A stretch of 64,000 bases of DNA from Rhizobium sp. C1 (lineage in GTDB: Bacteria; Pseudomonadota; Alphaproteobacteria; Rhizobiales; Rhizobiaceae), in NCBI RefSeq assembly GCF_021026335.1, contig NZ_JAJNCY010000007.1:124001-188000 (forward strand). The letters are read 5' to 3'. The first letter of the stretch is position 1. Each line of letters begins with the position of its first letter. Positions 1 to 64,000 of this stretch are shown piece after piece. Under the pieces are notes generated by a model. That model was given only the letters and a program-made list of their open reading frames with translations, ran no database searches and was not told where the DNA came from. The position numbers and the translations under genes were made by a program.

Positions 1-1
1 G

Positions 2-520
2 ATCAAACGTCTTCGCCCCGATCTCAACGTCACGATCTTCCGGGGTCAGGTCGATACGCGTCTGCGCAAGCTCGCCGATGGCGAAGCGGACGCGACGCTG
101 CTGGCCATGGCGGGGCTGAACCGTCTCGGCAAGGCGGATGTCGCAACCGAAGTGCTCGATCCCGAACAATTCCCGCCCGCCCCGGCGCAAGGCGCGATCT
201 GCATCGAAAGCCGCCTGGGCGACAAGCGCACCGATGATCTCATTGCGGCGATCAACGACGGAGCCACCTGGACCACGGTCGGCTGCGAACGCGGCTTTCT
301 GGCCACGCTCGACGGCTCCTGCCGCACCCCGATTGCAGGTCTTGCGAAAGTCGAGGGCGATCATATCGCGTTCCACGGCATGATCCTGACGCCCGATGGC
401 TCGCGCTTCCACGAAATCCGCGCCGAGGGCAAGGCAAGCGAGGCCGCCGCCATTGGCCGGCGCGCCGGCGAAGAGATCCGCGACAAGGCCGGCCCCGGCT
501 TCTTCTCCGACTGGAGCTGA
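2..520 (+). CDS. hemC: Porphobilinogen deaminase (hydroxymethylbilane synthase), C-terminal part
   Basis: This is the 3' part of hemC; the start lies upstream of the window. The enzyme joins four porphobilinogen units into hydroxymethylbilane in cytosolic heme synthesis. The frame opens with [10 protein letters not shown] and continues through [11 protein letters not shown] and LPAPAQGAI-like sequence (here [13 protein letters not shown]) to the C-terminal domain. The [12 protein letters not shown] stretch carries the cysteine (codon at 320-322) that anchors the dipyrromethane cofactor in this family. The stop is one base from the hemD start, so the two are co-transcribed. The assignment is firm. 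Confidence 0.96.
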
Positions 521-521
521 C

Positions 522-1223
522 ATGCGCATCCTCGTGACTCGGCCGGAACAGAGCGCCGTGCGCACGGGAGAGCGGCTGAAGGTGCTGGGCCACGAGGCTA
601 TCTACCTGCCGCTGTTTGAGGCTGAGCATGATGCCGAAGCTGTGGCGCGCGCCCGTGCCTGCCGAGATGAGGCAGCCATTCTCGTCACCAGCGCGGAAGC
701 GATCCGCGCGTTGGGCTGCGCCGGCCAGCTTTCAAACATTCCCGTCTTCGCGGTCGGCAAGACCACGGCCAAGGCGGCCGAAGATGCGGGCTTCACCCGT
801 GTCGAAACCGCCAATGGCGATGGCGCAGCGCTTGCAGAAATCCTGCGCGAACGTTTTGCTGGCGAGACGAAGCCCAAGCTTTTATATCTCGCCGGCGAAC
901 CCCGCTCGCCGCGACTGGAACAGGAGCTGGCGGTCGCGCGTTTCTCGATGAAGGTCTTGGTCTGCTACAGAATGAGACCGCTCGATCTGACGGGGGACAT
1001 ATTGCTGACCGCCTTTCAGCAGAAGCCGGACACCGTTCTTCTCTACTCCGCAGAGACGGCCCGTCGCTTTTTCAAGCTCGCTGAATCATTCCTTAAGGAA
1101 AGGCAGGATATCCAGATTCTATGCCTGAGCGCCGCCATTGCCGAAGTCGTTCCGTCCACGTTGCAAGACCGCGCAAAATGCGCCGTACGGCCGGATGAAA
1201 CGAGCTTGTTTGAACTTTTGTAA
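522..1223 (+). CDS. hemD: Uroporphyrinogen-III synthase
   Basis: HemD closes hydroxymethylbilane into uroporphyrinogen III. The 233-residue product begins MRILVTRPEQSAVRTGERL, the usual HemD start, and later has ILVTSAEAIRAL and VLLYSAETARRF, which match the two-domain HemD fold. The ATG at 522 follows the hemC stop by one base. An in-frame start further upstream (396) would overlap hemC by about 125 bases and is less likely. HemD proteins are poorly conserved, so the position next to hemC adds weight. Confidence 0.93.
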   Translation: MRILVTRPEQSAVRTGERLKVLGHEAIYLPLFEAEHDAEAVARARACRDEAAILVTSAEAIRALGCAGQLSNIPVFAVGKTTAKAAEDAGFTRVETANGDGAALAEILRERFAGETKPKLLYLAGEPRSPRLEQELAVARFSMKVLVCYRMRPLDLTGDILLTAFQQKPDTVLLYSAETARRFFKLAESFLKERQDIQILCLSAAIAEVVPSTLQDRAKCAVRPDETSLFELL

Positions 1224-1312
1224 CAGACTCGCCATCAAATACCCGCGAAGGGGTTTTCTGAACGAGAAAGCCTGTTTAGTTTTGGTCCAGGAAGACAATC
1301 AAAGAGGTCGCC

Positions 1313-2488
1313 ATGTCCAACGGAAACCCGCCGCGCCGCTCCCGCAAGTCGGACGAGCCGCAGACAATCGACCTTGAGGCAGAACGCATCGAAACGCCTG
1401 CCGAAGGCGCCGCAAAGACGGACGCGCCCGCCGAAGCCGTAACGGCTTCCGAGGCGCCTGTGGAGCCCGCCGCCGCGGCCCCGGAACCCGCTGCAGAACC
1501 GGTCGTAGAGCCCGGTCCGGGAGCCGCCCCTGAAAACACATCGCCGGCTGCAAAGCGCTCAGGCGGCGGCGCAAGCGGCGCGCTCGCCGCAGGCATCATC
1601 GGCGGTCTGATCGTGCTGGCGGGCGCCGGCAGCGCCCAGTATGCCGGCCTCATCCCCAATCTCGGACCGGCCCAGAAGGGCCAGATGCCGGATTATGCCG
1701 GCCAGATCGCCAGCCTTCAGCAAAAGCTTGCCGAGGTCGAGAAGAAGGCAGCCAACCCGCCGGTGACCAATCTCGCCCCTGTCGAGGATCGGCTGAAGAA
1801 TATCGAGACGGCCATGTCGAAGCTTCCCGTGGCGGACCTCACGGATGTTCTGGCCATCAAGGGCAAGCTTGATGAAACCGCGGGCAAGGTCGACAAGATC
1901 GAAATGCAGATGGCCTCGGTCGCCAATCGCGTCCAGCAAACGGAAGCCAAGGTCAATGCTCCCCGCGACGACGTCGATGTCGCCCGCGCCATCGCCTCGG
2001 CCGGCCTGAAGGCTGCGATCGATCGCGGCGGTCCTTTCCAGGTGGAACTGCAAACGCTGGCAAGTGTTGCGCCGAACGATGAAGCCGTCAGCGCGCTCCA
2101 GGCCTTCGCCGCGAAGGGCGTGCCCTCCCGTTCAGAGCTGATCAAGCGCTATTCCGATGCTGCCGACCAGATGCTGGCGGTGCTGAACAAGCCCGTTGCC
2201 GGCCAGAGCCTCAGCGACCGCCTGTTCAAGAGCGCTTTCTCGGTGATCAAGGTGCGGCCTGTCGGCAATGTCGAGGGCTCCAGTCCGGACGCGATCGTCG
2301 CCCGCATCGGCGACAAGCTGCAGGGCGGCGATCTCGCCGGTGCGCTGAAGGAATGGGACACGCTGCCCGATGACATGAAGGCGGCGGGCCAGGACTATCA
2401 TTCGGCGCTTGAGGCGCGCGTCAAGGTCGAGGCGCTAGTGGCCCAGGCACTCGAAAAGGCCGTGAAGACGACGGGCAAGCAGGGGTAA
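1313..2488 (+). CDS. Mic60/mitofilin-like inner-membrane protein (COG4223 type)
   Basis: The 391-residue protein has a proline/alanine/glutamate-rich N-terminal cytoplasmic region (about 1-85), one membrane span at about 89-110, a coiled-coil stretch at about 125-215, and a C-terminal region ending in a mitofilin-like helical domain (DDVDVARAIASAGLKAAIDRG and onward). Alphaproteobacterial Mic60 homologues have this architecture and commonly sit between hemD and hemY, as here. Known members deform the inner membrane and contact outer-membrane partners; that role is inferred by family. The start ATG follows AAAGAGGTCGCC. It lies 10 bp ahead of hemY, so the two form an operon. Confidence 0.85.
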   Translation: MSNGNPPRRSRKSDEPQTIDLEAERIETPAEGAAKTDAPAEAVTASEAPVEPAAAAPEPAAEPVVEPGPGAAPENTSPAAKRSGGGASGALAAGIIGGLIVLAGAGSAQYAGLIPNLGPAQKGQMPDYAGQIASLQQKLAEVEKKAANPPVTNLAPVEDRLKNIETAMSKLPVADLTDVLAIKGKLDETAGKVDKIEMQMASVANRVQQTEAKVNAPRDDVDVARAIASAGLKAAIDRGGPFQVELQTLASVAPNDEAVSALQAFAAKGVPSRSELIKRYSDAADQMLAVLNKPVAGQSLSDRLFKSAFSVIKVRPVGNVEGSSPDAIVARIGDKLQGGDLAGALKEWDTLPDDMKAAGQDYHSALEARVKVEALVAQALEKAVKTTGKQG

Positions 2489-2497
2489 GCGACGAAG

Positions 2498-4153
2498 ATG
2501 ATCAAATTACTCGGTTTCGTACTTCTCGTCCTCGCCCTCGCCTGGGGCTTTGCCTGGCTGGCCGACCGTCCCGGGGACATCACCATCCTTTGGCAGAACC
2601 AGCAGATTGAATTGAGCGTCATGGTCGCCGTGACGCTGATCGTCGCGCTGTTTGCCGTGATCATGTTTATCTGGTGGCTGATCCGCACGATCTGGACCTC
2701 TCCCCGCTCCATCAACCGCTATTTCCGCGCCCGCAAGCGTGACCGTGGCTATCAGGCGCTGTCGACCGGCCTGATCGCCGCCAGCGCCGGCGACGCCGCA
2801 ACCGCGCGCAAGATGAATGCCCGCGCCAAGAGCCTGCTCAGCGCCGATCAGGAGCCCCTGATCCATCTTCTGGAAGCGCAGGCCAGCCTGATCGAAGGCC
2901 GCCACGACGAAGCGCGTCGCAAATTCGAGCAGATGGCCGAAGATCCGGAAACCCGGGAACTCGGCCTGCGCGGCCTTTATCTGGAGGCCAAGCGCCTCGG
3001 CGCGGACGAGGCAGCCAGCCAATATGCCGAGCGCGCCGTCGAGAAGGCTCCGCACCTGCCCTGGGCGGCCGAAGCCTCGCTCGAAACGAAGACCCGTCTC
3101 GGCCTGTTCGAGGAAGCACTGAAGCTGCTGGAGCAGTATCGCCTTTCGGGCGCCCTTGGAAAAGACGAGGCGAACCGCAAGAAGGCCGTTCTTCTGACCG
3201 CGAAAGCCGCAGCCAGCCTCGACGCAAACCCGAAATCGGCCGCCGACGATGCGCAGCATGCGATCCGGCTCGAACCGTCGCTGGTTCCGGCCGCTGTGGT
3301 TGCAGCCAGGGCGCTCTACCGCGACGGCAATCTGCGCAAGGGTTCTGCCATTCTGGAGCGCATCTGGAAAACGGTGCCGCACCCGGACATCGCCGCCAGC
3401 TACATTCATGCCCAGGGCGGACTGACCTCCGACGAACGCCTCCGCCGCGCCATCAAGCTCGAAGCCACCCATCCGGAGGCCTATGAAGCGCTTTACGCCG
3501 TCGCTTCGGCCGCTCTCGATATGCGCGATTTCCGCATCGCCCGCGAAAAGGCGGAAGCTGCGGCCAAGAGAGACATGCGCGAAGGCGTCTTTCTTCTGCT
3601 CGCCGACATCGAGGAAGAGCAGACCGGCGATCAGGCCCGTGTCCGCCACTGGATGGCGATGGCGCGCCGTGCACCCCAGGACCCGGCCTGGATCGCGGAT
3701 GGCATTGTATCGCGCACATGGCTGCCTCTGTCGCCCGTTACCGGCCGGATAGACGCCTTCGAATGGAAGAAGCTCGAGCATCAGGCTGGCGCGGCGATCG
3801 AACACGAAACCCTGACGGTGGAAGATGCCTTCCTCTCGTTGCCGCCGGTGCATGAGCCACAGCCGACCGCCGGAGCCCAGAACGTTCATGTGTTCACCGA
3901 GCCGGCCGCGCAGCCTGCCATGAGCGCGCCACCTGCGCCCCGCGAAACGGTAGCGAAGGACGCGGCCAAACCGGTAACGGGCCGATCGCCTGCACGACCG
4001 GCAAGGCAAGCCCATGAAGCGGCTCCGGACGAGGACGAAAGAAAGTCCTGGGCCGCTGTCGAACCCTTTTTCGGCCGCCCGCCGGACGATCCGGGCGTCA
4101 AGTCGGTGCCGTCGAGCGCTGACGAAACCAAGACACGTCTCAAGCTTTTCTGA
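2498..4153 (+). CDS. hemY: HemY-type membrane TPR protein
   Basis: The 551-residue protein starts with two membrane segments (about residues 4-22 and 40-65), followed by a long alpha-helical TPR-like domain with repeated A/L/E/R-rich helices up to about residue 400. The C-terminal tail is low in complexity and rich in Ala and Pro. This matches the HemY family linked to the hem operon by position; the name should not be confused with protoporphyrinogen oxidase HemY of Gram-positives. Its exact role in heme synthesis is unsettled. It is co-transcribed with the upstream Mic60-like gene and followed by the terB-like gene after 15 bp. Confidence 0.88.
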   Translation: MIKLLGFVLLVLALAWGFAWLADRPGDITILWQNQQIELSVMVAVTLIVALFAVIMFIWWLIRTIWTSPRSINRYFRARKRDRGYQALSTGLIAASAGDAATARKMNARAKSLLSADQEPLIHLLEAQASLIEGRHDEARRKFEQMAEDPETRELGLRGLYLEAKRLGADEAASQYAERAVEKAPHLPWAAEASLETKTRLGLFEEALKLLEQYRLSGALGKDEANRKKAVLLTAKAAASLDANPKSAADDAQHAIRLEPSLVPAAVVAARALYRDGNLRKGSAILERIWKTVPHPDIAASYIHAQGGLTSDERLRRAIKLEATHPEAYEALYAVASAALDMRDFRIAREKAEAAAKRDMREGVFLLLADIEEEQTGDQARVRHWMAMARRAPQDPAWIADGIVSRTWLPLSPVTGRIDAFEWKKLEHQAGAAIEHETLTVEDAFLSLPPVHEPQPTAGAQNVHVFTEPAAQPAMSAPPAPRETVAKDAAKPVTGRSPARPARQAHEAAPDEDERKSWAAVEPFFGRPPDDPGVKSVPSSADETKTRLKLF

Positions 4154-4168
4154 TCCGCGGGGTTTTCG

Positions 4169-4645
4169 GTGTTCGAAACAATCGTCTCGTTTCTTCATGA
4201 CATCGTTGGCGCAACGGATCGCACCGACGATGCCGTCACCGAGGCCCGCGTCGCGGCCGTGGCGATCTGCAACCAGGTCATGGCCGCCGACGGCAAGGTC
4301 ACGCCCGAGGAGCGCGCGCTGGTGGCCGATGTCTTCAAGACCCGCTTCGGGCTTGATGATGCACACCTCAATGCCCTGCTGGAGGCTGGTGAGCGTGCCG
4401 AGAAGGAGGCAGTCGACTTCTTCCACTTCACTTCGGTCCTGAAGCGGGAACTCCCCATCGACCGGCGAAACGCCTTCGTCGGTCTTCTGTGGGATATCGT
4501 TTATGCGGATGGAGAAAAGACGGAAGTCGAGGACCATGTCATCTGGCGCATTGCCGATCTTCTGGGCGTCGACGGCCGCGAGCGCGTCGAGCAGCGCATC
4601 GCCGCGGAAAAGCGCGCCCGCGAAAGGCTGAAGCTCGATAGCTGA
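4169..4645 (+). CDS. TerB-like tellurite-resistance family protein
   Basis: This 158-residue cytosolic protein is all helical. It carries two TerB-like acidic metal-binding signatures: VMAADGKVTPEER at about residues 37-49, and IVYADGEKTEVEDHVIWRIADLLGV at about 110-135. It begins with GTG at 4169, preceded by GGGGTTTTCG. It is the last gene of the hem/Mic60/hemY run. TerB family members are linked to envelope stress and tellurite tolerance, but short stand-alone members have no defined role. The family assignment is good; the function is unknown. Confidence 0.8.
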   Translation: MFETIVSFLHDIVGATDRTDDAVTEARVAAVAICNQVMAADGKVTPEERALVADVFKTRFGLDDAHLNALLEAGERAEKEAVDFFHFTSVLKRELPIDRRNAFVGLLWDIVYADGEKTEVEDHVIWRIADLLGVDGRERVEQRIAAEKRARERLKLDS

Positions 4646-4688
4646 ACCGCGTTAGAGTTTGTATGGTTCAGACTTGAATCTGACGACG

Positions 4689-5933
4689 CTAGTGCTCTTC
4701 GACTGGGGCATCAAGGCTGTCGATGTCTCTCAATTTCGGAAAAGACATCGCCCAGATCGCCGCAACGGCCAGCGTGCCGAAACCGCCAACGACAACGGCA
4801 GGCACCGCGCCAATGAGCGACGCCATCGTGCCCGCGCGAAATTCCCCCAACTCATTTGAAGCGCCCACAAACACCATGTTGACTGCGCTCACCCGCCCGC
4901 GCACCTCGTCGGGCGTCCACAGCGCAATCAATGTCTCCCGCACATAGACAGAAATCATGTCGGCGGCCCCCATGACCGCAAGCGCGACGACGGAAAGCCA
5001 GACGGATGTCGAGAGGCCGAAGACCACTGTGGCAGCGCCGAAGATGGCGACGCCGATAAACATCAGCATGCCGGCGCGGTGCCTGATGGGAAAGCTCGCA
5101 AGAAGCAGAGCCGTGATGATGGCCCCGACGCCGGGTGCAGACCGAAGGAGACCCAGCCCCCAGGGACCGACGGTCAGGACATCGCGCGCAAAAATCGGCA
5201 TCAGCGCCGTCGCCCCGCCCAGAAGTACCGCGAAGAGGTCAAGCGAGATTGCGCCGAGCACGATTCTTTCGGACCGGATGAAGCTGAAGCCGGCCAGCAG
5301 CGAGGCCCAGGTGGGCTTTTCGCGAGACATGCGCTGCGCCGGCCTGGGGATCATGATGACCAGAACAGAACTGACAAGCAGCAGCGCAAGCGCGACGCCA
5401 TAGGCGATGTCTGCGCCAAGTCCGTAAAGCAGGCCGCCGGCCACCGGCCCGATGATGGTCGCCGCCTGCCAGGACGATGAGTTCCAGGCCACCGCATTGG
5501 ACAGATCTTCGGTCGGAATGAGGTTCGGCGCGAGCGACTGCACGGCAGGCGCCATGAACGCCCGCTCGAAGCCGAAAACCAGCATCACGGCAAAAACCGG
5601 CATGGGCGCAAACGTGCCGGTCATGGTCATCGCCAGCAAAAGCCCCGTCGCGATCGAAGCAACGAACATGCAGGCGGAGACAATCGCGCGGCGATTGTAG
5701 CGGTCGGCAATCGAACCGGTCACCAGCACCAGCGCCAGCGACGGCAGGAATTGGAAGAGACCGATCAGGCCAAGATAGAACGGGTTTTTCGTTGCGTCAT
5801 ACATCTGCCAGCCAACCGAAACGCTGACGATCTGCGTGGCGAAGGCGGTGAGAAAGCGCGAGAAGAAAAACAGCGAATAGGCGCGATGCCGGAAGGCGGC
5901 AAATCGGTTCACGGAACTAGCGGCGTCTGGCAT
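4689..5933 (-). CDS. MFS transporter (MFS_3/EntS-like exporter)
   Basis: The product has about twelve hydrophobic segments in two halves and the MFS loop motif GSIADRYNRRAIV between TM2 and TM3. It resembles the MFS_3 branch that includes enterobactin exporter EntS. The start at 5933 (MPDAASSVNRF) is preferred because GCGAGG lies upstream; an in-frame ATG at 5975 has no visible ribosome binding site. It converges on the terB-like gene and is divergent from the YggT gene. The substrate cannot be read from the sequence. Confidence 0.85.
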   Translation of the reverse strand: MPDAASSVNRFAAFRHRAYSLFFFSRFLTAFATQIVSVSVGWQMYDATKNPFYLGLIGLFQFLPSLALVLVTGSIADRYNRRAIVSACMFVASIATGLLLAMTMTGTFAPMPVFAVMLVFGFERAFMAPAVQSLAPNLIPTEDLSNAVAWNSSSWQAATIIGPVAGGLLYGLGADIAYGVALALLLVSSVLVIMIPRPAQRMSREKPTWASLLAGFSFIRSERIVLGAISLDLFAVLLGGATALMPIFARDVLTVGPWGLGLLRSAPGVGAIITALLLASFPIRHRAGMLMFIGVAIFGAATVVFGLSTSVWLSVVALAVMGAADMISVYVRETLIALWTPDEVRGRVSAVNMVFVGASNELGEFRAGTMASLIGAVPAVVVGGFGTLAVAAIWAMSFPKLRDIDSLDAPVEEH

Positions 5934-6057
5934 GGGGAATGACCTCGCAGGGTACCCTGCCCCGCCATTAAGCATGTTGACGGGGAGAAAAGACCCGCCC
6001 TTGCCCGTTTAGTCGTCAAAGACTACATAACTGTCAATCGAAAGATTGGAGCGGATT

Positions 6058-6354
6058 ATGCTTGCGGTTATCGCGACCCTGAATTTCATTATCAATATCA
6101 TCTGGTTCCTGGTTATCGCGTCGGCCATCTTTTCATGGCTTTACGCGTTCAACGTGATCAACACGCGCAACGAAGCCATCAACATGATCGGCCGCTCGCT
6201 CTACCAGGTGACGGAACCGATCTACCGCCCGATTCGCCGGATCCTGCCGAACATGGGTGGGCTTGACCTGTCGCCGCTCGTCGTGCTGGTCATCCTCTTC
6301 TTCCTGCAGCAATTGCTGAACACCACGATCGCCAGTGCCCTTCTCAGCCGTTGA
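6058..6354 (+). CDS. YggT family membrane protein
   Basis: A small (98-residue) membrane protein with two hydrophobic segments, at about 5-30 and 72-96. It has the YggT signature IYRPIRRILPNMGGLDLSPLVVLV. YggT proteins are linked to osmotic shock tolerance and to cell-division or photosystem assembly factors in other bacteria. The ATG at 6058 is preferred over an in-frame TTG at 6046 because TTGGAGCGG lies just upstream. The stop overlaps the next start (TGATG), so the DUF167 gene is translationally coupled. Confidence 0.88.
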   Translation: MLAVIATLNFIINIIWFLVIASAIFSWLYAFNVINTRNEAINMIGRSLYQVTEPIYRPIRRILPNMGGLDLSPLVVLVILFFLQQLLNTTIASALLSR

Positions 6355-6677
6355 TGGCGAAGGCTCTGCCCTTTCAGGTCAATTCGGATCACGTCCGGCT
6401 TTCGGTGAAACTCACGCCGAATGCCGGGCGCGACGGTTTGGACGGGGCTGAAGCAGCAGCAGACGGAGAGGTGCTCCTGAAGGCCCGCGTGACAGCCGTG
6501 CCGGAAAAGGGCAAGGCCAACAAGGCCCTCATCGAGCTCGTCGCAAAGTCCCTCAAGCTGCCGAAATCATCGATTTCCGTCATATCCGGGGACACTGCAC
6601 GCAAAAAAATCCTCCGCATCGATGGGGATACGGAGGAGATTGTGTCCAGACTTCAGGCGCTCATGGAGCGCCTTTAA
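6354..6677 (+). CDS. DUF167 (YggU) family protein
   Basis: This 107-residue soluble protein has the DUF167 hallmarks: VRLSVKLTPNAGRDGLDG near the N terminus, LKARVTAVPEKGKANKALIELVAKSLKLPKSSISVISGDTARKK in the middle, then a short C-terminal helix. The pairing with yggT is widely conserved in proteobacteria. The start is taken as the ATG overlapping the yggT stop. No biochemical function is established for the family. Confidence 0.88.
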   Translation: MAKALPFQVNSDHVRLSVKLTPNAGRDGLDGAEAAADGEVLLKARVTAVPEKGKANKALIELVAKSLKLPKSSISVISGDTARKKILRIDGDTEEIVSRLQALMERL

Positions 6678-6682
6678 GCCTC

Positions 6683-7216
6683 TTACTTGCTGGCCTTGTA
6701 ACGCTCGATCGCTTCAACAATCAGACGCTTGGCGACGTCGACATCCTGCCAGCCACCGATCTTGACCCACTTGCCGGGCTCGAGATCCTTGTAGTGCTCG
6801 AAGAAGTGCTCGATCTGCTTCAGCGTGATTTCCGGCAGGTCCGTGTAGTTGTGGACCTTGTCATAACGCTGCGTCAGCTTCGGAACCGGCACGGCGAGGA
6901 TCTTCTCGTCCTTGCCGCCATCGTCTTCCATGACCATGACGCCGATCGGGCGGACATTGATCACGCAGCCGGGAACCAGCGGACGGGTGTTGCAGATCAG
7001 AACGTCGACCGGGTCGCCGTCTTCCGACAGCGTGTGCGGAACGAAACCGTAATTGCCCGGATAGGTCATCGGCGTATAGAGGAAGCGGTCGACGATCAGC
7101 GCGCCGGCTTCCTTGTCCATTTCATACTTGATCGGGTGGCCGCCAACCGGCACTTCCACGATCACGTTGACATCTTCCGGCGGGTTCTTGCCGATAGAAA
7201 TTGCATCGATACGCAT
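6683..7216 (-). CDS. ppa: Inorganic pyrophosphatase (family I)
   Basis: Soluble pyrophosphatase hydrolyses PPi to two phosphates and drives biosynthetic reactions. The 177-residue protein begins [23 protein letters not shown]. It has the signature DGDPVDVLI with its metal-binding aspartates, plus [35 protein letters not shown] upstream. Length and motifs fit hexameric bacterial Ppa. AAAAGGGATGG precedes the ATG. It converges on the DUF167 gene with only a few bases between stops. Confidence 0.97.
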
Positions 7217-7386
7217 TCATCCATCCCTTTTGGCGGTGATATTTCCGGCAGTGTCGATAAAGCGAAAAGCGCTGCAACGCAACATGGCCGATGGGCTATG
7301 TTTAACGCGGGCGCGCAATAGGACCGGCTGGCGAAGGGACGCGGTCTTCGATAAGCTGTCGCTGGGGATTATAAGGGGAAACCAAG

Positions 7387-8001
7387 ATGCGTGCGAACCA
7401 TGCGCTCTTCGTGCTGGCCATTCTGGCGGCCGGTCCGGCTGCGGCCAATTCGAGCACCTATACCAAACTCGATCTGGACCGTTGCCAGAAACTCTCAAGC
7501 GACGACATGGGCGGGCGCATGAAATGTGCCGGCTACAAATCCTATCCCGTCTATTTCGAAGAAGGCGACCTGCGCCAGAGCCTGCGTTATGGGCCGGCGG
7601 CCAGAGACCTGATCGAAGACAGCTTCGAGTCCTTCTCCCAGTTCAACAACGTGAACCTGACCATCGAATGGCGGCTGGACAATTCCGGAAAGCCGATCGC
7701 GGCGATCCAGCGCTGGTTCACCGACAATCCGGATCCGAAAACGGGCGTATCCTCGCCGAAAAATGCCGGGCAGGTCCTTGTCATCTCCCGCGTCGCACAG
7801 CCGGGTGACGGGCTATCCTGTGTCATCGGCTATGTCGATGCCCTGGCCAACCCATCCGCCAACGACATGGCCCGTCGGATCGCGGACGAAAATGCAGCGG
7901 AATTCGCGTGTGGCCGCACGGAGGCCGCCTGGGCCGGAACGAAGGGACCGAAAGCCGGAACGCCCACCAGCCACCTGCCGGATCGCCTGAAGGCCGAATG
8001 A
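7387..8001 (+). CDS. Secreted protein of unknown function
   Basis: I do not recognise this family. The 204-residue protein has a clear signal peptide (about residues 1-20, cleavage after AAA-N) and a mature domain with three or more cysteines (LDRCQKL, RMKCAGYKS, LSCVIGYV, EFACGRT) that could form two disulfides in the periplasm. AAGGGGAAACCAAG precedes the ATG. Its stop directly abuts the stop of the opposite-strand GNAT gene. Similar short secreted proteins occur next to core genes in Rhizobiaceae. No catalytic motif is visible. Confidence 0.75.
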   Translation: MRANHALFVLAILAAGPAAANSSTYTKLDLDRCQKLSSDDMGGRMKCAGYKSYPVYFEEGDLRQSLRYGPAARDLIEDSFESFSQFNNVNLTIEWRLDNSGKPIAAIQRWFTDNPDPKTGVSSPKNAGQVLVISRVAQPGDGLSCVIGYVDALANPSANDMARRIADENAAEFACGRTEAAWAGTKGPKAGTPTSHLPDRLKAE

Positions 8002-8508
8002 TCAGTTCCAGAGAAAGCCGATCTTCTTGAGTGTGGCGCCGCCGAAATCTTCGGCACCCTCGACGGCGTCCAGGCCGCCATGGTTGCGCAGGAAACGGAT
8101 CGTCAGATCGCAATCCTCCAGGCACCAGGCGACGAGCCCGCGATAGCCGAGCGAAGACAGCACCGCCCGTCCCTCTGAAAACAGCCGCGAACCGAGCCCG
8201 ATGCCCTGATATTCGGGCTTCAGGTAGATCTCGTAGATCTCACCTTCCTGCGAAAGGCCGCGCGCGCGGTTGTGACCGACCGTGGCATAACCGGCGATCT
8301 CCCCGGCGACATCAGCGACCAGCAGCGTGGCCGGCCCGCGCGAGGCGATCCGCCACCAGCGTTCGCCACGGCGCTCGATCATCTTGATCAGCGGCCTGTG
8401 AGGGATGAGACCCGCATAGGTATGCTGCCAGGACAGCCGGTGCGCCTTGGAAATTGCAGGCGCATCCTCGGGATCGGCCCGCCTGATATCGATCGTCAAC
8501 GTCTTCAT
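8002..8508 (-). CDS. GNAT family N-acetyltransferase
   Basis: The 168-residue product from the start at 8508 (MKTLTIDIRRADPEDAPAISKAHRLSW) shows the GNAT order: N-terminal strand, VADVAGEIAGYATVGHN, IYEIYLKPEYQGIGLGSRLF with the acetyl-CoA pyrophosphate loop (Q/R-x-x-G-x-G/A), and the C-terminal DAVEGAEDFGGATLKKIGFLWN. Some members have this ending pattern (GA..F...G..L.EI.Y.W). The acceptor substrate is unknown. A longer in-frame start at 8613 would add a hydrophobic, low-quality extension and is not favoured. Confidence 0.85.
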   Translation of the reverse strand: MKTLTIDIRRADPEDAPAISKAHRLSWQHTYAGLIPHRPLIKMIERRGERWWRIASRGPATLLVADVAGEIAGYATVGHNRARGLSQEGEIYEIYLKPEYQGIGLGSRLFSEGRAVLSSLGYRGLVAWCLEDCDLTIRFLRNHGGLDAVEGAEDFGGATLKKIGFLWN

Positions 8509-8946
8509 AACGCCACTCGTCCTACGCAAAACTTGACAGGTGAGAAGCCATACTAGCGGCCCGCCACCATCGAGCGCCATGGCCCTCATGGCCATCGCCC
8601 ACCTTACCCACAAAAGATGCGAAAGCTGCTCCCCCAGGATCAGGTATGCCAGGGAGTTAACGACATTTTAACCACCCCCGCAAGCGCGCGACCGGAGAGT
8701 CTCGGCAAAAAACACGCGAAGATGACAGCCAGCGGCATTCAGGCCTGCACCATTGCCGAAACGCAATTCGGCACGACAGCGGCCGCCCCTGTCCTGCAAG
8801 ACCACCCCCCCGCCTGAAACCTCACAAATTTGTAAGGTTTCGGAAAGGCGAGCGTGAAATGCGGGGCGCAATCTCCTTCCCGTCAGCCAGAAAGCTCGAA
8901 ACGAGCTCCTCCCACAGACGCTGGCGCAATAAAAAAGGAGACCCCC
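8509..8946. other. Intergenic stretch without a convincing gene
   Basis: A 66-codon open frame at 8617-8817 has no family features and no ribosome binding site, so I do not call it. The only structured element seen is the palindrome at 8817-8840, described separately. Confidence 0.6.
8817..8840. promoter_or_regulatory. 24-bp near-perfect palindrome, probable response-regulator operator
   Basis: The core CTCACAAATTTGTAAG at 8821-8836 extends on both sides with complementary AAAC and GTTT. The result is a 24-bp dyad with only one mismatched pair. It lies 107 bp upstream of the small secreted protein gene at 8947. The centre resembles the TTACAA-TTGTAA boxes of CusR/HprR/CopR-type regulators, and an OmpR-type regulator gene follows at 9498. 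The link to that regulator is inference. Confidence 0.6.
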
Positions 8947-9282
8947 ATGACCCGCGCTCACAAGATCATCCTCGCTTCGGCCCTCGTGTTCGGCCTCGGC
9001 GGCAGCTTCGCCCAGGCCGCCCCGATGAACGAATACTTTCCCTCATTCCCTGTCGCCAGCACCTCGGATGTTGAGGTTGTCCTCATTGACGGCCATAACA
9101 GGATGAACAAGGACTACAAGTACATGCTGAACCAGCCCGAGATCTACGCTGCGGAAGCGAAGTCGATCCTCGGCAAGAACAAGGCGCTCGCCTCCAAGCT
9201 GCGCAGCATGAATGTTCAGCTCAACAACGTCGCCGGCATCGTGCAGGCAAACGACGGCAGCTTCACCGTCGTTCTTCGTTGA
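8947..9282 (+). CDS. Small secreted protein of unknown function, next to a two-component system
   Basis: The 111-residue protein has a signal peptide (MTRAHKIILASALVFGLGGSFAQA, cleavage predicted near residue 24). The mature part of about 87 residues has no cysteine and no recognised domain; it contains DVEVVLIDGHNRMNKDYKYMLNQPEIYAAE and ends in FTVVLR. AAAAAAGGAGACCCCC gives a strong ribosome binding site. It lies ahead of a regulator/kinase pair and downstream of a 24-bp palindrome, so it could be a target or an accessory periplasmic modulator of the pair. Small periplasmic modulators such as FeuN are known in rhizobia, but I see no sequence reason to call this FeuN. Confidence 0.75.
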   Translation: MTRAHKIILASALVFGLGGSFAQAAPMNEYFPSFPVASTSDVEVVLIDGHNRMNKDYKYMLNQPEIYAAEAKSILGKNKALASKLRSMNVQLNNVAGIVQANDGSFTVVLR

Positions 9283-9306
9283 ACCGGCGCCCGCTTGACC
9301 TCGGCA

Positions 9307-9335
9307 AACCGCTCGGCTTTGACAGCCGGGCGGTT
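9307..9335 (+). terminator. Hairpin after the small secreted protein gene
   Basis: Arms AACCGCTCGGCT and AGCCGGGCGGTT pair over 12 positions with one G-T wobble around a 5-nt loop, 24 bp after the stop at 9282. The following sequence is not T-rich, so it may be a weak terminator or an mRNA-stabilising hairpin. Confidence 0.45.
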
Positions 9336-9497
9336 GACGCCTTGGAAAAATCGAGTGTTGAATGACAGGCCGGATGCAGAAATCCGGACAAGCATCGCCG
9401 GCAAAGGCGGTTGAGCCGTCTGCCCGCAGGTAGGAAGCTTCGCTCAAGAAAAACATGGCATCGTGCCTGTGCAAGCATAATGCCGGAACGGATCGAA

Positions 9498-10181
9498 ATG
9501 CGCATACTGGTCATCGAGGACGATGAGAAAATGTCCGCCTTTGTTGCCAAGGGGCTGACGGAGGCCGGTCATGTCTGCGATGCGTTCCGCGACGGCAGGG
9601 ACGGACTCTTTCAGGCGACGCAGGACCGGGATCACTATGATGTGCTGATTGTCGATCGCATGTTGCCCGGTCTCGACGGCCTTTCGCTGGTCAGGGCAGC
9701 ACGCGCGGCGCTCGTCAAGACGCCGGTGCTTTTCCTGACTGCCATGGGCGGCGTCGATGACCGTGTGGAGGGGTTGGAAGCCGGTGCGGATGACTATCTG
9801 GTCAAGCCCTTCGCCTTTTCCGAACTGCTCGCCCGGCTAAACGCGCTTGCCCGCCGTCCGCCCGTGCAGGAACAGCGGACAGTTCTCAAGGTCGCTGATC
9901 TGGAGCTCGACCTCGTGCGCCGCAAGGCACACCGCGCCGGCCAGCCTATCGAACTCCAGCCGCGTGAATTCCTTCTTCTGGAAACGCTGATGCGCGCCGA
10001 AGGCCGCGTGCTGACGCGCACCATGCTGCTCGAAAAGGTCTGGGATATCCATTTCGATCCGCAGACCAGCGTCGTCGAAACCCATATCAGCCGGCTGAGA
10101 ACCAAGATCGACAAGCCCTTCGACATCCAGCTTCTGCACACCGTGCGTAATACCGGATACAGCATCCATGCACCCGGCTAA
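9498..10181 (+). CDS. OmpR/PhoB-type response regulator (CusR-like)
   Basis: The receiver domain (1-115) starts MRILVIEDDEKM. It has the acidic pair ED, the phospho-acceptor aspartate in VLIVDRMLPGLDG, the conserved Thr in LFLTAMGG and Lys in DDYLVKPF. A winged-helix Trans_reg_C domain follows (about 130-225) with ELQPREFLLLETLMRAEGRVLTRTMLLEKVWD and HISRLRTKID. The start at 9498 is chosen because GGAACGGATCGAA precedes it; an ATG at 9480 is also in frame. It overlaps the kinase gene by 14 bp. The upstream palindrome at 8817-8840 is a plausible binding site. Confidence 0.93.
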   Translation: MRILVIEDDEKMSAFVAKGLTEAGHVCDAFRDGRDGLFQATQDRDHYDVLIVDRMLPGLDGLSLVRAARAALVKTPVLFLTAMGGVDDRVEGLEAGADDYLVKPFAFSELLARLNALARRPPVQEQRTVLKVADLELDLVRRKAHRAGQPIELQPREFLLLETLMRAEGRVLTRTMLLEKVWDIHFDPQTSVVETHISRLRTKIDKPFDIQLLHTVRNTGYSIHAPG

Positions 10182-11535
10182 GTTCTGGCGCAGTACGCCC
10201 TTCCGCCTGGCCGTCGCTTATGCGCTGCTCTTCGTGACGTCGTCGCTTCTGGTCTATTTCCTGACCTACGAACTCCTGCGGCGCGAACTTTACGCCACGC
10301 TCGACGCATCTGTCGCGGAGACCTACTCCGTCATCCAGTCCACCTACTCGTCCGGACGGATCGACGATTTGCAGAAGGTGATGGAGGCTTTCAGCAAGCT
10401 GGAGAAAGGCTACCTGAGCGTCTTCTATCTGGAAGCGCCGGACGGCAAGCGCCTTGCCGGCAATGTGACGATTTTCAAGAATGTGAACGGGGTCCAGACG
10501 GCCACCGGTGCGGAACTCGGTCTTACAACCGGCGGCCGCTTCCGGATCTTTACCGGCGCGATCGACGGCAACCGGCTTCTGGTCGGACAGAGCCTGGGCG
10601 CCACCGACGAACTGGCTCACATCATCTTCTCCAGCTTCGCCTGGATGACGGTTGCAACGTCGCTGCTGGCCATTGCCGTGGGTATATTTCTCGCCCGCCG
10701 CGCCCAGGATCGCATCGCTGCAATTGCGCAAACGATGAATGAGATTTCGGACGGGCAGTTCTCCAAACGGGTACAGCTGGCTGGCCGCGGCGACGATATC
10801 GACCTCATTTCCGGCCAGATCAATGCCGCCTTGGACCGTCTGTCCGATCTGATGGCGGGCATGAAACAGGTCAGCGCCGACATTGCCCATGACCTGAAAA
10901 CGCCGCTGAACCGGCTGAAGCTGATCCTCGAGGAAGCCGCGATCCGACAGGAGAGTGGTCAGGCAGTCGGCGATCAGCTCCAGGAAGCGCTTGTCGAAAG
11001 CGACCGGATCAATGGCACGTTCCAGGCGCTGCTGCGTATTTCGCAGATTGAGGCCGGCACCCGCAAATCGCGCTTCACACAGCTCGACATGAAACAGATA
11101 TTCGAAAATGTCGCGGAGATCTTTTCAGGCGTTGCCGAGGACAATGGGCAGACGATCCATCTCATAGCGACACCGGTCGGCGCATTTCCGATCGAGGGCG
11201 ACAAGGAGTTGCTGACACAGATGACGGTCAACCTTGTCGAAAACGCCATCAATCACTGCCCGGAAGGTACACGAATTACCCTGTCGCTGGAGCGGCAGGG
11301 CCGCGCTTTCGCCGCCATTGTTGCCGACAACGGGTACGGCATCGAGGAAGGCGAACGCGAAAAGGTTTTCCGGCGGCTCTATCGCCTCGACAAAAGCCGC
11401 AATTCGCCCGGCCATGGATTGGGGCTGAGCATGGTCAAGGCCATCGCGGACCTCCACCGTCTGACCATCAAGATCGAAGACAATCGACCCGGCGCGCGCT
11501 TCGTGCTCACCTGGGCCGACCAGACCGCCACCTGA
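10168..11535 (+). CDS. Membrane sensor histidine kinase
   Basis: The 455-residue kinase has two membrane segments (about 14-36 and 155-175) with a periplasmic domain of about 120 residues between them. It then has a HAMP linker, a HisKA domain with the phospho-acceptor His in ADIAHDLKTPLNRLK, and a HATPase domain with NLVENAINHCPEG (N box), VADNGYGI (G1) and SPGHGLGLSMVKAI (G2). It is translationally coupled to the response regulator. The periplasmic domain is not recognised, so the signal is unknown. A neighbouring metal-exporting ATPase and the CusR-like partner suggest metal or redox sensing, but this is inference. Confidence 0.92.
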   Translation: MHPAKFWRSTPFRLAVAYALLFVTSSLLVYFLTYELLRRELYATLDASVAETYSVIQSTYSSGRIDDLQKVMEAFSKLEKGYLSVFYLEAPDGKRLAGNVTIFKNVNGVQTATGAELGLTTGGRFRIFTGAIDGNRLLVGQSLGATDELAHIIFSSFAWMTVATSLLAIAVGIFLARRAQDRIAAIAQTMNEISDGQFSKRVQLAGRGDDIDLISGQINAALDRLSDLMAGMKQVSADIAHDLKTPLNRLKLILEEAAIRQESGQAVGDQLQEALVESDRINGTFQALLRISQIEAGTRKSRFTQLDMKQIFENVAEIFSGVAEDNGQTIHLIATPVGAFPIEGDKELLTQMTVNLVENAINHCPEGTRITLSLERQGRAFAAIVADNGYGIEEGEREKVFRRLYRLDKSRNSPGHGLGLSMVKAIADLHRLTIKIEDNRPGARFVLTWADQTAT

Positions 11536-11550
11536 ACGCGTCCGGCCCTG

Positions 11551-13896
11551 TTACTTCTCGTCGCCCTCGAGCGAGGGCGAAAGAAGCCGCAGCGCGTTCA
11601 TCGTCACCAGCACCGTCGCGCCCGTATCCGCCAGGATGGCGGGCCACAGGCCCGTGACCCCCATGACCGTCGTCACGAGAAAAACCGCCTTCAGCCCGAG
11701 CGCGATGGTGATGTTCTGCGCGATGTTCGCCATCGTGATACGGGAAAGCTTGACCATCCGGGCAATGTCGCTGACCCGACCATGAAGCACCGCCGCATCG
11801 GCGGTCTCCAGCGCGACATCCGTACCGCCGCCCATCGCAATGCCAATGTCGGCAGCAGCAAGCGCTGGCGCGTCGTTGATCCCATCTCCGACCTTGCCCA
11901 CGACAAGGCCCTTCGACTTCAATTCGCCGACGATCCTCTGCTTGTCCTCAGGCAGAAGTTCGGCGCGCACGTCATCCATGCCCAGTTGGGCGCCAATGGC
12001 CTTGGCGGTGCGGCTGTTGTCACCGGTCAACATCACCGTTCGGATGCCCAGGTCCATGAGGCTCCGAAGGCCATCCCGCGCATCGGCCCGGGGTTCATCA
12101 CGCATGGCCAGCACACCGGCAATCCGCGAACCGACAAGCAGAACAGACACCGTCTTGCCATCGTCGTTCAGCGACCGGATCCGCTCTTTCAGCTCCGCAG
12201 AGAGCGGCGTCATTTCCTCGGCGGCCTGGGGTGAGCCTAAGAACACATCCTCTTCGCCGATACGGGCAGTCACGCCCTTCCCTCCGAGAGCCTTTGCGCT
12301 CAAGGCCGAAGGAAAGGCCACACCCACCTCAGCCGCCTTGTTCAGGATCGCTACGGCAAGCGGATGGCTGGACCCGGCCTCAAGCGCTGCGGCGAGCCCG
12401 AGAACGTCGTTTTCCGATCCGTCCACAGCAATCAGGTCCGTCACCTTCGGCTTACCTTCTGTGAGTGTGCCCGTCTTGTCGAGCGCTACGACTGTCAGCT
12501 TGCCAAGGCCTTCCAGAACGGCTCCGCCCTTCAGAAGCAGGCCACGCCTTGCCCCTGCGGAGAGCGAAGCGGCAATCGCAGCCGGGGTCGAGATGACAAG
12601 CGCGCAGGGGCAACCGATCAGCAGCACGGCAAGCCCCTTGTAGACCCACTCGGACCAGGACGCACCGAAACCGAGCGGCGGAACCACCGCGATCAGCGCA
12701 CCGGCAGCCAGAACGCCCGGCGTGTAATAGCGCGAGAAGCGATCGATGAACCTCTCGGTCGGGCTCTTCGATTCTTGCGCCTCCTCGACCAGTTTCACGA
12801 CCCGTGCAATCGTGTTGTCAGCCGCCGCTGCCGTGACGCGGATCTTCAGAACGGCTTCGCCATTGATCGTGCCGGCAAAAACGCTCTCATCCTTCTCCTT
12901 GCGGACGGGAACGCTTTCCCCCGTCACCGGCGCTTCATTGATGGCGCTTACCCCCTCGACGATAACACCGTCCGCCGCGATACGATCGCCGGGTCTGACA
13001 ACGATGATCGAACCGATCTCGAGCGTATCGGCCTGTACCTCGTGCGTCTTGCCGCTCTCCTCGAGGAGGGCCGTCTTGGGAACAAGTTTCGTCAGGGACT
13101 GGATACTGGCGCGGGCGCGTCCGGCGGCAATCCCTTCCAGCAATTCCCCAACGAGGAAAAGGAACACCACAGCAGCGGCTTCCTCGCTCGCGTCGATGAT
13201 CACCGCTCCAACCGCGGCGATCGTCATCAGTGTTTCTATGGTGAAAAGTATCCCGGCGCGCGCTGCGGCGAACGCACGCAAAGCGATCGGGACAAGCCCG
13301 ACCAGCATGGCCGCGACAAACGCGTAGGCCGCAATAGAGGGCACGAGATATCCGACCAGATAGGCAACGACCAGCGCCACGCCGCTCGCCAGCGTCAGGA
13401 GAGCCTTTCGCGACCTCCACCACGGCCCGTTCGTGGGACCGTGATCATGACCATGAAGGCCAAGTTCGCTGGCAGGCGCGCCATGATCGTGAACACTATG
13501 CCCATGATCATGTTCGCCTTCATGATGCGCTGCGTGATCATGGGCCTCATAGCCGCAACATCCGTCGGAGCCGTGATGATGTTCATCCCCGGCATGATCG
13601 TGATCGCTGCATGAGGGACCGTGATCGGTGGGGGCGAGCGGGACCTGCACCTTGCGCTCGGCTGCATCCGCACCCGCCTTCACCGCCAGGCCGTAGCCAA
13701 GTTTGCGGACCGTCTTTTCCACGGCAGGGAGATTTTCTTCGCCGGCGAAGTTCACGGTCATCGTACCTGCCGTTGCCGAAACGGAAACATCGACGACGCC
13801 GGGCAGCTTCCGCACGGCCGTACCGATCTTGGATGCGCAGCTTGCGCAGTCCATGCCCTCCACGCTGTAGCGCATTTTGCCGGATGTCGTCGCCAT
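11551..13896 (-). CDS. zntA: P1B-type ATPase exporting Zn/Cd/Pb
   Basis: This 781-residue inner-membrane pump has an N-terminal HMA domain with GMDCASC (14-20) and a long His/Asp-rich metal-binding segment (about 95-155) with many HDH and HH clusters. It also has the CPC ion motif in GCPCALVISTPAA (about 427), the phosphorylation site DKTGTLTEGKP (about 470), the HP motif in SHPLAVAIL, and GDGINDAPALAAADIGIAMG (about 665). CPC with a His-rich N terminus fits the Zn/Cd/Pb branch (ZntA/CadA) rather than copper pumps. CAAGGAGGCCATC precedes the ATG. The MerR-type operator 35 bp upstream implies metal-induced transcription. Confidence 0.94.
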   Translation of the reverse strand: MATTSGKMRYSVEGMDCASCASKIGTAVRKLPGVVDVSVSATAGTMTVNFAGEENLPAVEKTVRKLGYGLAVKAGADAAERKVQVPLAPTDHGPSCSDHDHAGDEHHHGSDGCCGYEAHDHAAHHEGEHDHGHSVHDHGAPASELGLHGHDHGPTNGPWWRSRKALLTLASGVALVVAYLVGYLVPSIAAYAFVAAMLVGLVPIALRAFAAARAGILFTIETLMTIAAVGAVIIDASEEAAAVVFLFLVGELLEGIAAGRARASIQSLTKLVPKTALLEESGKTHEVQADTLEIGSIIVVRPGDRIAADGVIVEGVSAINEAPVTGESVPVRKEKDESVFAGTINGEAVLKIRVTAAAADNTIARVVKLVEEAQESKSPTERFIDRFSRYYTPGVLAAGALIAVVPPLGFGASWSEWVYKGLAVLLIGCPCALVISTPAAIAASLSAGARRGLLLKGGAVLEGLGKLTVVALDKTGTLTEGKPKVTDLIAVDGSENDVLGLAAALEAGSSHPLAVAILNKAAEVGVAFPSALSAKALGGKGVTARIGEEDVFLGSPQAAEEMTPLSAELKERIRSLNDDGKTVSVLLVGSRIAGVLAMRDEPRADARDGLRSLMDLGIRTVMLTGDNSRTAKAIGAQLGMDDVRAELLPEDKQRIVGELKSKGLVVGKVGDGINDAPALAAADIGIAMGGGTDVALETADAAVLHGRVSDIARMVKLSRITMANIAQNITIALGLKAVFLVTTVMGVTGLWPAILADTGATVLVTMNALRLLSPSLEGDEK

Positions 13897-13930
13897 GATG
13901 GCCTCCTTGAATCTCTTTTTCTTCGGCTAC

Positions 13931-13951
13931 ACCCTCTAGCGACTAGAGGGT
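13931..13951 (-). promoter_or_regulatory. MerR-family operator/promoter of the metal ATPase gene
   Basis: Two perfect 9-bp arms, ACCCTCTAG and CTAGAGGGT, flank a 3-bp centre. On the minus strand a TTGACC -35 element overlaps the first arm and the spacer is long, as in ZntR/CadR/PbrR-controlled promoters. The start codon of the ATPase is about 35 bp downstream. No merR-type gene lies beside it, so the regulator must be encoded elsewhere. Confidence 0.85.
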
Positions 13952-14064
13952 CAAGCCTTCGCTCGGAGATTGTTCGGAGATGGATACGGACCTTTTCAAA
14001 AACCGCATCCATACCGCCGATGGCCACGATGGCCCGGCGTGCCCATGCATTGGGCAGGTCGTAG

Positions 14065-14304
14065 ATGAACGCCCAGCTTTGCGGGTGGACCGTGAAACGC
14101 CGGCTTCAGGCCGAGGGGACGACCCTCCGCGCGCTCGGCCGAGGGCCGCAGGCTGAAGCCCTCCCGGCGGAGGATGCCCTGACGATCGCCGGACAGCTCG
14201 GCTTCAGCGACCTCTCCAGCTTCTCCCAGTCCTTCAAGCGATGGACCGGCATCTCGCCCAGTCGCTATCGCAGCCGCGCACGCGCGACCGTTTCAGGTGA
14301 TTAG
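14065..14304 (+). pseudogene. Remnant of an AraC-family regulator (C-terminal HTH part)
   Basis: A 79-codon frame encodes VKRRLQAEGTTLRAL near its start and ITAGQLGFSDLSSFSQSFKRWTG-like sequence (as LTIAGQLGFSDLSSFSQSF, then KRWTGISPSRYR) at the end. This is the second helix-turn-helix of an AraC protein. The part linking the two HTH motifs is shortened (GRGPQAEALPAED), there is no N-terminal sensor domain, and an in-frame stop lies just upstream of the ATG. It overlaps the GMC gene end by 12 bp. I read it as a decayed gene. Confidence 0.7.
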
Positions 14305-15921
14305 CCGCTCGCTTTCCTCCCGCGCATTGACGCCGAGGATCAGATCGGCCGCCTTCTCACCGATCATCGCCGTGGGCGCCTGCGTGTTTCCGCTGACGAG
14401 GCTCGGCATGATCGAAGCGTCGGCCACCCGCAGCCCCGCAAAACCGCGGACACGCAATTGCGGATCAACGACCGAACCCGCATCACCGCCCATGCGGCAG
14501 GTGCCGACCGGATGGTAGATGGTGTCGGCATGCGCGCGGATGAGTTCCCGCAGTTGCGCATCTTCGTCGCGGCCTGTCCCGTAAACCAGCTTCGCCCGCA
14601 TCGAGGCCATGGCGGGGGCCGCGAGAATGCGCTGAGAGATTTTCGCCCCGGCGACCAATGTCTCGAGATCGCGCTCGTCACTGAGGAATTTCGGATCAAT
14701 CAGGGGTGCTGCGCGCATATCCGCGCTCGCCAGCCTGACCTCGCCGCGGCTATGAGGCCGAAGCGCACAGACGTGGAGCGAATAACCACGGCCCAGATGC
14801 AGCTTGCGATTATGATCGTCTACGATGCCAAGGCAGAAATGCAGTTGCAGATCGGGACGGTGGAACGCCGGATTGCTTTTCACGAAGCCGCCGGCCTCGG
14901 CCACATTCGTCGTCAGCATTCCGCGCCCATCGCGCTTCCAGGGCCCGAATGCACCGATGCCCTGGCCAACCACGCCAAGGCTCACGCCAAACAGGCCCTT
15001 TGCATTAGCCCGCGCGCTGATGGTGTAATCGAGGTGATCCTGCAGATTGGCCCCGACTTCGCGCAGGTCGTGGATGACCGGAATGCCGAGGCTCGCCAGA
15101 TGTTGCGCCGGCCCGACACCAGAGGCCATCAGCAATTGAGGAGTGCCGAAAGAGCCGCCCGCGAGAATGACCTCCTGCCTCACGGTCAAACTGCGCTCGG
15201 CGCCACCCTGACGGTAGCGCACACCGACCGCGCGCTTGCCTTCGAACACGACGCCCGAGCACTGAGCGTCGGCGATGATGACGATATTGCTCCGCTTGCG
15301 CGCGCCTTCGAGATAGGCGCGGGCCGCGCTGAACCGACGGCCTGCCTTCTGGAAGACCTGATATTCGCCGACCCCTTCCTGAAGGGGACCGTTGAAATCG
15401 GGATTGTAGGCATAGCCGCATTGTTGCGCCGCCTTCACGAAGGCTTGCGTGACGGGATTGTCTTCGCGCAGGTCTTCGACGCGAAGCGGGCCGCCGGTGC
15501 CATGCAGCGCATCCGCGCCACGCCCATTGTCTTCGGCGCGCCTGAAATAGGGCAGTACCTCAGACCAGGACCAGCCGGTGCAGCCCGCATCGGCCCAGCC
15601 GTCATAGTCCTCGCGTTGGCCGCGAATGTAGATCATCGCGTTGATGAGGCTCGACCCGCCAACACCGCGTCCACGTGGCTGAAAACCGCGCCGGCCATTC
15701 AGGCCCGGCTGCGGCACGGTCTGATAGGCATAATTGTGCCGACCGCGAAAGGCGACCAGAGCGGCGATACCCAGCGGGATATCGGACAGGAGGGAGGCAT
15801 TGGCAGGCCCGGTCTCAAGAATGGCGATGGTGCAATCAGCCCGCGCTTCGGCAAGCCTTGAAGCGACCGCGCAACCACCCGGTCCGGCCCCCACGACGAT
15901 ATAATCCGCTGACTCAATCAT
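14293..15921 (-). CDS. GMC-family FAD-dependent alcohol/choline dehydrogenase-like oxidoreductase
   Basis: The 542-residue flavoprotein has an N-terminal FAD Rossmann motif, DYIVVGAGPGGCAVASRL, followed by GMC signature 1 (RGRGVGGSSLINAMIYIRG), signature 2 (GGSFGTPQLLMASGVGP), and the C-terminal catalytic region with HPVGTCRMGG and N-T-Q-A-P-T (SGNTQAPTAMIGEKAADLI). Members oxidise primary or secondary alcohols to aldehydes or ketones. Next to the monooxygenase-esterase fusion and an aldehyde dehydrogenase, it probably acts in the same catabolic route, for example on alcohols made by ester hydrolysis. The acceptor and substrate are unknown. Confidence 0.93.
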   Translation of the reverse strand: MIESADYIVVGAGPGGCAVASRLAEARADCTIAILETGPANASLLSDIPLGIAALVAFRGRHNYAYQTVPQPGLNGRRGFQPRGRGVGGSSLINAMIYIRGQREDYDGWADAGCTGWSWSEVLPYFRRAEDNGRGADALHGTGGPLRVEDLREDNPVTQAFVKAAQQCGYAYNPDFNGPLQEGVGEYQVFQKAGRRFSAARAYLEGARKRSNIVIIADAQCSGVVFEGKRAVGVRYRQGGAERSLTVRQEVILAGGSFGTPQLLMASGVGPAQHLASLGIPVIHDLREVGANLQDHLDYTISARANAKGLFGVSLGVVGQGIGAFGPWKRDGRGMLTTNVAEAGGFVKSNPAFHRPDLQLHFCLGIVDDHNRKLHLGRGYSLHVCALRPHSRGEVRLASADMRAAPLIDPKFLSDERDLETLVAGAKISQRILAAPAMASMRAKLVYGTGRDEDAQLRELIRAHADTIYHPVGTCRMGGDAGSVVDPQLRVRGFAGLRVADASIMPSLVSGNTQAPTAMIGEKAADLILGVNAREESERLIT

Positions 15922-16012
15922 GATCCCTCCTTTATCGTTGATTTGAGGCGAGCACTGTCTTGCGGTGCTGCTCCTTCATGCCTCGGCGACTCTCTACGAC
16001 GCCGGACCTGTT

Positions 16013-18535
16013 TCAGGCGTCGACGCTCTTGCGCGCCCGATCTTCCGAACCGGACAATGTCGCCCGCCGCGATCCCGTCTTCACGCAGCAGCGGGCAAAC
16101 GCACCGGCTGCAGCCAGCGTACGGCGCGCCGAAGACAGGTAGGTGGCCTGAAGATGGAAGACGTGCCAGCGTTGCGCATGGATTTCGAGCCGGCAATCGA
16201 CGCCCTGACGACGGGCTTGTTCGGCGAGACGTGTGGCATCGCTCAGCAGGATTTCCTGATCGCCGACTTGGATCAGCATCGGTGGCAAGCCGTCCAGCGC
16301 GGCCTGAAGCGGCCTCTGCACCAGAACCTCGGCGGGCAGTCGATACCATTTGAGCGCCTGCGCGAGCCAGCCGCGCCGGATCATCGGATCGTCCACCTTG
16401 GCTGCACCGCCACCGAGCGCGGGATCGGTAACCGGCGAGAAAAGCACAAGCCCGCCCGCGCGTTCCTTGCCCTCGTCGCGCAGCATGATGGCGAGCGCGA
16501 GCGCGAGGCTTCCGCCTGCAGAATCTCCGGCAATGACGATATCCTCCGCGCGGTGCCCGGCACGGCGCATGGCCTGCCAGGTGGAGAGTGCGTCTTCAAG
16601 CCCGGCCGGATAGGGATGTTCAGGCGCCAGTCGATAATCCGGCACCCATACGGCCATGCCGGCGGCCTCGGCGAGCCGTGTCGTGACCGAACGATGCGAT
16701 CTCGCATTGCCCAGGCAAAAAGCACCGCCATGCAGGTAAAGCATCGCGCCCTGCGCCGTTGCGCCATCAGCCTCGCGCGGCGTTAGAACATCGACCCGCA
16801 GCGTGCCGATATCAGCGCGCCTCTCTGCAACACCAGCCACCCCGGGCATGGAGGTTGCCAGCACGGAGACGACGACGCGCTGGAAACTGGCCGGAAACGG
16901 CGGCCCGATCAATGTCCGGAAGACGCTGCGAAGAAAGCCGCGCAGAGCAACCGCGTTGATGCGCTCGGCAAGGTCTTGCGGCGGCAGGATGACTTGCGCG
17001 CCGTCCACGCTGTCCGACGACCGGCTGAAGCGATAAGCGTCGAGGCTGAGGCGGCGGGTCAGCCAGCCATACGACAGGGTAAAGCCCGGCCAGTTGGTCG
17101 TGTTGCGGCCCTGTTCGTTGACATACCAGCTCTTACAGCCGTTCCAGACCGTCTGCGCCAACCGCATCTGTATGCGCGCGTCCTGCTTTTCGAATACGTC
17201 GTTGCCGATCTCGATCCGGCTCGCTCCGGCCGCAGTCATACGGTCGATGCAGCGCATGATGTGCGCGATCTGAGACTCCAGCATGTAGACGATGGAGTTG
17301 TGGCCGAGATTGGTGTTCGGACCATAAAGCATGAAGAAATTCGGGAAGCCCGGCACCGACATCCCGAGATAGGCGGACGCGCCCGCACCCCAGGCATCGT
17401 TGAGATCGACACCATCACGCCCGGTGATCTCCATCGGGCTCAGGAATTCGGTCGCGGCAAAGCCCGTGCCATAGATCAGGACATCGAATTCACGTTGCTT
17501 TCCGTCAGCGGTCTCGACGCCGCGCGGCGTCAGGCGGTGAATGCCTTCCGTCACCAGAGCGACATTGGGCCTGGCCATTGTCGGCAGATAATCGTTGGAA
17601 AGGAGCAGACGCTTGCAGCCGATCGGATAATCGGGCGTCAGCTTTGCCCGAAGCGCCGGATCTTTGACCGTGCGCTTTAGCATCCTGCGGAAAGGCCAGC
17701 CGGCAGCGACTTCCATTAACTGCTTGACCCGCGTGAATGCGAGCGCCCGCGCCTCGTAGCGGAGATAAATCTGCAGGCGATGCAGTTTCATCGCGAACGG
17801 GCTTTTGGCGAAGCGCTGCCTTTCGCGCGCCGAGTAGGCGCGATCCGGCTTTGGCAGGATATAGGCCGCCGAACGCTGGAACACCGTCATCTCTCCGACA
17901 GTGTCGGCAATCGCCGGCACGAACTGGATCGCCGACGCACCCGTCCCGATCACACCGACCCGTTTGCCCTCCAGCGGGATCGAATGATCCCAAGTGGCGG
18001 AATGGAAAACGGGGATCTGCACGTTTTCGCTGCCCTGAATGCGCGGAAAGGCCGGGCGGCTCAATTGCCCCACGGCGCTGATCAGCAACCGCGCCGACAG
18101 CGACTGCCCATCGGCGAGCCTGACCATCCAGCAATCCGCGCGCTCGTCATAGCTGGCGCTGCGAACCTCCATACCAAAGCGAACATGATCCCGGATGCCG
18201 AGCACATCCGCGCACTGCTCCAGATAGGCATGAATTTCCGACTGCACCGCAAAGGTGCGTGACCAGTTGGGATTGGGAGCGAAGGAGAAGGAATAGAGAT
18301 GCGATGGGACATCGCATGCCGCGCCAGGATAGACATTGTCGCGCCATACGCCGCCAACAGTCCGGGCTTTTTCCAGAATTACGAAACGATTGATGCCACG
18401 GCGTTTCAGACTGTGCGCCATGCCGAGTCCGCCAAAACCGGCGCCAATGATGATCGCCTCAAGCATATCTGCATGCACACGCGCACCCAGCCGCGAATGC
18501 AGCTCGGATTCGCGACCAATGTTAGTCGTCGCCAT
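16013..18535 (-). CDS. Natural fusion: Baeyer-Villiger-type flavin monooxygenase plus HSL-family esterase
   Basis: The 840-residue protein joins two enzymes. The N-terminal part (about 25-520) has an FAD motif (GAGFGG, 31-36), GGVWRDNVYPGAACDVPSHLYSFSF, an NADPH motif (GTGASA, 197-202) and YGTGFAATEFL, all typical of flavin monooxygenases that turn ketones into esters. The usual F-x-G-x-x-x-H-x-x-x-W fingerprint is degenerate: V172, I174, H178 and W182. The C-terminal part (about 560-815) is an alpha/beta hydrolase with an HGGAF oxyanion motif (about 603), the GDSAGG nucleophile elbow (about 670) and downstream GDQEIL and HVFHLQ for Asp and His. GGAGGAG precedes the ATG at 18535. The ester formed could be cleaved by the attached esterase; substrate unknown. 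Confidence 0.88.
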   Translation of the reverse strand: MATTNIGRESELHSRLGARVHADMLEAIIIGAGFGGLGMAHSLKRRGINRFVILEKARTVGGVWRDNVYPGAACDVPSHLYSFSFAPNPNWSRTFAVQSEIHAYLEQCADVLGIRDHVRFGMEVRSASYDERADCWMVRLADGQSLSARLLISAVGQLSRPAFPRIQGSENVQIPVFHSATWDHSIPLEGKRVGVIGTGASAIQFVPAIADTVGEMTVFQRSAAYILPKPDRAYSARERQRFAKSPFAMKLHRLQIYLRYEARALAFTRVKQLMEVAAGWPFRRMLKRTVKDPALRAKLTPDYPIGCKRLLLSNDYLPTMARPNVALVTEGIHRLTPRGVETADGKQREFDVLIYGTGFAATEFLSPMEITGRDGVDLNDAWGAGASAYLGMSVPGFPNFFMLYGPNTNLGHNSIVYMLESQIAHIMRCIDRMTAAGASRIEIGNDVFEKQDARIQMRLAQTVWNGCKSWYVNEQGRNTTNWPGFTLSYGWLTRRLSLDAYRFSRSSDSVDGAQVILPPQDLAERINAVALRGFLRSVFRTLIGPPFPASFQRVVVSVLATSMPGVAGVAERRADIGTLRVDVLTPREADGATAQGAMLYLHGGAFCLGNARSHRSVTTRLAEAAGMAVWVPDYRLAPEHPYPAGLEDALSTWQAMRRAGHRAEDIVIAGDSAGGSLALALAIMLRDEGKERAGGLVLFSPVTDPALGGGAAKVDDPMIRRGWLAQALKWYRLPAEVLVQRPLQAALDGLPPMLIQVGDQEILLSDATRLAEQARRQGVDCRLEIHAQRWHVFHLQATYLSSARRTLAAAGAFARCCVKTGSRRATLSGSEDRARKSVDA

Positions 18536-18799
18536 AGTCTCCTCCACTCCGGCGGTGCCGGACCCATCAGTCGAGACTGTCGGACTTCCTGCCGATGCGG
18601 AAGATTTCAGCAGGTCATGATTTTATTTTCTGGGCCAAAGTGATCCTGGCGGTCCGACGGCCACCATTGTCGTGCGCCCGACGCGGCGAACGGACCAATC
18701 ACGGCTTCTCTGTTCCCACGAAATTTGTCGCGGGCCATATTCTTTACAACCATAGTAAAAGCTATATAATCATTCGATAAAATAGAGGGAACCAAGATC

Positions 18800-19819
18800 A
18801 TGAGTTCATCACCCCTGAAATGGGTTGCGCGCGCGACATGCCGGCTGCCGGTCCCGGTCATGAAGCTTCTGAGCGGCAAGCCGCATGAAATCGAGGGCAA
18901 ACGCCTCGATCCCGTGGTGCAGTTCATGGTGCGGCACTTCGCCGATCCGCCGGGCACACTCGATTCAGTCGAAAAGACCCGTGCCGGTTTCGACCTGCAA
19001 GGCGACTGGCTGACCCATCCGCCCGCACCTGGCGTCAGGATCGAGCCCTGGCTGGTTCAGGGGCCTGCCGGCCCGATCCGCTGCGAAATCCATCGCCCGG
19101 CTGCCCTGCCCCGCGCGAATGCGCCGGTGCTCGTCTTCTATCACGGCGGAGGCCATGTGGCAGGCTCACTCGAGTCTCACCGCGAAGTCTGCCGACAACT
19201 GGCGCATGAGGGCCAATGCGCTGTCGTCGCCGTCGATTACCGGCTTGCCCCGGAACATCGCTTTCCGGTCGGCATCAGGGACTGCCTCGCGGCCTTCGAT
19301 GCGGTGGTTGTCGAAGCCGATACGCTCGGCTTCGACCGTCGACGGGTCGCGGTGGGAGGCGACAGTGCCGGGGGCAACGCGGCGGCCGTCGTGGCCCAGC
19401 AACGCAGCAATGCTCCTTTCCCGCCCCGGGTCCAGATGCTCTGGGTTCCGTGGCTCGATATGAGCAAGCAGTCGCGCTCCTACCAGCTTTTCGCGGAAGG
19501 TTTCTTCCTCGAAAAGGCAAAGATGGAATGGTACACCGACCTCTATCTCAGCAAACCGGAAGACGCCCTCGACCCGCTGGCCTCACCGCTTCTCGGCGAT
19601 GTGCAAGGCGTCTGCCCGGCCGTGCTGCTGATCGCTGGCTTCGATCCGCTGCGCGACGAGGGCCTCGCCTATGGCGCGAAGCTGAAGTCAGCCGGCATCC
19701 CGACGCATGTGAAAGTTTTCGAGGGTCTCGTTCATCCCTTTATCAACGTGGCAGGTTTCGTGCCGGCGGCCAATGCCGCTTTCACTGAAGCCATGCGACT
19801 TCTCAGAGAGCGGCTGTGA
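18800..19819 (+). CDS. Alpha/beta hydrolase, HSL (hormone-sensitive lipase) family esterase
   Basis: The 339-residue protein has the HSL oxyanion motif HGGG in VFYHGGGHVAGSLESH (about 114), YRLAPEHRFP, the nucleophile elbow GDSAGGN (about 187), an acid residue in GFDPLRDEG and the catalytic His in EGLVHPFIN. AGAGGGAACCAAGATC precedes the ATG. It is divergent from the monooxygenase-esterase fusion across 250 bp and is followed by a second hydrolase gene. It likely hydrolyses short esters or lactones in this catabolic cluster. Confidence 0.9.
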   Translation: MSSSPLKWVARATCRLPVPVMKLLSGKPHEIEGKRLDPVVQFMVRHFADPPGTLDSVEKTRAGFDLQGDWLTHPPAPGVRIEPWLVQGPAGPIRCEIHRPAALPRANAPVLVFYHGGGHVAGSLESHREVCRQLAHEGQCAVVAVDYRLAPEHRFPVGIRDCLAAFDAVVVEADTLGFDRRRVAVGGDSAGGNAAAVVAQQRSNAPFPPRVQMLWVPWLDMSKQSRSYQLFAEGFFLEKAKMEWYTDLYLSKPEDALDPLASPLLGDVQGVCPAVLLIAGFDPLRDEGLAYGAKLKSAGIPTHVKVFEGLVHPFINVAGFVPAANAAFTEAMRLLRERL

Positions 19820-19838
19820 CCCCGGCCACTCGACAAGA

Positions 19839-19867
19839 GCCCGCCCGGGAACAAGCCCCGGGCGGGC
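19839..19867 (+). terminator. GC-rich hairpin between the two esterase genes
   Basis: GCCCGCCCGGG and CCCGGGCGGGC form an 11-bp perfect stem around a 7-nt loop, 20 bp after the first esterase stop. It is followed by CTATCTTCGTC, a weak U-tract, so it may attenuate rather than fully stop transcription into the next gene. Confidence 0.55.
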
Positions 19868-19904
19868 GCTATCTTCGTCATCCATGATCCTAGAGTCACG
19901 AGAC

Positions 19905-20888
19905 ATGATCTTTTTCAGCATTTCGGTCGCCCTGCTAGTGTTCGTCCTTGCGAGCATCGCCTGGGCAAGCCGTCGCAGCGGGATCAGCATGCGGGCCTGG
20001 GCCGTCATAAAGCTGCTGCCGATCCTCTATGGCGCGAGCAACGATCCATCCGTCTTGCTGTCCGAAATCGAAAAGGACCGGCGGCGCGGCCTGGCGCTCC
20101 CACCCCGCGGCCTGCAAAAGAAATGGCATATCCGCGACACGGCAGGTCGCAGCGGGCACCGGTTTGAACTGTCGGCAACGACCGGTCGAACACAGGGTCC
20201 ACACATCCTCTATTTCCATGGCGGGGCCTATGTGATGCAGCTCATTGCCCCACAATGGTCGATCATCGGCGGGCTCGTTGGACGCACAGGCGGCACCGCG
20301 ACGGTTGCGCTTTACCCATTGGCGCCTGAGCATGACTGGCGGCAGGGACTTGCAGCCGCAGACACAGCTTTCGACGAACTGGCGGAAAAGGTCGGCGCGT
20401 CCAATATCGTTGTTGCCGGGGACTCCGCCGGCGGCGGACTGACTTTGGCGCTCGCCCTCAAACGGCGCGACGAAGGCAAGTCGCTGCCAGCCGGCCTCGT
20501 GTTGTTTTCGCCCTGGCTTGATATAACGGTATCCGGCTCCGACCAGCCGGAACTGGAAAAGCGTGACCCATTCCTGAACATCCCGATGCTCAGGCGGGCC
20601 GGTGAACTCTGGGCGCGCGACACAGACCGGGCCACCCCCTATCTGAGCCCGCTCTTCGGCGATCCGCAGGGCCTGCCGCCCATGCTGGTCTTTGGAGGCA
20701 CCCGCGACGTCCTCTATTCCGACGCCCGGCGGTTTGCTGCAAAAGCCAGCCAGGCACGGCTGGAAACATATCCTGAGATGTTCCATGTCTGGATGGCCGC
20801 CCCCATTCCGGAAGCGGAACGGGCACTGGATCAGGCTTCAGCCTTCATGCTGGACATCACACGGGCGCGGCTAAAGCCGGGGCTTTGA
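19905..20888 (+). CDS. Second HSL-family alpha/beta hydrolase, with N-terminal membrane anchor
   Basis: The frame encodes a hydrophobic N-terminal segment (MIFFSISVALLVFVLASIAWA) that looks like a signal anchor. It then has HGGAYVMQL (oxyanion hole, about 104), LYPLAPEHDW, the nucleophile elbow GDSAGGG (about 171), a GGTRDVLYSDA acid motif and FHVWMA with the catalytic His. The ATG at 19905 is preferred; ATG 19884 is also in frame, and longer starts overlap the previous gene. It resembles the upstream esterase and the esterase half of the fusion protein, so three HSL-type domains lie within 5 kb. Confidence 0.87.
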   Translation: MIFFSISVALLVFVLASIAWASRRSGISMRAWAVIKLLPILYGASNDPSVLLSEIEKDRRRGLALPPRGLQKKWHIRDTAGRSGHRFELSATTGRTQGPHILYFHGGAYVMQLIAPQWSIIGGLVGRTGGTATVALYPLAPEHDWRQGLAAADTAFDELAEKVGASNIVVAGDSAGGGLTLALALKRRDEGKSLPAGLVLFSPWLDITVSGSDQPELEKRDPFLNIPMLRRAGELWARDTDRATPYLSPLFGDPQGLPPMLVFGGTRDVLYSDARRFAAKASQARLETYPEMFHVWMAAPIPEAERALDQASAFMLDITRARLKPGL

Positions 20889-21002
20889 CCGCATGACCGC
20901 AAGTCGTTATGGGATGAGTGTTCCGACCTGGGGAGAACACACCGGCTACAGTGCATGGACCTCCAATCTGTCCGTTGATTAGCCGGCTACTGGAATCTGT
21001 TG

Positions 21003-21662
21003 ATGACCAAGGACACTGAACCGAAGACGCGGCAGCGTGCAGCGAAGGCGCGGCGGCCAACTCATGCGCGGGCAACGGCGAATTTTGAGAAACTGTTGCA
21101 GGCGGCGGCAGACGTGCTCGCGGATGTCGGCTTCGAACGGCTGACGTCGAATGAGATCTGCGCGCGCGCTGGACTTACGCCGCCGGCCTTCTATCACTAT
21201 TTCAACAACAAGTATGAAGTCCTCGAAGAGCTGGCCGACCGGCTGGTGCGCAAGCAACATGAAAGCTTTTCGGCCTGGTTTGCAGAGTTCTCCGAAAACG
21301 GCGGCCGCCTTCCTTCCGCCGAGGCGCTCGAAAAGCTGTTCGAGGCGGCGGTTCGCATTCCGGCGCAGGAGCCCAGCGGGATGTGGACAATCCGCGCCTT
21401 GCGTGCGCTTCCCAACCTCGCGCATGTGAGGCTCAAGTGGCAGCGGGTCTATACCGACCAGATCATGGAGGCCGCCCGGCAGCTGGCACCCGATGTGTCG
21501 CCAGAAACTCTGTGGACCCGTGTCCGCATCGTCGTCGAATTCGCCTATATCGTCGGCGAACTGGCGATTGAGGAAGATCGTATTCCGCAGGAGACACTGT
21601 TTCGGCAGGTCGGCCTGATGTTCGGTGGCATCCTCGAAAAGGTTGTTCTCCCCGAAACATGA
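21003..21662 (+). CDS. TetR/AcrR-family transcriptional regulator
   Basis: A 219-residue regulator. After a basic tail (KTRQRAAKARRPTHARATANFEKLLQAAADVLADVGF) it has the TetR HTH in LTSNEICARAGLTPPAFYHYFNNKYEVLEEL, and a C-terminal ligand-binding region (about 75-215). ATG 21003 is used; an overlapping TTG at 21000 is possible. It stands downstream of the esterase pair and converges on the aldehyde dehydrogenase gene, so it is a likely repressor of this catabolic cluster. The ligand is unknown. Confidence 0.92.
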   Translation: MTKDTEPKTRQRAAKARRPTHARATANFEKLLQAAADVLADVGFERLTSNEICARAGLTPPAFYHYFNNKYEVLEELADRLVRKQHESFSAWFAEFSENGGRLPSAEALEKLFEAAVRIPAQEPSGMWTIRALRALPNLAHVRLKWQRVYTDQIMEAARQLAPDVSPETLWTRVRIVVEFAYIVGELAIEEDRIPQETLFRQVGLMFGGILEKVVLPET

Positions 21663-21677
21663 AGCATTCGGCCTGAC

Positions 21678-23075
21678 TTACCGTGTCATGAAACGCGCCA
21701 ACCACTTCGCCATCGCGCCGAAGGGTGGCGAGGCGAGAACCGAGGGATTGAAGAGCCTGATCTTCGCAATGCCGCGGGCGTGGGAAAACCGCACGAATCC
21801 ATCGAAGCCGTGATAGGCCCCCTGCCCCGACGGCCCGACGCCGCCGAAGGGGAGATCGGTCTGGGCGATATGGAGCAACGTGCCATTGATCGTCACATTG
21901 CCGGAAATGGTGTGTCGCAGCAGCCGCTTTTCCGTCTTGCGGTCATGCGTGAAGATGTAGAGCGCCAGCGGCCGCGCTTTTCTGCCGATGAAGGCGATGG
22001 CGTCATCGAGGCTGTCATAGGGGACGATGGGCAGGATGGGCCCGAAGATTTCCTCCTCCATCAGCAGGCAATCGACTGGCGGATCGATGACCAGCGTGGG
22101 CGCAAAACGAGATCCGGCACCGGAGAGGTCGATGTCGCAAGTCACCACCTTCGCGCCCCGCGCCCGCACTTCATCAATGCCAGCGCCGAGCCGCGCACGA
22201 AAGCGTTCAGCGATCAGGCTGGCAAAGTGGCCGGCTGGCGTTGCGTTCGGATAGAAGCTCTCGATGTGCTCTACCAGCGCCGCGACAAGTTGCGGCATCA
22301 TCTCTCGGGGCACAAGCACGTAGTCCGGCGCGATGCAGGTCTGGCCGGCATTCATCATCTTGCCGAAGGCGATGTCGCGGGCGGCGCGCCCGACCGGATA
22401 GTCGGGCGCAATCACCGCTGGCGACTTGCCGCCAAGCTCCAGCGTCAAGGGAGTGAGATGTTCGGCCGCGGCCGCCATCACGCGCTTGCCGATGGCCGTC
22501 GAACCGGTGAAGACGAGGTGATCGAACTGCAGCGCGGAAAAGGCCTGCGCGACCTCGACACCGCCCTCGACCACCGTCACCTCCGCCGGGCTGAAATAGT
22601 TCGGAATGACTTTCGCGAGCAGCGCGGAGGTTTTCGGCACCAGTTCGGAGGGCTTGATCATCGCCCGGTTACCGGCCGCCAGCACATCGACGAGCGGACC
22701 GAGCGCCAGAAGCAGAGGATAGTTCCACGGCACCATGATGCCGATGACGCCAAGCGGCTGATACTCGACCCGGTTCGACACCTGCAGGAATTCCAGCGAA
22801 CTACCGCGTCGCTGCGGCCGCATCCAGCGCCCGACATGGGCGCGGGCATGGCGCAACTCGGCAAGCAGCGGCGCGATTTCCAGAAGCGTCGTCTCATGGC
22901 TTGAGCGCGTCCCGAAATCCGTCGCCACCGCGTCGCAAAAGGCCTCGCCATGTTCCTTGACCAGCCGCCGCAAGCGGTCGAGCCTGTCGCGTCGCATCGC
23001 AAGCGATGGATAGGGCTGTGCACGAAACGCCAGGCGTTGACGCTCGAGAGCAACGTTCAGATGTTCCGTTTGCAT
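21678..23075 (-). CDS. Coniferyl-aldehyde-type NAD(P)-dependent aldehyde dehydrogenase
   Basis: The 465-residue protein from the start at 23075 (MQTEHLNVALERQRLAF) has the ALDH motifs: MVPWNYPLLLALGPLVDVLAAGN, FTGSTAIGKRVM, the catalytic glutamate in LELGGKSP, the catalytic cysteine in NAGQTCIAPDYV, and EEEIFGPILPI with LPFGGVGPSGQGAYHG. The short length, DFGTRSSHETTLLEI near the N terminus and the C-terminal hydrophobic tail match the coniferyl/long-chain aldehyde dehydrogenase branch. It would oxidise aldehydes to acids in the surrounding pathway. It is divergent from the AraC gene across 221 bp. Confidence 0.9.
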   Translation of the reverse strand: MQTEHLNVALERQRLAFRAQPYPSLAMRRDRLDRLRRLVKEHGEAFCDAVATDFGTRSSHETTLLEIAPLLAELRHARAHVGRWMRPQRRGSSLEFLQVSNRVEYQPLGVIGIMVPWNYPLLLALGPLVDVLAAGNRAMIKPSELVPKTSALLAKVIPNYFSPAEVTVVEGGVEVAQAFSALQFDHLVFTGSTAIGKRVMAAAAEHLTPLTLELGGKSPAVIAPDYPVGRAARDIAFGKMMNAGQTCIAPDYVLVPREMMPQLVAALVEHIESFYPNATPAGHFASLIAERFRARLGAGIDEVRARGAKVVTCDIDLSGAGSRFAPTLVIDPPVDCLLMEEEIFGPILPIVPYDSLDDAIAFIGRKARPLALYIFTHDRKTEKRLLRHTISGNVTINGTLLHIAQTDLPFGGVGPSGQGAYHGFDGFVRFSHARGIAKIRLFNPSVLASPPFGAMAKWLARFMTR

Positions 23076-23296
23076 ATCCACACGCCGCTCCCGAGATTGG
23101 TCCGCCAGACCGCGAGCTACCGAAGACGGCAATTCGCAGTCTGACAAAGATAGAAGGATCGGCGGCAGCCACAAGGGATGGACGAGGACAGCAAGGGATC
23201 ATATTCGGCCAGATTGATGCAACACCCGCCTTACCCGTTCCAGCGGAACATGCGATAAGCCGCAGGCGCTTGATACATTTCGCGAGGAGGGGTCAC

Positions 23297-24337
23297 ATGA
23301 AAACGGTGGATACGCGCTATGTGACGGCCAATATTCCGGCCTTCCTGATCCGCAGCCTCATCGCGACGCTCAACGATCTCGGTTACGCAACGTCGCGGCT
23401 GACGGTCGGGTTGGGCGTGAGCCTTGAGGATCTCGCCGATCCCGCCTGCCGCATCTCCTTCCGGCAGGGCCGCGAAATCGTGCTGCGCGCGCTGCGGATG
23501 GCGCAAGGGCACGCGCTCGGACTGGAGACCGGCATCCGGGAAAAGATAACCTCCGTAGGCCTCGTTGGTTATGCCATGCTGACGGCAGCCACTGTGGGCG
23601 AGGCCGTCAATATCGGTCTCGCGCTCCAGAAGGACACGGGCAGCATGCTCGAGTTCGACACCAAGGACTTGGCCGAGGGCGTCGGCTATACGGCGGCGAG
23701 CCGGTTTCCCGACCCGGACATCTATGCCTTTCTGGTCGAGGAAGCCTTTGCCAGCTTTATGGGCATCGGCCGCGAACTGGCGGGCGAGGGCTTCCGGCCG
23801 CTGCGCGTCGATCTCGCCTATCCGCCGCCACCTCACGCGGAGGAATACGGTCGCATCTTCGGCTGCCCGATCCGTTTCGGCCAACTGCAAAATGCCTTCG
23901 TCTGCGAAACGCGCTGGTACCAGATGCCCATTGCCAGCGCCGATCCGTTCAGCCACCGGCAATTGCTCGAATTCCTCGCCTATAGCCGGCTCAAAAGCCG
24001 CGAGGCGGTCGAGATCATCGAGCAGGTGGAGCGCGCGCTCCGGCAAGATCTCGCCGGGCGGAATACGATTGCCGATGTGGCGAAGGAACTGGGCATGAGC
24101 GAAAGGTCACTTCGCCGCCGGCTGGCCGAAAGCGGCATGTCGTTCCAGGCCCTGCTGGACGGACTGCGCAAGGGCCGCGCGCTGGAGCTTCTGGCCAATC
24201 CGGCCATGCCGGTCGAACAGATTGCCCATGCCGTGGGCTTTACGGACCCGCACAATTTTCGCCGTGCCTTCCGCCGCTGGACGGGCGCTACGCCCAGCGC
24301 CATGCGCGCCGATGTGGCTGCGGATTGGCCGAAATAG
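23297..24337 (+). CDS. AraC-family transcriptional regulator (OruR-like N-terminal domain)
   Basis: A 346-residue protein with an N-terminal Arabinose_bd-type sensor domain (about 10-200: IPAFLIRSLIATLNDLGY, then VGLVGYAMLTAATVGEAVNIGL). Its C-terminal AraC double HTH contains NTIADVAKELGMSERSLRRRLAESGMSFQALLDGLR and VEQIAHAVGFTDPHNFRRAFRRWTG. CGAGGAGGGGTCAC precedes the ATG at 23297. It is divergent from the aldehyde dehydrogenase and 107 bp upstream of the kinase operon, so it could control either one. Confidence 0.92.
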   Translation: MKTVDTRYVTANIPAFLIRSLIATLNDLGYATSRLTVGLGVSLEDLADPACRISFRQGREIVLRALRMAQGHALGLETGIREKITSVGLVGYAMLTAATVGEAVNIGLALQKDTGSMLEFDTKDLAEGVGYTAASRFPDPDIYAFLVEEAFASFMGIGRELAGEGFRPLRVDLAYPPPPHAEEYGRIFGCPIRFGQLQNAFVCETRWYQMPIASADPFSHRQLLEFLAYSRLKSREAVEIIEQVERALRQDLAGRNTIADVAKELGMSERSLRRRLAESGMSFQALLDGLRKGRALELLANPAMPVEQIAHAVGFTDPHNFRRAFRRWTGATPSAMRADVAADWPK

Positions 24338-24444
24338 ACCCCTGATCGGACACATCAGCTGCTTTTGGGCCGCCCGGTTTCACGATAGCATTGTGACAAA
24401 TGGGTGAAGAGCGCCGTCAAGCGCCGCCCTTCCGGGAACGAGCG

Positions 24445-26031
24445 ATGAAGACGTCCGACCAATATATCCTGGCCATCGATCTGGGCACCAGCGGCTGCAA
24501 GGTGGGCCTGGTGTCAAGCCGCGGAGCGATTGTCGCCTGGGCGTTTCGCCCGGTCGAACTGCTGGTGGTCGACGGCATCGGCGCGGAACAGCGCCCGGAA
24601 GACTGGTGGAATGCCTTTCTGGAGGCAAGCCGGGATGTCCTTTCGCAGCGCGCTGTGCCTGCTGGGCAGGTGGCAGGCATCTGCGCTTCTACGCAGGGCG
24701 AAGGCACGATCGCAGTGGACCGCAACGGCCAGCCGCTCACCAACGGGATCACCTGGCTCGACATGCGCGGCGCGCAGCATCTGAAGAAATCGATGCGCGG
24801 TGCGCTGAAGGTCGCCGGCTACAACGCGGTCAAGCTGCAGAAGTGGCTTCGCCTCTGCGGCGGCGCGCCTGCCCTGTCTGGGAAGGACCCCGCCGGCCAC
24901 ATGCTCTTTGTCCGCGACGAGCTGCCCGGCGTCTATGAGAAGACCTACAAGTTCCTGAACGTCCTCGATTTCTTCAACCTGCGCCTCACCGGCCGCTTCT
25001 GCGCGACGCAGGATTCCATCCTGACCTCCTGGGTCACGGACAATCGCGACGTGAACGCAATCCGCTATGACGACGGCCTGATCGCCGCAAGCGGCATCGA
25101 AAAGTCGAAATTCCCTGATCTCGTGCGCTGCACCGATGTCATCGGCACGTTGCTGCCCGAGGTCGCCAACCAGCTCGGCCTGTCTCCTGAAACCCCCGTC
25201 GTCGCTGGCGCGATCGATAACTCGGCCGCAGCTATCGGCGCCGGAGCCTATGAAGATTATGAGGCCCATCTCTACATGGGCTCCTCCTCCTGGGTCGGGG
25301 CGCATGTGCCCTTCAAGAAGACGAGCGTCTTCGACCAGATCGCCGCCGTGCCCTGCCCCGCCCCGTCGAAATATCTGATGATGGCGATGCAATCGAGCGG
25401 CGCGGCCAACATCGCCTTCCTCAAGGACCGCATGGTCTATCACGATGACGGCCTCTACAAGGGCGAACCGACCCCGGATGTCTATGCGGTGCTCGACGAG
25501 ATTTCCGCCCGCACGCCGGCCGGTGCGCAAGGCATGGTCTATCTGCCATGGCTCTTCGGCGAGCGCAGCCCGGTGGACGATGCCTCGCTCCGCGCCGGCA
25601 TCTTCAACATGAGCATCGAGCACAATCGCGAGACGCTGGTGCGCGCCGTTTTCGAGGGCGTGGCGCTGAATACCCGCTGGATGATGCGCCCGGTCAACAA
25701 GTTCCTCGGCCGCAAGATCGAGGAACTGACCATCATCGGCGGCGGCGCCATGTCCAATTCCTGGTGCCAGATCTTCGCCGATGTCCTCAATGTCCAAATT
25801 CGCCAGCCACGCGACCCGATGAAGGCAAACGCGCGCGGCGCGACCTTCATCGCGCTTCACGGGTTGAACATCATGGACATGCAGGACGCAACGAAATCCG
25901 TCGTCATCGAGCGAGTCTATGAACCGCAGGCTGCCCATCGTCAGCTCTATGACGAGCGTTTCGGGATTTTCACGGAGCTGCACAAGCGCCTTGCCCCGCT
26001 CTACCGCCGCCTGAATGGCGCAAAAGGATGA
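24445..26031 (+). CDS. FGGY-family carbohydrate kinase
   Basis: The 528-residue protein has the FGGY N-terminal phosphate loop in YILAIDLGTSGCKVGLVSS, TWLDMRGAQHL, and the C-terminal half with VVAGAIDNSAAAIGAGAYED, YLPWLFGERSPVDD and the FGGY signature region IEELTIIGGGAMSNSWCQIFADVLNV. FGGY kinases phosphorylate sugars or polyols. The sequence is xylulokinase-like, but the substrate cannot be read. It leads a four-gene operon: 5 bp to the aldolase gene. ATG 24445 is chosen (GGGAACGAGCG upstream); ATG 24400 is an alternative that adds 15 residues. Confidence 0.9.
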   Translation: MKTSDQYILAIDLGTSGCKVGLVSSRGAIVAWAFRPVELLVVDGIGAEQRPEDWWNAFLEASRDVLSQRAVPAGQVAGICASTQGEGTIAVDRNGQPLTNGITWLDMRGAQHLKKSMRGALKVAGYNAVKLQKWLRLCGGAPALSGKDPAGHMLFVRDELPGVYEKTYKFLNVLDFFNLRLTGRFCATQDSILTSWVTDNRDVNAIRYDDGLIAASGIEKSKFPDLVRCTDVIGTLLPEVANQLGLSPETPVVAGAIDNSAAAIGAGAYEDYEAHLYMGSSSWVGAHVPFKKTSVFDQIAAVPCPAPSKYLMMAMQSSGAANIAFLKDRMVYHDDGLYKGEPTPDVYAVLDEISARTPAGAQGMVYLPWLFGERSPVDDASLRAGIFNMSIEHNRETLVRAVFEGVALNTRWMMRPVNKFLGRKIEELTIIGGGAMSNSWCQIFADVLNVQIRQPRDPMKANARGATFIALHGLNIMDMQDATKSVVIERVYEPQAAHRQLYDERFGIFTELHKRLAPLYRRLNGAKG

Positions 26032-26035
26032 TGTG

Positions 26036-26689
26036 ATGATCAGTTTCGCCAGAGAAAGACAGGATGTCGCCGACATGTGCCGTGTGCTGGCCGATCACGG
26101 CTATTTCGCCGGCACGGGCGGCAATCTCGGTTTGCGCCTCAATGAAAAGTTGATGGCCGTGACACCGTCCGCGCTCGATTACTACCTCATCCAGGCCGAG
26201 GACGTCGTCGTCCTCGATATCAACACGCTCACAGTCGTGGAGGGCGAACGAACCCCGACGGTCGAAAAGGCGCTGCATGCCGCAATGCTGAAAGCACACC
26301 CTGACCATGGCGTCAGCATCCACACCCACCAGCCGGTGGCGAGCGCGGTTGCGCTGTCTCACGAGGTTCTGCCATGGCCTGACGGCATGGATCGAACCGG
26401 ACTCGGCCCCCATATCGCCGTCATCCCCTATCGACCCTCGGGCACCGGCATGCTGGCAAAGGTCTTCCGCAAGACCCTGCGCTCCAACATCAACGCCTAT
26501 CTGATGGCCAGCCATGGCGCGATCTGCTCGGCGCCGGATTTTCAGGCGGGGCTTGGCGTCATTCGCAAGATCGATGCGGCGGCAGCCGCTTTCCTGCGCG
26601 CGCGCCTGGAGCGCCGCGCCAACCTCGACAAACAGCTTCAGGCGAGCCTCCTGAAGACCCTGAACAAGATTGAAATGATGGGAGCTTGA
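26036..26689 (+). CDS. Class II aldolase/adducin family aldolase (fuculose-phosphate aldolase-like)
   Basis: The 217-residue protein keeps the class II aldolase motifs: GTGGNLGLRL (phosphate-binding glycines), TPTVEKALHAAMLKAHPD, metal ligands in SIHTHQP, and the third histidine in MASHGAI. It would cleave a phosphorylated keto sugar into dihydroxyacetone phosphate and an aldehyde, which fits the kinase just upstream. The start at 26036 is preferred because AAAAGGATGATGTG precedes it; ATG 26015 overlaps the kinase gene. The exact substrate is unknown. A second, histidine-less relative lies two genes downstream. Confidence 0.88.
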   Translation: MISFARERQDVADMCRVLADHGYFAGTGGNLGLRLNEKLMAVTPSALDYYLIQAEDVVVLDINTLTVVEGERTPTVEKALHAAMLKAHPDHGVSIHTHQPVASAVALSHEVLPWPDGMDRTGLGPHIAVIPYRPSGTGMLAKVFRKTLRSNINAYLMASHGAICSAPDFQAGLGVIRKIDAAAAAFLRARLERRANLDKQLQASLLKTLNKIEMMGA

Positions 26690-26692
26690 GAC

Positions 26693-28156
26693 ATGAACAT
26701 GAGCGCAGACATCTCCACCAACGCCTATTCGATCAGCGCCTGGCCGGATTATCCGGACCTGATGGACCGTCTCAACGCGCTCCTCAAGCAACCGGTGCGC
26801 GGCATCGCACGACAGAACATGCCGCAGGTGCTCGATTACTTCGAACAGAAGTGCAAGACCTCCAAGGCTCTGGCCGAGCGCGCCAAGGAAGTCATTCCCG
26901 GCGGCGTCCAGCATAATCTCGCCTTCAACTATCCCTTCGCCATCGCCGCGGCCAAGGTGGACGGCGCCTACATGTGGGACGAGGACGGCAACCGCTATAT
27001 CGACTTTCTCCAGGCCGGCGGCCCGACCATTCTGGGTTCGAACTATCAGCCGGTTCGGCAGAAGGTTCACGAGATCGTCGAAAACTGCGGCCCGGTGACC
27101 GGCCTGCTGCACGAATACGAGATCAAGCTCGCCGAGATCATCCGCAAGTACATGCCCGGCATCGAAATGTTCCGCATGCTGGGTTCGGGTACTGAGGCGG
27201 TCATGGGTGCAATCCGCCTTGCCCGCGCCCATACGGGCAAGAAATGGGTGATCAAGGTCGGTGGCGACTACCACGGCTGGTCTGACCAGATGGTCTACGG
27301 CATGCGCGTTCCCGGCACCGGCCGCCGCGAGGCTGTCGGCATTCCGAAGGGCTCCACGGCCTACACCCAGGAAGTCTTCCCGAACGAACTCGGGTCGCTT
27401 CGCCGCAAGCTGATGCTCAACAAGATCCGCGGCGGGACCGCCGCTATCATCGTCGAGCCGCTGGGCCCCGAAAGCGGCACACGGCCGGTGACGCCGGAAT
27501 ACAACCGCGAGGTTCGCAAGCTTTGCGACGAATTCGGTGCACTGCTGATCTTCGACGAAGTCGTCACCGGCTTCCGCGTCGGCATGGGCGGCGGTCAGGG
27601 ATACTTCAAGGTCAAGCCCGACCTCACCGTCTTCGGCAAGGCGATCACCGGCGGCTATCCGATGGCCGGCGGCATCGGGGGACCCAAGGAGATCATGATG
27701 ACGCTCGCCGGCGGCATCGGCGGCAAGGGCGGCAAGCGCGCTTTTGTTGGCGGCACGCTCTCGGCCAATCCGCTCTCCTGCGTGGCGGGCTATTACGCTA
27801 TTGAGGAAATGGCCCGCACGGGCGCCCCGGTTCTCGCCGGCCGCGCCGGCGATCGGTTGGCAGCGGGCCTCAAGGAGATCATGAACCGCCTCGGTCTGCC
27901 TTACGTCGTCTATAACATGGGCTCCATCGTTCATCTGCAGACCTCCGCTGTGCTCTTGATGAGCATGCGCAACCCGATCAAGCTGATGCGCGAGGCTGAC
28001 GCCCGCAAGCACCTGATGGAGGAAATGGGCGCGGCCTATCTCTCACGCGGGATCCTGACGCTTGCCGGCAGCCGCATCTATACGAGCATGGCCGACACGG
28101 ATGACGTTATTGACGATGCGTTGAACCGCTTCGAAGACGTCTTCAAGCTGGTGTAA
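26693..28156 (+). CDS. Class III PLP-dependent aminotransferase (glutamate-1-semialdehyde aminomutase-like)
   Basis: A 487-residue PLP enzyme. It has GSGTEAVMGAIRLARAHTG, GDYHGWSDQMVYG, the PLP-phenol aspartate in LLIFDEVVTGFRV, the Schiff-base lysine in LTVFGKAITGGYPM, and FVGGTLSANPLSC. The N-terminal extension (about 1-70) precedes the typical VIPGGVQHNLAFNYPF opening. Class III enzymes move amino groups on omega-amino acids or semialdehydes. Being 3 bp after the aldolase gene is unusual for a sugar operon and suggests that the substrate or an aldolase product bears an amino group. Substrate not determined. Confidence 0.9.
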   Translation: MNMSADISTNAYSISAWPDYPDLMDRLNALLKQPVRGIARQNMPQVLDYFEQKCKTSKALAERAKEVIPGGVQHNLAFNYPFAIAAAKVDGAYMWDEDGNRYIDFLQAGGPTILGSNYQPVRQKVHEIVENCGPVTGLLHEYEIKLAEIIRKYMPGIEMFRMLGSGTEAVMGAIRLARAHTGKKWVIKVGGDYHGWSDQMVYGMRVPGTGRREAVGIPKGSTAYTQEVFPNELGSLRRKLMLNKIRGGTAAIIVEPLGPESGTRPVTPEYNREVRKLCDEFGALLIFDEVVTGFRVGMGGGQGYFKVKPDLTVFGKAITGGYPMAGGIGGPKEIMMTLAGGIGGKGGKRAFVGGTLSANPLSCVAGYYAIEEMARTGAPVLAGRAGDRLAAGLKEIMNRLGLPYVVYNMGSIVHLQTSAVLLMSMRNPIKLMREADARKHLMEEMGAAYLSRGILTLAGSRIYTSMADTDDVIDDALNRFEDVFKLV

Positions 28157-28160
28157 CGCG

Positions 28161-28811
28161 ATGAACGCCAACCGCACCGCCATCAAGGACACCCTTGGAC
28201 TTGCCGCAGCAAGGCTCGCGGGCAAGGGTCTTTTGAAACCCGGTGATACGCTCTCCCAGCGTATCCCGGAACAAAACGCCATCATCCTGACCCGTATCAC
28301 GGCCGGGCAGGACGTACCCGAGGAGTTCACCTGGTTGAGCCTCACTGGTCCGGTATCCAATTTTCATCAGGTCATCTACGGCGCAAGGCCCGATGTCGGG
28401 GCGATCGCCGCAGGCCAGTTCACCTGGACAAACAGGCTCGCGCGCCTCGACCTGTCACTGCCGCCGATCTTCGACGAACAGATCCGTCAACTCGGCGTCG
28501 AGGGCCGCCGCGTGGCCCGTCGCTCGAACGAGCTGGGCGCATTTCCGGCTCTGCAAAACGGCGCGAATGGCTATTGCCTCGACGACCTCTCGATCTGCCT
28601 GGGCATGGGCCTTGAGCGCCTACTGCTGAACATCGAAATCCTGGAAAAATCCGCCCAAAGCTTCGTGCTTGCCGCCAGCTCGGGCCTCAAGGTCCGCCGT
28701 ATTCCCTGGCTGATCAAATATATCGCCAACGGTCGGCTCAAGAAGGACCAGCAGGATGCCGCTGCCCGCCATCTGCGCGGTGAACGGTCCATCCTGAAAG
28801 CAGGATATTAA
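28161..28811 (+). CDS. Aldolase-fold protein lacking the class II metal ligands (probable non-catalytic paralogue)
   Basis: This 216-residue protein aligns by eye with class II aldolases: LGLAAARLAGKGLLKPGDTLSQRIP, NFHQVIYGARPDVGAI and a C-terminal helical part. Where the family has the HTH metal ligands it has AGQFTW, and where the SHGA-type histidine is expected it has NGANGY. The zinc site therefore seems to be absent. It begins 5 bp after the aminotransferase stop and ends the operon. It may bind a ligand or pair with the active aldolase encoded at 26036. The reading is an eye-made alignment; function unknown. Confidence 0.72.
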   Translation: MNANRTAIKDTLGLAAARLAGKGLLKPGDTLSQRIPEQNAIILTRITAGQDVPEEFTWLSLTGPVSNFHQVIYGARPDVGAIAAGQFTWTNRLARLDLSLPPIFDEQIRQLGVEGRRVARRSNELGAFPALQNGANGYCLDDLSICLGMGLERLLLNIEILEKSAQSFVLAASSGLKVRRIPWLIKYIANGRLKKDQQDAAARHLRGERSILKAGY

Positions 28812-28870
28812 AGAAAGGCCGCCGGAACCAACCTCGACGCCCCCCATCAGACGAGACCTCTATAAGAAAA

Positions 28871-28894
28871 AAGGGGCGAGTTGCATCGCCCCTT
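28871..28894 (-). terminator. Rho-independent terminator of the chemoreceptor gene
   Basis: AAGGGGCGA and TCGCCCCTT form a perfect 9-bp stem with a 6-nt loop. On the minus strand the stem is followed by TTTTCTTATA, and it lies 28 bp after the chemoreceptor stop. It may also act on transcripts from the kinase operon, which ends at 28811 on the other strand. Confidence 0.8.
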
Positions 28895-28921
28895 CTGCTT
28901 CTCTTGTGTAATGGAAGAATT

Positions 28922-31261
28922 TCAGAACTCTTCCCAATCCTTTGCCGCCGCGTTGGAGGCAGCGGCCTGCCTGCCGCTACCGAATGCGCTGGCCAGGCGA
29001 TTGCCGAGTGCGCGGGCGGCAGAGGCGATCGGGCGATGCTCGGTGCTTGAAGCGGCTACGGGGCGCGAAGCGGCGGACGCCGCCATGCCCGTGCCACCGA
29101 TGCGGAACTGTGCGATCAGGCGGTTCAACTCGTCGGCCTCATTGGCGAGCGAATGGCTGGCCGCCGTCTGCTCCTCCACCATCGCCGCATTCTGCTGCGT
29201 CGCCTGGTCGATATTGTTGACGGCTTCGCTGATTTCCTTCAGCCCCGTCGACTGTTCGCGCGAGGAGCGCACAATGGCGGTCACGTTCTGGTCGATTTCC
29301 TGAACCTGATTGATGATTTCCAGCAGCGACTTGCCGGTCTCGCCGACCAGTTCCACGCCAATCGTCACCTGGCTGCCCGACTTGGTGATCAGCGCCTTGA
29401 TCTCCTTGGCGGCATTGGCCGAACGCTGGGCCAGCTCGCGCACTTCCTGGGCGACGACCGCAAAGCCCTTGCCGGCTTCGCCAGCACGCGCGGCTTCGAC
29501 GCCGGCATTCAGCGCCAGCAGGTTCGTCTGGAAGGCAATCTCGTCGATGACGCCGATGATGTTGGAGATCTCGCGCGAGGAGGCTTCGATGCCCGACATG
29601 GCATCGACCGCGCGCTGTACCACTTCGCCAGACTTTTCCGCGCCGCGTCGCGTTTGCTCGACAAGGGCACCGGCATCTTCGGCCCGCTTGGTCGAGTCGC
29701 GCAGAGTCGTGGAGATCTCCTCAAGAGCGGCAGCCGTCTCCTCGACCGAGGCAGCCTGCTGTTCGGTGCGCTTGGCGAGGTCGTCGGAGGCCGAGCGGAT
29801 TTCGGAGGAACCTGCGCGGATCGCATTGGCATTCTCGCCGACGGAGCGCAGCGCGCCCTGCAGCTTCTCGACCGAGATATTGAAGTCATGGCGCAACCGA
29901 TCGAGCGAGCCGGCAAAGGCTGTGTCGATGCGATGCGTCATGTCGCCTTCGGCAAGCTTGTTCAGGCCTTCAGCCAGTGCCTCCACGGCGGCCTGTGTCT
30001 GGCGCTCGCGCTCAGCGGCCTCTTCCGCACGTTCGCGGCGTTCGGCTTCGGTCAGCGCGCGGTCGCGCTCCGCCTCGGTCTCCAGACGGGTCTTGGCAAT
30101 GGTGGCATCGCGCAGCACGGCGAGCGAACGGGCCATCTCGCCGATTTCGTCCTTGTGGACCGACTGCGACAGGTCAACATCAGTCTTGCCGCGGGCGATC
30201 TCGCTGGTGGCGACGATGACCGTGTCAAGGCGCTTGCGCATGCGGTTGGCGAGAAACAAGCCGATGGCAACCATGAGGCCGGCGGCAATCGCGATGATGA
30301 TGATGGAGGTGACGGCCAGCGACGTCACCTTGGCAAAGACGACGGCTTTGGGAACGCTGACGACGGTAAACCACGTCGCGTCTGCGGCGAGCGGAACCGG
30401 CACGGCAACAGACAGATAGGGCGTTCCATCCTTGTCGGCGATCTCGAACGGCTTTTCGGGGTTCTTGATCATGGTCTGCCAAGCCGTCACATCAAGCCCG
30501 GAATCCTTCAACGGCTTGCCGAGCGCGGCTTTGTCGGGATGGCTGACAACATTGCCATTATGGCTCAGCAGCGCGACATAGCCCACACCGAGGGGCTTCA
30601 GCTTTGCCATCTCTGTGGAGAGGGCATCCAGCGCACTATCGACACCAACGACGCCGACGAACTTGCCGTCGATCATCACCGGCGTCATGAAGGACGTCAT
30701 GTTTACGACCTTGTCGCCGACCTTGTAGTCATAGGGCTCGGTCAGCATGTCCTTGCCGGTTGCTTTCGGCACCAGATAATAGTCGCCGTCACCGGGCTTT
30801 TCATAGTCGACAAGCGGCATAAGTTCGACCTTGCCGTCGACACGGGCCACATAGGGAATGTATCGGCCGGTCGCATCGTGACCGGGCTTGTTGACGAAAT
30901 CCGCGTCCTTGCCGTCAAAGGCGTTCGGCTCCCAGCCGGTGCTAAGACCGAATGCGGAAGGATTGTCGGCAAGCAGACGCTGCATATAGCCCGTCATGCC
31001 CTCGCGATTCGGTGTGCCTGCCGATTTCATCGCCTGGAGCGCTGAGCGCATGTTCCAGGCGAGTTCCTTGATTCCGGCGAAATGCGTCTCGACCTTGCCG
31101 GCGCTGGAATGCGCTGTCGCGACCATTTCCGAAACCGATCTTTCCTCGACAGCGTGATATGACATCCAAAGCAGGATGCCGGCCGTTGCTACAGTGGTTG
31201 CAACACCGGTCGCCACAATGGCAAGCATGTTCCGACCAATCGCGGTCTTCGGGATCAACAT
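28922..31261 (-). CDS. Methyl-accepting chemotaxis protein with double-Cache sensor
   Basis: A 779-residue transmembrane receptor. It has TM1 at about 10-33, a large periplasmic dCache-type domain (about 35-290, with STGWEPNAFDGKDADFVN and VVGVDSALDAL), TM2 (about 305-330), a HAMP segment, and a C-terminal signalling domain with the hairpin tip sequence EIAFQTNLLALNAGVEAARA. It ends in DWEEF, a xWxxF pentapeptide that tethers CheR/CheB in other receptors. AGGAGAG precedes the ATG at 31261; the longer frame to 31312 has no such site. The gene converges on the kinase/aldolase operon, so it may sense the substrate of that pathway. Confidence 0.93.
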   Translation of the reverse strand: MLIPKTAIGRNMLAIVATGVATTVATAGILLWMSYHAVEERSVSEMVATAHSSAGKVETHFAGIKELAWNMRSALQAMKSAGTPNREGMTGYMQRLLADNPSAFGLSTGWEPNAFDGKDADFVNKPGHDATGRYIPYVARVDGKVELMPLVDYEKPGDGDYYLVPKATGKDMLTEPYDYKVGDKVVNMTSFMTPVMIDGKFVGVVGVDSALDALSTEMAKLKPLGVGYVALLSHNGNVVSHPDKAALGKPLKDSGLDVTAWQTMIKNPEKPFEIADKDGTPYLSVAVPVPLAADATWFTVVSVPKAVVFAKVTSLAVTSIIIIAIAAGLMVAIGLFLANRMRKRLDTVIVATSEIARGKTDVDLSQSVHKDEIGEMARSLAVLRDATIAKTRLETEAERDRALTEAERRERAEEAAERERQTQAAVEALAEGLNKLAEGDMTHRIDTAFAGSLDRLRHDFNISVEKLQGALRSVGENANAIRAGSSEIRSASDDLAKRTEQQAASVEETAAALEEISTTLRDSTKRAEDAGALVEQTRRGAEKSGEVVQRAVDAMSGIEASSREISNIIGVIDEIAFQTNLLALNAGVEAARAGEAGKGFAVVAQEVRELAQRSANAAKEIKALITKSGSQVTIGVELVGETGKSLLEIINQVQEIDQNVTAIVRSSREQSTGLKEISEAVNNIDQATQQNAAMVEEQTAASHSLANEADELNRLIAQFRIGGTGMAASAASRPVAASSTEHRPIASAARALGNRLASAFGSGRQAAASNAAAKDWEEF

Positions 31262-31512
31262 TGGCTTCTCTCCTAGCCTCCAAGGCAAGCGGCGTATTTT
31301 ATCCATAAACACCGGGAAATCGGGCCCGCGTGTCTGAATGCTTTGGCTGGGGAGTCTGCTACTTCTTGGTTGAGAAATTCATAACGCATTAGATTTTTTG
31401 AATCCCGCATACGAGCGATATCGCGAAGATTAGGAGGTAGCCGCGTAAGAGGGGCCGCCAGATGGGCGGGAACCTGCCCGGAACCAGGGTCCACCGGGCA
31501 GGCTTGTGCGGG

Positions 31513-32874
31513 TCAGGCCGGGACTGCGGGCCCGATCTTGCGGCGCGTGAAGCGTGTCAGCAAGACGAAGCCCGTCATCGTCACGGCATAGATCGCGAAG
31601 ATCTGCACGTTGAAGTAAATCACCGCGGCGAAGGCGATCGTCGCCATGCCCAGCGCAAAGGCGGGGGCTATCGGGTAGAGCGGTGCGCGAAACGGCCGAT
31701 CAAGGCCCGGTTCGGCTCTGCGCAGTTTGAACAGACTCAGCATGCTCATGATATACATGGTCAGCGCCCCGAAGACCGACATGGTCACGATGCTTGCGGT
31801 CAGCGACTGGCCGGCGATCGACACCAGATTGTCGCTGAAAATCGCCGCGACACCGATGACGCCGCCGGCAATCGTGGCGACATGCGGGGTGCGGAAGCGT
31901 GGATGCAGACGGCTGAAGAACTCCGGCAGGAAGCCGGCGCGGGACATGGCGAAAATCTGGCGCGCATAGCCCATGATGATCCCGTGGAAGGACGCAACAA
32001 GGCCGAAAAGACCGAGCCAGACAAGCATGTGCAGCCAGCCGCTCGATGTGCCGACGACGAGCTTCATGGCCTGCGGCAGCGGGTCGTTCAGGTTCGACAG
32101 GGCCTTCCAGTCGCCCGAACCGCCGGCAAACAGCATGACGCCAAAGGCGAGAGCGACGAGCGTGAGAACGCCAGTGATATAGGCGATCGGGATCGTGCGC
32201 TTCGGGTTCTTGGCTTCTTCGGCCGCCATGGCGACGCCCTCGATCGCGAGGAAAAACCAGATGGCGAAGGGAATGGCTGCGAAGATGCCGCCAATGGCCG
32301 CCACGCTGAAATGATCCTGGCCGCTCCAGCCACCCGCCGCGAAATTCGCGACACTGAAGGCCGGCGAAACAACGCCCATGAAGACCAGCAATTCTCCGAC
32401 CGCAAGGATCGTCACGAAGAGTTCAAAGGTCGCTGCAATCTGTACACCGACGATGTTCAGCGCGATGAAGACAATATAGGCGCCGAGCGCTGCGATCTTG
32501 GGATCAAGACTCGGGAACTGGACGTTCAGATAGGCACCGATGGCCAGCGCGATGGCAGGCGGGGCAAAGACGAATTCGAAAAGCGTGGCAAAGCCCGCGA
32601 TCGCGCCACCCGTCGGGCCGAAGGCGCGCAGCGAATAGGCAAACGGGCCGCCGGCCTGCGGAATTGCCGTGGTGAGTTCCGTGAAGGAAAAGATGAAGGC
32701 GACATACATCGCCGCGATGACCGTCGTCGTCACCAGGAAGCCGAGCGTGCCGGCGGTTGCCCAGCCATAGCTCCAGCCGAAATACTCACCCGAGATGACA
32801 AGGCCAACGGCAATGCCCCACAGGTGAAACGTGTTCAGTGTTTTCTTCAGTGTTACGTCGTGTGTCTGGCTCAT
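31513..32874 (-). CDS. eat: Ethanolamine permease (APC superfamily)
   Basis: The 453-residue inner-membrane protein has about twelve hydrophobic segments and the amino-acid permease start LNTFHLWGIAVGLVISGEYFGWSYGW, where the consensus SGEYFGWNYG is a mark of ethanolamine permeases. EGVAMAAEEAKNPKRTIP is the conserved loop of APC carriers. It lies 46 bp downstream of eutC, giving the order eutB-eutC-permease, and supplies the substrate for the lyase. AGGGGAATAGCC precedes the ATG. Confidence 0.9.
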   Translation of the reverse strand: MSQTHDVTLKKTLNTFHLWGIAVGLVISGEYFGWSYGWATAGTLGFLVTTTVIAAMYVAFIFSFTELTTAIPQAGGPFAYSLRAFGPTGGAIAGFATLFEFVFAPPAIALAIGAYLNVQFPSLDPKIAALGAYIVFIALNIVGVQIAATFELFVTILAVGELLVFMGVVSPAFSVANFAAGGWSGQDHFSVAAIGGIFAAIPFAIWFFLAIEGVAMAAEEAKNPKRTIPIAYITGVLTLVALAFGVMLFAGGSGDWKALSNLNDPLPQAMKLVVGTSSGWLHMLVWLGLFGLVASFHGIIMGYARQIFAMSRAGFLPEFFSRLHPRFRTPHVATIAGGVIGVAAIFSDNLVSIAGQSLTASIVTMSVFGALTMYIMSMLSLFKLRRAEPGLDRPFRAPLYPIAPAFALGMATIAFAAVIYFNVQIFAIYAVTMTGFVLLTRFTRRKIGPAVPA

Positions 32875-32920
32875 TTTAGGCTATTCCCCTTTTGTTTGAT
32901 GAGCTTTTCGTGAAGTACAG

Positions 32921-33724
32921 TTATCTCCCGGCAGCGACCTCCAGTTGCGAGGTGGCGTCGTTGTCGATTGCGTCTCCCGACCCCATGTCGTCCTTGAGGT
33001 TGACGCCGGTCAGGCCCAGACGAAGCGCGGCATTTGCCAGCCAGACGAGCTTGGACGCCGCTTGGTCGTAGGACAGTCCGCCCTTGCCATGGATGTTGGA
33101 AATGCAGTTGCGCTCGTGGTCGCGGCGGCCGCGGCGAGGGCCGAAGGTGAGATATACGCCGAGGCTCTCGGCAACGCTGAGACCAGGCCGCTCGCCAATC
33201 AGCATCGCCACCAGGCGGGCATCGAGCCGTTCGCCGACATCGTCTCCCAGCGCGACGCGGGCCTGTGTCGCCACCACGACTGGAGCGACCTTGAAACTGG
33301 ACAGACGCTTCAGACAGGCGTGAACCAGCGGCGAGGCATGCATCTGAACCGCAGTCGCCGAAAGGCCGTCGCCGATCACGAAGGCGATATCGTATTGCCG
33401 CCCGGCCTTATCCAATTCGCCGGCGGTTTCGTCGCTCAGCTTCCGCCCGAGATCCGGGCGGGTGAGATAGGTACGGCGATCGGGCGCCTCGCTTCTGACC
33501 CGCAGGAGTTCCAGCGGTGCGAGTTCGGAGGCCAATGCGTCGACATCCAGAGGCTTGTGGACGGCATCGCGGGCGCTGGCATGGGCGTGTTGAAACTCCA
33601 GCACCGCCTTGAGCGGAATGGCGTTGCCGCTGCGGCCGAGGCCGATGCGCGCCGTTGTCGCCGACCGGAGCCGCGACCACGGATCGAGATGCGACGTGAT
33701 GATGTTGCCCTGGTCCTTTTTCAT
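32921..33724 (-). CDS. eutC: Ethanolamine ammonia-lyase small subunit
   Basis: EutC is the small subunit of the adenosylcobalamin-dependent lyase that converts ethanolamine to acetaldehyde and ammonia. The 267-residue protein has the EutC features DPWSRLRSATTARIGLGRSGNAIPLKAVLEFQHAHASARDAVHKPLD, YDIAFVIGDGLSATAVQMHA and RPGLSVAESLGVYLTFGPRRG with the C-terminal ERNCISNIHGKGG. It overlaps eutB by 4 bp (ATGA), so the subunits are coupled. Confidence 0.95.
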   Translation of the reverse strand: MKKDQGNIITSHLDPWSRLRSATTARIGLGRSGNAIPLKAVLEFQHAHASARDAVHKPLDVDALASELAPLELLRVRSEAPDRRTYLTRPDLGRKLSDETAGELDKAGRQYDIAFVIGDGLSATAVQMHASPLVHACLKRLSSFKVAPVVVATQARVALGDDVGERLDARLVAMLIGERPGLSVAESLGVYLTFGPRRGRRDHERNCISNIHGKGGLSYDQAASKLVWLANAALRLGLTGVNLKDDMGSGDAIDNDATSQLEVAAGR

Positions 33725-35115
33725 GCCACGAGGCTCGCATTGGAGAGAAGGCGGGACATGCGCGGATCGTTCAGCTCCAGCTCGCGGATCCGGCCGTCCG
33801 GTCCAGCAATGCCCATGCGGTCGAGCCAGGTCTCGAATTCCGGTGCGGCCTTCACGCCCAGCGTCTCGCGCAGATACAGCACGTCGTGGAACGACAGGCT
33901 CTGGTAGTTCAGCATGATGTCGTCGGAGCCGGGCACGGCGATGAGGAAGGTTGCGCCGGCCACCGTCAGCAGGGTCATCAGGTCGTCCATGTCGTCCTGA
34001 TCGGCCTCGGCATGGTTGGTGTAACAGACGTCACAGCCCATCGGCAGGCCAAGCAACTTGGCGCAGAAGTGATCTTCGAGCCCGGCGCGAATGATCTGCT
34101 TGCCGTCATAGAGATATTCCGGCCCGATAAAGCCGACGACAGTGTTGACCAGCAGCGGATCAAAAGCGCGGGCGACCGCATAGGCGCGCGTTTCCATCGT
34201 CTGCTGATCGACACCGTGATGGGCGTTGGCCGAGAGCGCTGCCCCCTGCCCCGTTTCGAAATACATGAAGTTATTGCCAACCGTGCCACGCTTCAGCGCA
34301 AGGCCGGCCTCGTAGGATTCCCTCAGCACCGCAAGATCGATACCGAAGGAGCGGTTGGCGGCCTGCGAGCCCGCAATCGACTGGAAGACCAGATCGAGCG
34401 GCGCGCCGCGATTCATGATCTCGATAGCATTGGTGACATGGGTCAGCACGCAGGTCTGCGCCGGGATGTCATATTGCTGGCGCACCTCGTCCAGCATCTC
34501 CATCAGCGCGATTGCGTTCGGAATATTGTCGGTCGCCGGATTGATGCCGATGACGGCATCGCCGACACCAAAGAGAAGCCCGTCCAGAACGGAGGCTGCG
34601 ATGCCACGGACATCGTCGGTCGGATGGTTGGGCTGCAGACGCGTACCCAGCCGGCCCTGAAGACCGAGCGTGTTGCGGAAGGCTGTCGTCACCCGACATT
34701 TGCGCGCGACCGATATCAGATCCTGATTGCGCATGAGCTTCGAAACCGCTGCGACCATCTCCGGTGTAAGGCCCCGCGACACGGCGGAAAGCGCCTTCGC
34801 GTCCGCGGCGAGCAGCCAGTCGCGCAGCTCGCCCACCGTCAGATGGGCGACGGGTGCGAACGCAATCTTGTCATGCGAGTCTATGATGAGGCGCGTGACC
34901 TCGTCTTCTTCGTAGGGAACAACAACCTCGTTGAGGAAGAGCTTGAGCGGCAGATCCGCCAGAACATAGCGGGCAGCAACCCTCTCGGCATCGCTCTGGG
35001 CAGAGAGCCCTGCAAGGTCATCGCCGGAGCGGCGGTGCGATGCGACCGCCAGCACATGTTTCAAATCAGAAAACGCGTAGTGTTCGTTTCCCAGGATGGT
35101 TGCATAGACAGCCAT
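33721..35115 (-). CDS. eutB: Ethanolamine ammonia-lyase large subunit
   Basis: EutB carries the active site of ethanolamine ammonia-lyase. The 464-residue protein has the expected TIM-barrel sequence: SHDKIAFAPVAHLTVGELRDWLL, the ethanolamine-binding region VGDAVIGINPATD, QTCVLTHVTNAIE, YFETGQGAALSANAHHGVDQQTMETRAY and CYTNHAEADQDDMDDLMTLL. AGGAAAGGGCTCC precedes the ATG. No eutA reactivase, shell or other microcompartment genes are next to it, so this is the simple cytosolic pathway. An aldehyde dehydrogenase for acetaldehyde is not in the operon. Confidence 0.96.
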   Translation of the reverse strand: MAVYATILGNEHYAFSDLKHVLAVASHRRSGDDLAGLSAQSDAERVAARYVLADLPLKLFLNEVVVPYEEDEVTRLIIDSHDKIAFAPVAHLTVGELRDWLLAADAKALSAVSRGLTPEMVAAVSKLMRNQDLISVARKCRVTTAFRNTLGLQGRLGTRLQPNHPTDDVRGIAASVLDGLLFGVGDAVIGINPATDNIPNAIALMEMLDEVRQQYDIPAQTCVLTHVTNAIEIMNRGAPLDLVFQSIAGSQAANRSFGIDLAVLRESYEAGLALKRGTVGNNFMYFETGQGAALSANAHHGVDQQTMETRAYAVARAFDPLLVNTVVGFIGPEYLYDGKQIIRAGLEDHFCAKLLGLPMGCDVCYTNHAEADQDDMDDLMTLLTVAGATFLIAVPGSDDIMLNYQSLSFHDVLYLRETLGVKAAPEFETWLDRMGIAGPDGRIRELELNDPRMSRLLSNASLVA

Positions 35116-35321
35116 GGAGCCCTTTCCTCACGATCAGTGGATCAAGCCTGAACCATCTCATAGGGATAGTATGACAAGCGCCCATGGCGCTTGGCGGATC
35201 GGCACAAAGTTTTGACGCTGGAGCGCATTGGCGACAGTGGGGATGTCGGAATTGAGATTTGTTATGTTGAAGTGACATGCGTAATCGTTTACGTTCCTGA
35301 TACATCGATCGGAGCTGTGGA

Positions 35322-36395
35322 ATGGCTGCCAATACGTCCATACGCGGAGCCGCGCAGGTGCTGGCGGCGGCAGGCACCGGCCTCGCCGGATTTTTCGAAG
35401 CGCGGAGATTGTGTCCCGACAGCCTTTTTGGTTCGGTGATGCTCGATCCGCGCACGCTTGACACGCCGACGGCGACAATCGGTCTCGATCAATATTGCGC
35501 CGTCCTCGAGCAGGCTGCACGAAGGGCGGACGATCCGAACCTCGGTCTGGACTATGGCCAGCAGTTCAAGCCGGACATGCTCGGCCTGATCGGTTACATA
35601 GCCCTGTCTTCGGAAACGCTGCTTGATGCGGCGGCCAATCTGGCCCGCTATTTCGGTTTTCATCAACAGCAGACCGTCACCACGCTCGTCTACAAGGAGC
35701 CTTTCTGGCAGTTGACCTACCGGATCTCCAGCGAACGGATCGTGGGACGCACGCAGGATGCACTCGTGACGATGGGCATGTTCTGCAACGTTTTCCGCGC
35801 CTGCGCGGGAGACAGCTGGGCACCCGATGCCGTGTATTTCGAGCATGAGCGCAGCGAGAACTGGCGCGACATAGAGGCCTGTTTCGGTGCACCCGTGTCT
35901 TTTGGCAAGCCGGTAAACGCCATTCTGTTCCGGCCAGAAAGCGCCATGATGAAAATGCCGACGGCCGACGCGCGGCTTCTGGCCCTGCTCTGTTCGAACC
36001 TGACCGCTCTGGGCCTGCATTGTGCCACAGAATCCATGATTGACCGGATCCGTGCGACCATTCGCGACAATCTGGGAAGCGGGCCCCTGGACCTGCAATC
36101 GGTCAGCCAGAAGCTGTCCCTTCCCTCGTGGACTCTGCGCCGCAGGCTTGCAGAAGAAAACACCAGCTTCTCCGATCTGGTCGATCATGTGCGCCGTGAG
36201 GTCGCCGAACACTGTCTGTCCGGGCCGGACCTGCAGATCGGGCAGCTCTCAGAGATACTGGGTTACGCAGAGATCAGCGCATTCACCCGCGCCTTCAAAC
36301 GCTGGCACAACATATCTCCCGCGCAGTACCGAAAACAGAGACTTGATCTCATTCGAGGACAAAGCTCCATCACCCCCGGCGACAAGCAATTCTAG
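35322..36395 (+). CDS. AraC-family regulator, probable activator of the ethanolamine operon
   Basis: The 357-residue protein has an N-terminal AraC sensor domain (about 15-230) and a C-terminal double HTH: LQSVSQKLSLPSWTLRRRLAEENTSFSDLV and IGQLSEILGYAEISAFTRAFKRWHNISPAQYRK. TCGGAGCTGTGGA precedes the ATG. It is divergent from eutB across 206 bp, the usual arrangement of an activator and its target, and EutR in enterobacteria is also an AraC protein. The link to ethanolamine is from position only. It belongs to the same subclass as the regulator at 23297. Confidence 0.9.
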   Translation: MAANTSIRGAAQVLAAAGTGLAGFFEARRLCPDSLFGSVMLDPRTLDTPTATIGLDQYCAVLEQAARRADDPNLGLDYGQQFKPDMLGLIGYIALSSETLLDAAANLARYFGFHQQQTVTTLVYKEPFWQLTYRISSERIVGRTQDALVTMGMFCNVFRACAGDSWAPDAVYFEHERSENWRDIEACFGAPVSFGKPVNAILFRPESAMMKMPTADARLLALLCSNLTALGLHCATESMIDRIRATIRDNLGSGPLDLQSVSQKLSLPSWTLRRRLAEENTSFSDLVDHVRREVAEHCLSGPDLQIGQLSEILGYAEISAFTRAFKRWHNISPAQYRKQRLDLIRGQSSITPGDKQF

Positions 36396-36906
36396 CTTTC
36401 TTGGGCCGCGGGTCTCGCCGGGATGCACGACTGACGCCCCACCGCCTCTCTGTCCGTGTCGCCCGGTTCCATCAACACGATTCCGGCTGCCGTGGAATTG
36501 TATGTGGATTTCGAGCACCGTGACATGGAGCGAATGCCCGAAATGGAAGTGCATGCTCTCGGGTCACTCCGCTTGGGCGGGAGGATGTCTGTAAACGCAG
36601 GCACGCCCGGTAGTTTTGACGTTTCGAACTTATTTGACTGTTGAGAATTTGGTTGCCAGCGCCTGATTGCGCAGAGACTTGTCAATCCGACACTGTTTAT
36701 GTCAGTTGGACGACGCTTTGAGTGACCAGTCTGCCAAACTGCAGGCGGTCTGGCGGTCTGGCGGGAAGCGTAGAACTGCGCGCACATATCGGCAATAGAG
36801 CCTCGGAATGTCCCAAGAGGCAGAGGTTGAATGACATGCGGGTCTCAACGATCGCCATGCGATGAGTTGTCGATCGCCTGGCTTTATGGATCCCAGCCAA
36901 TGTCGA
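36396..36906. other. Gene-poor stretch with one copy of a dispersed repeat
   Basis: No open frame here has family features or a credible ribosome binding site. The only recognisable element is the 25-bp repeat at 36662-36686, shared with the IS graveyard and the recombinase region. Confidence 0.6.
36662..36686 (+). repeat. 25-bp dispersed repeat, copy 1
   Basis: The element reads CCTGATTGCGCAGAG followed by ACTTGTCAAT. Two further copies, at 44276-44300 and 54294-54318, differ at a single position (T, C or G at base 7). All three lie in non-coding, mobile-element-like DNA. Confidence 0.8.
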
Positions 36907-37920
36907 TTATCCGATGAAAATAGGCGGTATCTCGACCAGTGGCAGTTTTGCCGTTCCAGTGTCGATGATATCGAACACTTCCTTCAACATGGCCGGAACA
37001 TCCTGGCGCACCATCTCGATGTCGTGACCGAGAAGAGCGACGAACGGGTCCCAGTCGAAGCAGCCCATCACCGGTTGCCTGTCGCCATAATGCCCCGTCT
37101 CGCTCATCCAGCGCATCACGCCTTCCAGAGAGATGGTCGAGTTGACGAAGAGGCCGTGGGGCAGATCTTCACCCCGCGCCTGCAGGTCGCGTAGCGCGCC
37201 GGCCGCCTTGTCCGGCGCATAGCCGCAGGCGAGCAGATGATGTTCATCGACCGGTACCCCAAACGCTTCATGCGCATCGCGGAAGCCGCGAAGGCGTTCG
37301 CTGGTATTGTGATCGGTTCCGCGCCCCCCGACAAAGAGCAGAGGTTCCTTGCCGCCGAACCGGGTCTCGCATTTCTTCAGGACGCGAAGGGTCAGTTCGC
37401 GGGCGCCCGCGTAGTTGTCGGAGATGACCGAGGGCGCGCGGCTGCCTGGCAGATCGAGATTGAGACTGCCGACACCTGCGGCAGCGCAGATTTCGGTGAT
37501 CCGATCCGGGTCGGTGGCGCCGGTCGCCACCATCCAGTCGCATTGGTAGGAGAGCATCGTGCGCGCGGCCTCAATCTCGAGATCGGGATCGCGGCGGGTG
37601 CAGGTGATAATGGGGAAGAGGCCGCGCTCGCGCGCCATCGCCTCGAACATTTCCACGATGGAGCCGAAATAGCGGTTGTCGTATTTCGGTACGATCATGC
37701 CGATAATCTTGGATTTTTCGCGCCTGAGCAGGCTTGCCTGCATGTTCAGCGCATAGCCCTGTTCCTCGGCAATGCGGGTGATCTTCTCGGCCAACTGGCT
37801 GCTGATGCGCCGCTTCTTCCAGTTTCCATTCAGAACCGCGCTGACGGCGCTCGCCGATGTTCCGGCAAGATGCGCCAGATCGTAGATCGTGGTTCGTTTG
37901 GTAGGCTTTATGCGAGTCAC
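36907..37920 (-). CDS. LacI-family regulator of the ribitol operon
   Basis: A 337-residue LacI protein. It has the N-terminal HTH and hinge in TTIYDLAHLAGTSASAVSAVLNGNWKKRRISSQLAEKITRIAEEQGYALN, then a periplasmic-binding-like effector domain with KSKIIGMIVPKYDNRYFGSIVEMFEAMARERG. The start is GTG at 37920, preceded by GAGGGAGGAAAAAA. It is divergent from the ABC transporter operon, and a 40-bp dyad in the shared intergenic region is its likely operator. Ribitol or a derivative is the probable effector. Confidence 0.92.
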   Translation of the reverse strand: MTRIKPTKRTTIYDLAHLAGTSASAVSAVLNGNWKKRRISSQLAEKITRIAEEQGYALNMQASLLRREKSKIIGMIVPKYDNRYFGSIVEMFEAMARERGLFPIITCTRRDPDLEIEAARTMLSYQCDWMVATGATDPDRITEICAAAGVGSLNLDLPGSRAPSVISDNYAGARELTLRVLKKCETRFGGKEPLLFVGGRGTDHNTSERLRGFRDAHEAFGVPVDEHHLLACGYAPDKAAGALRDLQARGEDLPHGLFVNSTISLEGVMRWMSETGHYGDRQPVMGCFDWDPFVALLGHDIEMVRQDVPAMLKEVFDIIDTGTAKLPLVEIPPIFIG

Positions 37921-37950
37921 GAAATTTTTTCCTCCCTCGTTTTGTCCAAC

Positions 37951-38020
37951 TTGACATCAATCCACGAAACTGGCAATTCTTGCTTCATCGATTGAGCAAT
38001 TGCGCAACATCGATGAAGCA
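37951..38020 (+). promoter_or_regulatory. Promoter with large nested operator dyad for the ribitol operon
   Basis: TTGACA at 37951-37956 with CAATTC about 17 bp later is a plausible -35/-10 pair. Overlapping the expected start site, TGCTTCATCGAT (37981-37992) and ATCGATGAAGCA (38009-38020) are perfect 12-bp arms. Between them lies a second palindrome, TTGAGCAATTGCGCAA (37992-38007), with a single mismatched pair. This is the strongest dyad in the LacI-ABC intergenic region and is well placed to block transcription. Confidence 0.65.
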
Positions 38021-38175
38021 GATCGACTGAATAAGGTCGACGCGGGAGGAGCATTCGAATTTGAAGCGCGCAGGAAGGCAGCATTGCCTTCGGCCGGCTC
38101 ATCCCCTTCGGACATATTCGGCGGCCCACGGAATTATCACGGCCGGGTCCCTTACCGGCTTCGAAGGAGGAGAAC

Positions 38176-39222
38176 ATGAAATATCGTAATCTTATGATGG
38201 CTTCGGTGGCGTTTGGCCTCGCGTTTGCCGGTGTTGCCCGCGCGGACGACGCGGCAACCGTTGCCTTCCTCATGCCCGACCAGGCATCCACCCGCTACGA
38301 ACAGCACGACTTCCCCGGCTTCAAGGCCGAGATGGCCAAGCTCTGCGCCAAGTGCACCGTCATCTACCAGAACGCCAATGCGGACGCCTCGCTCCAGCAG
38401 CAGCAGTTCAACTCCGTGATCACCCAGGGCGCCAAGGTCATCGTGCTCGACCCTGTTGATTCCGCGGCTGCCGCCGGCCTCGTCGAGATCGCTCATTCGC
38501 AGGGCGTGAAGGTCGTTGCCTATGACCGCCCAATCCCGAGTCAGCCGGCCGATTTCTACATCTCCTTCGACAATGAAGGCATCGGCTACGCCATCACCAA
38601 GTCGCTGGTCGACCACCTGAAGAAGACCGGCGTTCCGGAAGGTTCGGGCCTGCTCGAAATCAACGGCTCGCCGACCGATGCTGCCGCCGGTCTCATCCGT
38701 GACGGTATCCATCGTGGCCTGAAGGATTCCGGCTACAAGACGCTGGCTGAGTACGACACGCCCGAATGGGCTCCGCCGAAGGCGCAGGAATGGGCGGCCG
38801 GCCAGATCACCCGCTTCGGCAATCAGATCAAGGGTGTCGTGGCTGCAAATGACGGCACCGGCGGCGGTGCGATCGCGGCCTTCAAGGCAGCCGGCGTGAA
38901 GCCGGTTCCGCCGGTCACCGGCAATGACGCGACGATTGCCGCCCTGCAGTTGATCATCTCGGGCGACCAGTACAACACGATCTCCAAACCTTCGGAAATC
39001 GTCGCTGCCGCCGCTGCGAAGGTCGCGGTACAGCTGATCAAGGGCGAAAAGCCGGAAGCCAAGACGACGCTTTACAACACGCCATCGCAGCTCTTCATCC
39101 CCGCCGTCGTAACGCAGGAAAACATCAAGGCCGAAATCTTCGACAAGAAGATCCAGACGCCCGAAGAAGTCTGCACCGGCGAATATGCAGCCGATTGCAA
39201 GAAGCTCGGAATTATCAAGTAA
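38176..39222 (+). CDS. Sugar/polyol ABC transporter substrate-binding protein (ribitol-type)
   Basis: The 348-residue secreted protein has a signal peptide (MKYRNLMMASVAFGLAFAGVARA, about 1-23) and a periplasmic-binding fold of the xylose/ribose type: VAFLMPDQASTRYEQHDFPGFKAEM, CTVIYQNANADASLQQQQFNSVITQGAKVIVLDPVD, and VVAANDGTGGGAIAAFKAAGVKPVPPVTGNDATI. CGAAGGAGGAGAAC precedes the ATG. It is the first gene of the operon LacI-divergent-SBP-ATPase-permease-dehydrogenase-kinase. Ribitol as the ligand follows from the downstream dehydrogenase. Confidence 0.88.
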   Translation: MKYRNLMMASVAFGLAFAGVARADDAATVAFLMPDQASTRYEQHDFPGFKAEMAKLCAKCTVIYQNANADASLQQQQFNSVITQGAKVIVLDPVDSAAAAGLVEIAHSQGVKVVAYDRPIPSQPADFYISFDNEGIGYAITKSLVDHLKKTGVPEGSGLLEINGSPTDAAAGLIRDGIHRGLKDSGYKTLAEYDTPEWAPPKAQEWAAGQITRFGNQIKGVVAANDGTGGGAIAAFKAAGVKPVPPVTGNDATIAALQLIISGDQYNTISKPSEIVAAAAAKVAVQLIKGEKPEAKTTLYNTPSQLFIPAVVTQENIKAEIFDKKIQTPEEVCTGEYAADCKKLGIIK

Positions 39223-39233
39223 TTCCTCCCAAG

Positions 39234-39268
39234 GAAGTGGCCGGCCGGTATTACCGGCCGGCCACTTC
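39234..39268 (+). promoter_or_regulatory. 16-bp-stem hairpin between binding-protein and ATPase genes
   Basis: GAAGTGGCCGGCCGGT and ACCGGCCGGCCACTTC pair perfectly around a 3-nt loop, 11 bp after the binding-protein stop. There is no U-tract. Such hairpins commonly protect the upstream message and raise binding-protein levels over the membrane subunits. Confidence 0.7.
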
Positions 39269-39291
39269 ACCCGTTTTCCGAGGGACTATTC

Positions 39292-40113
39292 ATGACGCAA
39301 GAACGAAGCGGTCTGCCCCCCAAGGGCGAGACGATCCTCAAGCTGACCAAAGTTTCGAAGAATTTCGGCGCGGTCTCGGCGCTGACCGACATCGACATGG
39401 AGGTCAAGGCCGGCGAGGTCGTAGCGCTTGTCGGCGATAACGGTGCGGGCAAATCAACGCTCGTCAAGATTCTCGCCGGCGTGCATCTGCCATCCTCCGG
39501 CACGGTCGAATTCTGCGGCCGCGAAGTCGCCATCGACAGCCCGGGCACCGCACTCGAGCTTGGTATTGCTACCGTCTTCCAGGATCTCGCGCTCTGCGAA
39601 AATCTTGATGTCGTGGCCAATCTCTTCCTCGGCCATGAAATGTCGCCCTGGGGTCTCGACGAGGTCGGCATGGAAGTCCGGGCCTGGACGCTTCTGAAGG
39701 AGCTCGCCGCCCGTATCCCCTCCGTGCGCGAACCGATCGCCTCTCTCTCCGGCGGCCAGCGCCAGACGGTCGCGATTGCCCGCTCGCTCCTGCTCAATCC
39801 CAAGATCATCATGCTGGACGAGCCGACGGCAGCACTCGGCGTCGCGCAGACGGCCGAGGTCCTGAACCTCATCGAGCGCGTGCGCGATCGCGGCCTCGGC
39901 GTCATCATCATCAGCCACAATATGGAAGACGTCCGCGCCGTCGCCGACCGGATCGTCGTGCTGCGCCTCGGCCGCAACAACGGCATCTTCACGCCGGATG
40001 CCTCCAACCAGGAACTCGTCGCCGCCATTACAGGGGCGACCGAAAACGCCGTCTCGCGCCGCCAGGAGCGCAAGGCGACCGAAAGTCATGAGAAAGGCGG
40101 GTTGTCCGCATGA
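39292..40113 (+). CDS. Sugar ABC transporter ATP-binding protein (XylG-like, single domain)
   Basis: The 273-residue ATPase has Walker A in VGDNGAGKSTLVKILAG, the signature LSGGQRQTVAIARS, Walker B in KIIMLDEPTAALG and the H-loop in VIIISHNM. It has one nucleotide-binding domain, unlike the duplicated XylG/RbsA type, so two copies would form the dimer. It follows the hairpin and overlaps the permease start by 4 bp. Confidence 0.92.
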   Translation: MTQERSGLPPKGETILKLTKVSKNFGAVSALTDIDMEVKAGEVVALVGDNGAGKSTLVKILAGVHLPSSGTVEFCGREVAIDSPGTALELGIATVFQDLALCENLDVVANLFLGHEMSPWGLDEVGMEVRAWTLLKELAARIPSVREPIASLSGGQRQTVAIARSLLLNPKIIMLDEPTAALGVAQTAEVLNLIERVRDRGLGVIIISHNMEDVRAVADRIVVLRLGRNNGIFTPDASNQELVAAITGATENAVSRRQERKATESHEKGGLSA

Positions 40114-41363
40114 GCGCAGACATGAACAAGGCACAGAATGCCGCTCTCGACCGCAGCGATGAGCGCGTCCGCCACAACGACACGCTGCTGGGCGCAGCGA
40201 AAGCCTCCATCGACCGCATCCGCTCGGGCGATCTCGGCATGCTGCCCGTGGCGCTCGGCCTCATCATCATTTCGACCGTCTTCAGTATCCTGAACCCGGT
40301 CTATCTCGCGCCCAACAACCTCGTGAACATGCTGTTCGACTGCGCCACAGTCGGTATCATCTCGCTCGGTATCGTCTGCGTTCTGCTGCTTGGTGAAATC
40401 GACCTCTCCGTCGGCTCGATGAGCGGGCTGGCGTCCGCCATGATCGGTGTGCTCTGGGTCAACCAGGGTTTTCCTGTCTATGGAGCGATTGCCATTGCCG
40501 TCGTCTTCGGGGCGATGATCGGCGCGGTTTACGCGCAGCTTTACAATCGCCTTGGTATGCCGAGCTTTATCGCGACACTCGCCGGTCTTCTCGCCCTTCT
40601 CGGCCTCCAGCTCTACATTCTAGGCCCGACCGGCAGCATCAACCTGCCTTACGCTTCGCCGCTCGTGCGCTTCGGCCAGATCCTCGTCATGCCGGCCTGG
40701 CTGTCGCATGGTCTGGCCCTGCTGCCGGGGCTCGTGATGATCGTGATGGGCCTGCGTATGCGCAGCCGCCGTCTTGCCGTCAATCTTTCGTCGAGCCCGC
40801 TATCGACGCTTATCACGCGCGCCGCCGTGCTGACGCTGGCACTGGAATTTGCCGCCTTCTACCTCAACAAGGGCCGTGGCGTTCCATGGATGTTCGGCCT
40901 CCTCGTCGCGCTCGTCATCATCTTGAACTATGCGCTGACGCGCACCAAATGGGGCCGCTCCGTCTTCGCCGTCGGCGGCAACAAGGAAGCCGCGCGCCGC
41001 TCGGGCATCAACGTGCGGGCGATCTACACGAGCTGCTTTATGCTTTGCTCTGGCCTTGCAGCGCTCGGCGGCATCCTGTCTGCCGCACGTCTTGCCTCTT
41101 CCAGCCAGCAGGCTGGTACAGGCGACGTGAACCTCAACGCGATTGCCGCCGCCGTCATCGGCGGAACGAGCCTCTTCGGCGGACGCGGCAGCGCCTATTC
41201 GGCACTGCTCGGCATCATTGTCATCCAGTCGATTTCCAATGGCCTGACGCTGCTGAACCTCTCGTCTTCGTTGCGCTACATGATCACCGGCGGGGTTCTC
41301 GCCATTGCCGTGATCGTCGACTCGCTTGCCCGTCAATCGCGCGCTAGCAACGGCCGCGCCTGA
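40110..41363 (+). CDS. Sugar ABC transporter permease (XylH-like)
   Basis: A 417-residue inner-membrane protein with about ten hydrophobic segments. It carries the branched-type permease motifs: [53 protein letters not shown] and [24 protein letters not shown]. These match the XylH/RbsC permease family. It is coupled to the ATPase by an ATGA overlap and is followed by the dehydrogenase gene after 22 bp. Confidence 0.93.
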
Positions 41364-41385
41364 AACCGAAATCCGGAGAAAACAC

Positions 41386-42114
41386 ATGTCCGTTTCCATG
41401 GAAGGAAAAGTCGCCGCTATCACCGGAGCCGCCTCCGGCATCGGCCTCGAATGTGCCCGCACATTGCACGCCGCCGGCGCGAAGGTCGTTCTCGTCGATC
41501 GCGCCAAGGATAAGCTGGAACAGCTTTGCCACGAGATCGGCGAAGGCGCTTATCCTGTCGTCGTTGATCTTCTGAAGCCTGCCGAGGTGTCCGGCATGCT
41601 CGACGGCATCCTGAAATCCGCCGGCCGTCTCGACATCTTCCATGCCAATGCCGGCGCCTATATCGGCGGCCCGGTCGCGGAAGGCGATCCGGACGCCTGG
41701 GACCGGATGCTGAACCTCAACATCAATGCGGCCTTCCGCACGGTTCATGCGGTTCTGCCGCATCTGATCGCGCAAAAGTCTGGCGACATCCTCTTCACCA
41801 GCTCGATTGCCGGCGTTGTTCCGGTCGTGTGGGAGCCGATCTACACGGCCTCCAAATTTGCCGTTCAGGCTTTCGTGCATTCAACGCGTCGCCAGGTCGC
41901 CCAGTATGGCGTTCGTGTCGGGGCGGTCCTGCCGGGTCCCGTGGTGACCGCACTTCTGGATGACTGGCCGAAGGCCAAGATGGATGAGGCGCTTGCGAAC
42001 GGCAGCCTGATGCAGCCGAAGGAAGTGGCCGAGGCCGTACTTTTCATGCTGTCGCGCCCGCGCAATGTCACGATCCGCGATCTCGTGATCCTGCCCAACA
42101 GTGTCGATCTCTGA
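41386..42114 (+). CDS. rbtD: Ribitol 2-dehydrogenase (SDR family)
   Basis: The 242-residue SDR enzyme oxidises ribitol to D-ribulose with NAD. It has the NAD motif [36 protein letters not shown] and the YTASK catalytic Tyr/Lys within [31 protein letters not shown]. The C-terminal half ([21 protein letters not shown]) closely matches my recollection of Klebsiella RbtD. AAATCCGGAGAAAACAC precedes ATG 41386. It sits between the importer and the kinase, which gives uptake, oxidation and phosphorylation in order. Confidence 0.9.
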
Positions 42115-42150
42115 CCGCGTCGATCTGCAGAAACAGACCAGGATAGCCCC

Positions 42151-43785
42151 ATGAATGCCCAGACCCCCGCCGCAATCGCGAACGATCCACGTTTTCTGAT
42201 TGGAGTCGATGTCGGCACGGGAAGCGTTCGCGCCGGAATCTTCGATCTGTCCGGCGAGATGCTGTCCGTCGCCAAGCGCGATATCGCCATCTTCAGGGAC
42301 ACCGGCCATATCGTCGAGCAGTCGAGCCGGGACATCTGGTCCGCGGTTTGTGAAACGGTGCGCGAGGCCGTTGCCAAGAGCGGACGCCCCGCGTCCATGG
42401 CAGCTGGCATCGGCTTCGATGCCACATGCTCGCTCGTCGTCGTCGGCGAGGAGGGGACGCCACTTGCGGTTGGCCCTTCAGAAGACCAAGACCGCAACAT
42501 TATCGTCTGGATGGATCATCGCGCGATCGGGCAAGCAGAGCGTATCAATGAGCTCGGTCATGATGTGCTTAAATATGTCGGCGGTCGCATCTCTCCCGAG
42601 ATGGAAACGCCGAAACTGCTGTGGCTGAAGGAAAACCGCCCCGAGACCTTTGCATCTGCCTGGCAGTTCTTCGATCTTGCGGATTATTTGAGCTGGCGCG
42701 CGACGGGCGACCTTGCCCGCTCGACCTGCACACTGACCTGCAAATGGACCTATCTGGCCCATCAAAAACGCTGGGACGCAGACTACTTCCGCAAGATCGG
42801 CCTCGGCGCGCTTGCCGACGAAGATTTCGCGCGCATCGGTCAGCGCATTGTCGAACCGGGCACACCCTGCGGAAGCGGCTTGACGGTGGATGCGGCCGCC
42901 GCATTCGGCTTGCCTGCAGGCGTTCCGGTTGCCGCCGGCATGATCGACGCCCATGCAGGCGGCATCGGCACAGTTGGTGTGGGCAAGGGTGCAACGAGCA
43001 ACCTCGCCTATGTGTTCGGCACTTCGTCCTGCACGATGACCACCACCCGGGAACCTGTTTTTGTACCCGGCGTCTGGGGGCCTTATTATTCAGCCATGGT
43101 GCCGGGGATGTGGCTCAACGAGGGTGGCCAGAGTGCCGCGGGTGCGGCCATCGACCAGCTGCTCCTTTTCCATCCAGCCGCCTTGGAAGCGCAGGCATTG
43201 GCGAAATCGAGAAACGTGCCGCTCCCGGTTATGCTGGCCGGAATGGCGATCGAAAAAGCCGGCTCTGCTTCGGAGGCTGTGGCGCTTGCGCACGGACTTC
43301 ATGTCGTCCCGGAATTCTTGGGCAACCGCGCCCCCTTCGCAGATCCGCATGCCCGCGCCATTGTCGCGGGGCTTGGCATGGAACGCGATCTCGATAGTCT
43401 TGTCGCGCTTTACGTCGCAGGCCTCTGCGGGATCGGCTACGGGCTGCGCCAGATCATTGAGGCGCAGGCGGATGCGGGCGCGCCTGTCGAGACGATCGTG
43501 ATCAGCGGCGGGGCCGGGCAGCACCCGCTCACGCGTCAGCTGCTTGCCGATGCCTGCGGAATATCCGTGGTGACACCGGTCGCCGAAGAGCCTGTCATTC
43601 TGGGATCGGCAATGCTCGGAGCCGTCGCGGCGGGCGTGGTGTCGTCGGTCATGGATGCCATGCAGCGGATGAGCGCCGCAAAGCAAACAGTGGTTCCCGA
43701 GCCCGCAAGACGAGAGCTGCACAACAACCGCTTCGCCGCCTACAAAAAGCTTCAGGGCGACGGACGCACGTTGCGTGACTGCTAA
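42151..43785 (+). CDS. FGGY-family ribulokinase (D-ribulokinase type)
   Basis: The 544-residue kinase would phosphorylate D-ribulose to D-ribulose-5-phosphate and so finish the ribitol route. It has the FGGY phosphate loop in FLIGVDVGTGSVRAGIFDLSGEML, VWMDHRAIGQAERI, GGRISPEMETPKLLWLKE, AAGMIDAHAGGIGTVG, EFLGNRAPFADPHARAI and the C-terminal VETIVISGGAGQHPLTRQLLADACG. The NRAPFADP sequence and length match the ribulokinase (FGGY_RbtK) branch better than xylulokinases. Co-occurrence with ribitol 2-dehydrogenase supports the substrate. Confidence 0.88.
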   Translation: MNAQTPAAIANDPRFLIGVDVGTGSVRAGIFDLSGEMLSVAKRDIAIFRDTGHIVEQSSRDIWSAVCETVREAVAKSGRPASMAAGIGFDATCSLVVVGEEGTPLAVGPSEDQDRNIIVWMDHRAIGQAERINELGHDVLKYVGGRISPEMETPKLLWLKENRPETFASAWQFFDLADYLSWRATGDLARSTCTLTCKWTYLAHQKRWDADYFRKIGLGALADEDFARIGQRIVEPGTPCGSGLTVDAAAAFGLPAGVPVAAGMIDAHAGGIGTVGVGKGATSNLAYVFGTSSCTMTTTREPVFVPGVWGPYYSAMVPGMWLNEGGQSAAGAAIDQLLLFHPAALEAQALAKSRNVPLPVMLAGMAIEKAGSASEAVALAHGLHVVPEFLGNRAPFADPHARAIVAGLGMERDLDSLVALYVAGLCGIGYGLRQIIEAQADAGAPVETIVISGGAGQHPLTRQLLADACGISVVTPVAEEPVILGSAMLGAVAAGVVSSVMDAMQRMSAAKQTVVPEPARRELHNNRFAAYKKLQGDGRTLRDC

Positions 43786-43865
43786 AGCGTGTCGCGGTTA
43801 ACCGGATTGGTTGTTCCTGTTTGATCTGATTTGTGTTTCTCTTTGGCTATGCAAGGAGAACCACC

Positions 43866-44006
43866 ATGGACAAGCCGCATCCGATAGAGTTGCGTGAGCG
43901 TGTCGTTGCGTTTGTGAACGAAGGAAACAGCAATCGGGAAGCGGCGCGGCATTTCCGTGTTTCGCCCGCTTCGTCGAAACATGATGATCCTGCACCGTTC
44001 GTCTAG
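43866..44006 (+). pseudogene. Fragment of an IS630-family transposase (N-terminal part)
   Basis: A 46-codon frame encodes MDKPHPIELRERVVAFVNEG, then NSNREAARHFRVSPA, the N-terminal HTH of IS630-type transposases of rhizobia. It breaks off into unrelated sequence and stops at 44006. The DDE domain is missing. AGGAGAACCACC precedes the ATG. Confidence 0.75.
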
Positions 44007-44079
44007 GTCACATACCCATAAACTAATTTTTGATTTGAATGGATTGTGATTCACTGCCTCTGTTGATTTGGAGGCAGAG

Positions 44080-44210
44080 ATGGCGCGCTTTGATTTGACG
44101 GATTTCGAATGGTCGGTGATCGAGCCGCTTCTTCCCACGAAGGTTCGCGGCAAGCACGGGTTGATGACCGGCGGGTATTGAATGGCACATTCTGGCGGTT
44201 GTGGACCGGC
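44080..44210 (+). pseudogene. Fragment of an IS5-family transposase with a frameshift
   Basis: From ATG 44080 the frame reads MARFDLTDFEWSVIEPLLPT, the start of IS5-type (IS427 group) transposases. Near 44158 the frame shifts, and another frame continues with VDDRRVLNG and TFWRLWTG. The catalytic domain is absent. It lies just after the IS630 fragment, so one element probably inserted beside or into the other before both decayed. Confidence 0.75.
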
Positions 44211-44211
44211 C

Positions 44212-44249
44212 AAAAAGCCCGCTGGATTTCTCCATGGCGGGCTTTTTTT
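44212..44249 (+). terminator. Rho-independent terminator in the IS graveyard
   Basis: AAAAAGCCCGC and GCGGGCTTTTT form an 11-bp stem, and the 14-nt loop contains a small TGGA/TCCA stem. A run of seven T follows. It ends the IS fragment region and lies just before copy 2 of the 25-bp repeat. Confidence 0.75.
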
Positions 44250-44275
44250 GGTGGTTGAGAGGTTGGTTGCGGGGG

Positions 44276-44300
44276 CCTGATCGCGCAGAGACTTGTCAAT
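44276..44300 (+). repeat. 25-bp dispersed repeat, copy 2
   Basis: Same element as at 36662 with C at the variable position. It follows the terminator at 44212-44249. The rest of the stretch up to 44671 has no credible gene. Confidence 0.8.
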
Positions 44301-44671
44301 TTGGCGCGCCTTCGTGATGTCGAGACGGAGTTCGAGACGTAACACATCGTCCAGCAAAGTGGAGACGATTCTCGACGAATTTGAACGGCGGGAATGCGCC
44401 CTCATTCCAGACGTAGGGGGCGGCGAGAAGTTGCGCTGAAAGCTGACGTTCAATTTGTTGCTATTGGTCAAGTTTGGCATTTCGCGTAAGAACCTGCTCC
44501 GCGAACTGCGTGGATGCTCGCGCCTTGGCGCTCGCCAGTCGTCCGTCGGAAAGACGGCCCAGAGAGGTGGATGGGCGGGAGCTCCTAATCTTCGAGGACG
44601 CGCAACTTCGCCGCATCATGACTTCTGGCAGAACATCCAACGTGAATTACCTGCGAGCCAGATGTCGGCCT

Positions 44672-45328
44672 TTACGGCCGTGCATATTCCGAAATGTCGA
44701 AAACAGGACCCATCGCGATCCTGGCGTCCTCTTCGTCATGCGTCACCAGGAGCACAGGAATATGCTGCTCCGCCGCTTGCATGAAGACGAAATCGCGAAT
44801 GTCGTCGCGCATGGTGGCATCGAGTTTTGAGAACGGCTCATCAAGGAGGAGAGCCCTGGGTTCGGAAAGCAGTGTCCGTAACAGTGCCACACGGGCGCGC
44901 TGACCGCCGGAGAGACTTGCAGGATCCCGGCCGGCGAAACCGTCCAGTCCTGACCTCGAGAGGGCGGCTTCTATTCTCTGCATTCTTTCGCGCCTTCCTC
45001 TGACGGTGGCGCTCAGGCCGAAGTTGAGATTGCCGCCGACGGTCAAGTGCGGAAACAGCATATCGTCCTGAAAGAGAATGCCGATTTTCCGCAGTTCTGG
45101 CGGCAGGCCGGATATCTCGGTCTCGCCGCATATCGCAGTTCCGGAGCCACGCAATGGTGGTTCGAGATGCCCGGCAATGAATGCAAGGAGGGATGATTTT
45201 CCAGAACCACTCGGTCCCATGATCGTGGTGACGGAGCCTGCTTCGACTTTCAGGTTCAAGTCAGCGACGAGCCTGCGGCCGGTGTCTGCAATCGAGATCG
45301 AGACGTCCTTGAGTTCAAGTGCGGTCAT
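44672..45328 (-). CDS. ynjD: ABC transporter ATP-binding protein (YnjD-like)
   Basis: The 218-residue ATPase has Walker A in MGPSGSGKSSLLAFIAG, the Q-loop in LFQDDMLFPHL, the signature LSGGQRARVALLRTL, Walker B in ALLLDEPFSKLD and LVTHDEEDA. Its length and motifs fit YnjD/ThiQ-type importers. It overlaps the permease gene by 4 bp and is the last gene of the leftward operon. The substrate is unknown. Confidence 0.9.
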   Translation of the reverse strand: MTALELKDVSISIADTGRRLVADLNLKVEAGSVTTIMGPSGSGKSSLLAFIAGHLEPPLRGSGTAICGETEISGLPPELRKIGILFQDDMLFPHLTVGGNLNFGLSATVRGRRERMQRIEAALSRSGLDGFAGRDPASLSGGQRARVALLRTLLSEPRALLLDEPFSKLDATMRDDIRDFVFMQAAEQHIPVLLVTHDEEDARIAMGPVFDISEYARP

Positions 45329-47034
45329 GCGCGGGCTCCTGCCATGCCCTTCTTTTTTGCGAAGACGAACGCCGGCACGGTCCGGGCAATGATGTAGACG
45401 ACAAGCGGTAAGAGTGCCTGCAGCGTGCCGAACACCCCGATGACCCGTCTGTCTCCGCCGCTCGACAACGCAACGGCTTCCGTCGTCAAAGTATCAATCC
45501 GTCCCTCGCCGATCACCAGCGTCGGCAAATATTGCGCGACACTGACGGCGAAGCCTATGGCAAAGGCGGTGAGCACGGGTCTCATCATGATAGGCAGTTT
45601 CACATGCAGCAATATCTGCTTCGGTGTATGGCCAAGCGACGCCGCAGCCCTCGCGAATCTGGGATCGAGCGCCAGCCAGGGGTCTGTGAGCGCGAGCATG
45701 ATATAGGGAAAGACGAAGAGCATGTGCGACCAGGCGACAGCCGGCATTGTACCCGCTAAATCGGACTGCAGGAACGCCACATGCAGGCCGAAGATGAAAG
45801 CCGCCTGAGGCAGAATGAGCGGTAGATAGATGAAAATTGTCAGGGCACGCATGCCTTTGCGACCTGAACGATCAAGCGTTTCCAGAACGGCAATCGCTGC
45901 GACGAGGGAAGCAAGGCTTGAAGATACGGCAATCCATAGTGTCGCCATGAAGGCCGAACTCCAGTCGCCCATGGATCGAGACCAGATGGCGAGCGACCAG
46001 CTTTCGGGTAGAGCGAAGGGGAAATTCCACCGCCAGGTCATGGACCAGACGAGAAGGCCCACCAACGACAAACCGCCTGTGAGCAGCATAACCGACCCGA
46101 AAGCCGAATGTGCTTTGGCGACGAAATTCAGCCAATGATGGCGGGCTCCGCACGCGAGCAGCCAGGTCGAAGAAAAGACGATCACACGTTCCGCCAGCCA
46201 CCACAGAAGGATTGCTCCGATCACCAGCGCCGTCAGGAAGACGGCAGAGGCTGAAGCGGTCAGAAGCATTTCGCTGTCTGCCGCAGAATACCACCGGAGC
46301 GTCTGAACCGCGATGGTCGGCGGCGTTCCCGGCCCAAGGATCACGGAGACATCGACGACCGAAAGCGAAAAGGCAAGAACGGCATAAACGGCGAGCCGAA
46401 TCTGCGGGTAGATCTGCGGGAACACCACCAAGACCCAGGCTGCTCCAGGACCGTAGCCGAGCGAGCGAGCGCTCGCGCGATAGAATTGGTGCGGCAACTG
46501 GTTGAGTGCCGCGCCGATCACAAGAATGAGAAAGGGCGTTTCCTTCACCACAAGGCCGAAAATGAGGGCCAGCCCCGCTGCATCGTTGACTATCGTTACA
46601 TCGGGCGGGACGGAGAGGCCACTCAGTTCAGGGCTGACCAGGCGAAACAGCCAGCCCGAAGGGGCAATCAGGAAAGCAAGGCCGATCGCGATGGCTGCAT
46701 GCGGACTTGCAAGCAAAGGCGTCGCAAATAGACTGTCGAAACGCGTCCAACTCCGCACTCGCGGATGCGCATGAAACGCAATGGCCGCGACCAGCGCAAG
46801 AAAAGTGGCCGAAAAGCCGACGAAAACGGTCACGCCGACGCTCGTCCCGAAGCCTGGCGTCGAGAAGAGATTGCGCCAGGCATCGAGATTGACATTCGTC
46901 GCGCCGATCGCCGGAAGATATCCGAACGCCGGCAGCACTGTCTGCCAGAGCCCGGCGAGGATCGGCAACAGGAAGCCGCCGCACAGCAGCGCCGCAACGA
47001 CGATGGCCTGCTTTTGAGTACCCCTCCGCTTCAT
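45325..47034 (-). CDS. ynjC: ABC transporter permease, two-domain (YnjC-like)
   Basis: The 569-residue membrane protein has two halves with about six hydrophobic segments each. Each half carries an EAA-type loop: YRASARSLGYGPGAAWVLVVFPQI in the first and FARAAASLGHTPKQILLHVKLPIM in the second. This fused double permease is typical of YnjC and ThiP-like systems. The ATG at 47034 overlaps the stop of the binding-protein gene (ATGA); an upstream in-frame start at 47055 would lengthen the overlap. Confidence 0.9.
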   Translation of the reverse strand: MKRRGTQKQAIVVAALLCGGFLLPILAGLWQTVLPAFGYLPAIGATNVNLDAWRNLFSTPGFGTSVGVTVFVGFSATFLALVAAIAFHAHPRVRSWTRFDSLFATPLLASPHAAIAIGLAFLIAPSGWLFRLVSPELSGLSVPPDVTIVNDAAGLALIFGLVVKETPFLILVIGAALNQLPHQFYRASARSLGYGPGAAWVLVVFPQIYPQIRLAVYAVLAFSLSVVDVSVILGPGTPPTIAVQTLRWYSAADSEMLLTASASAVFLTALVIGAILLWWLAERVIVFSSTWLLACGARHHWLNFVAKAHSAFGSVMLLTGGLSLVGLLVWSMTWRWNFPFALPESWSLAIWSRSMGDWSSAFMATLWIAVSSSLASLVAAIAVLETLDRSGRKGMRALTIFIYLPLILPQAAFIFGLHVAFLQSDLAGTMPAVAWSHMLFVFPYIMLALTDPWLALDPRFARAAASLGHTPKQILLHVKLPIMMRPVLTAFAIGFAVSVAQYLPTLVIGEGRIDTLTTEAVALSSGGDRRVIGVFGTLQALLPLVVYIIARTVPAFVFAKKKGMAGARA

Positions 47035-48224
47035 TTCACATAGCGCTTGGCCCACGCTTCCGTCAGCCTTGTCATCCAGGACGGATGTGGCTCCAGCAGG
47101 GTCTTCCCGAGCGCGTCGTTGCCGGGCAGTGAGGCCGACTTGGGCAAGTCGTCAAACGCCTTTCGTTGTGCATCGTCCAGCTTCGACCAATCCAGAACCG
47201 AATAGCTGCCCAATACGCGGATGTCCTGCATATGAGCCTGCGTGGAGGGCGCAAGCAGGAAATTCGCCAACACTTCCGCCGCCTCCTTGTGCGCGGCATT
47301 GAAGGGGATGGCCACGAAGCTCACATTACCGATCGAGCCTCCGGACAGGGCATAGGTGCGAACGCTCTTCGGCAGTCTGCCGTCTTCGACCGCCGATGCG
47401 GCGCTTGCCGGATCGAATGACATGGAAATGTCGATCGCACCATCGCCCAGAAGCTGGTCCTGCACAGCCTCATTCGCAGGAAAGTCTGCGCCTCCATGCC
47501 AGAGATTCGGTTTCAGCAGGTCATACCAGCGCCAAAGGGGGGCAACGGCAGCGTCAAAATTTGCGTCCGTTGCTGGAGACTGCAAGATCTGCGGATCGGG
47601 CGTCAAGGCGATCAGAGCCTGCTTGAGGAAAGTGGCTCCCATGAAGTTGCTGACGGCGGGATGCGTAAAGCGACCGGGATGCGCCTTCGCCCAGTCGACA
47701 AACGCCTCAATGGTCTTTGGAGGGTCGGAGACCTTGGCGCTATCGTAGTTGAAGACGAATTTAGCAAGCCTCCAGGGCGATTCGTAGCCGTCCACCGGCA
47801 CGGTGAAATCGACCACGTTTGCGGAGCCCGGCGTCAGATCGAGAAACCTTGCATTGGGCAGCGTCTGTGCGAAGGGACCGTAGAGAAGTCCCTTTTCCTT
47901 CATCGACAGGAAGTTCGGTCCGTTGATCCAGATCAGATCGACGGAGCCATTCTCGGTTTTGCCTGCCTGCTTTTCAGCAATCACGCGGTTCACCGCCTCA
48001 GCCGTATCGGAAAGCTTCACCTGCTTGACCTTCACGCCGTAGAGCTTTTCAGTCTCCTGACCTACCCAGGCGATAAAGGCGTTCGTCCGCTCATCCCCGC
48101 CCCAGGCATTCCAGTAGACCGTTTGGCCCTTCGCCTTTGCCAGCGTTGCGTTCCAGTCATCGGCCGCAAAGCCATGCTGCGCGGCCAAAGCGAGCGCTGC
48201 CGCAAGAAGGAGTGGTCGTTTCAT
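47031..48224 (-). CDS. ynjB: ABC transporter substrate-binding protein (YnjB-like)
   Basis: A 397-residue secreted protein with a signal peptide (MKRPLLLAAALALAAQHGFA, about 1-20). It has YnjB features: VYWNAWGGDERTNAFIAWVG at the start of the mature protein, LIWINGPNFLSMKEKGLLYGPF, VPVDGYESPWRLAKFVFNYD and LSGGSIGNVSFVAIPFNAAHKEAAE. The YnjB substrate is not known in any organism to my knowledge. It overlaps the preceding CDP-alcohol phosphotransferase gene by 4 bp. Confidence 0.9.
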   Translation of the reverse strand: MKRPLLLAAALALAAQHGFAADDWNATLAKAKGQTVYWNAWGGDERTNAFIAWVGQETEKLYGVKVKQVKLSDTAEAVNRVIAEKQAGKTENGSVDLIWINGPNFLSMKEKGLLYGPFAQTLPNARFLDLTPGSANVVDFTVPVDGYESPWRLAKFVFNYDSAKVSDPPKTIEAFVDWAKAHPGRFTHPAVSNFMGATFLKQALIALTPDPQILQSPATDANFDAAVAPLWRWYDLLKPNLWHGGADFPANEAVQDQLLGDGAIDISMSFDPASAASAVEDGRLPKSVRTYALSGGSIGNVSFVAIPFNAAHKEAAEVLANFLLAPSTQAHMQDIRVLGSYSVLDWSKLDDAQRKAFDDLPKSASLPGNDALGKTLLEPHPSWMTRLTEAWAKRYVK

Positions 48225-48910
48225 GAAGGCTCCCTTAGAGAATTTTGATCTTCCCGTGTTGGTCGAGTGCCGGCTGCGTTCCTTACATTCTTTTCCGGCT
48301 CTTTCTCAGAAAAGACGACCCAGCCCTGCCGCCAGCGCGTCACGGTCGTCACCATGCAGATCGCCGCGTAGCTCCAGGCGATCGCGGCAAAATGGTCGGG
48401 CCAGATGCACATGGCCGCAAAGGCAGCAATTGTCTCCGCACCTTCGGCCAGGCCTCCGAGATAATAGATGCCCTTCTGGGGATAGGCATCCGCCGAAATG
48501 CCGCGTTTCGCGGCGATCGTGGCAAAGGCCAGGAAGCTTGATCCGGTGCCCATGAAAGCGGCGACAAGTGCGCTCGCCGCCAAGGCATTCTGCTCCGGAT
48601 TGGCAAGCGCGAAGCCGAATGGAATGGTCGCGTAGAAAAAGAAGTCAAAGGCTATGTCGATATAGGCCCCGCGATCCGTCGGCCCTGACGTCCGCGCGAC
48701 CGCGCCATCCAGCCCGTCGAAGATCCGATTGATCAGGATGACAGCCAGCGCGGCACCGTAATGACCGAAGGCTAGCAGCGGCGCGGCGGCAAGCCCCACG
48801 AGGAAGCCGACCACCGTGATATTGTCTGCGGAAACCCGCGATCTTACGAGCAGGTTTGCAAGCGGTTGCAGGAACCTCTTCTGGGTTGGCAGGATGTAGC
48901 TATCGATCAT
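48221..48910 (-). CDS. CDP-alcohol phosphatidyltransferase family protein (YnjF-like)
   Basis: The 229-residue protein has several membrane segments and the CDP-alcohol phosphotransferase signature, D-G-x2-A-R-x8-G-x3-D-x3-D, in FDGLDGAVARTSGPTDRGAYIDIAFDFFFY. These enzymes transfer a phospho-alcohol from a CDP-linked donor, usually to make membrane lipids. Start 48910 (MIDSYILPTQKRFLQPLANLLV) overlaps the preceding gene by 4 bp. In E. coli the homologue YnjF is in the ynj cluster together with YnjBCD, and the same genes are brought together here. The alcohol and donor are unknown. Confidence 0.88.
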   Translation of the reverse strand: MIDSYILPTQKRFLQPLANLLVRSRVSADNITVVGFLVGLAAAPLLAFGHYGAALAVILINRIFDGLDGAVARTSGPTDRGAYIDIAFDFFFYATIPFGFALANPEQNALAASALVAAFMGTGSSFLAFATIAAKRGISADAYPQKGIYYLGGLAEGAETIAAFAAMCIWPDHFAAIAWSYAAICMVTTVTRWRQGWVVFSEKEPEKNVRNAAGTRPTREDQNSLREPS

Positions 48911-51066
48911 GACGAAGCGCCCCGCATGAAACGATGATAGATGTCCAATATGGCCAACAGCCGCCGGGACACATGCGCCCGCCGCCATTCGCCGGCCACC
49001 ATCTTGTTCGCTTCCGCGAATGTCGGATAGGCGTGTATGGTTCCGAGGATCTTGTTGAGGCCGAGGCCGTGCTTCATCGCCAACACGAATTCCGCGATGA
49101 TATCGCCGGCATGCTCGCCGACAATCGTCACGCCGAGGATCCGGTCGTGGCCCGGCGCGGTCAGAACCTTGATGAAACCGTGTCCCGCGCTCTCGGCGAT
49201 GGCGCGATCAAGATCGTCGATGGCGAAACGGGTGACCTCGTAAGCGATGCCCTGTTGCCGGGCCTCCTGTTCATTGATCCCGACGCGAGCAACCTCGGGA
49301 TCGGTAAAGGTCGTCCAGGGGATTACTCTATAATCCGCCTTGAACCTCTTGAAGGTACCGAAGAGCGCGTTAACCGTCGCAAACCACGCCTGATGCGCAG
49401 CGGTATGGGTAAACTGGTAAGGGCCCGCGACATCGCCCGCCGCCAGAATATTGGGCAGGATCGTTTCCAGATAGGCGTTGGTCGTGACAGTGCGCTCGGT
49501 GGGGATGGCAAGCTCTTCGAGACCAAATCCCGTCAAGCGCGCGCTGCGTCCGACCGCGCAGACGAGTTCATCGAAGGGGATATGCATCTCCCGCTTTCCG
49601 TCGCTTACAAGGATGTGTTTCTGGTCGCCATCCCTGCCGCAGGCTAGCGCCTTGTGCGATGTCAGAACCCGAACGCCATCTGCCTCAAGCGCGTTGCGGA
49701 CATAGTCGGAGACGTCCGAATCCTCCCGCACCAGAAGGCGATCGGCCATCTCGATCTGGGTCACCTCAGAACCAAGTCGCGCAAAGCTTTGCGCAAGCTC
49801 GCAACCGATGGGTCCGCCGCCAAGGACGACGAGCCGCCTCGGCGGTTCGCTCAAATTCGCAAATCGGTCCCAAAGCGTATCGGAGGTGACATAGCCCGAA
49901 TCCTCTATGCCAGGCAGCGGCGGCACGAAGGGGCGCGCTCCTGTGGCTATGATAATCGAACGGGTGGTCAAATGCCGATCGGTTCCATCGGCCAGTCGAA
50001 CGGAGACGGTCCAGGGGTCCTTGATGCGCGCATAGCCCGAAAGGACCTCGACGCCGAGACCTTCATATCGCTCGACGCTGTCATGCGGTGCAATTTGCGC
50101 GATGACATCTCGAATGCGCTGCATGACCGAAGGAAATGAAAAATGCGGTTCCGAGCCTGAAAGCCCGAACCGGTCGGCCTTGCGTATCTGTGCGGCGAGC
50201 TTCGCGCTCCTGATGAGCGCCTTGGACGGTACGCAGCCGTAGTTCAGACAATCGCCGCCTATCTTGTTGGCTTCGACCAGCGTCACCTTTGCCTTCACAG
50301 CCGCCGCAATATACGCGCTGACGAGTCCTGCCGAACCTGCACCAATGACGATGAGGTTGCGGTCAAATCGCTTCGGGCGGGACCAGCGCGCGTAGACGTT
50401 TTTCCGTCTTTGCCAATCAACGAAGATCTTCGCAAACCACGGAAAAAGGCCGATCAGGACGAAGGATCCGATCAAAGCGGGCGAGAGAATTCCTTTAAGA
50501 CTATCGATCTTTGCGATCTGTGTTCCCGCATTCACAAAGACCGCCGTCGCGGCCAACATTCCCACCTGACTGACCCAGTAGAAGGTCTTGGCCTTGATCG
50601 GCGTCAGGCCCATTGTGAGGTTGACCAGAAAGAACGGAACGATTGGCAGCAACCGCAGCGTGAACAGATAGAAGGCCCCGTCCTTCCGGAAACCCTCATT
50701 GATCGCGACAAGACGGTTCGAAAAGCGCTCCTGCACCGCATCGCGGAGCAAGAGCCGGGCGGCGAGAAAGGCGAGCGTCGCACCGAGGCTCGACGCAAAT
50801 GAGACAAGCGCAAGCCCCTTCCAGAAACCGAAAAGCGCGCCTGCTGCCAAAGTCGCGACGGTCGCGAGGGGTACGGAAAGCGAGGCAATCACCACATACA
50901 AGACGAAAAAGACAAGCGCCGAACCTATCGGGCGGGCCGTTACCCATTCGGTCAATGGCTGAAGGTTTGCCTTCAAGTCGCCAATGTCGGGAAGAGCATG
51001 GCCCGCTAGAGCATAGACAGCCAGCAGAACAACGGCCAGCACGATGAAAACCAGCGCTCGTTTCAA
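48907..51066 (-). CDS. Fusion of TVP38/TMEM64 membrane domain and mercuric-reductase-like flavoprotein
   Basis: The 719-residue protein has an N-terminal TVP38/SNARE-associated domain (about 1-225, five or six hydrophobic segments, with GALFGFWKGLALVSFASSLGATLAFLAAR and FLVNLTMGLTPIKAKTFYWVSQVG). A pyridine nucleotide-disulfide reductase follows (about 235-705). The latter has an FAD motif (VIGAGSAGLVSAYIAA), the redox pair in GGDCLNYGCVPSKAL, an NAD motif (VLGGGPIGCELAQSF), ILAAGDVAGPYQFTHTAAHQ, and HAYPTFAEANK near the end in place of the HPT..E motif. It likely exchanges electrons at the membrane. The reductant and acceptor are unknown. Confidence 0.88.
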   Translation of the reverse strand: MKRALVFIVLAVVLLAVYALAGHALPDIGDLKANLQPLTEWVTARPIGSALVFFVLYVVIASLSVPLATVATLAAGALFGFWKGLALVSFASSLGATLAFLAARLLLRDAVQERFSNRLVAINEGFRKDGAFYLFTLRLLPIVPFFLVNLTMGLTPIKAKTFYWVSQVGMLAATAVFVNAGTQIAKIDSLKGILSPALIGSFVLIGLFPWFAKIFVDWQRRKNVYARWSRPKRFDRNLIVIGAGSAGLVSAYIAAAVKAKVTLVEANKIGGDCLNYGCVPSKALIRSAKLAAQIRKADRFGLSGSEPHFSFPSVMQRIRDVIAQIAPHDSVERYEGLGVEVLSGYARIKDPWTVSVRLADGTDRHLTTRSIIIATGARPFVPPLPGIEDSGYVTSDTLWDRFANLSEPPRRLVVLGGGPIGCELAQSFARLGSEVTQIEMADRLLVREDSDVSDYVRNALEADGVRVLTSHKALACGRDGDQKHILVSDGKREMHIPFDELVCAVGRSARLTGFGLEELAIPTERTVTTNAYLETILPNILAAGDVAGPYQFTHTAAHQAWFATVNALFGTFKRFKADYRVIPWTTFTDPEVARVGINEQEARQQGIAYEVTRFAIDDLDRAIAESAGHGFIKVLTAPGHDRILGVTIVGEHAGDIIAEFVLAMKHGLGLNKILGTIHAYPTFAEANKMVAGEWRRAHVSRRLLAILDIYHRFMRGASS

Positions 51067-51132
51067 GAGCCAAACTCCTATTTTTGTTCGGTTACTTGGC
51101 CATTTGTCGGCGCATCTGAGCCTTTCTTACAG

Positions 51133-51348
51133 TCACCGCTCGCTGTCCGTTTCGGAAGGCCTGGAGAGGTCGTCCGGAACGGAACAGTAAAGCCTCGACA
51201 ATTGGCGCAGATCCGCGGCCTGACGCGAAAAGCGACGGCAGGCGGGACACATGGCAAGATGCGTTCCCAGCCGCATCCGCTCCACGAGCGTCAGCTTCCG
51301 GTCCAGGGAATCCGAAGCAAGCTTCGTCGCGCTCCAGCAGTTCAGCAT
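51133..51348 (-). CDS. Putative zinc-finger anti-sigma factor (zf-HC2)
   Basis: The short 71-residue protein has the zf-HC2 pattern, with LTLVERMRLGTHLAMCPACRRFSRQ holding H and C-x2-C ligands. This fold binds and inhibits ECF sigma factors, often with release by redox or metal signals. Its ATG (51348) overlaps the stop of the sigma factor gene, so the two are coupled. It is too short to have a membrane span and is probably cytosolic. Confidence 0.8.
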   Translation of the reverse strand: MLNCWSATKLASDSLDRKLTLVERMRLGTHLAMCPACRRFSRQAADLRQLSRLYCSVPDDLSRPSETDSER

Positions 51349-51938
51349 GCCCGCTTCTCCCCTTGGAACCAGTGTTTCTCGAGACAATTGCGCAGCCGAA
51401 GCCGCGCGCGGTGAAGAAGCACGTTGAGGTTAGAGACAGAAACGCCTGCATCAACGCATATGTCCGCAGTCGCCATGTCCATGAACTCCCGCATCATGAA
51501 GACCTTGCCCTGCTGCGCGGGAAGATGATTGAGGCATGCATCGAAGACACGCCAGAAATCGCGCCCAAGGACGTTATCCTCGGGAGTACCCCAATCGGTC
51601 GGCCTGTTTTGCGCCTTCCATATGCCGCGCCTGTCGAACAGGGTATCCACATCATCTGCCTCGCCATCGAACGAGACCAAGGGCGCAAGCTGGGCAAGCT
51701 TCTGTCTCTGTCTGATCGTGTCGATGATCTTGTTTTTAAGGATGGCAAAGACCCAGGTCTTGATGGCAGCCTGACCGGCAAAGGTCGAAACGTTCTTGAG
51801 CGCTCCGGCCAAGGCCTCCTGAACGGCATCCTCCGCAACAACAGGATCAGAGAGTTGCAGGATCGCAAATTTGAGCATTTGCCCTCGCAGTTCCCTTAGG
51901 AACTCTGGATTATCGAAGGCAGGTTCCGGCTTCGTCAT
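51342..51938 (-). CDS. ECF-type RNA polymerase sigma factor
   Basis: The 198-residue protein has sigma region 2 (LRGQMLKFAILQLSDPVVAEDAVQEALAGAL and FAGQAAIKTWVFAILKNKIIDTIRQRQK) and region 4 (LPAQQGKVFMMREFMDMATADICVDAGVSVSNLNVLLHRARLRLRNCL). It is the first gene of the leftward run that continues with the anti-sigma factor, the TVP38-reductase fusion, the CDP-alcohol phosphotransferase and YnjBCD, and probably drives it. The insertion between regions 2 and 4 is longer than in minimal ECF factors. The inducing signal is unknown. Confidence 0.9.
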   Translation of the reverse strand: MTKPEPAFDNPEFLRELRGQMLKFAILQLSDPVVAEDAVQEALAGALKNVSTFAGQAAIKTWVFAILKNKIIDTIRQRQKLAQLAPLVSFDGEADDVDTLFDRRGIWKAQNRPTDWGTPEDNVLGRDFWRVFDACLNHLPAQQGKVFMMREFMDMATADICVDAGVSVSNLNVLLHRARLRLRNCLEKHWFQGEKRAC

Positions 51939-52107
51939 TATTGCCCCGTGCGGATGAGATGAAAAGGATTGGCTGGCAAGGTGTCACAGAAACCTAGTCG
52001 CGTCGTTCAAGTTCTCGTGAAAGCGCGAGACCTGCGCCATGGTGAGCGGTATGTTCCTGCGGAATCGACCTTCCCCTTTACCTCGATCGGCGCTCCCGTA
52101 AATGTGA

Positions 52108-53208
52108 TCATACTTTGAGGCGATTGATGAAGTTTCGATCGATGCGGTCCTTCCAACGCCATGCCCATCTTCCCTCAGCGCTCAGCGCACCCCAGGAGGC
52201 GATTGCAGTTCCGGGTCCGCTCGCCAGAATGTAGAGGGATCTCTTCCTCGGGAAGTAGGGTTGCAGGCTTTCGCCTTTTGATGCCGCGATCAGGTTTCGT
52301 GCCAGCACCGGTCCGGCGCGAACTGCGTGAACGCCCGATTTCTCCATGGTCACATCCGTTCTTGCCGCGACATCGCCCACCGCAAACACGTTGGGATGGG
52401 AAGCACTCCTGTGCGCGGCGTCGACCAGAACAAAACCGTGTTCATCGAGCGACAGCCTGGACAGTTCGAGCCATGAAGCGGGGCGGGCACCCGTCGCGGC
52501 AATCACATAGTCGGCGTCCAAGGTTTGGCCATTCGATAGGTGCACACCATTCGCGCTGCCGGCCGCGCGCTCCTGGATGACCATGATCCCGCTTCGAGCG
52601 AGCGCATGTGTGGCCAGCCTGCGTGCTCTCGCACCATGGCTGGAAAGGACGCTGGAGCGGCCGGCAATAAGGAAAACCTCTGCCGTGACTGAAGCTGAGT
52701 CGAGCGCCCGTTTCGTTGCGAGCGCCAGTTCGACCCCGGCCGCGCCGCCGCCGACAACGACGAGGCGAACCTGTGCTTCGGCCTTCGCGCGGTCAAGCAG
52801 TTGATGCCACTGAGCCACGAAGCCATCAATCGGCTTGGGGAGCAGAAGCTTGTCTGAAAGGCTGGCAAGCCATCCAGCATTGATCTCGCTACCGATGTCG
52901 AGAGACATCAAATCATAACCCAAATCCCGTCCGTCAGCAAAGCACACCATGTTGCGATCGGCATCGATGGCAGCGACAGGCTCAAGGATCAGTCGAACAC
53001 CCGCCTTCGCGGCAAGGGGCCGGATATCGATCCTGCAGTCATCTTCTGCATAGCGGCCTGATATCAGCCCCGGCAACATTCCCGAATAATACTGCCAAGG
53101 CGAAGGCGTCGCCATTACGACCTCAAGATCATCGCGGCGCTTCTTCGCAAGCTCCTCCATGACAATCAGATGAGCATGTCCACCACCCACCAGAAAAATC
53201 CGCGTCAT
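52108..53208 (-). CDS. NDH-like FAD-dependent oxidoreductase (SelD N-terminal-type flavoprotein)
   Basis: The 366-residue protein has MTRIFLVGGGHAHLIVMEEL, a YYSGMLPGLISGRYAEDDCRIDIRPLA stretch, a second nucleotide motif (VVVGGGAAGVELALA) and FAVGDVAARTDV. These match the pyridine nucleotide-disulfide oxidoreductase branch that in some bacteria is fused to selenide-water dikinase, here stand-alone. It is NDH-2-like and would pass electrons from NAD(P)H. It lies 170 bp upstream of the sigma factor gene on the same strand; co-regulation is possible but not shown. Confidence 0.82.
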   Translation of the reverse strand: MTRIFLVGGGHAHLIVMEELAKKRRDDLEVVMATPSPWQYYSGMLPGLISGRYAEDDCRIDIRPLAAKAGVRLILEPVAAIDADRNMVCFADGRDLGYDLMSLDIGSEINAGWLASLSDKLLLPKPIDGFVAQWHQLLDRAKAEAQVRLVVVGGGAAGVELALATKRALDSASVTAEVFLIAGRSSVLSSHGARARRLATHALARSGIMVIQERAAGSANGVHLSNGQTLDADYVIAATGARPASWLELSRLSLDEHGFVLVDAAHRSASHPNVFAVGDVAARTDVTMEKSGVHAVRAGPVLARNLIAASKGESLQPYFPRKRSLYILASGPGTAIASWGALSAEGRWAWRWKDRIDRNFINRLKV

Positions 53209-53534
53209 GGTTCGCTCGATGGCTCTGTCAGATCAGCCACGCTGCCAACCGCAGCTAAACCAAAAACTCGAATGACATTTCTCCTGGAATATTCCATCGC
53301 CATGGTGCCGTAGCTCTTAAACAGGTGAACTTACCAACGCTAGTCGTCCGCAAACGCCAAATCTTACACCCTTTCCTGACGCGCTGCGCCGGGCAGACAC
53401 AATCCACTGCCCGCCAGTCGTCAAAACAGAAATAATTTCCGGCTCAGACCGTGCCGACGATTTGCAATCGGCCCCGCCATGGAGCCAAAACCGTTCATTC
53501 TCCCTCTGGCCAATGTGGCCGTAGGAGAACTAAA
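53209..53534. other. Intergenic stretch with a palindrome ahead of the small recombinase
   Basis: No gene is credible here. The 15-bp palindrome at 53427-53441 and the recombinase ribosome binding site (GGAGAACTAAA) are the only features seen. Confidence 0.55.
53427..53441. repeat. 15-bp palindromic repeat, copy 1 (inverted)
   Basis: CAGAAATAATTTCCG is the reverse complement of the CGGAAATTATTTCCG copies at 54247 and 55311, with one mismatch. It lies 94 bp upstream of the small recombinase gene. Confidence 0.75.
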
Positions 53535-54167
53535 ATGGGTATCTCACAATATGATCCTGCTGCACTGGGTAAACCGGCTTGGAACGCAGGAAAGCAAGTT
53601 GGCGTCAAGAAGCCCCTGAAACAACGCCAGATTTGGGCAGTCCGCTTCTACCTCGACCGAGAAGGAAGGATGAGAGATCGTGCGCTTTTCGATCTTGCGA
53701 TCGACAGTAAGCTCCGCGGCTGCGATCTGGTAAAACTCAAAATCGGGACCCTCGTCACTGGCCATGAAATCCGAACTCGAGCGATAGTCGTCCAGCAGAA
53801 GACCGGCCGGCCGGTGCAGTTCGAAATTACGACTGAGGTCCGAGCCAGTCTGCTTGCTTGGCTTCAACGAAGGGGAGGAACAGTCGACGACTATGCCTTT
53901 CCCAGTCGTGTCGACCATACCGATCATCTTAGCACTCGACAGTATGCCAGACTGGTGGATGAATGGGTGACAGCGATTGGGCTGCGTCGGGAGGACTATG
54001 GCACGCATTCCCTTCGACGAACAAAGGCTGCCATGATTTACAAAGCCACCGGCAACCTCCGAGCGATCCAGATCCTGCTTGGCCATACCAAGATCGAGAA
54101 CACAGTGAGGTATCTCGGCGTCGACATTGAGGATGCCTTGGAACTCGCCGAACGAACCGAAATCTGA
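53535..54167 (+). CDS. Small tyrosine recombinase (site-specific integrase)
   Basis: A 210-residue recombinase comprising little more than the catalytic domain. It has the first Arg region (LFDLAIDSKLRGCDLVKLKIG), the H-x-x-R box in YGTHSLRRTKAAMIYKATGNLRAIQILLGHTKIENTVRYLG, where the final Tyr is the nucleophile, and a Lys in the QQKTGRPVQFEI beta-hairpin. The N-terminal core-binding domain is mostly absent. ATG 53535 is used (GGAGAACTAAA upstream). Palindromic repeats lie on both sides and a hairpin follows the stop. Its target is unknown. Confidence 0.88.
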   Translation: MGISQYDPAALGKPAWNAGKQVGVKKPLKQRQIWAVRFYLDREGRMRDRALFDLAIDSKLRGCDLVKLKIGTLVTGHEIRTRAIVVQQKTGRPVQFEITTEVRASLLAWLQRRGGTVDDYAFPSRVDHTDHLSTRQYARLVDEWVTAIGLRREDYGTHSLRRTKAAMIYKATGNLRAIQILLGHTKIENTVRYLGVDIEDALELAERTEI

Positions 54168-54190
54168 ATTATTCCGTTGGCGATGATATA

Positions 54191-54226
54191 TGTCCGCTTC
54201 TGTGCTTCATCCGTCAGAAGCGGACA
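54191..54226 (+). repeat. 12-bp inverted repeat just after the recombinase gene
   Basis: TGTCCGCTTCTG and CAGAAGCGGACA pair perfectly around a 12-nt loop, starting 24 bp after the recombinase stop. No T-tract follows, so a simple terminator is not obvious. It could be a recombination or binding site. Confidence 0.6.
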
Positions 54227-54246
54227 GTCCCCTCACGGCCCCAAAG

Positions 54247-54261
54247 CGGAAATTATTTCCG
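54247..54261. repeat. 15-bp palindromic repeat, copy 2
   Basis: CGGAAATTATTTCCG lies 80 bp after the recombinase stop and is identical to copy 3 at 55311-55325. Palindromic apart from its centre base. Confidence 0.8.
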
Positions 54262-54293
54262 GATCAACAATGCCGCCAAGTACTGCGCCTGGT

Positions 54294-54318
54294 CCTGATG
54301 GCGCAGAGACTTGTCAAT
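54294..54318 (+). repeat. 25-bp dispersed repeat, copy 3
   Basis: Same element as at 36662 and 44276 with G at the variable position. It stands 33 bp after the palindrome copy 2, in the recombinase region. Confidence 0.8.
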
Positions 54319-54383
54319 TCACCATACTTTCGCAATTGGCAGCTACGAGAAAGACGGTCGCCCTAAGAATGCAGCCGGCCGAA

Positions 54384-55034
54384 TCAAAGCACCGAGTGCC
54401 TGGCGTTCGCTTCAATCAAATCGTTGATGTGTTGCGCGGAAGAAGTCAGAAAAGCCTCAAGTTGGTCAACCGCCGGAAGTCCGACTGTGACTATCTGGTT
54501 CTTCAAATCAGCTTTCATCATATCGCGCTCTCTTGGTTTGAGACTATCCCATCGGGTCAAAAATGCGCAATCGATTTCGATCGCTGGTGGCTCATAGGTA
54601 ACGCCGTCAGACGAAAGGCACCTGTGCGCGAAAACGTAGTCGGAAGGGTGCTTAAGAAAGCCCGCCCACCGCCGGATCATTTTGTCAGCCTCGCTTTCCG
54701 AATAGCTGCCTTTATGAGAGGTCTCCACCGTAGCTCGGATATACTCCCTGAGTACATCCAGTCTCAGAATGAGAACCTCAGACATTTCCTCGCACGCAAT
54801 CTCCGACCTGGGCAGGCTCAGGATGCGGCGGACAGAGTTGATGACGGCGGCAATGTTGCACGCTTCGGCAACGTGATAATGGTCCTCAACACCATCATCG
54901 AATTGAACAATCAGCGCCCCGTGAACTGACGGAGATTCGTAAAGAACACAGGACAGGGGCTCTTTGTTTTCATCCATCAGCGTCCTGTGAAGACTTGTCT
55001 TCAAGGCACGAAAGTCCGCTCTCGTATAGGCCAC
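54384..55034 (-). CDS. Hypothetical protein of the integrated element
   Basis: I do not recognise this 216-residue protein. It begins MAYTRADFRALKTSLHRTLMD and is rich in charged residues, with no signal peptide or membrane span. It has HYHVAEACNIAAVINSVRRIL and a C-terminal KADLKNQIVTVGLPAVDQLEAFL. Codon use looks less GC-biased than the core genes, and it lies between two recombinase genes, both signs of a transferred gene. Divergence from databases cannot be judged here. Confidence 0.65.
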   Translation of the reverse strand: MAYTRADFRALKTSLHRTLMDENKEPLSCVLYESPSVHGALIVQFDDGVEDHYHVAEACNIAAVINSVRRILSLPRSEIACEEMSEVLILRLDVLREYIRATVETSHKGSYSESEADKMIRRWAGFLKHPSDYVFAHRCLSSDGVTYEPPAIEIDCAFLTRWDSLKPRERDMMKADLKNQIVTVGLPAVDQLEAFLTSSAQHINDLIEANARHSVL

Positions 55035-55347
55035 CCCAGAATCCGTTCTAATTCGATATTTCAGAAAATTTGGCTGAGCGACTCTTTCTTACAGTGCCAA
55101 GACACAACAATCTGTTGTTTCTGGTCCGATGAAGACGACATTCGCCCCTATTTCTTTCTCTAAGCCGCTGCCAATCCCGGGTGGCATTCAGGTCACTCCT
55201 CCCTAAATTTTCTACATGTTGTCGGTCGGCATGCCAACATATCATAGCAATGTCACCGCTTTTGCTTCCGTAGGAGTGTCTTGGATGTCCTGGTAGGCAG
55301 GGCTCCAATGCGGAAATTATTTCCGCTTTGCCATTCTCGGCGCAGCG
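55035..55347. other. AT-richer non-coding stretch between the unknown protein and the large integrase
   Basis: Only an 86-codon minus-strand frame (55048-55308) is open, with no family features, and I do not call it. The stretch ends in palindrome copy 3 at 55311-55325. Confidence 0.55.
55311..55325. repeat. 15-bp palindromic repeat, copy 3
   Basis: CGGAAATTATTTCCG, extended by one complementary base on each side (55310 and 55326). It lies 22 bp downstream of the large integrase stop. Confidence 0.8.
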
Positions 55348-57348
55348 TCATTCCAGCTTCTCGAGCTTGGTTCCGATTGCCCGTCCCAAAGTCCGTTTCT
55401 TCTTCCACATCGCGTCGAAATCCAGTCCCCTGAACATCGAGAAATCAATAGCCGGATTGAGCGGCAGGTTGGCAATGTTATGCGCCGACTTTTCGGTGAT
55501 GTGCCTGAAACCGTACTTCGAATGCTCGTCTTCCCCGGCGTCGTGACCCGCCTGGAGCCGAAGATCTCGATCACGAACATCCTGATCACGGCCTTCGGCG
55601 ATAAAACCACCGCGAAGCGAGTGGAAAACCTCACCTCGAGTATCTTTGATGCCAGCCCGCGCGTAGAGCCGCCCCATATATTGAGACGCTGTCTTGGATG
55701 GATCCGCTTTCTTCATCAGCTCCGGAAAGATAAACTCGTCGCCAATCGTCTGAGTCCAGTCGACAAATCCGATCTCGTTCAGGAAGTTGTGAAGCACAAA
55801 GAACTTGACGCTGTCATCGGTCTTGACCGGGACGGTTTTCCAACGGCCGCCGACCTGGATGAGATTGGTGACTTGTGCCACCGCGACGTCGTCGTATTTC
55901 TTGCGGATATCGCTGCCGCGGAGATGAACGAGAAGCCCTATCCGCCGGCCAGTCATCAAGCCGATAAGCGGTAGCATTGCCTCGTCCATGAACCCCGAGT
56001 TTACTCCCACTTCGAAAAGCTTTGAGATCTTGTCGGCACCAAGTGGTTCTGCCGAAACTTTTTTTCGCGCGCTATCGGGATAGCGCAAAGAAGTGTCTCG
56101 CATCGGATTTACGTAGTCGTACTTTGTGGTCCGCGAGCCGAAGACTGATTTGACGACCGCGACGTAGCCGTCCTCCAAGGTCGCCTTGGCGAGTGGCAAG
56201 ACTTGCAGTTCTGCGTTCCAGCGGATTATGTCAATTGTGGACATCCCTGCCGGGCGTTCCTTTTCCTTTGCTGGCCATTTGCCCATGAGGTGGACGAAGG
56301 CCTGAAGATCCGCCGCCGTGTAGGTATCGATCGGATGATCGCCGATCAGCTCGACGAACATGTTGAGGCGCATTTCGGCGGTTTGAACGTCTTTTGCTTT
56401 TTCGGTCTTGCTCTGATAGCGATCTGAAAGATATTCGCTCGCGATCTCGCTGAACAAAGGCTTTGTCGATGGAGCGCGGACGACTGATTTGCGGTCCTGC
56501 TCATAGGCAGGTGTCCTGTCGACCTTGATGCGACCAGATGCACTGCGTGCTGTAATTATGGGCGCGTCTACTTTCTTCGTAAGTGCGCCCGATGGCGAGT
56601 GGGCGGCAGCGAAATTCGGCTCTGGCTGCCCAGCCCTCGGCTCGGCTGCCGTCAGGGGTGTAGGTGGCGGTGAAGCAAAGAGCTGAGGCTCGGAGGCTTT
56701 CCCGTCTCGAAGTTCCTTCTCGAATTTCTGATATCGGAGGGTGGCGAGAGCCTCCGCGTTGTCGGCGATCACGGACTGATGCGGCAGGCCTTGCTGCTTG
56801 GCAGAAAGCTGCTGCGCATAACTGACGACATCCTTCATGAATGCGAGCCCACGGGCCTCATCGGCTGGAGGTTCCGATGGCGGGTTGCGGATGTCGAAAA
56901 GCGCTGACTTCATCATGATAGTCAATTGCGTGAGGAGCAGGGCCTGCTGCTCGTCGTCGTCAAGTCCGTCCGGTTCTGTACCAACCATGCTTTTTGCAAG
57001 CTCCCTGAATTTCATCCGCGCGACTGCTGCCAACCGATCGGCAATCTCGCGCGCTTCGGCTTTCGACAGCACACCTAGCCCGATGCGGATCGGCCGCAAA
57101 CCCCTGCCGCCTGCTGCTGCGGGGATGCGAATCTGGAACATCCAAGACGCGCCTGATCGCAGAAGATAGCGGTCTGAAGATCGCGCACGCGGCTTACGAT
57201 TCCGTTTCGAAACGGAAGAGGCTTCGACGTTCGGATGTTCAGTCCCGTGGGTCTCCGATGATACAATGGACGATACATCCAACGATACAATGGACGATAC
57301 AATTGGCTTCTTGGTCAAGATTCTGGCCCTTGGCTGAGGGCAGATCAC
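55348..57348 (-). CDS. Large tyrosine-type site-specific integrase next to tRNA-Ser
   Basis: The 666-residue protein has an N-terminal region with YLLRSGASWMFQIRIPAAAGGRGLRPIRIGLG, like the DUF6538-type start of large integrases. A SAM-like core-binding segment follows (SEIASEYLSDRYQSKTEKAKDVQTAEMRLNMFVELIGD). The catalytic domain holds MLPLIGLMTGRRIGLLVHLRGSDI (first Arg), VFHSLRGGFIAEGRDQ (H-x-L-R) and AGHDAGEDEHSKYG (catalytic Tyr). The GTG start at 57348 is 60 bp from the tRNA and has no clear ribosome binding site, so the N terminus is uncertain. It reads away from the tRNA-Ser 3' end, the usual arrangement for an integrated element. Confidence 0.85.
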   Translation of the reverse strand: MICPQPRARILTKKPIVSSIVSLDVSSIVSSETHGTEHPNVEASSVSKRNRKPRARSSDRYLLRSGASWMFQIRIPAAAGGRGLRPIRIGLGVLSKAEAREIADRLAAVARMKFRELAKSMVGTEPDGLDDDEQQALLLTQLTIMMKSALFDIRNPPSEPPADEARGLAFMKDVVSYAQQLSAKQQGLPHQSVIADNAEALATLRYQKFEKELRDGKASEPQLFASPPPTPLTAAEPRAGQPEPNFAAAHSPSGALTKKVDAPIITARSASGRIKVDRTPAYEQDRKSVVRAPSTKPLFSEIASEYLSDRYQSKTEKAKDVQTAEMRLNMFVELIGDHPIDTYTAADLQAFVHLMGKWPAKEKERPAGMSTIDIIRWNAELQVLPLAKATLEDGYVAVVKSVFGSRTTKYDYVNPMRDTSLRYPDSARKKVSAEPLGADKISKLFEVGVNSGFMDEAMLPLIGLMTGRRIGLLVHLRGSDIRKKYDDVAVAQVTNLIQVGGRWKTVPVKTDDSVKFFVLHNFLNEIGFVDWTQTIGDEFIFPELMKKADPSKTASQYMGRLYARAGIKDTRGEVFHSLRGGFIAEGRDQDVRDRDLRLQAGHDAGEDEHSKYGFRHITEKSAHNIANLPLNPAIDFSMFRGLDFDAMWKKKRTLGRAIGTKLEKLE
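57260..57307 (+). repeat. Four tandem 12-bp repeats at the 5' end of the integrase gene
   Basis: Four units lie head to tail: GATACAATGGAC, GATACATCCAAC, GATACAATGGAC and GATACAATTGGC. They form two 24-bp repeats inside the first codons of the integrase, about 100-150 bp from the tRNA 3' end. Spacing and place are like arm-type integrase binding sites; the encoded peptide is a low-complexity SIV/DVSS stretch. Confidence 0.75.
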
Positions 57349-57408
57349 TCAGAAAAGCGTATTAGGCTCAAACACTTGCGGCGAAATTGGAGGAGAGTGT
57401 TTGTACGA

Positions 57409-57498
57409 TGGCGGAGAGGGTGGGATTTGAACCCACGATACCCGTGAAGGTATGCCGCATTTCGAGTGCGGTGCATTCGACCACTCTGCCACCTCTCC
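57409..57498 (-). tRNA. tRNA-Ser (anticodon CGA)
   Basis: On the minus strand the gene begins GGAGAGGTGGCAGAGTGG, has the anticodon loop ACTCGAAAT with CGA, a long variable arm, the T loop GGGTTCAAATCC, and ends CCTCTCC-G-CCA with CCA encoded. The 90-nt length fits class II serine tRNAs. A large integrase gene starts 60 bp past its 3' end, so this is a likely integration site. Confidence 0.96.
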
Positions 57499-57803
57499 GC
57501 ATGTCTGGTCGGCGCGGTTTGACGCGCGGGCTGTCTCATAGCGAGAGATAGATGGGCTGGCAAGAGCGAAAATGCAAGAAATCATCGGGCCTTGGGTTGA
57601 CAGTCATTCAACCTTCACGTATCCCGCGACGGTCAAATGGCATGGACTCTGTCCGCTGTTTGGTTCCGCGGGATTTGCGGGTTTCACCGGCAGGTGGGCC
57701 GAGGCTGCAAGGCTTTGATTTCCCTGCTCAATCGACTGATAAAAAGACGGCCTGTCTCGCAAATCGCAAGATAAGAGCCGGAACGGACATGAAAGGTTAA
57801 AAA
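57499..57803. other. Non-coding stretch between tRNA-Ser and rplU
   Basis: No gene is credible. It holds the upstream region of tRNA-Ser on the minus strand and a likely promoter for rplU (57597-57625) on the plus strand. Confidence 0.6.
57597..57625 (+). promoter_or_regulatory. Candidate sigma-70 promoter of rplU-rpmA
   Basis: TTGACA at 57597-57602 is followed by a 17-bp spacer and TATCCC at 57620-57625. It lies about 180 bp upstream of rplU, leaving room for a leader. Confidence 0.4.
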
Positions 57804-58109
57804 ATGTTCGCAGTCATCAAGACCGGCGGTAAGCAGTACCGCGTGGCCGCCAACGACGTTCTGACAGTTGAAAAGCTGGAAGGCGAAGCAGGCGCCAAGA
57901 TCGAATTCACTGAAGTTCTCATGGTTGGCACGAAGATCGGCGCTCCCGTTGTGGCAGGCGCTGTCGTGACGGCGGAAGTTGTCGAGCAGGGCCGCGCCAA
58001 GAAGGTCATCGCCTTCAAGAAGCGCCGCCGGCAGAACTCCAAGCGCACCCGTGGCCATCGCCAGCATCAGACGACTGTCCGTATCCTGGACATCGCGGCC
58101 GGCAAGTAA
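57804..58109 (+). CDS. rplU: 50S ribosomal protein L21
   Basis: This is ribosomal protein L21 of the large subunit. The 101-residue protein begins [20 protein letters not shown] and contains [28 protein letters not shown], the conserved L21 C-terminal segment. ATGAAAGGTTAAAAA precedes the ATG. It is followed by rpmA after 25 bp, the universal pairing. Confidence 0.98.
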
Positions 58110-58134
58110 GAACTAGGTTTAAAGGAGAACTCCC

Positions 58135-58407
58135 ATGGCACACAAAAAAGCTGGCGGCTCCTCGCGCAACGGTCGCGACTCGCAGTCCAAGCGCCTTGGC
58201 GTGAAGAAGTTCGGCGGCGAAGCCGTCGTAGCAGGCAACATCATCGTGCGTCAGCGCGGTACGCAGTGGCACATTGGTGACAATGTCGGCCTCGGCAAGG
58301 ATCATACGATTTTTGCGCTTACCGCCGGCAATGTGAACTTCCGTACGAAAGGCAACGGCCGCACGTACGTGTCCGTGATGCCGAAAGCGGCGGAAGCAGC
58401 GGAATAA
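58135..58407 (+). CDS. rpmA: 50S ribosomal protein L27
   Basis: Ribosomal protein L27 lies near the peptidyl transferase centre. The 90-residue protein begins [29 protein letters not shown] and has [27 protein letters not shown]. The N terminus starts directly with the AHKK form and needs no processing. TTAAAGGAGAACTCCC precedes the ATG. The operon ends in the strong terminator at 58484-58521. Confidence 0.98.
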
Positions 58408-58483
58408 GCCGGTAGCGCTCTAAAACAGCCGGCGTCCCATGGACCCGGCTGGCACACCCTGGAAACAGGTTCAGGCCAGAGAC

Positions 58484-58521
58484 AAAAAGGGGAGATGGGG
58501 CGATACCCAACTCCCCTTTTT
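58484..58521 (+). terminator. Rho-independent terminator of rplU-rpmA
   Basis: AAAAAGGGGAG and CTCCCCTTTTT form an 11-bp stem around a 16-nt loop that itself contains TGGG/CCCA. It is followed by CTTTTGTC. It lies 77 bp after rpmA and separates it from the acetyltransferase pair. Confidence 0.9.
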
Positions 58522-58547
58522 CTTTTGTCTCAAGAAGGACTGAACCG

Positions 58548-59195
58548 ATGCAAAGCGAACTGTTGAGAGAGGGACCATCCCGGTCCCCGCTAGAGCGGGC
58601 AGAGTTGCCATCTGCACCGCAAAGGGCCTTAAGTGCGTCCCCCGTCCTGTTATCCGAGCGGCTGGTTCTGCGCGCTCCCCACATTGATGACATCGACGCC
58701 CTTGCCCATCTCGCCAACAATGCCAAAGTCGCCACGATGGTATCGCGCATGCCCCACCCCTACACGGTGGCGGATGCCCGAGCCTTTGTCGGCCGCGCCG
58801 CCCATGGCGGGATTGGCAAGGCCGTCTATGCCATCACGAAGGCGGATGACGGTCGATTTTTAGGTTGCTGCGGGATCGAGCAGGACACGAGCGACCCCAC
58901 CCGTGCCGAGATCGGCTACTGGCTGGGCGAGCCGTTCTGGAACCAGGGCTATGCGACGGAGGCCGCACAGGTTCTCGTCGACATGGCCTTCCGCTCCGGA
59001 CAGATCGAGACGATCGATGCGCGTTGTCGCGTCGTCAATGTCGCCTCGCGGCGGGTCATTCACAAGTGCGGGTTCCAGTTCCAGGGCACCGGCATGGTCT
59101 CGGTTCTCGCCATGGGCGGGCCGGTTCCGGTCGAATGGTACAGGCTCGACCGGCGGACCTGGATGTCGTTGAGAAGCTGGGGAGGTTCGAGATGA
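58548..59195 (+). CDS. GNAT family N-acetyltransferase (RimJ-like), first of a pair
   Basis: The 215-residue protein has an RimJ/RimL-type GNAT domain from about 38: LLSERLVLRAPHIDDIDALAHLANN, ITKADDGRFLGCCGI, EIGYWLGEPFWNQGYATEAAQVLVDMAF (acetyl-CoA loop) and NVASRRVIHKCGFQFQGT. AAGAAGGACTGAACCG precedes the ATG. The stop overlaps the start of a second GNAT gene (ATGA). Such paired acetyltransferases beside rplU-rpmA are common in Rhizobiaceae. Substrate unknown, possibly a protein N terminus. Confidence 0.9.
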   Translation: MQSELLREGPSRSPLERAELPSAPQRALSASPVLLSERLVLRAPHIDDIDALAHLANNAKVATMVSRMPHPYTVADARAFVGRAAHGGIGKAVYAITKADDGRFLGCCGIEQDTSDPTRAEIGYWLGEPFWNQGYATEAAQVLVDMAFRSGQIETIDARCRVVNVASRRVIHKCGFQFQGTGMVSVLAMGGPVPVEWYRLDRRTWMSLRSWGGSR

Positions 59196-59803
59196 GCGCG
59201 CTCGCACTTCCACAGCGGAGCCAAAGGCACGCGTCGGCTCCCGCCCGCAGCCTTGACTTCGCCACCCAGCCGACGATCCGCACGCCGCGGCTTAACCTGC
59301 GCAAGCTGAAGCCGGAGGACCAGTACCGGATTGCTGCCGCCATGCAGGATATCCGGGTCGTCCGCATGCTGACCTCGGTTCCGGTCCCCTATGCCAGCGA
59401 CGATGCGCTGGACTGGATCCGGCTCTGGGGAGCCGGCGAGATGAATGGCTGGGCCTATGCCATCACCTTCGACGGCGGTGCGCTGGAAGGCTGCATCACC
59501 ATCGAATGGCGGGAAGCGGGCGAGCGCACCGGCTGGCACCTCGGCTACTGGCTGTCGCCCTCCCACTGGGGCGACGGCTACATGACCGAGGCCGTCAGCG
59601 CGATCATCGAGCGCTTCTTCGGCCGGATGATGGGCGAAACGCTGTTTGCCGGCGCGATTGCTGACAATCCGGCGTCGCTCAAGGTGCAGGACAAGCTGGG
59701 CTTTCAGGTCACGGGGACCAGCGATGTCTACTCGCATTCCCGCGGCGCGATGGTTCCGGTCATCGATACGGAGGTCACGTTCGGCTCGTTCATGCCGGCG
59801 TGA
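59192..59803 (+). CDS. GNAT family N-acetyltransferase, second of a pair
   Basis: The 203-residue protein has the same RimJ-like domain: IRTPRLNLRKLKPEDQYRIAAAMQD, AITFDGGALEGCITIEW, HLGYWLSPSHWGDGYMTEAVSAIIERFF and NPASLKVQDKLGFQVTGTSDVYS. It starts at 59192, overlapping the first GNAT by 4 bp, so translation is coupled. GGGGAGGTTCGAG precedes the ATG. The two are clearly related and arose by duplication. Substrate unknown. Confidence 0.9.
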   Translation: MSALALPQRSQRHASAPARSLDFATQPTIRTPRLNLRKLKPEDQYRIAAAMQDIRVVRMLTSVPVPYASDDALDWIRLWGAGEMNGWAYAITFDGGALEGCITIEWREAGERTGWHLGYWLSPSHWGDGYMTEAVSAIIERFFGRMMGETLFAGAIADNPASLKVQDKLGFQVTGTSDVYSHSRGAMVPVIDTEVTFGSFMPA

Positions 59804-59896
59804 CATTCGGAAAGTTAGACGCAATTCCGGACGCGAAGGCGGTTTCCGCTTTTGCTGGAATTGCTCAGAGGCCTCGCCGATCCCTGCGGCGGGGCC

Positions 59897-60343
59897 TCAA
59901 GCCTCTATCTCTCCCAGCCTTTTGCGCATGGTGTCGCTCAAGGCTTTCGGTCGCCGTGTCGCTCGATCCACATAGACATGAATGAAAAAGCCTTCAGCGC
60001 TCGCCGTGTCCTCGTCGTTGCGGAAGAGCCCGACTTCGTAGCGTACCGAGGACGAGCCGATGCGGGTAACTCGGATGCCTGCGGTGATGACATCCGGGAA
60101 CATCATTTCGGCGTGGTAGCGGCAGCCTGTTTCCACCACAAGGCCGACCTCCGTGCCGGCTTTCAGGTCCAGAAGCCCGGCCTCGATCAGCCAGCCATTC
60201 ACAGCGGTGTCGAACAGCGAATAGTGCACGACATTGTTCATGTGGCCGTAGATGTCATTGTCCATCCAGCGCGTGTGGATGGTGCGAAAGGTTCGGTAGT
60301 CCGCGCGGCGCGAGGGAGCTGTCCGGGTGCTTTCCGCTGTCAT
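59897..60343 (-). CDS. Acyl-CoA thioesterase (4HBT hotdog fold)
   Basis: The 148-residue protein has the hotdog signature TRWMDNDIYGHMNNVVHYSLFDTAVNGWL with the catalytic aspartate, followed by GLVVETGCRYHAEMMFPDVITAGIRV. These enzymes cleave acyl-CoA thioesters; short soluble members of the YbgC/4-hydroxybenzoyl-CoA type are this length. GGGGAGGAGACCATC precedes the ATG. It is 135 bp downstream of a 3-hydroxyacyl-CoA dehydrogenase gene on the same strand, which fits a role in acyl-CoA metabolism. Confidence 0.88.
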   Translation of the reverse strand: MTAESTRTAPSRRADYRTFRTIHTRWMDNDIYGHMNNVVHYSLFDTAVNGWLIEAGLLDLKAGTEVGLVVETGCRYHAEMMFPDVITAGIRVTRIGSSSVRYEVGLFRNDEDTASAEGFFIHVYVDRATRRPKALSDTMRKRLGEIEA

Positions 60344-60478
60344 GATGGTCTCCTCCCCGTTTGGGCCCGCATTTTCATGAGGTTGCGGTAAATCGCAACG
60401 GCGCTCTGCCCGACATGCGGGAGCGCGCCAGGCTTCTGCCTGCGGAGCAAGCCGCCCTGCGAGGGCTAGCGATCCGGA

Positions 60479-61354
60479 TCAGCGTGTCGGAACCGGCACT
60501 TCGCCACGATAGTCGTAGAACCCTCGGCCCGTCTTGCGGCCAAGCCAGCCGGCTTCGACATATTTGACCAGCAGAGGACACGGGCGGTATTTGCTGTCGG
60601 CGAGGCCATCGTAGAGGACCTGCATGATGGAGAGGCAGGTGTCGAGGCCGATGAAGTCGGCGAGCTGTAGCGGGCCCATCGGGTGGTTGGCGCCGAGCTT
60701 CATGGCCGTGTCGATAGCCTCGACCGAGCCGACGCCTTCATAGAGCGTGTAGATCGCCTCGTTGATCATCGGCAGCAGGATGCGGTTGACGATGAAGGCG
60801 GGGAAATCTTCCGACACGGTGATGGTCTTTTCCAGCGCCGTCACATAGGCGCGCGCCGCCTGGAAGGTCGGGTCGTCGGTGGCGATGCCGCGTACCAGTT
60901 CGACCAGCTTCATGATCGGAACCGGGTTCATGAAATGGATGCCCATGAAGCGCTCCGGCCGGTCGGTGGCGGAGGCAAGGCGCGTGATGGAGAGCGACGA
61001 CGTGTTGGTCGCCAGCATCGCCGAGGGCTTCAGGAGCGGGCAGAGCTGGGCGTAGATCTTGCGCTTGATCGTCTCGTCTTCGGTCGCCGCCTCGATGACG
61101 AGATCGGCTTCGGAGAGAACGGCCATGTCGGCGCCGCCGGAAATGCGGGCCATGGCGGCTTCGCGGGCTTCGGCGGTGATCTTGCCGCCGGCGACCTGGC
61201 GGGCCATGTTGGCGCCGATCGTGGCAATGCCGGCTTCGACGCGCTCGGCGGAGATGTCGTAGATTGCGACCTTGTAGCCGGCCAGCGCGCTCACCTGCGC
61301 GATGCCGCCTCCCATCTGGCCTGCTCCGATGACGCCGATCTGTTCGATGGCCAT
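60479..61354 (-). CDS. 3-hydroxybutyryl-CoA dehydrogenase
   Basis: The 291-residue protein has the NAD motif IGVIGAGQMGGGIAQVSALAGY, VIEAATEDETIKRKIYAQL, TNTSSLSITRLAS, MGIHFMNPVPIMKLVELVRG with the catalytic His, and VNRILLPMINEAIYTLYEGVGSVEAIDTAMKLGANHPMGPLQLADFIGLDTCL. These are the marks of stand-alone short-chain 3-hydroxyacyl-CoA dehydrogenase (Hbd/PaaH). GGGGGAGACGACACC precedes ATG 61354. It probably acts in fatty-acid or polyhydroxybutyrate metabolism. Confidence 0.94.
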   Translation of the reverse strand: MAIEQIGVIGAGQMGGGIAQVSALAGYKVAIYDISAERVEAGIATIGANMARQVAGGKITAEAREAAMARISGGADMAVLSEADLVIEAATEDETIKRKIYAQLCPLLKPSAMLATNTSSLSITRLASATDRPERFMGIHFMNPVPIMKLVELVRGIATDDPTFQAARAYVTALEKTITVSEDFPAFIVNRILLPMINEAIYTLYEGVGSVEAIDTAMKLGANHPMGPLQLADFIGLDTCLSIMQVLYDGLADSKYRPCPLLVKYVEAGWLGRKTGRGFYDYRGEVPVPTR

Positions 61355-61527
61355 GGTGTCGTCTCCCCCAAGTCTTGCTGCTTGTAACCCTTGAAATCTT
61401 TTGGCTTCTGAGCCTTGTCTAGTGATAACGTCAGACTTTCTCGATGACCAGTCATTTCGCAAGTGCGAGATGATTTCAATCGATTTGGATTTGCGATTTT
61501 CTCAAGTGTAAAAAGGTTGCCACACTT

Positions 61528-62913
61528 ATGCAGGTCAAGATGAACGGTAACGTCTCCTTCTGGTATGCCGATCTGGGTGGCCTGCCGGAGAAACGTGCCG
61601 CTCTGCCGGGCGATCGCGAGGCGGATATCTGCATCATCGGCGCGGGTTATACAGGGCTCTGGACCGCCTATTACCTGAAGAAGGCTGATCCTTCGCTCTC
61701 CATCGTCATTGTCGAGCGGGAGTTCGCCGGCTTCGGCGGGTCGGGACGCAATGGCGGCTGGCTTTCCGGCGGGTTCGACTGGTCGCGGGAGAAGTATCTC
61801 AAGACCTCGAGCCGTCAGGCCGTGATTTCCATGCAAAGCGCCATGGCGGGAACGGTGGACGAGGTGATCCGGGTGGCGGAGACCGAGGGGATCGATGCGG
61901 ATATCGTGAGGGCCGACAATCTTGTCGTGGCGACCAATGCGGCGCAGATGGGCCGGCTGGCGGATGACTATAGGTCGATGCGCGATTGGGAGGTTCCCGC
62001 CGAGAAGGTGGCGCTGTTGTCGGCGCGCGAGGCGACGGAACGGGTTCGGGTCGAGGGCGTTCAGGGCGGCCTCGTCGTGCGCGGCATGGCGCGGGTGCAG
62101 CCGGCGAAGCTTGCGCGGGGGCTCGCCGACGCTGTCGAGCGGCTGGGCGTGACGATTTACGAGGGAACGGCAGTTACCGCTTATCGCAAGGGCGTGGTCG
62201 AGACGGATCGCGGCAGCGTGCGCGCGCCGGTCATTCTCAGGGCGACGGAGGGGTTCACCGCAGGGCTTCCGGGGCATGAACGCGAATGGCTGCCGCTCAA
62301 CAGCGCGCAGATCGTGACCGAGCCCTTGCCAGAGGCGCTGTGGGACGAGATCGGCTGGCGGGGACATGAATTGCTCGGCGAGGGCGCGCATGCCTATTGC
62401 TATGCACAGCGCACCCGCGAGGGCCGCATCGCCATGGGCGGGCGCGGCGTGCCCTATCGTTTCGGCTCGCGCACCGATGTGAACGGACAGACGCAGGATG
62501 CGACCATCGCGCAGCTTCATGCGATCCTGCTGCGGCTGTTTCCGAAGCTCAAAGGTGTGCGCATCGATCATGCCTGGTGTGGTGTTCTGGGTGTGCCGCG
62601 CGACTGGTGCACGACGGCGGGGTTCGACGCTGCGAAGGGCATTGGCTGGGCGGGCGGATATGTGGGGCTTGGGGTTTCCAGTTCCAACCTTGCCGGTCGC
62701 ACGCTCGCCGATCTGGTGCTGAAGCGCGATACGGAACTCGCGCGCCTGCCCTGGGTCAATCGTACGGTGCGCCGCTGGGAGCCGGAACCGCTGCGCTGGC
62801 TCGGCGTTCACACGATGTATCAGCTGTACAAGATTGCGGACCGGCGCGAAGCGGAGGGGCTGGGGCGCACGTCGCGGTTGGCCCGCTTCGCTGACAAACT
62901 GACGGGACATTGA
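61528..62913 (+). CDS. DAO-family FAD oxidoreductase (gamma-glutamylputrescine oxidase-like)
   Basis: The 461-residue flavoprotein has the N-terminal GDREADICIIGAGYTGLWTAYYLKKADPSLSIVIVEREFAGFGGSGRNGGW, which is typical of DAO-family amine oxidases of the PuuB type, and a C-terminal WAGGYVGLGVSSSNLAGRTLADLVL. It would oxidise an amine or imino acid with O2 or another acceptor. ATG 61540 is an alternative start. A GntR regulator and a second related flavoprotein gene follow. Confidence 0.9.
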   Translation: MQVKMNGNVSFWYADLGGLPEKRAALPGDREADICIIGAGYTGLWTAYYLKKADPSLSIVIVEREFAGFGGSGRNGGWLSGGFDWSREKYLKTSSRQAVISMQSAMAGTVDEVIRVAETEGIDADIVRADNLVVATNAAQMGRLADDYRSMRDWEVPAEKVALLSAREATERVRVEGVQGGLVVRGMARVQPAKLARGLADAVERLGVTIYEGTAVTAYRKGVVETDRGSVRAPVILRATEGFTAGLPGHEREWLPLNSAQIVTEPLPEALWDEIGWRGHELLGEGAHAYCYAQRTREGRIAMGGRGVPYRFGSRTDVNGQTQDATIAQLHAILLRLFPKLKGVRIDHAWCGVLGVPRDWCTTAGFDAAKGIGWAGGYVGLGVSSSNLAGRTLADLVLKRDTELARLPWVNRTVRRWEPEPLRWLGVHTMYQLYKIADRREAEGLGRTSRLARFADKLTGH

Positions 62914-62977
62914 TGAACCTGATGATTGCGGGCACTGGCATCGCGGCGCAACTGGCTATAATCTTCGCCGAACAGAT

Positions 62978-63673
62978 TTGATCAATCGTCGGGTGAGCGG
63001 GACGACATTGCTGAAGCCATTGGACAGGAATACGCGGGAAAGCGTGAAGAAGTGGACCTACCGGTCGCTGCGCCATTCGGTGATGACGGGGCGTCTGCCG
63101 CCGGGACAGGCCGTCACCATTACCGGGCTGGCGGAGGAGTTGGGCGTGTCGGCCATGCCGATCCGCGAGGCGCTGCATCTGCTGGTCGCCGATGGGGCGC
63201 TCGAGCATATGGACAATCGCCGGGTGCGCGTGCCCAACATGACGCCGGAGAAATTCGACGAGACGCTCTCGGCGCGCATCGCGCTCGAAACGCTCGCAGC
63301 CGAACGCGCCATGCTGCATGTCGACGAGGCGAGACTTGCCCGCATGCAGAAGCTCGATGCCGAGATCGATGAGGCCTATGACGCCGACGATATCGAAAGC
63401 GGGATAGAGCGCAATTTTGCGTTCCACCGTTGCCTCTACGAGACGCGTTCGTCCGCGGTCCTGCTGCCGCTGATCGAGTCTGTCTGGGTGCGGCTCGGGC
63501 CATTCATGCGGGAAGCCACCGAAAATCTGGAAGAGACCTATCGTTTTGACCGGCATGCCGAGGCCATGCAGGCCATCCGCGACAAGGATGCAGAGGCCCT
63601 GCGCCGCGCCATCGTTTCCGACATTCAGGATGGGGCGGGCTATCTCGGACGCAAGCGGTTCTCCGGCGCATGA
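62978..63673 (+). CDS. GntR-family (FadR/FCD) transcriptional regulator
   Basis: The protein of about 230 residues has a GntR winged HTH (SLRHSVMTGRLPPGQAVTITGLAEELGVSAMPIREALHLLVADGALEH) and an FCD effector domain (LSARIALETLAAERAMLHVDE, then FAFHRCLYETRSS). The start is TTG at 62978 or GTG at 62993; neither has a clear ribosome binding site, so the N terminus is uncertain. It lies between two DAO-type flavoprotein genes and probably controls amine catabolism there. Confidence 0.88.
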   Translation: MINRRVSGTTLLKPLDRNTRESVKKWTYRSLRHSVMTGRLPPGQAVTITGLAEELGVSAMPIREALHLLVADGALEHMDNRRVRVPNMTPEKFDETLSARIALETLAAERAMLHVDEARLARMQKLDAEIDEAYDADDIESGIERNFAFHRCLYETRSSAVLLPLIESVWVRLGPFMREATENLEETYRFDRHAEAMQAIRDKDAEALRRAIVSDIQDGAGYLGRKRFSGA

Positions 63674-63683
63674 AGGTGACGGC

Positions 63684-64000
63684 GTGGACATCCTGACGAT
63701 CAACGGCGATACCGGCCGCTATCCGAAAAGCTATTACGCGGCGACCGCGCATCCGTTTGAAGCGGCGCCCCCACCGGAAGGCGAAATTCGCTGCGATGTC
63801 TGCATCATCGGAGGCGGCTTTACCGGTGTGTCCAGCGCTCTGCATCTGGCAAAACGCGGCTACAGGGTTGTGCTGTTGGAGGCGAACCGCATCGGCTGGG
63901 GTGCGTCGGGGCGTAATGGCGGGCAGGTCAATACCGGCATGCGGCTCGACCAGCCGGTGCTGGAAGCGAAATACGGGCGCGAGACGGCGCGCCGGCTCTG
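63684..64000 (+). CDS. DAO-family FAD oxidoreductase, N-terminal part
   Basis: A GTG at 63684, 10 bp past the GntR stop, opens a frame that runs off the window. It encodes an N-terminal tail with YPKSYYAATAHP and then CDVCIIGGGFTGVSSALHLAKRGYRVVLLEANRIGWGASGRNGGQVNTG, the FAD-binding start of gamma-glutamylputrescine oxidase-type enzymes. It is related to the flavoprotein at 61528. About 106 codons are visible, so only the family can be assigned. Confidence 0.85.
   Translation, partial: MDILTINGDTGRYPKSYYAATAHPFEAAPPPEGEIRCDVCIIGGGFTGVSSALHLAKRGYRVVLLEANRIGWGASGRNGGQVNTGMRLDQPVLEAKYGRETARRL

Follow-up and report, generated by a model that had tools for sequence, protein, structure and literature searches.

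Gene layout and distribution

The window, the stretch of 64,000 nucleotides that was analysed, carries four open reading frames (ORFs) on the + strand between positions 24445 and 28811, whose products are an FGGY kinase, a class II aldolase, a class III aminotransferase and, from the last gene (here called gene 4), a protein of aldolase fold that has no metal site. The operon and the features around it are listed below.

21000..21662, + strand: TetR-type regulator (Pfam TetR_N)
21678..23075, - strand: class-3 aldehyde dehydrogenase (Pfam Aldedh); the ORF opens at TTG 23174, and ATG 23075 is the likely start
23297..24337, + strand: AraC-type regulator (Pfam Arabinose_bd and HTH_18), immediately upstream of the operon
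24445..26031, + strand: FGGY kinase, gene 1 (Pfam FGGY_N and FGGY_C)
26036..26689, + strand: class II aldolase, gene 2 (Pfam Aldolase_II, PDB matches, residue table)
26693..28156, + strand: class III aminotransferase, gene 3, from the branch that resembles glutamate-1-semialdehyde aminomutase (Pfam Aminotran_3, PDB)
28161..28811, + strand: gene 4, metal-less aldolase-fold protein with an FDEQ loop (hhalign, AlphaFold, Foldseek, motif count)
28869..28896, called on the - strand: terminator-like GC-rich hairpin between the operon and a convergent chemoreceptor gene (promoter/terminator scan)

The kinase ORF has an in-frame ATG at 24400 as its start. For the aldolase, ATG 26036 was taken as start, with GTG 26033 and ATG 26015 likewise in frame, and the intergenic gaps are then 4, 3 and 4 bp. 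A preliminary description of the locus had named these four genes and their tight packing, with which the ORFs, the Pfam matches, the fold of gene 4 and the gaps of 3–4 bp agree. Since the gaps are this short, the gene order is conserved and fusions exist, the sequence speaks for co-transcription of the aminotransferase with the other genes.

In a species-level scan, the best 80 of 467 aminotransferase relatives were kept as loci. Both the kinase and the aldolase lie within the fetched flank in 65 of these best 80, spread over five phyla, and the kinase was not seen in 14 of them, some with full flanks. The genome-neighbourhood search proposed in the preliminary description therefore finds the set again in several phyla, and because of this recurrence the set is not a product of chance; it is ancient and widespread. 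Gene order varies between phyla. The aldolase and the aminotransferase are fused in four actinobacterial loci, and the kinase and aldolase share a single frame in locus L029; an apparent triple fusion in L071 was discarded, as the ORF ran upstream beyond the real gene. The operon is sparse: the order has 1 carrier among 297 genomes and the genus 3 among 6.

Kinase, aldolase and aminotransferase

The kinase matches FGGY_N (5.6e-41) and FGGY_C (9.3e-25), and its best PDB match is xylulose kinase 2itm (1.7e-38). The best NCBIfam family is the xylulokinase XylB, with 244.3 bits against a curated cut-off of 380.25. We expect the enzyme to phosphorylate the C1 hydroxyl group of a ketone.

The aldolase (Aldolase_II, 6.7e-35) is nearest to the L-fuculose-phosphate and ribulose-1-phosphate aldolases. 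Its best PDB matches are the fuculose phosphate aldolases 6btd and 4c24, and the L-fuculose-phosphate aldolase NCBIfam equivalog is matched at 98.6 bits, short of its cut-off of 264. An alignment of 77 aldolases was made after removal of 4 of 81 matches of at most 150 residues. Judged against a hand-entered FucA reference sequence, the Glu and three His metal ligands are kept in 77/77. The phosphate-site residue Asn29 of FucA is likewise present in all 77, as is Ser or Thr at position 71, while Ser72 is found in two and replaced by Val or Ile in the rest. Phe131 is not kept in the aligned aldolases. Tyr113, which in FucA is a catalytic residue contributed by the adjacent subunit, is not kept either: the position holds Asp in 42 of the 43 aldolases that occur without gene 4, and varied residues in the 34 that occur with it.

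The aminotransferase (Aminotran_3, 1.6e-49) has 4e77 as its best PDB match (2.7e-68) and a mean column identity of 77% over 30 chosen sequences; its structure model is poor (pLDDT 71). Against the hemL family it scores 274.6 bits, and the curated cut-off of 527.3 is not reached. The Arg region of glutamate-1-semialdehyde aminomutase (GSAM) is missing, the Arg of the NSPVRAF stretch, which has a role in that enzyme, lying opposite a gap. PDB entry 6hbs, which we take to be the aminopentol aminotransferase of fumonisin degradation, is also a class III enzyme, and its substrate is a sphingoid-like amino alcohol. The relation to gene 3 is distant (91.5 bits, versus 234 bits for GSAM), and orthology to the fumonisin-type enzyme was dropped for this reason; we know of no kinase or aldolase step that accompanies the aminopentol aminotransferase. 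The missing Arg region counts in favour of the route proposed below, in which gene 3 would deaminate C2.

A probable metal-less partner for the aldolase

For gene 4, neither Pfam nor NCBIfam gave a family at E<=0.001. Its family aligns with the single-copy aldolases in hhalign (100%, E 1.4e-43), and the AlphaFold model (mean pLDDT 92, pTM 0.90) has L-fuculose-1-phosphate aldolase 4c24 as its best Foldseek match in the PDB (E 3.9e-10, TM 0.74). The modelled structure is thus a class II aldolase fold. The metal-ligand columns hold other residues in the gene 4 of the window, and the H-x-H motif is missing from 35 of 36 homologues, which bears out the original reading of gene 4 as an aldolase fold devoid of metal ligands.

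In FucA, a loop and the tail extend into the active site of the adjacent subunit. Gene 4 retains the FDEQ loop and the tail and lacks the metal site, whereas gene 2 has kept the metal ligands and lost the loop and tail. The FDEQ motif was counted with a regular expression on a slice of the alignment, and the gene-4 counts exclude four matches (L045, L063, L068 and L081) in which the aldolase was matched again. The complementarity of these losses had escaped the preliminary description. Because each protein keeps what its partner has lost, gene 2 and gene 4 probably form a heteromer, with an active site apparently common to two different subunits. An aldolase split in this way would illustrate neatly, in nature, how the two copies that arise by duplication can lose complementary parts.

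A candidate route for phytosphingosine and its alternatives

We propose that the operon serves the catabolism of a 2-amino-1,3,4-triol, most likely phytosphingosine, with gene 4 as partner subunit of the aldolase, a reading to which we give an even chance. The aminotransferase would take off the C2 amine of phytosphingosine to give a 1,3,4-trihydroxy-2-ketone, i.e., a ketose with an alkyl tail, and the FGGY kinase would phosphorylate its C1 hydroxyl. The FucA-type aldolase, gene 2 bringing the metal site and gene 4 the loop and tail, would then split C3–C4 to yield dihydroxyacetone phosphate (DHAP) and a fatty aldehyde, pentadecanal in the case of C18 phytosphingosine, which the adjoining class-3 aldehyde dehydrogenase could oxidize. 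By our own derivation, D-ribo phytosphingosine is 3R,4R after C2 deamination, as are L-fuculose and D-ribulose, and the L-fuculose-phosphate and ribulose-1-phosphate aldolases are all 3R,4R enzymes. The broader proposition is held somewhat more tentatively, at a little below even confidence: that bacteria of at least five phyla degrade free phytosphingosine through a long-chain ketose, FGGY kinase and aldolase to DHAP and pentadecanal, with an obligate aldolase heteromer of a metal-site subunit and a loop/tail subunit in Pseudomonadota and Acidobacteriota.

No described pathway with this gene set was found in the open-access literature (PMC), in line with the original statement that none was known. 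In the search for a known operon, the kinase, the aldolase and the aminotransferase all stayed below the cut-offs of the specific families, and the same literature gave nothing relevant. The DHAP shunt and the apiose, erythritol and sulfosugar routes were dropped because to our knowledge none pairs an aminotransferase with this set. The closest analogy is the L-fucose/D-arabinose type of route (L-fuculokinase and L-fuculose-1-phosphate aldolase), where an FGGY kinase and a FucA-fold metal aldolase likewise lead to DHAP and an aldehyde, with the same 3R,4R configuration. Unlike in that route, an aminotransferase here replaces the isomerase, an extra metal-less aldolase-fold subunit is present, the family cut-offs are not reached, and FucA Tyr113 and Phe131 are replaced. 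In the sphingosine-1-phosphate lyase route, C1 phosphorylation, by a lipid kinase, also precedes C–C cleavage to a fatty aldehyde, but the PLP lyase cuts C2–C3 with the amine retained, whereas the FGGY kinase and metal aldolase would here cut C3–C4 after deamination.

The sphingolipids of plants and fungi contain phytosphingosine-type bases as major constituents, and sphingoid bases act as antimicrobials. Plants release sphingoid bases into the rhizosphere, and their bacterial metabolism has been left open (PMC11893366). Pseudomonas aeruginosa sphBCD, which encode a periplasmic oxidoreductase, a cytochrome c and a predicted PLP-dependent aldolase, remove sphingoid bases including phytosphingosine (PMC11893366); the proposed operon resembles them in target, while the gene families are different. 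If the proposal is correct, a dedicated and widespread operon makes bacterial sphingoid-base metabolism directly testable, and lipid turnover is linked to DHAP-forming sugar chemistry.

The choice of substrate depends on the neighbouring genes, which were grouped as BLAST clusters with only representatives scanned; the frequencies are raw counts. The aldehyde dehydrogenase is clustered with the operon in 19 of 32 gene-4 loci and in none of the 48 loci without gene 4. Its best PDB match is steroid aldehyde dehydrogenase 9nxl (2.5e-102), followed by class-3 enzyme 1ad3 and fatty aldehyde dehydrogenase 4qgk; the best NCBIfam family, benzaldehyde dehydrogenase MdlD, below its cut-off, counts against the phytosphingosine proposal. 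A FadL-type porin occurs in 7 of the 32 gene-4 loci (family checked on one). An endoglycoceramidase lies between the AraC gene and the kinase in L025, a gene with weak ceramidase similarity next to the aldolase in L027, and an Mpo1-like gene after the aldehyde dehydrogenase in L092; these sphingolipid-type neighbours occur in one locus each, were noticed once the idea existed, and none is beside the operon of the window. Together, these genes point to a lipid base rather than an amino sugar or polyol. The kinase, aldolase and aminotransferase remain members of one route with a probable amine-bearing substrate, as first suggested, and it is the suggested amino sugar or amino polyol that the neighbourhood disfavours. 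Counting against the phytosphingosine proposal are the 14 of 80 loci in which no kinase was seen, the replacement of FucA Tyr113 and Phe131, the lack of the aldehyde dehydrogenase cluster where gene 4 is missing, the low numbers of carriers with a neutral ceramidase or an endoglycoceramidase, and the FLVCR-like transporter described next.

By the same chemistry, a small amino polyol that is soluble in water, for instance a 2-amino-2-deoxy-alditol, would give a ketose, its C1 phosphate, and DHAP with a short aldehyde. We consider this unlikely, if a serious alternative, as the aldehyde dehydrogenase, the porin and the sphingolipid-type neighbours speak against it, and no polyol of this type is known to us as abundant in nature. 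It agrees with the sugar-type kinase and aldolase, with glycosidases near some loci (GH27 in L022; GH35-like and GH92 in L031), and with a transporter found in 27 of the 48 loci without gene 4, of which one Chloroflexota representative is related to the choline/ethanolamine carriers FLVCR1/2. The relation to these carriers agrees with an amino alcohol substrate in general, and a small one fits the transporter no worse than a lipid base does.

The aminotransferase could also act after cleavage, on an aldehyde or amino aldehyde released by the kinase and aldolase from an aminated or plain ketose. Its branch does handle aldehyde carbons, as in GSAM, but a dedicated aldehyde dehydrogenase in 19/32 gene-4 loci and a transporter whose relatives carry amino alcohols make this improbable. 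Gene order, differing between phyla, says nothing on step order here.

Further searches concern possible partners in phytosphingosine breakdown. Neutral ceramidase is above cut-off in 2/32 and 7/48 carrier genomes, a count over carriers alone from which the window's genome is absent. Endoglycoceramidase was rejected as a general partner, being found in 3 of 42 carriers, with the other two copies on differently numbered contigs and judged non-adjacent. In tblastn, the Mpo1-like gene, the ceramidase-like gene of L027 and two alpha/beta hydrolases of the window had no match in other fetched loci. Two further MFS families beside the operon had no PDB match; labels assigned by eye from sequence are those for TonB, TetR (Chloroflexota), GH1 and GH3.

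A biosynthetic direction, in which the aldolase would join DHAP to an aldehyde, with the aminotransferase forming an amino alcohol lipid head, is chemically feasible, the aldolase and aminotransferase reactions being reversible. We regard it as very improbable, since the kinase, the aldehyde dehydrogenase, the transporters, the TetR and AraC regulators and the sparse distribution in order and genus all suit nutrient use better. By tblastn, 20 of the fetched loci have a homologue of the AraC regulator, a weak one in two cases, and 10 have one of the TetR regulator, which adjoins the operon in Dyella, Burkholderia, Rhodoferax and others.

Gene set and its distribution

The preliminary description had proposed a four-gene operon for an FGGY kinase, a class II aldolase, a class III aminotransferase and an aldolase-fold protein devoid of metal ligands (gene 4), and this is confirmed by the open reading frames, which are separated by 4, 3 and 4 bp given the aldolase start ATG at 26036. 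Gene 4 of the window matched no Pfam or NCBIfam family at E<=0.001. The operon and its surroundings are as follows.

21000-21662, TetR gene, upstream of the operon
21678-23075, minus strand, class-3 aldehyde dehydrogenase, upstream of the operon
23297-24337, plus strand, AraC-type regulator, upstream of the operon and on the same strand
24445-28811, plus strand, four-gene operon (FGGY kinase, class II aldolase, class III aminotransferase, fourth protein)
28869-28896, hairpin between the operon and a convergent chemoreceptor gene

A second amino-alcohol locus, encoding an ethanolamine permease, EutC and EutB (31513-35115, minus strand, all over NCBIfam cut-offs), adjoins the operon, from which it is separated by the chemoreceptor-like gene (28922-31312). 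Upstream of the TetR gene are two alpha/beta hydrolase genes (Abhydrolase_3, 18800-20888, plus strand) for which tblastn gave no match in the other loci fetched.

The aminotransferase was found at E<=1e-150 in 1/297 genomes sampled from the order, namely the window's own, and in three of the six genomes of the genus. A scan of a species-level genome collection at tblastn E<=1e-3 returned 467 stretches encoding an aminotransferase relative, which at this threshold are not necessarily all orthologues; the best 80, with 64-98% identity, were kept as loci. Within the fetched flanks of these best 80 of 467, the neighbourhood search recovered the gene set, with a kinase in 66, an aldolase in 76, both in 65, and a gene-4 homologue in 32. 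Among the 14 where a kinase was not found, some end at a contig edge, but L027, L043, L055 and L083 do not. Plasmid records contained the aminotransferase (E<=1e-100) in 2/72,556 cases, Burkholderia ambifaria and Butyrivibrio fibrisolvens, both with kinase and aldolase alongside.

The order kinase-aldolase-aminotransferase-gene 4 is that of Pseudomonadota and Acidobacteriota. In the majority of Chloroflexota loci the aldolase comes first, followed by the aminotransferase, frequently a transporter, and finally the kinase. The Bacillota locus L088 has its kinase and aldolase on the opposite strand. Aldolase and aminotransferase share a single reading frame in four Actinomycetota loci, as do kinase and aldolase in a metagenome bin (L029:4449-6785, 779 residues). 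Six Chloroflexota loci (L033, L042, L044, L047, L053 and L072) have a kinase scoring about 300 bits instead of about 650, as if the step were needed and the kinase itself replaceable. Mean column identity across 30 chosen aminotransferases is 77%, which argues for a single substrate. The gene set very probably encodes one conserved catabolic route. In the Butyrivibrio plasmid (L093:8894-13491), the aldolase is divergent and a GtrA-family gene lies between it and the aminotransferase.

An aldolase probably divided over two genes

The Glu and three His metal ligands are kept in 77/77 aligned aldolases. The loop motif FDEQ, which aligns with the position of Tyr113 in FucA, occurs in 41 of the 43 aldolases from loci lacking gene 4 (L088 and L093, both from Bacillota, are the exceptions); the 34 aldolases from loci with gene 4 all lack it. 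The gene-4 proteins all match xEQxR (36/36) and retain the C-terminal stretch of the single-copy aldolases, and 35/36 have no H-x-H anywhere. Profile comparison gave scores of 276.8 for gene 4 vs the single-copy aldolases, 91.7 for gene 4 vs its partner aldolase, and 425.2 for the partner vs the single-copy aldolases. The predicted gene-4 model (pLDDT 92) has L-fuculose-1-phosphate aldolases as its best structural matches, with the FucA mutants Y113F, Y209F and R212A named in PDB titles among them. Tyr113 of FucA, like the C-terminal tail of that enzyme, works at the active site of the adjacent subunit. Given this arrangement and the complementary losses in gene 2 and gene 4, we infer that the two proteins are likely to form a heteromeric aldolase. 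Mapped onto the tree of the aminotransferases, gene 4 requires a single state change and the FDEQ motif two, so the counts reflect retention of one event rather than many independent ones.

Candidate route and substrate

If the aminotransferase deaminates C2, the kinase phosphorylates C1 and the aldolase cleaves C3-C4, every enzyme is employed, and the substrate would then have to be a 2-amino-1,3,4-triol. Among natural compounds, the common one of this type is phytosphingosine. From established stereochemistry, its (2S,3S,4R) form would give a (3R,4R) ketone, because at C3 only the priority order changes; L-fuculose and D-ribulose are likewise (3R,4R), and the best NCBIfam matches of the aldolase are the L-fuculose-P and ribulose-1-P aldolases, both under cut-offs. 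Conversion of an amino alcohol to DHAP and an aldehyde is reasonably likely, with about an even chance that phytosphingosine is the main substrate; these gradings, like those of the heteromer and of the single catabolic route, are judgements and not calculated.

Searches limited to open-access papers found neither this gene set nor aldolase-based phytosphingosine breakdown described. In Pseudomonas aeruginosa, according to one report, sphingoid-base metabolism through sphBC requires a cytochrome c together with a periplasmic oxidoreductase, with the product unidentified, and some strains must possess other means (PMC11893366). The sphBC genes belong to families other than those of this operon.

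Neighbouring genes and the nature of the substrate

Several neighbours would suit a lipid substrate. The aldehyde dehydrogenase has steroid, class-3 and fatty aldehyde dehydrogenases as nearest solved structures, and benzaldehyde dehydrogenase as best NCBIfam model, under cut-off. Its BLAST cluster occurs in 19/32 gene-4 loci vs 0/48 others. Gene-4 loci also contain a FadL-type porin cluster (7/32, three at the locus edge; family checked on L015) and a TonB-receptor-like cluster (10/32, labelled by eye). In L025 an endoglycoceramidase gene (6jyz, 7.3e-93; EGCase II, 2.7e-24) separates the kinase from the AraC gene, and in L027, where a kinase was not found, a gene divergent from the aldolase weakly matches neutral ceramidase (28.1 bits vs a cut-off of 32.1). 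On the Burkholderia plasmid, the aldehyde dehydrogenase is followed by an 83-residue Mpo1-like gene, of the 2-hydroxypalmitate dioxygenase family, then by a transposase, with an amidase further along. Glycosidases adjoin several loci (GH27 in L022; GH35-like and GH92 in L031). These neighbours, from the endoglycoceramidase to the glycosidases, each come from one or a few loci and were spotted once the hypothesis existed and without a chance control.

Against a lipid substrate, no ceramidase, endoglycoceramidase or Mpo1-like gene lies beside the window operon, and among carriers neutral ceramidase exceeds its cut-off in only 2/32 and 7/48 genomes and endoglycoceramidase occurs in 3/42. The 48 loci without gene 4 include 27 with a Chloroflexota transporter cluster, placed between aminotransferase and kinase in many of them; the one member scanned, an MFS transporter (L056:5333-6544), is strikingly close to animal FLVCR1/2 (2.7e-40), matches named as choline/ethanolamine and heme transporters. 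This supports an amino alcohol, though a small molecule would fit no less than a lipid. The same 48 loci show no aldehyde dehydrogenase cluster. The aminotransferase, whose structure prediction was poor, lacks the Arg of the NSPVRAF stretch of glutamate-1-semialdehyde aminomutase, which agrees with a carboxylate-free substrate without pointing to any particular one.

In L043, L058 and L077, where a kinase was not found, a 2-hydroxyacid-dehydrogenase-like gene (labelled by eye) is near the aminotransferase. DUF1329 genes are near the operon in Pseudomonas (L030:860-4038) and Telmatospirillum (L027:12337-13767), and the Pseudomonas locus also has a DUF1302 gene.
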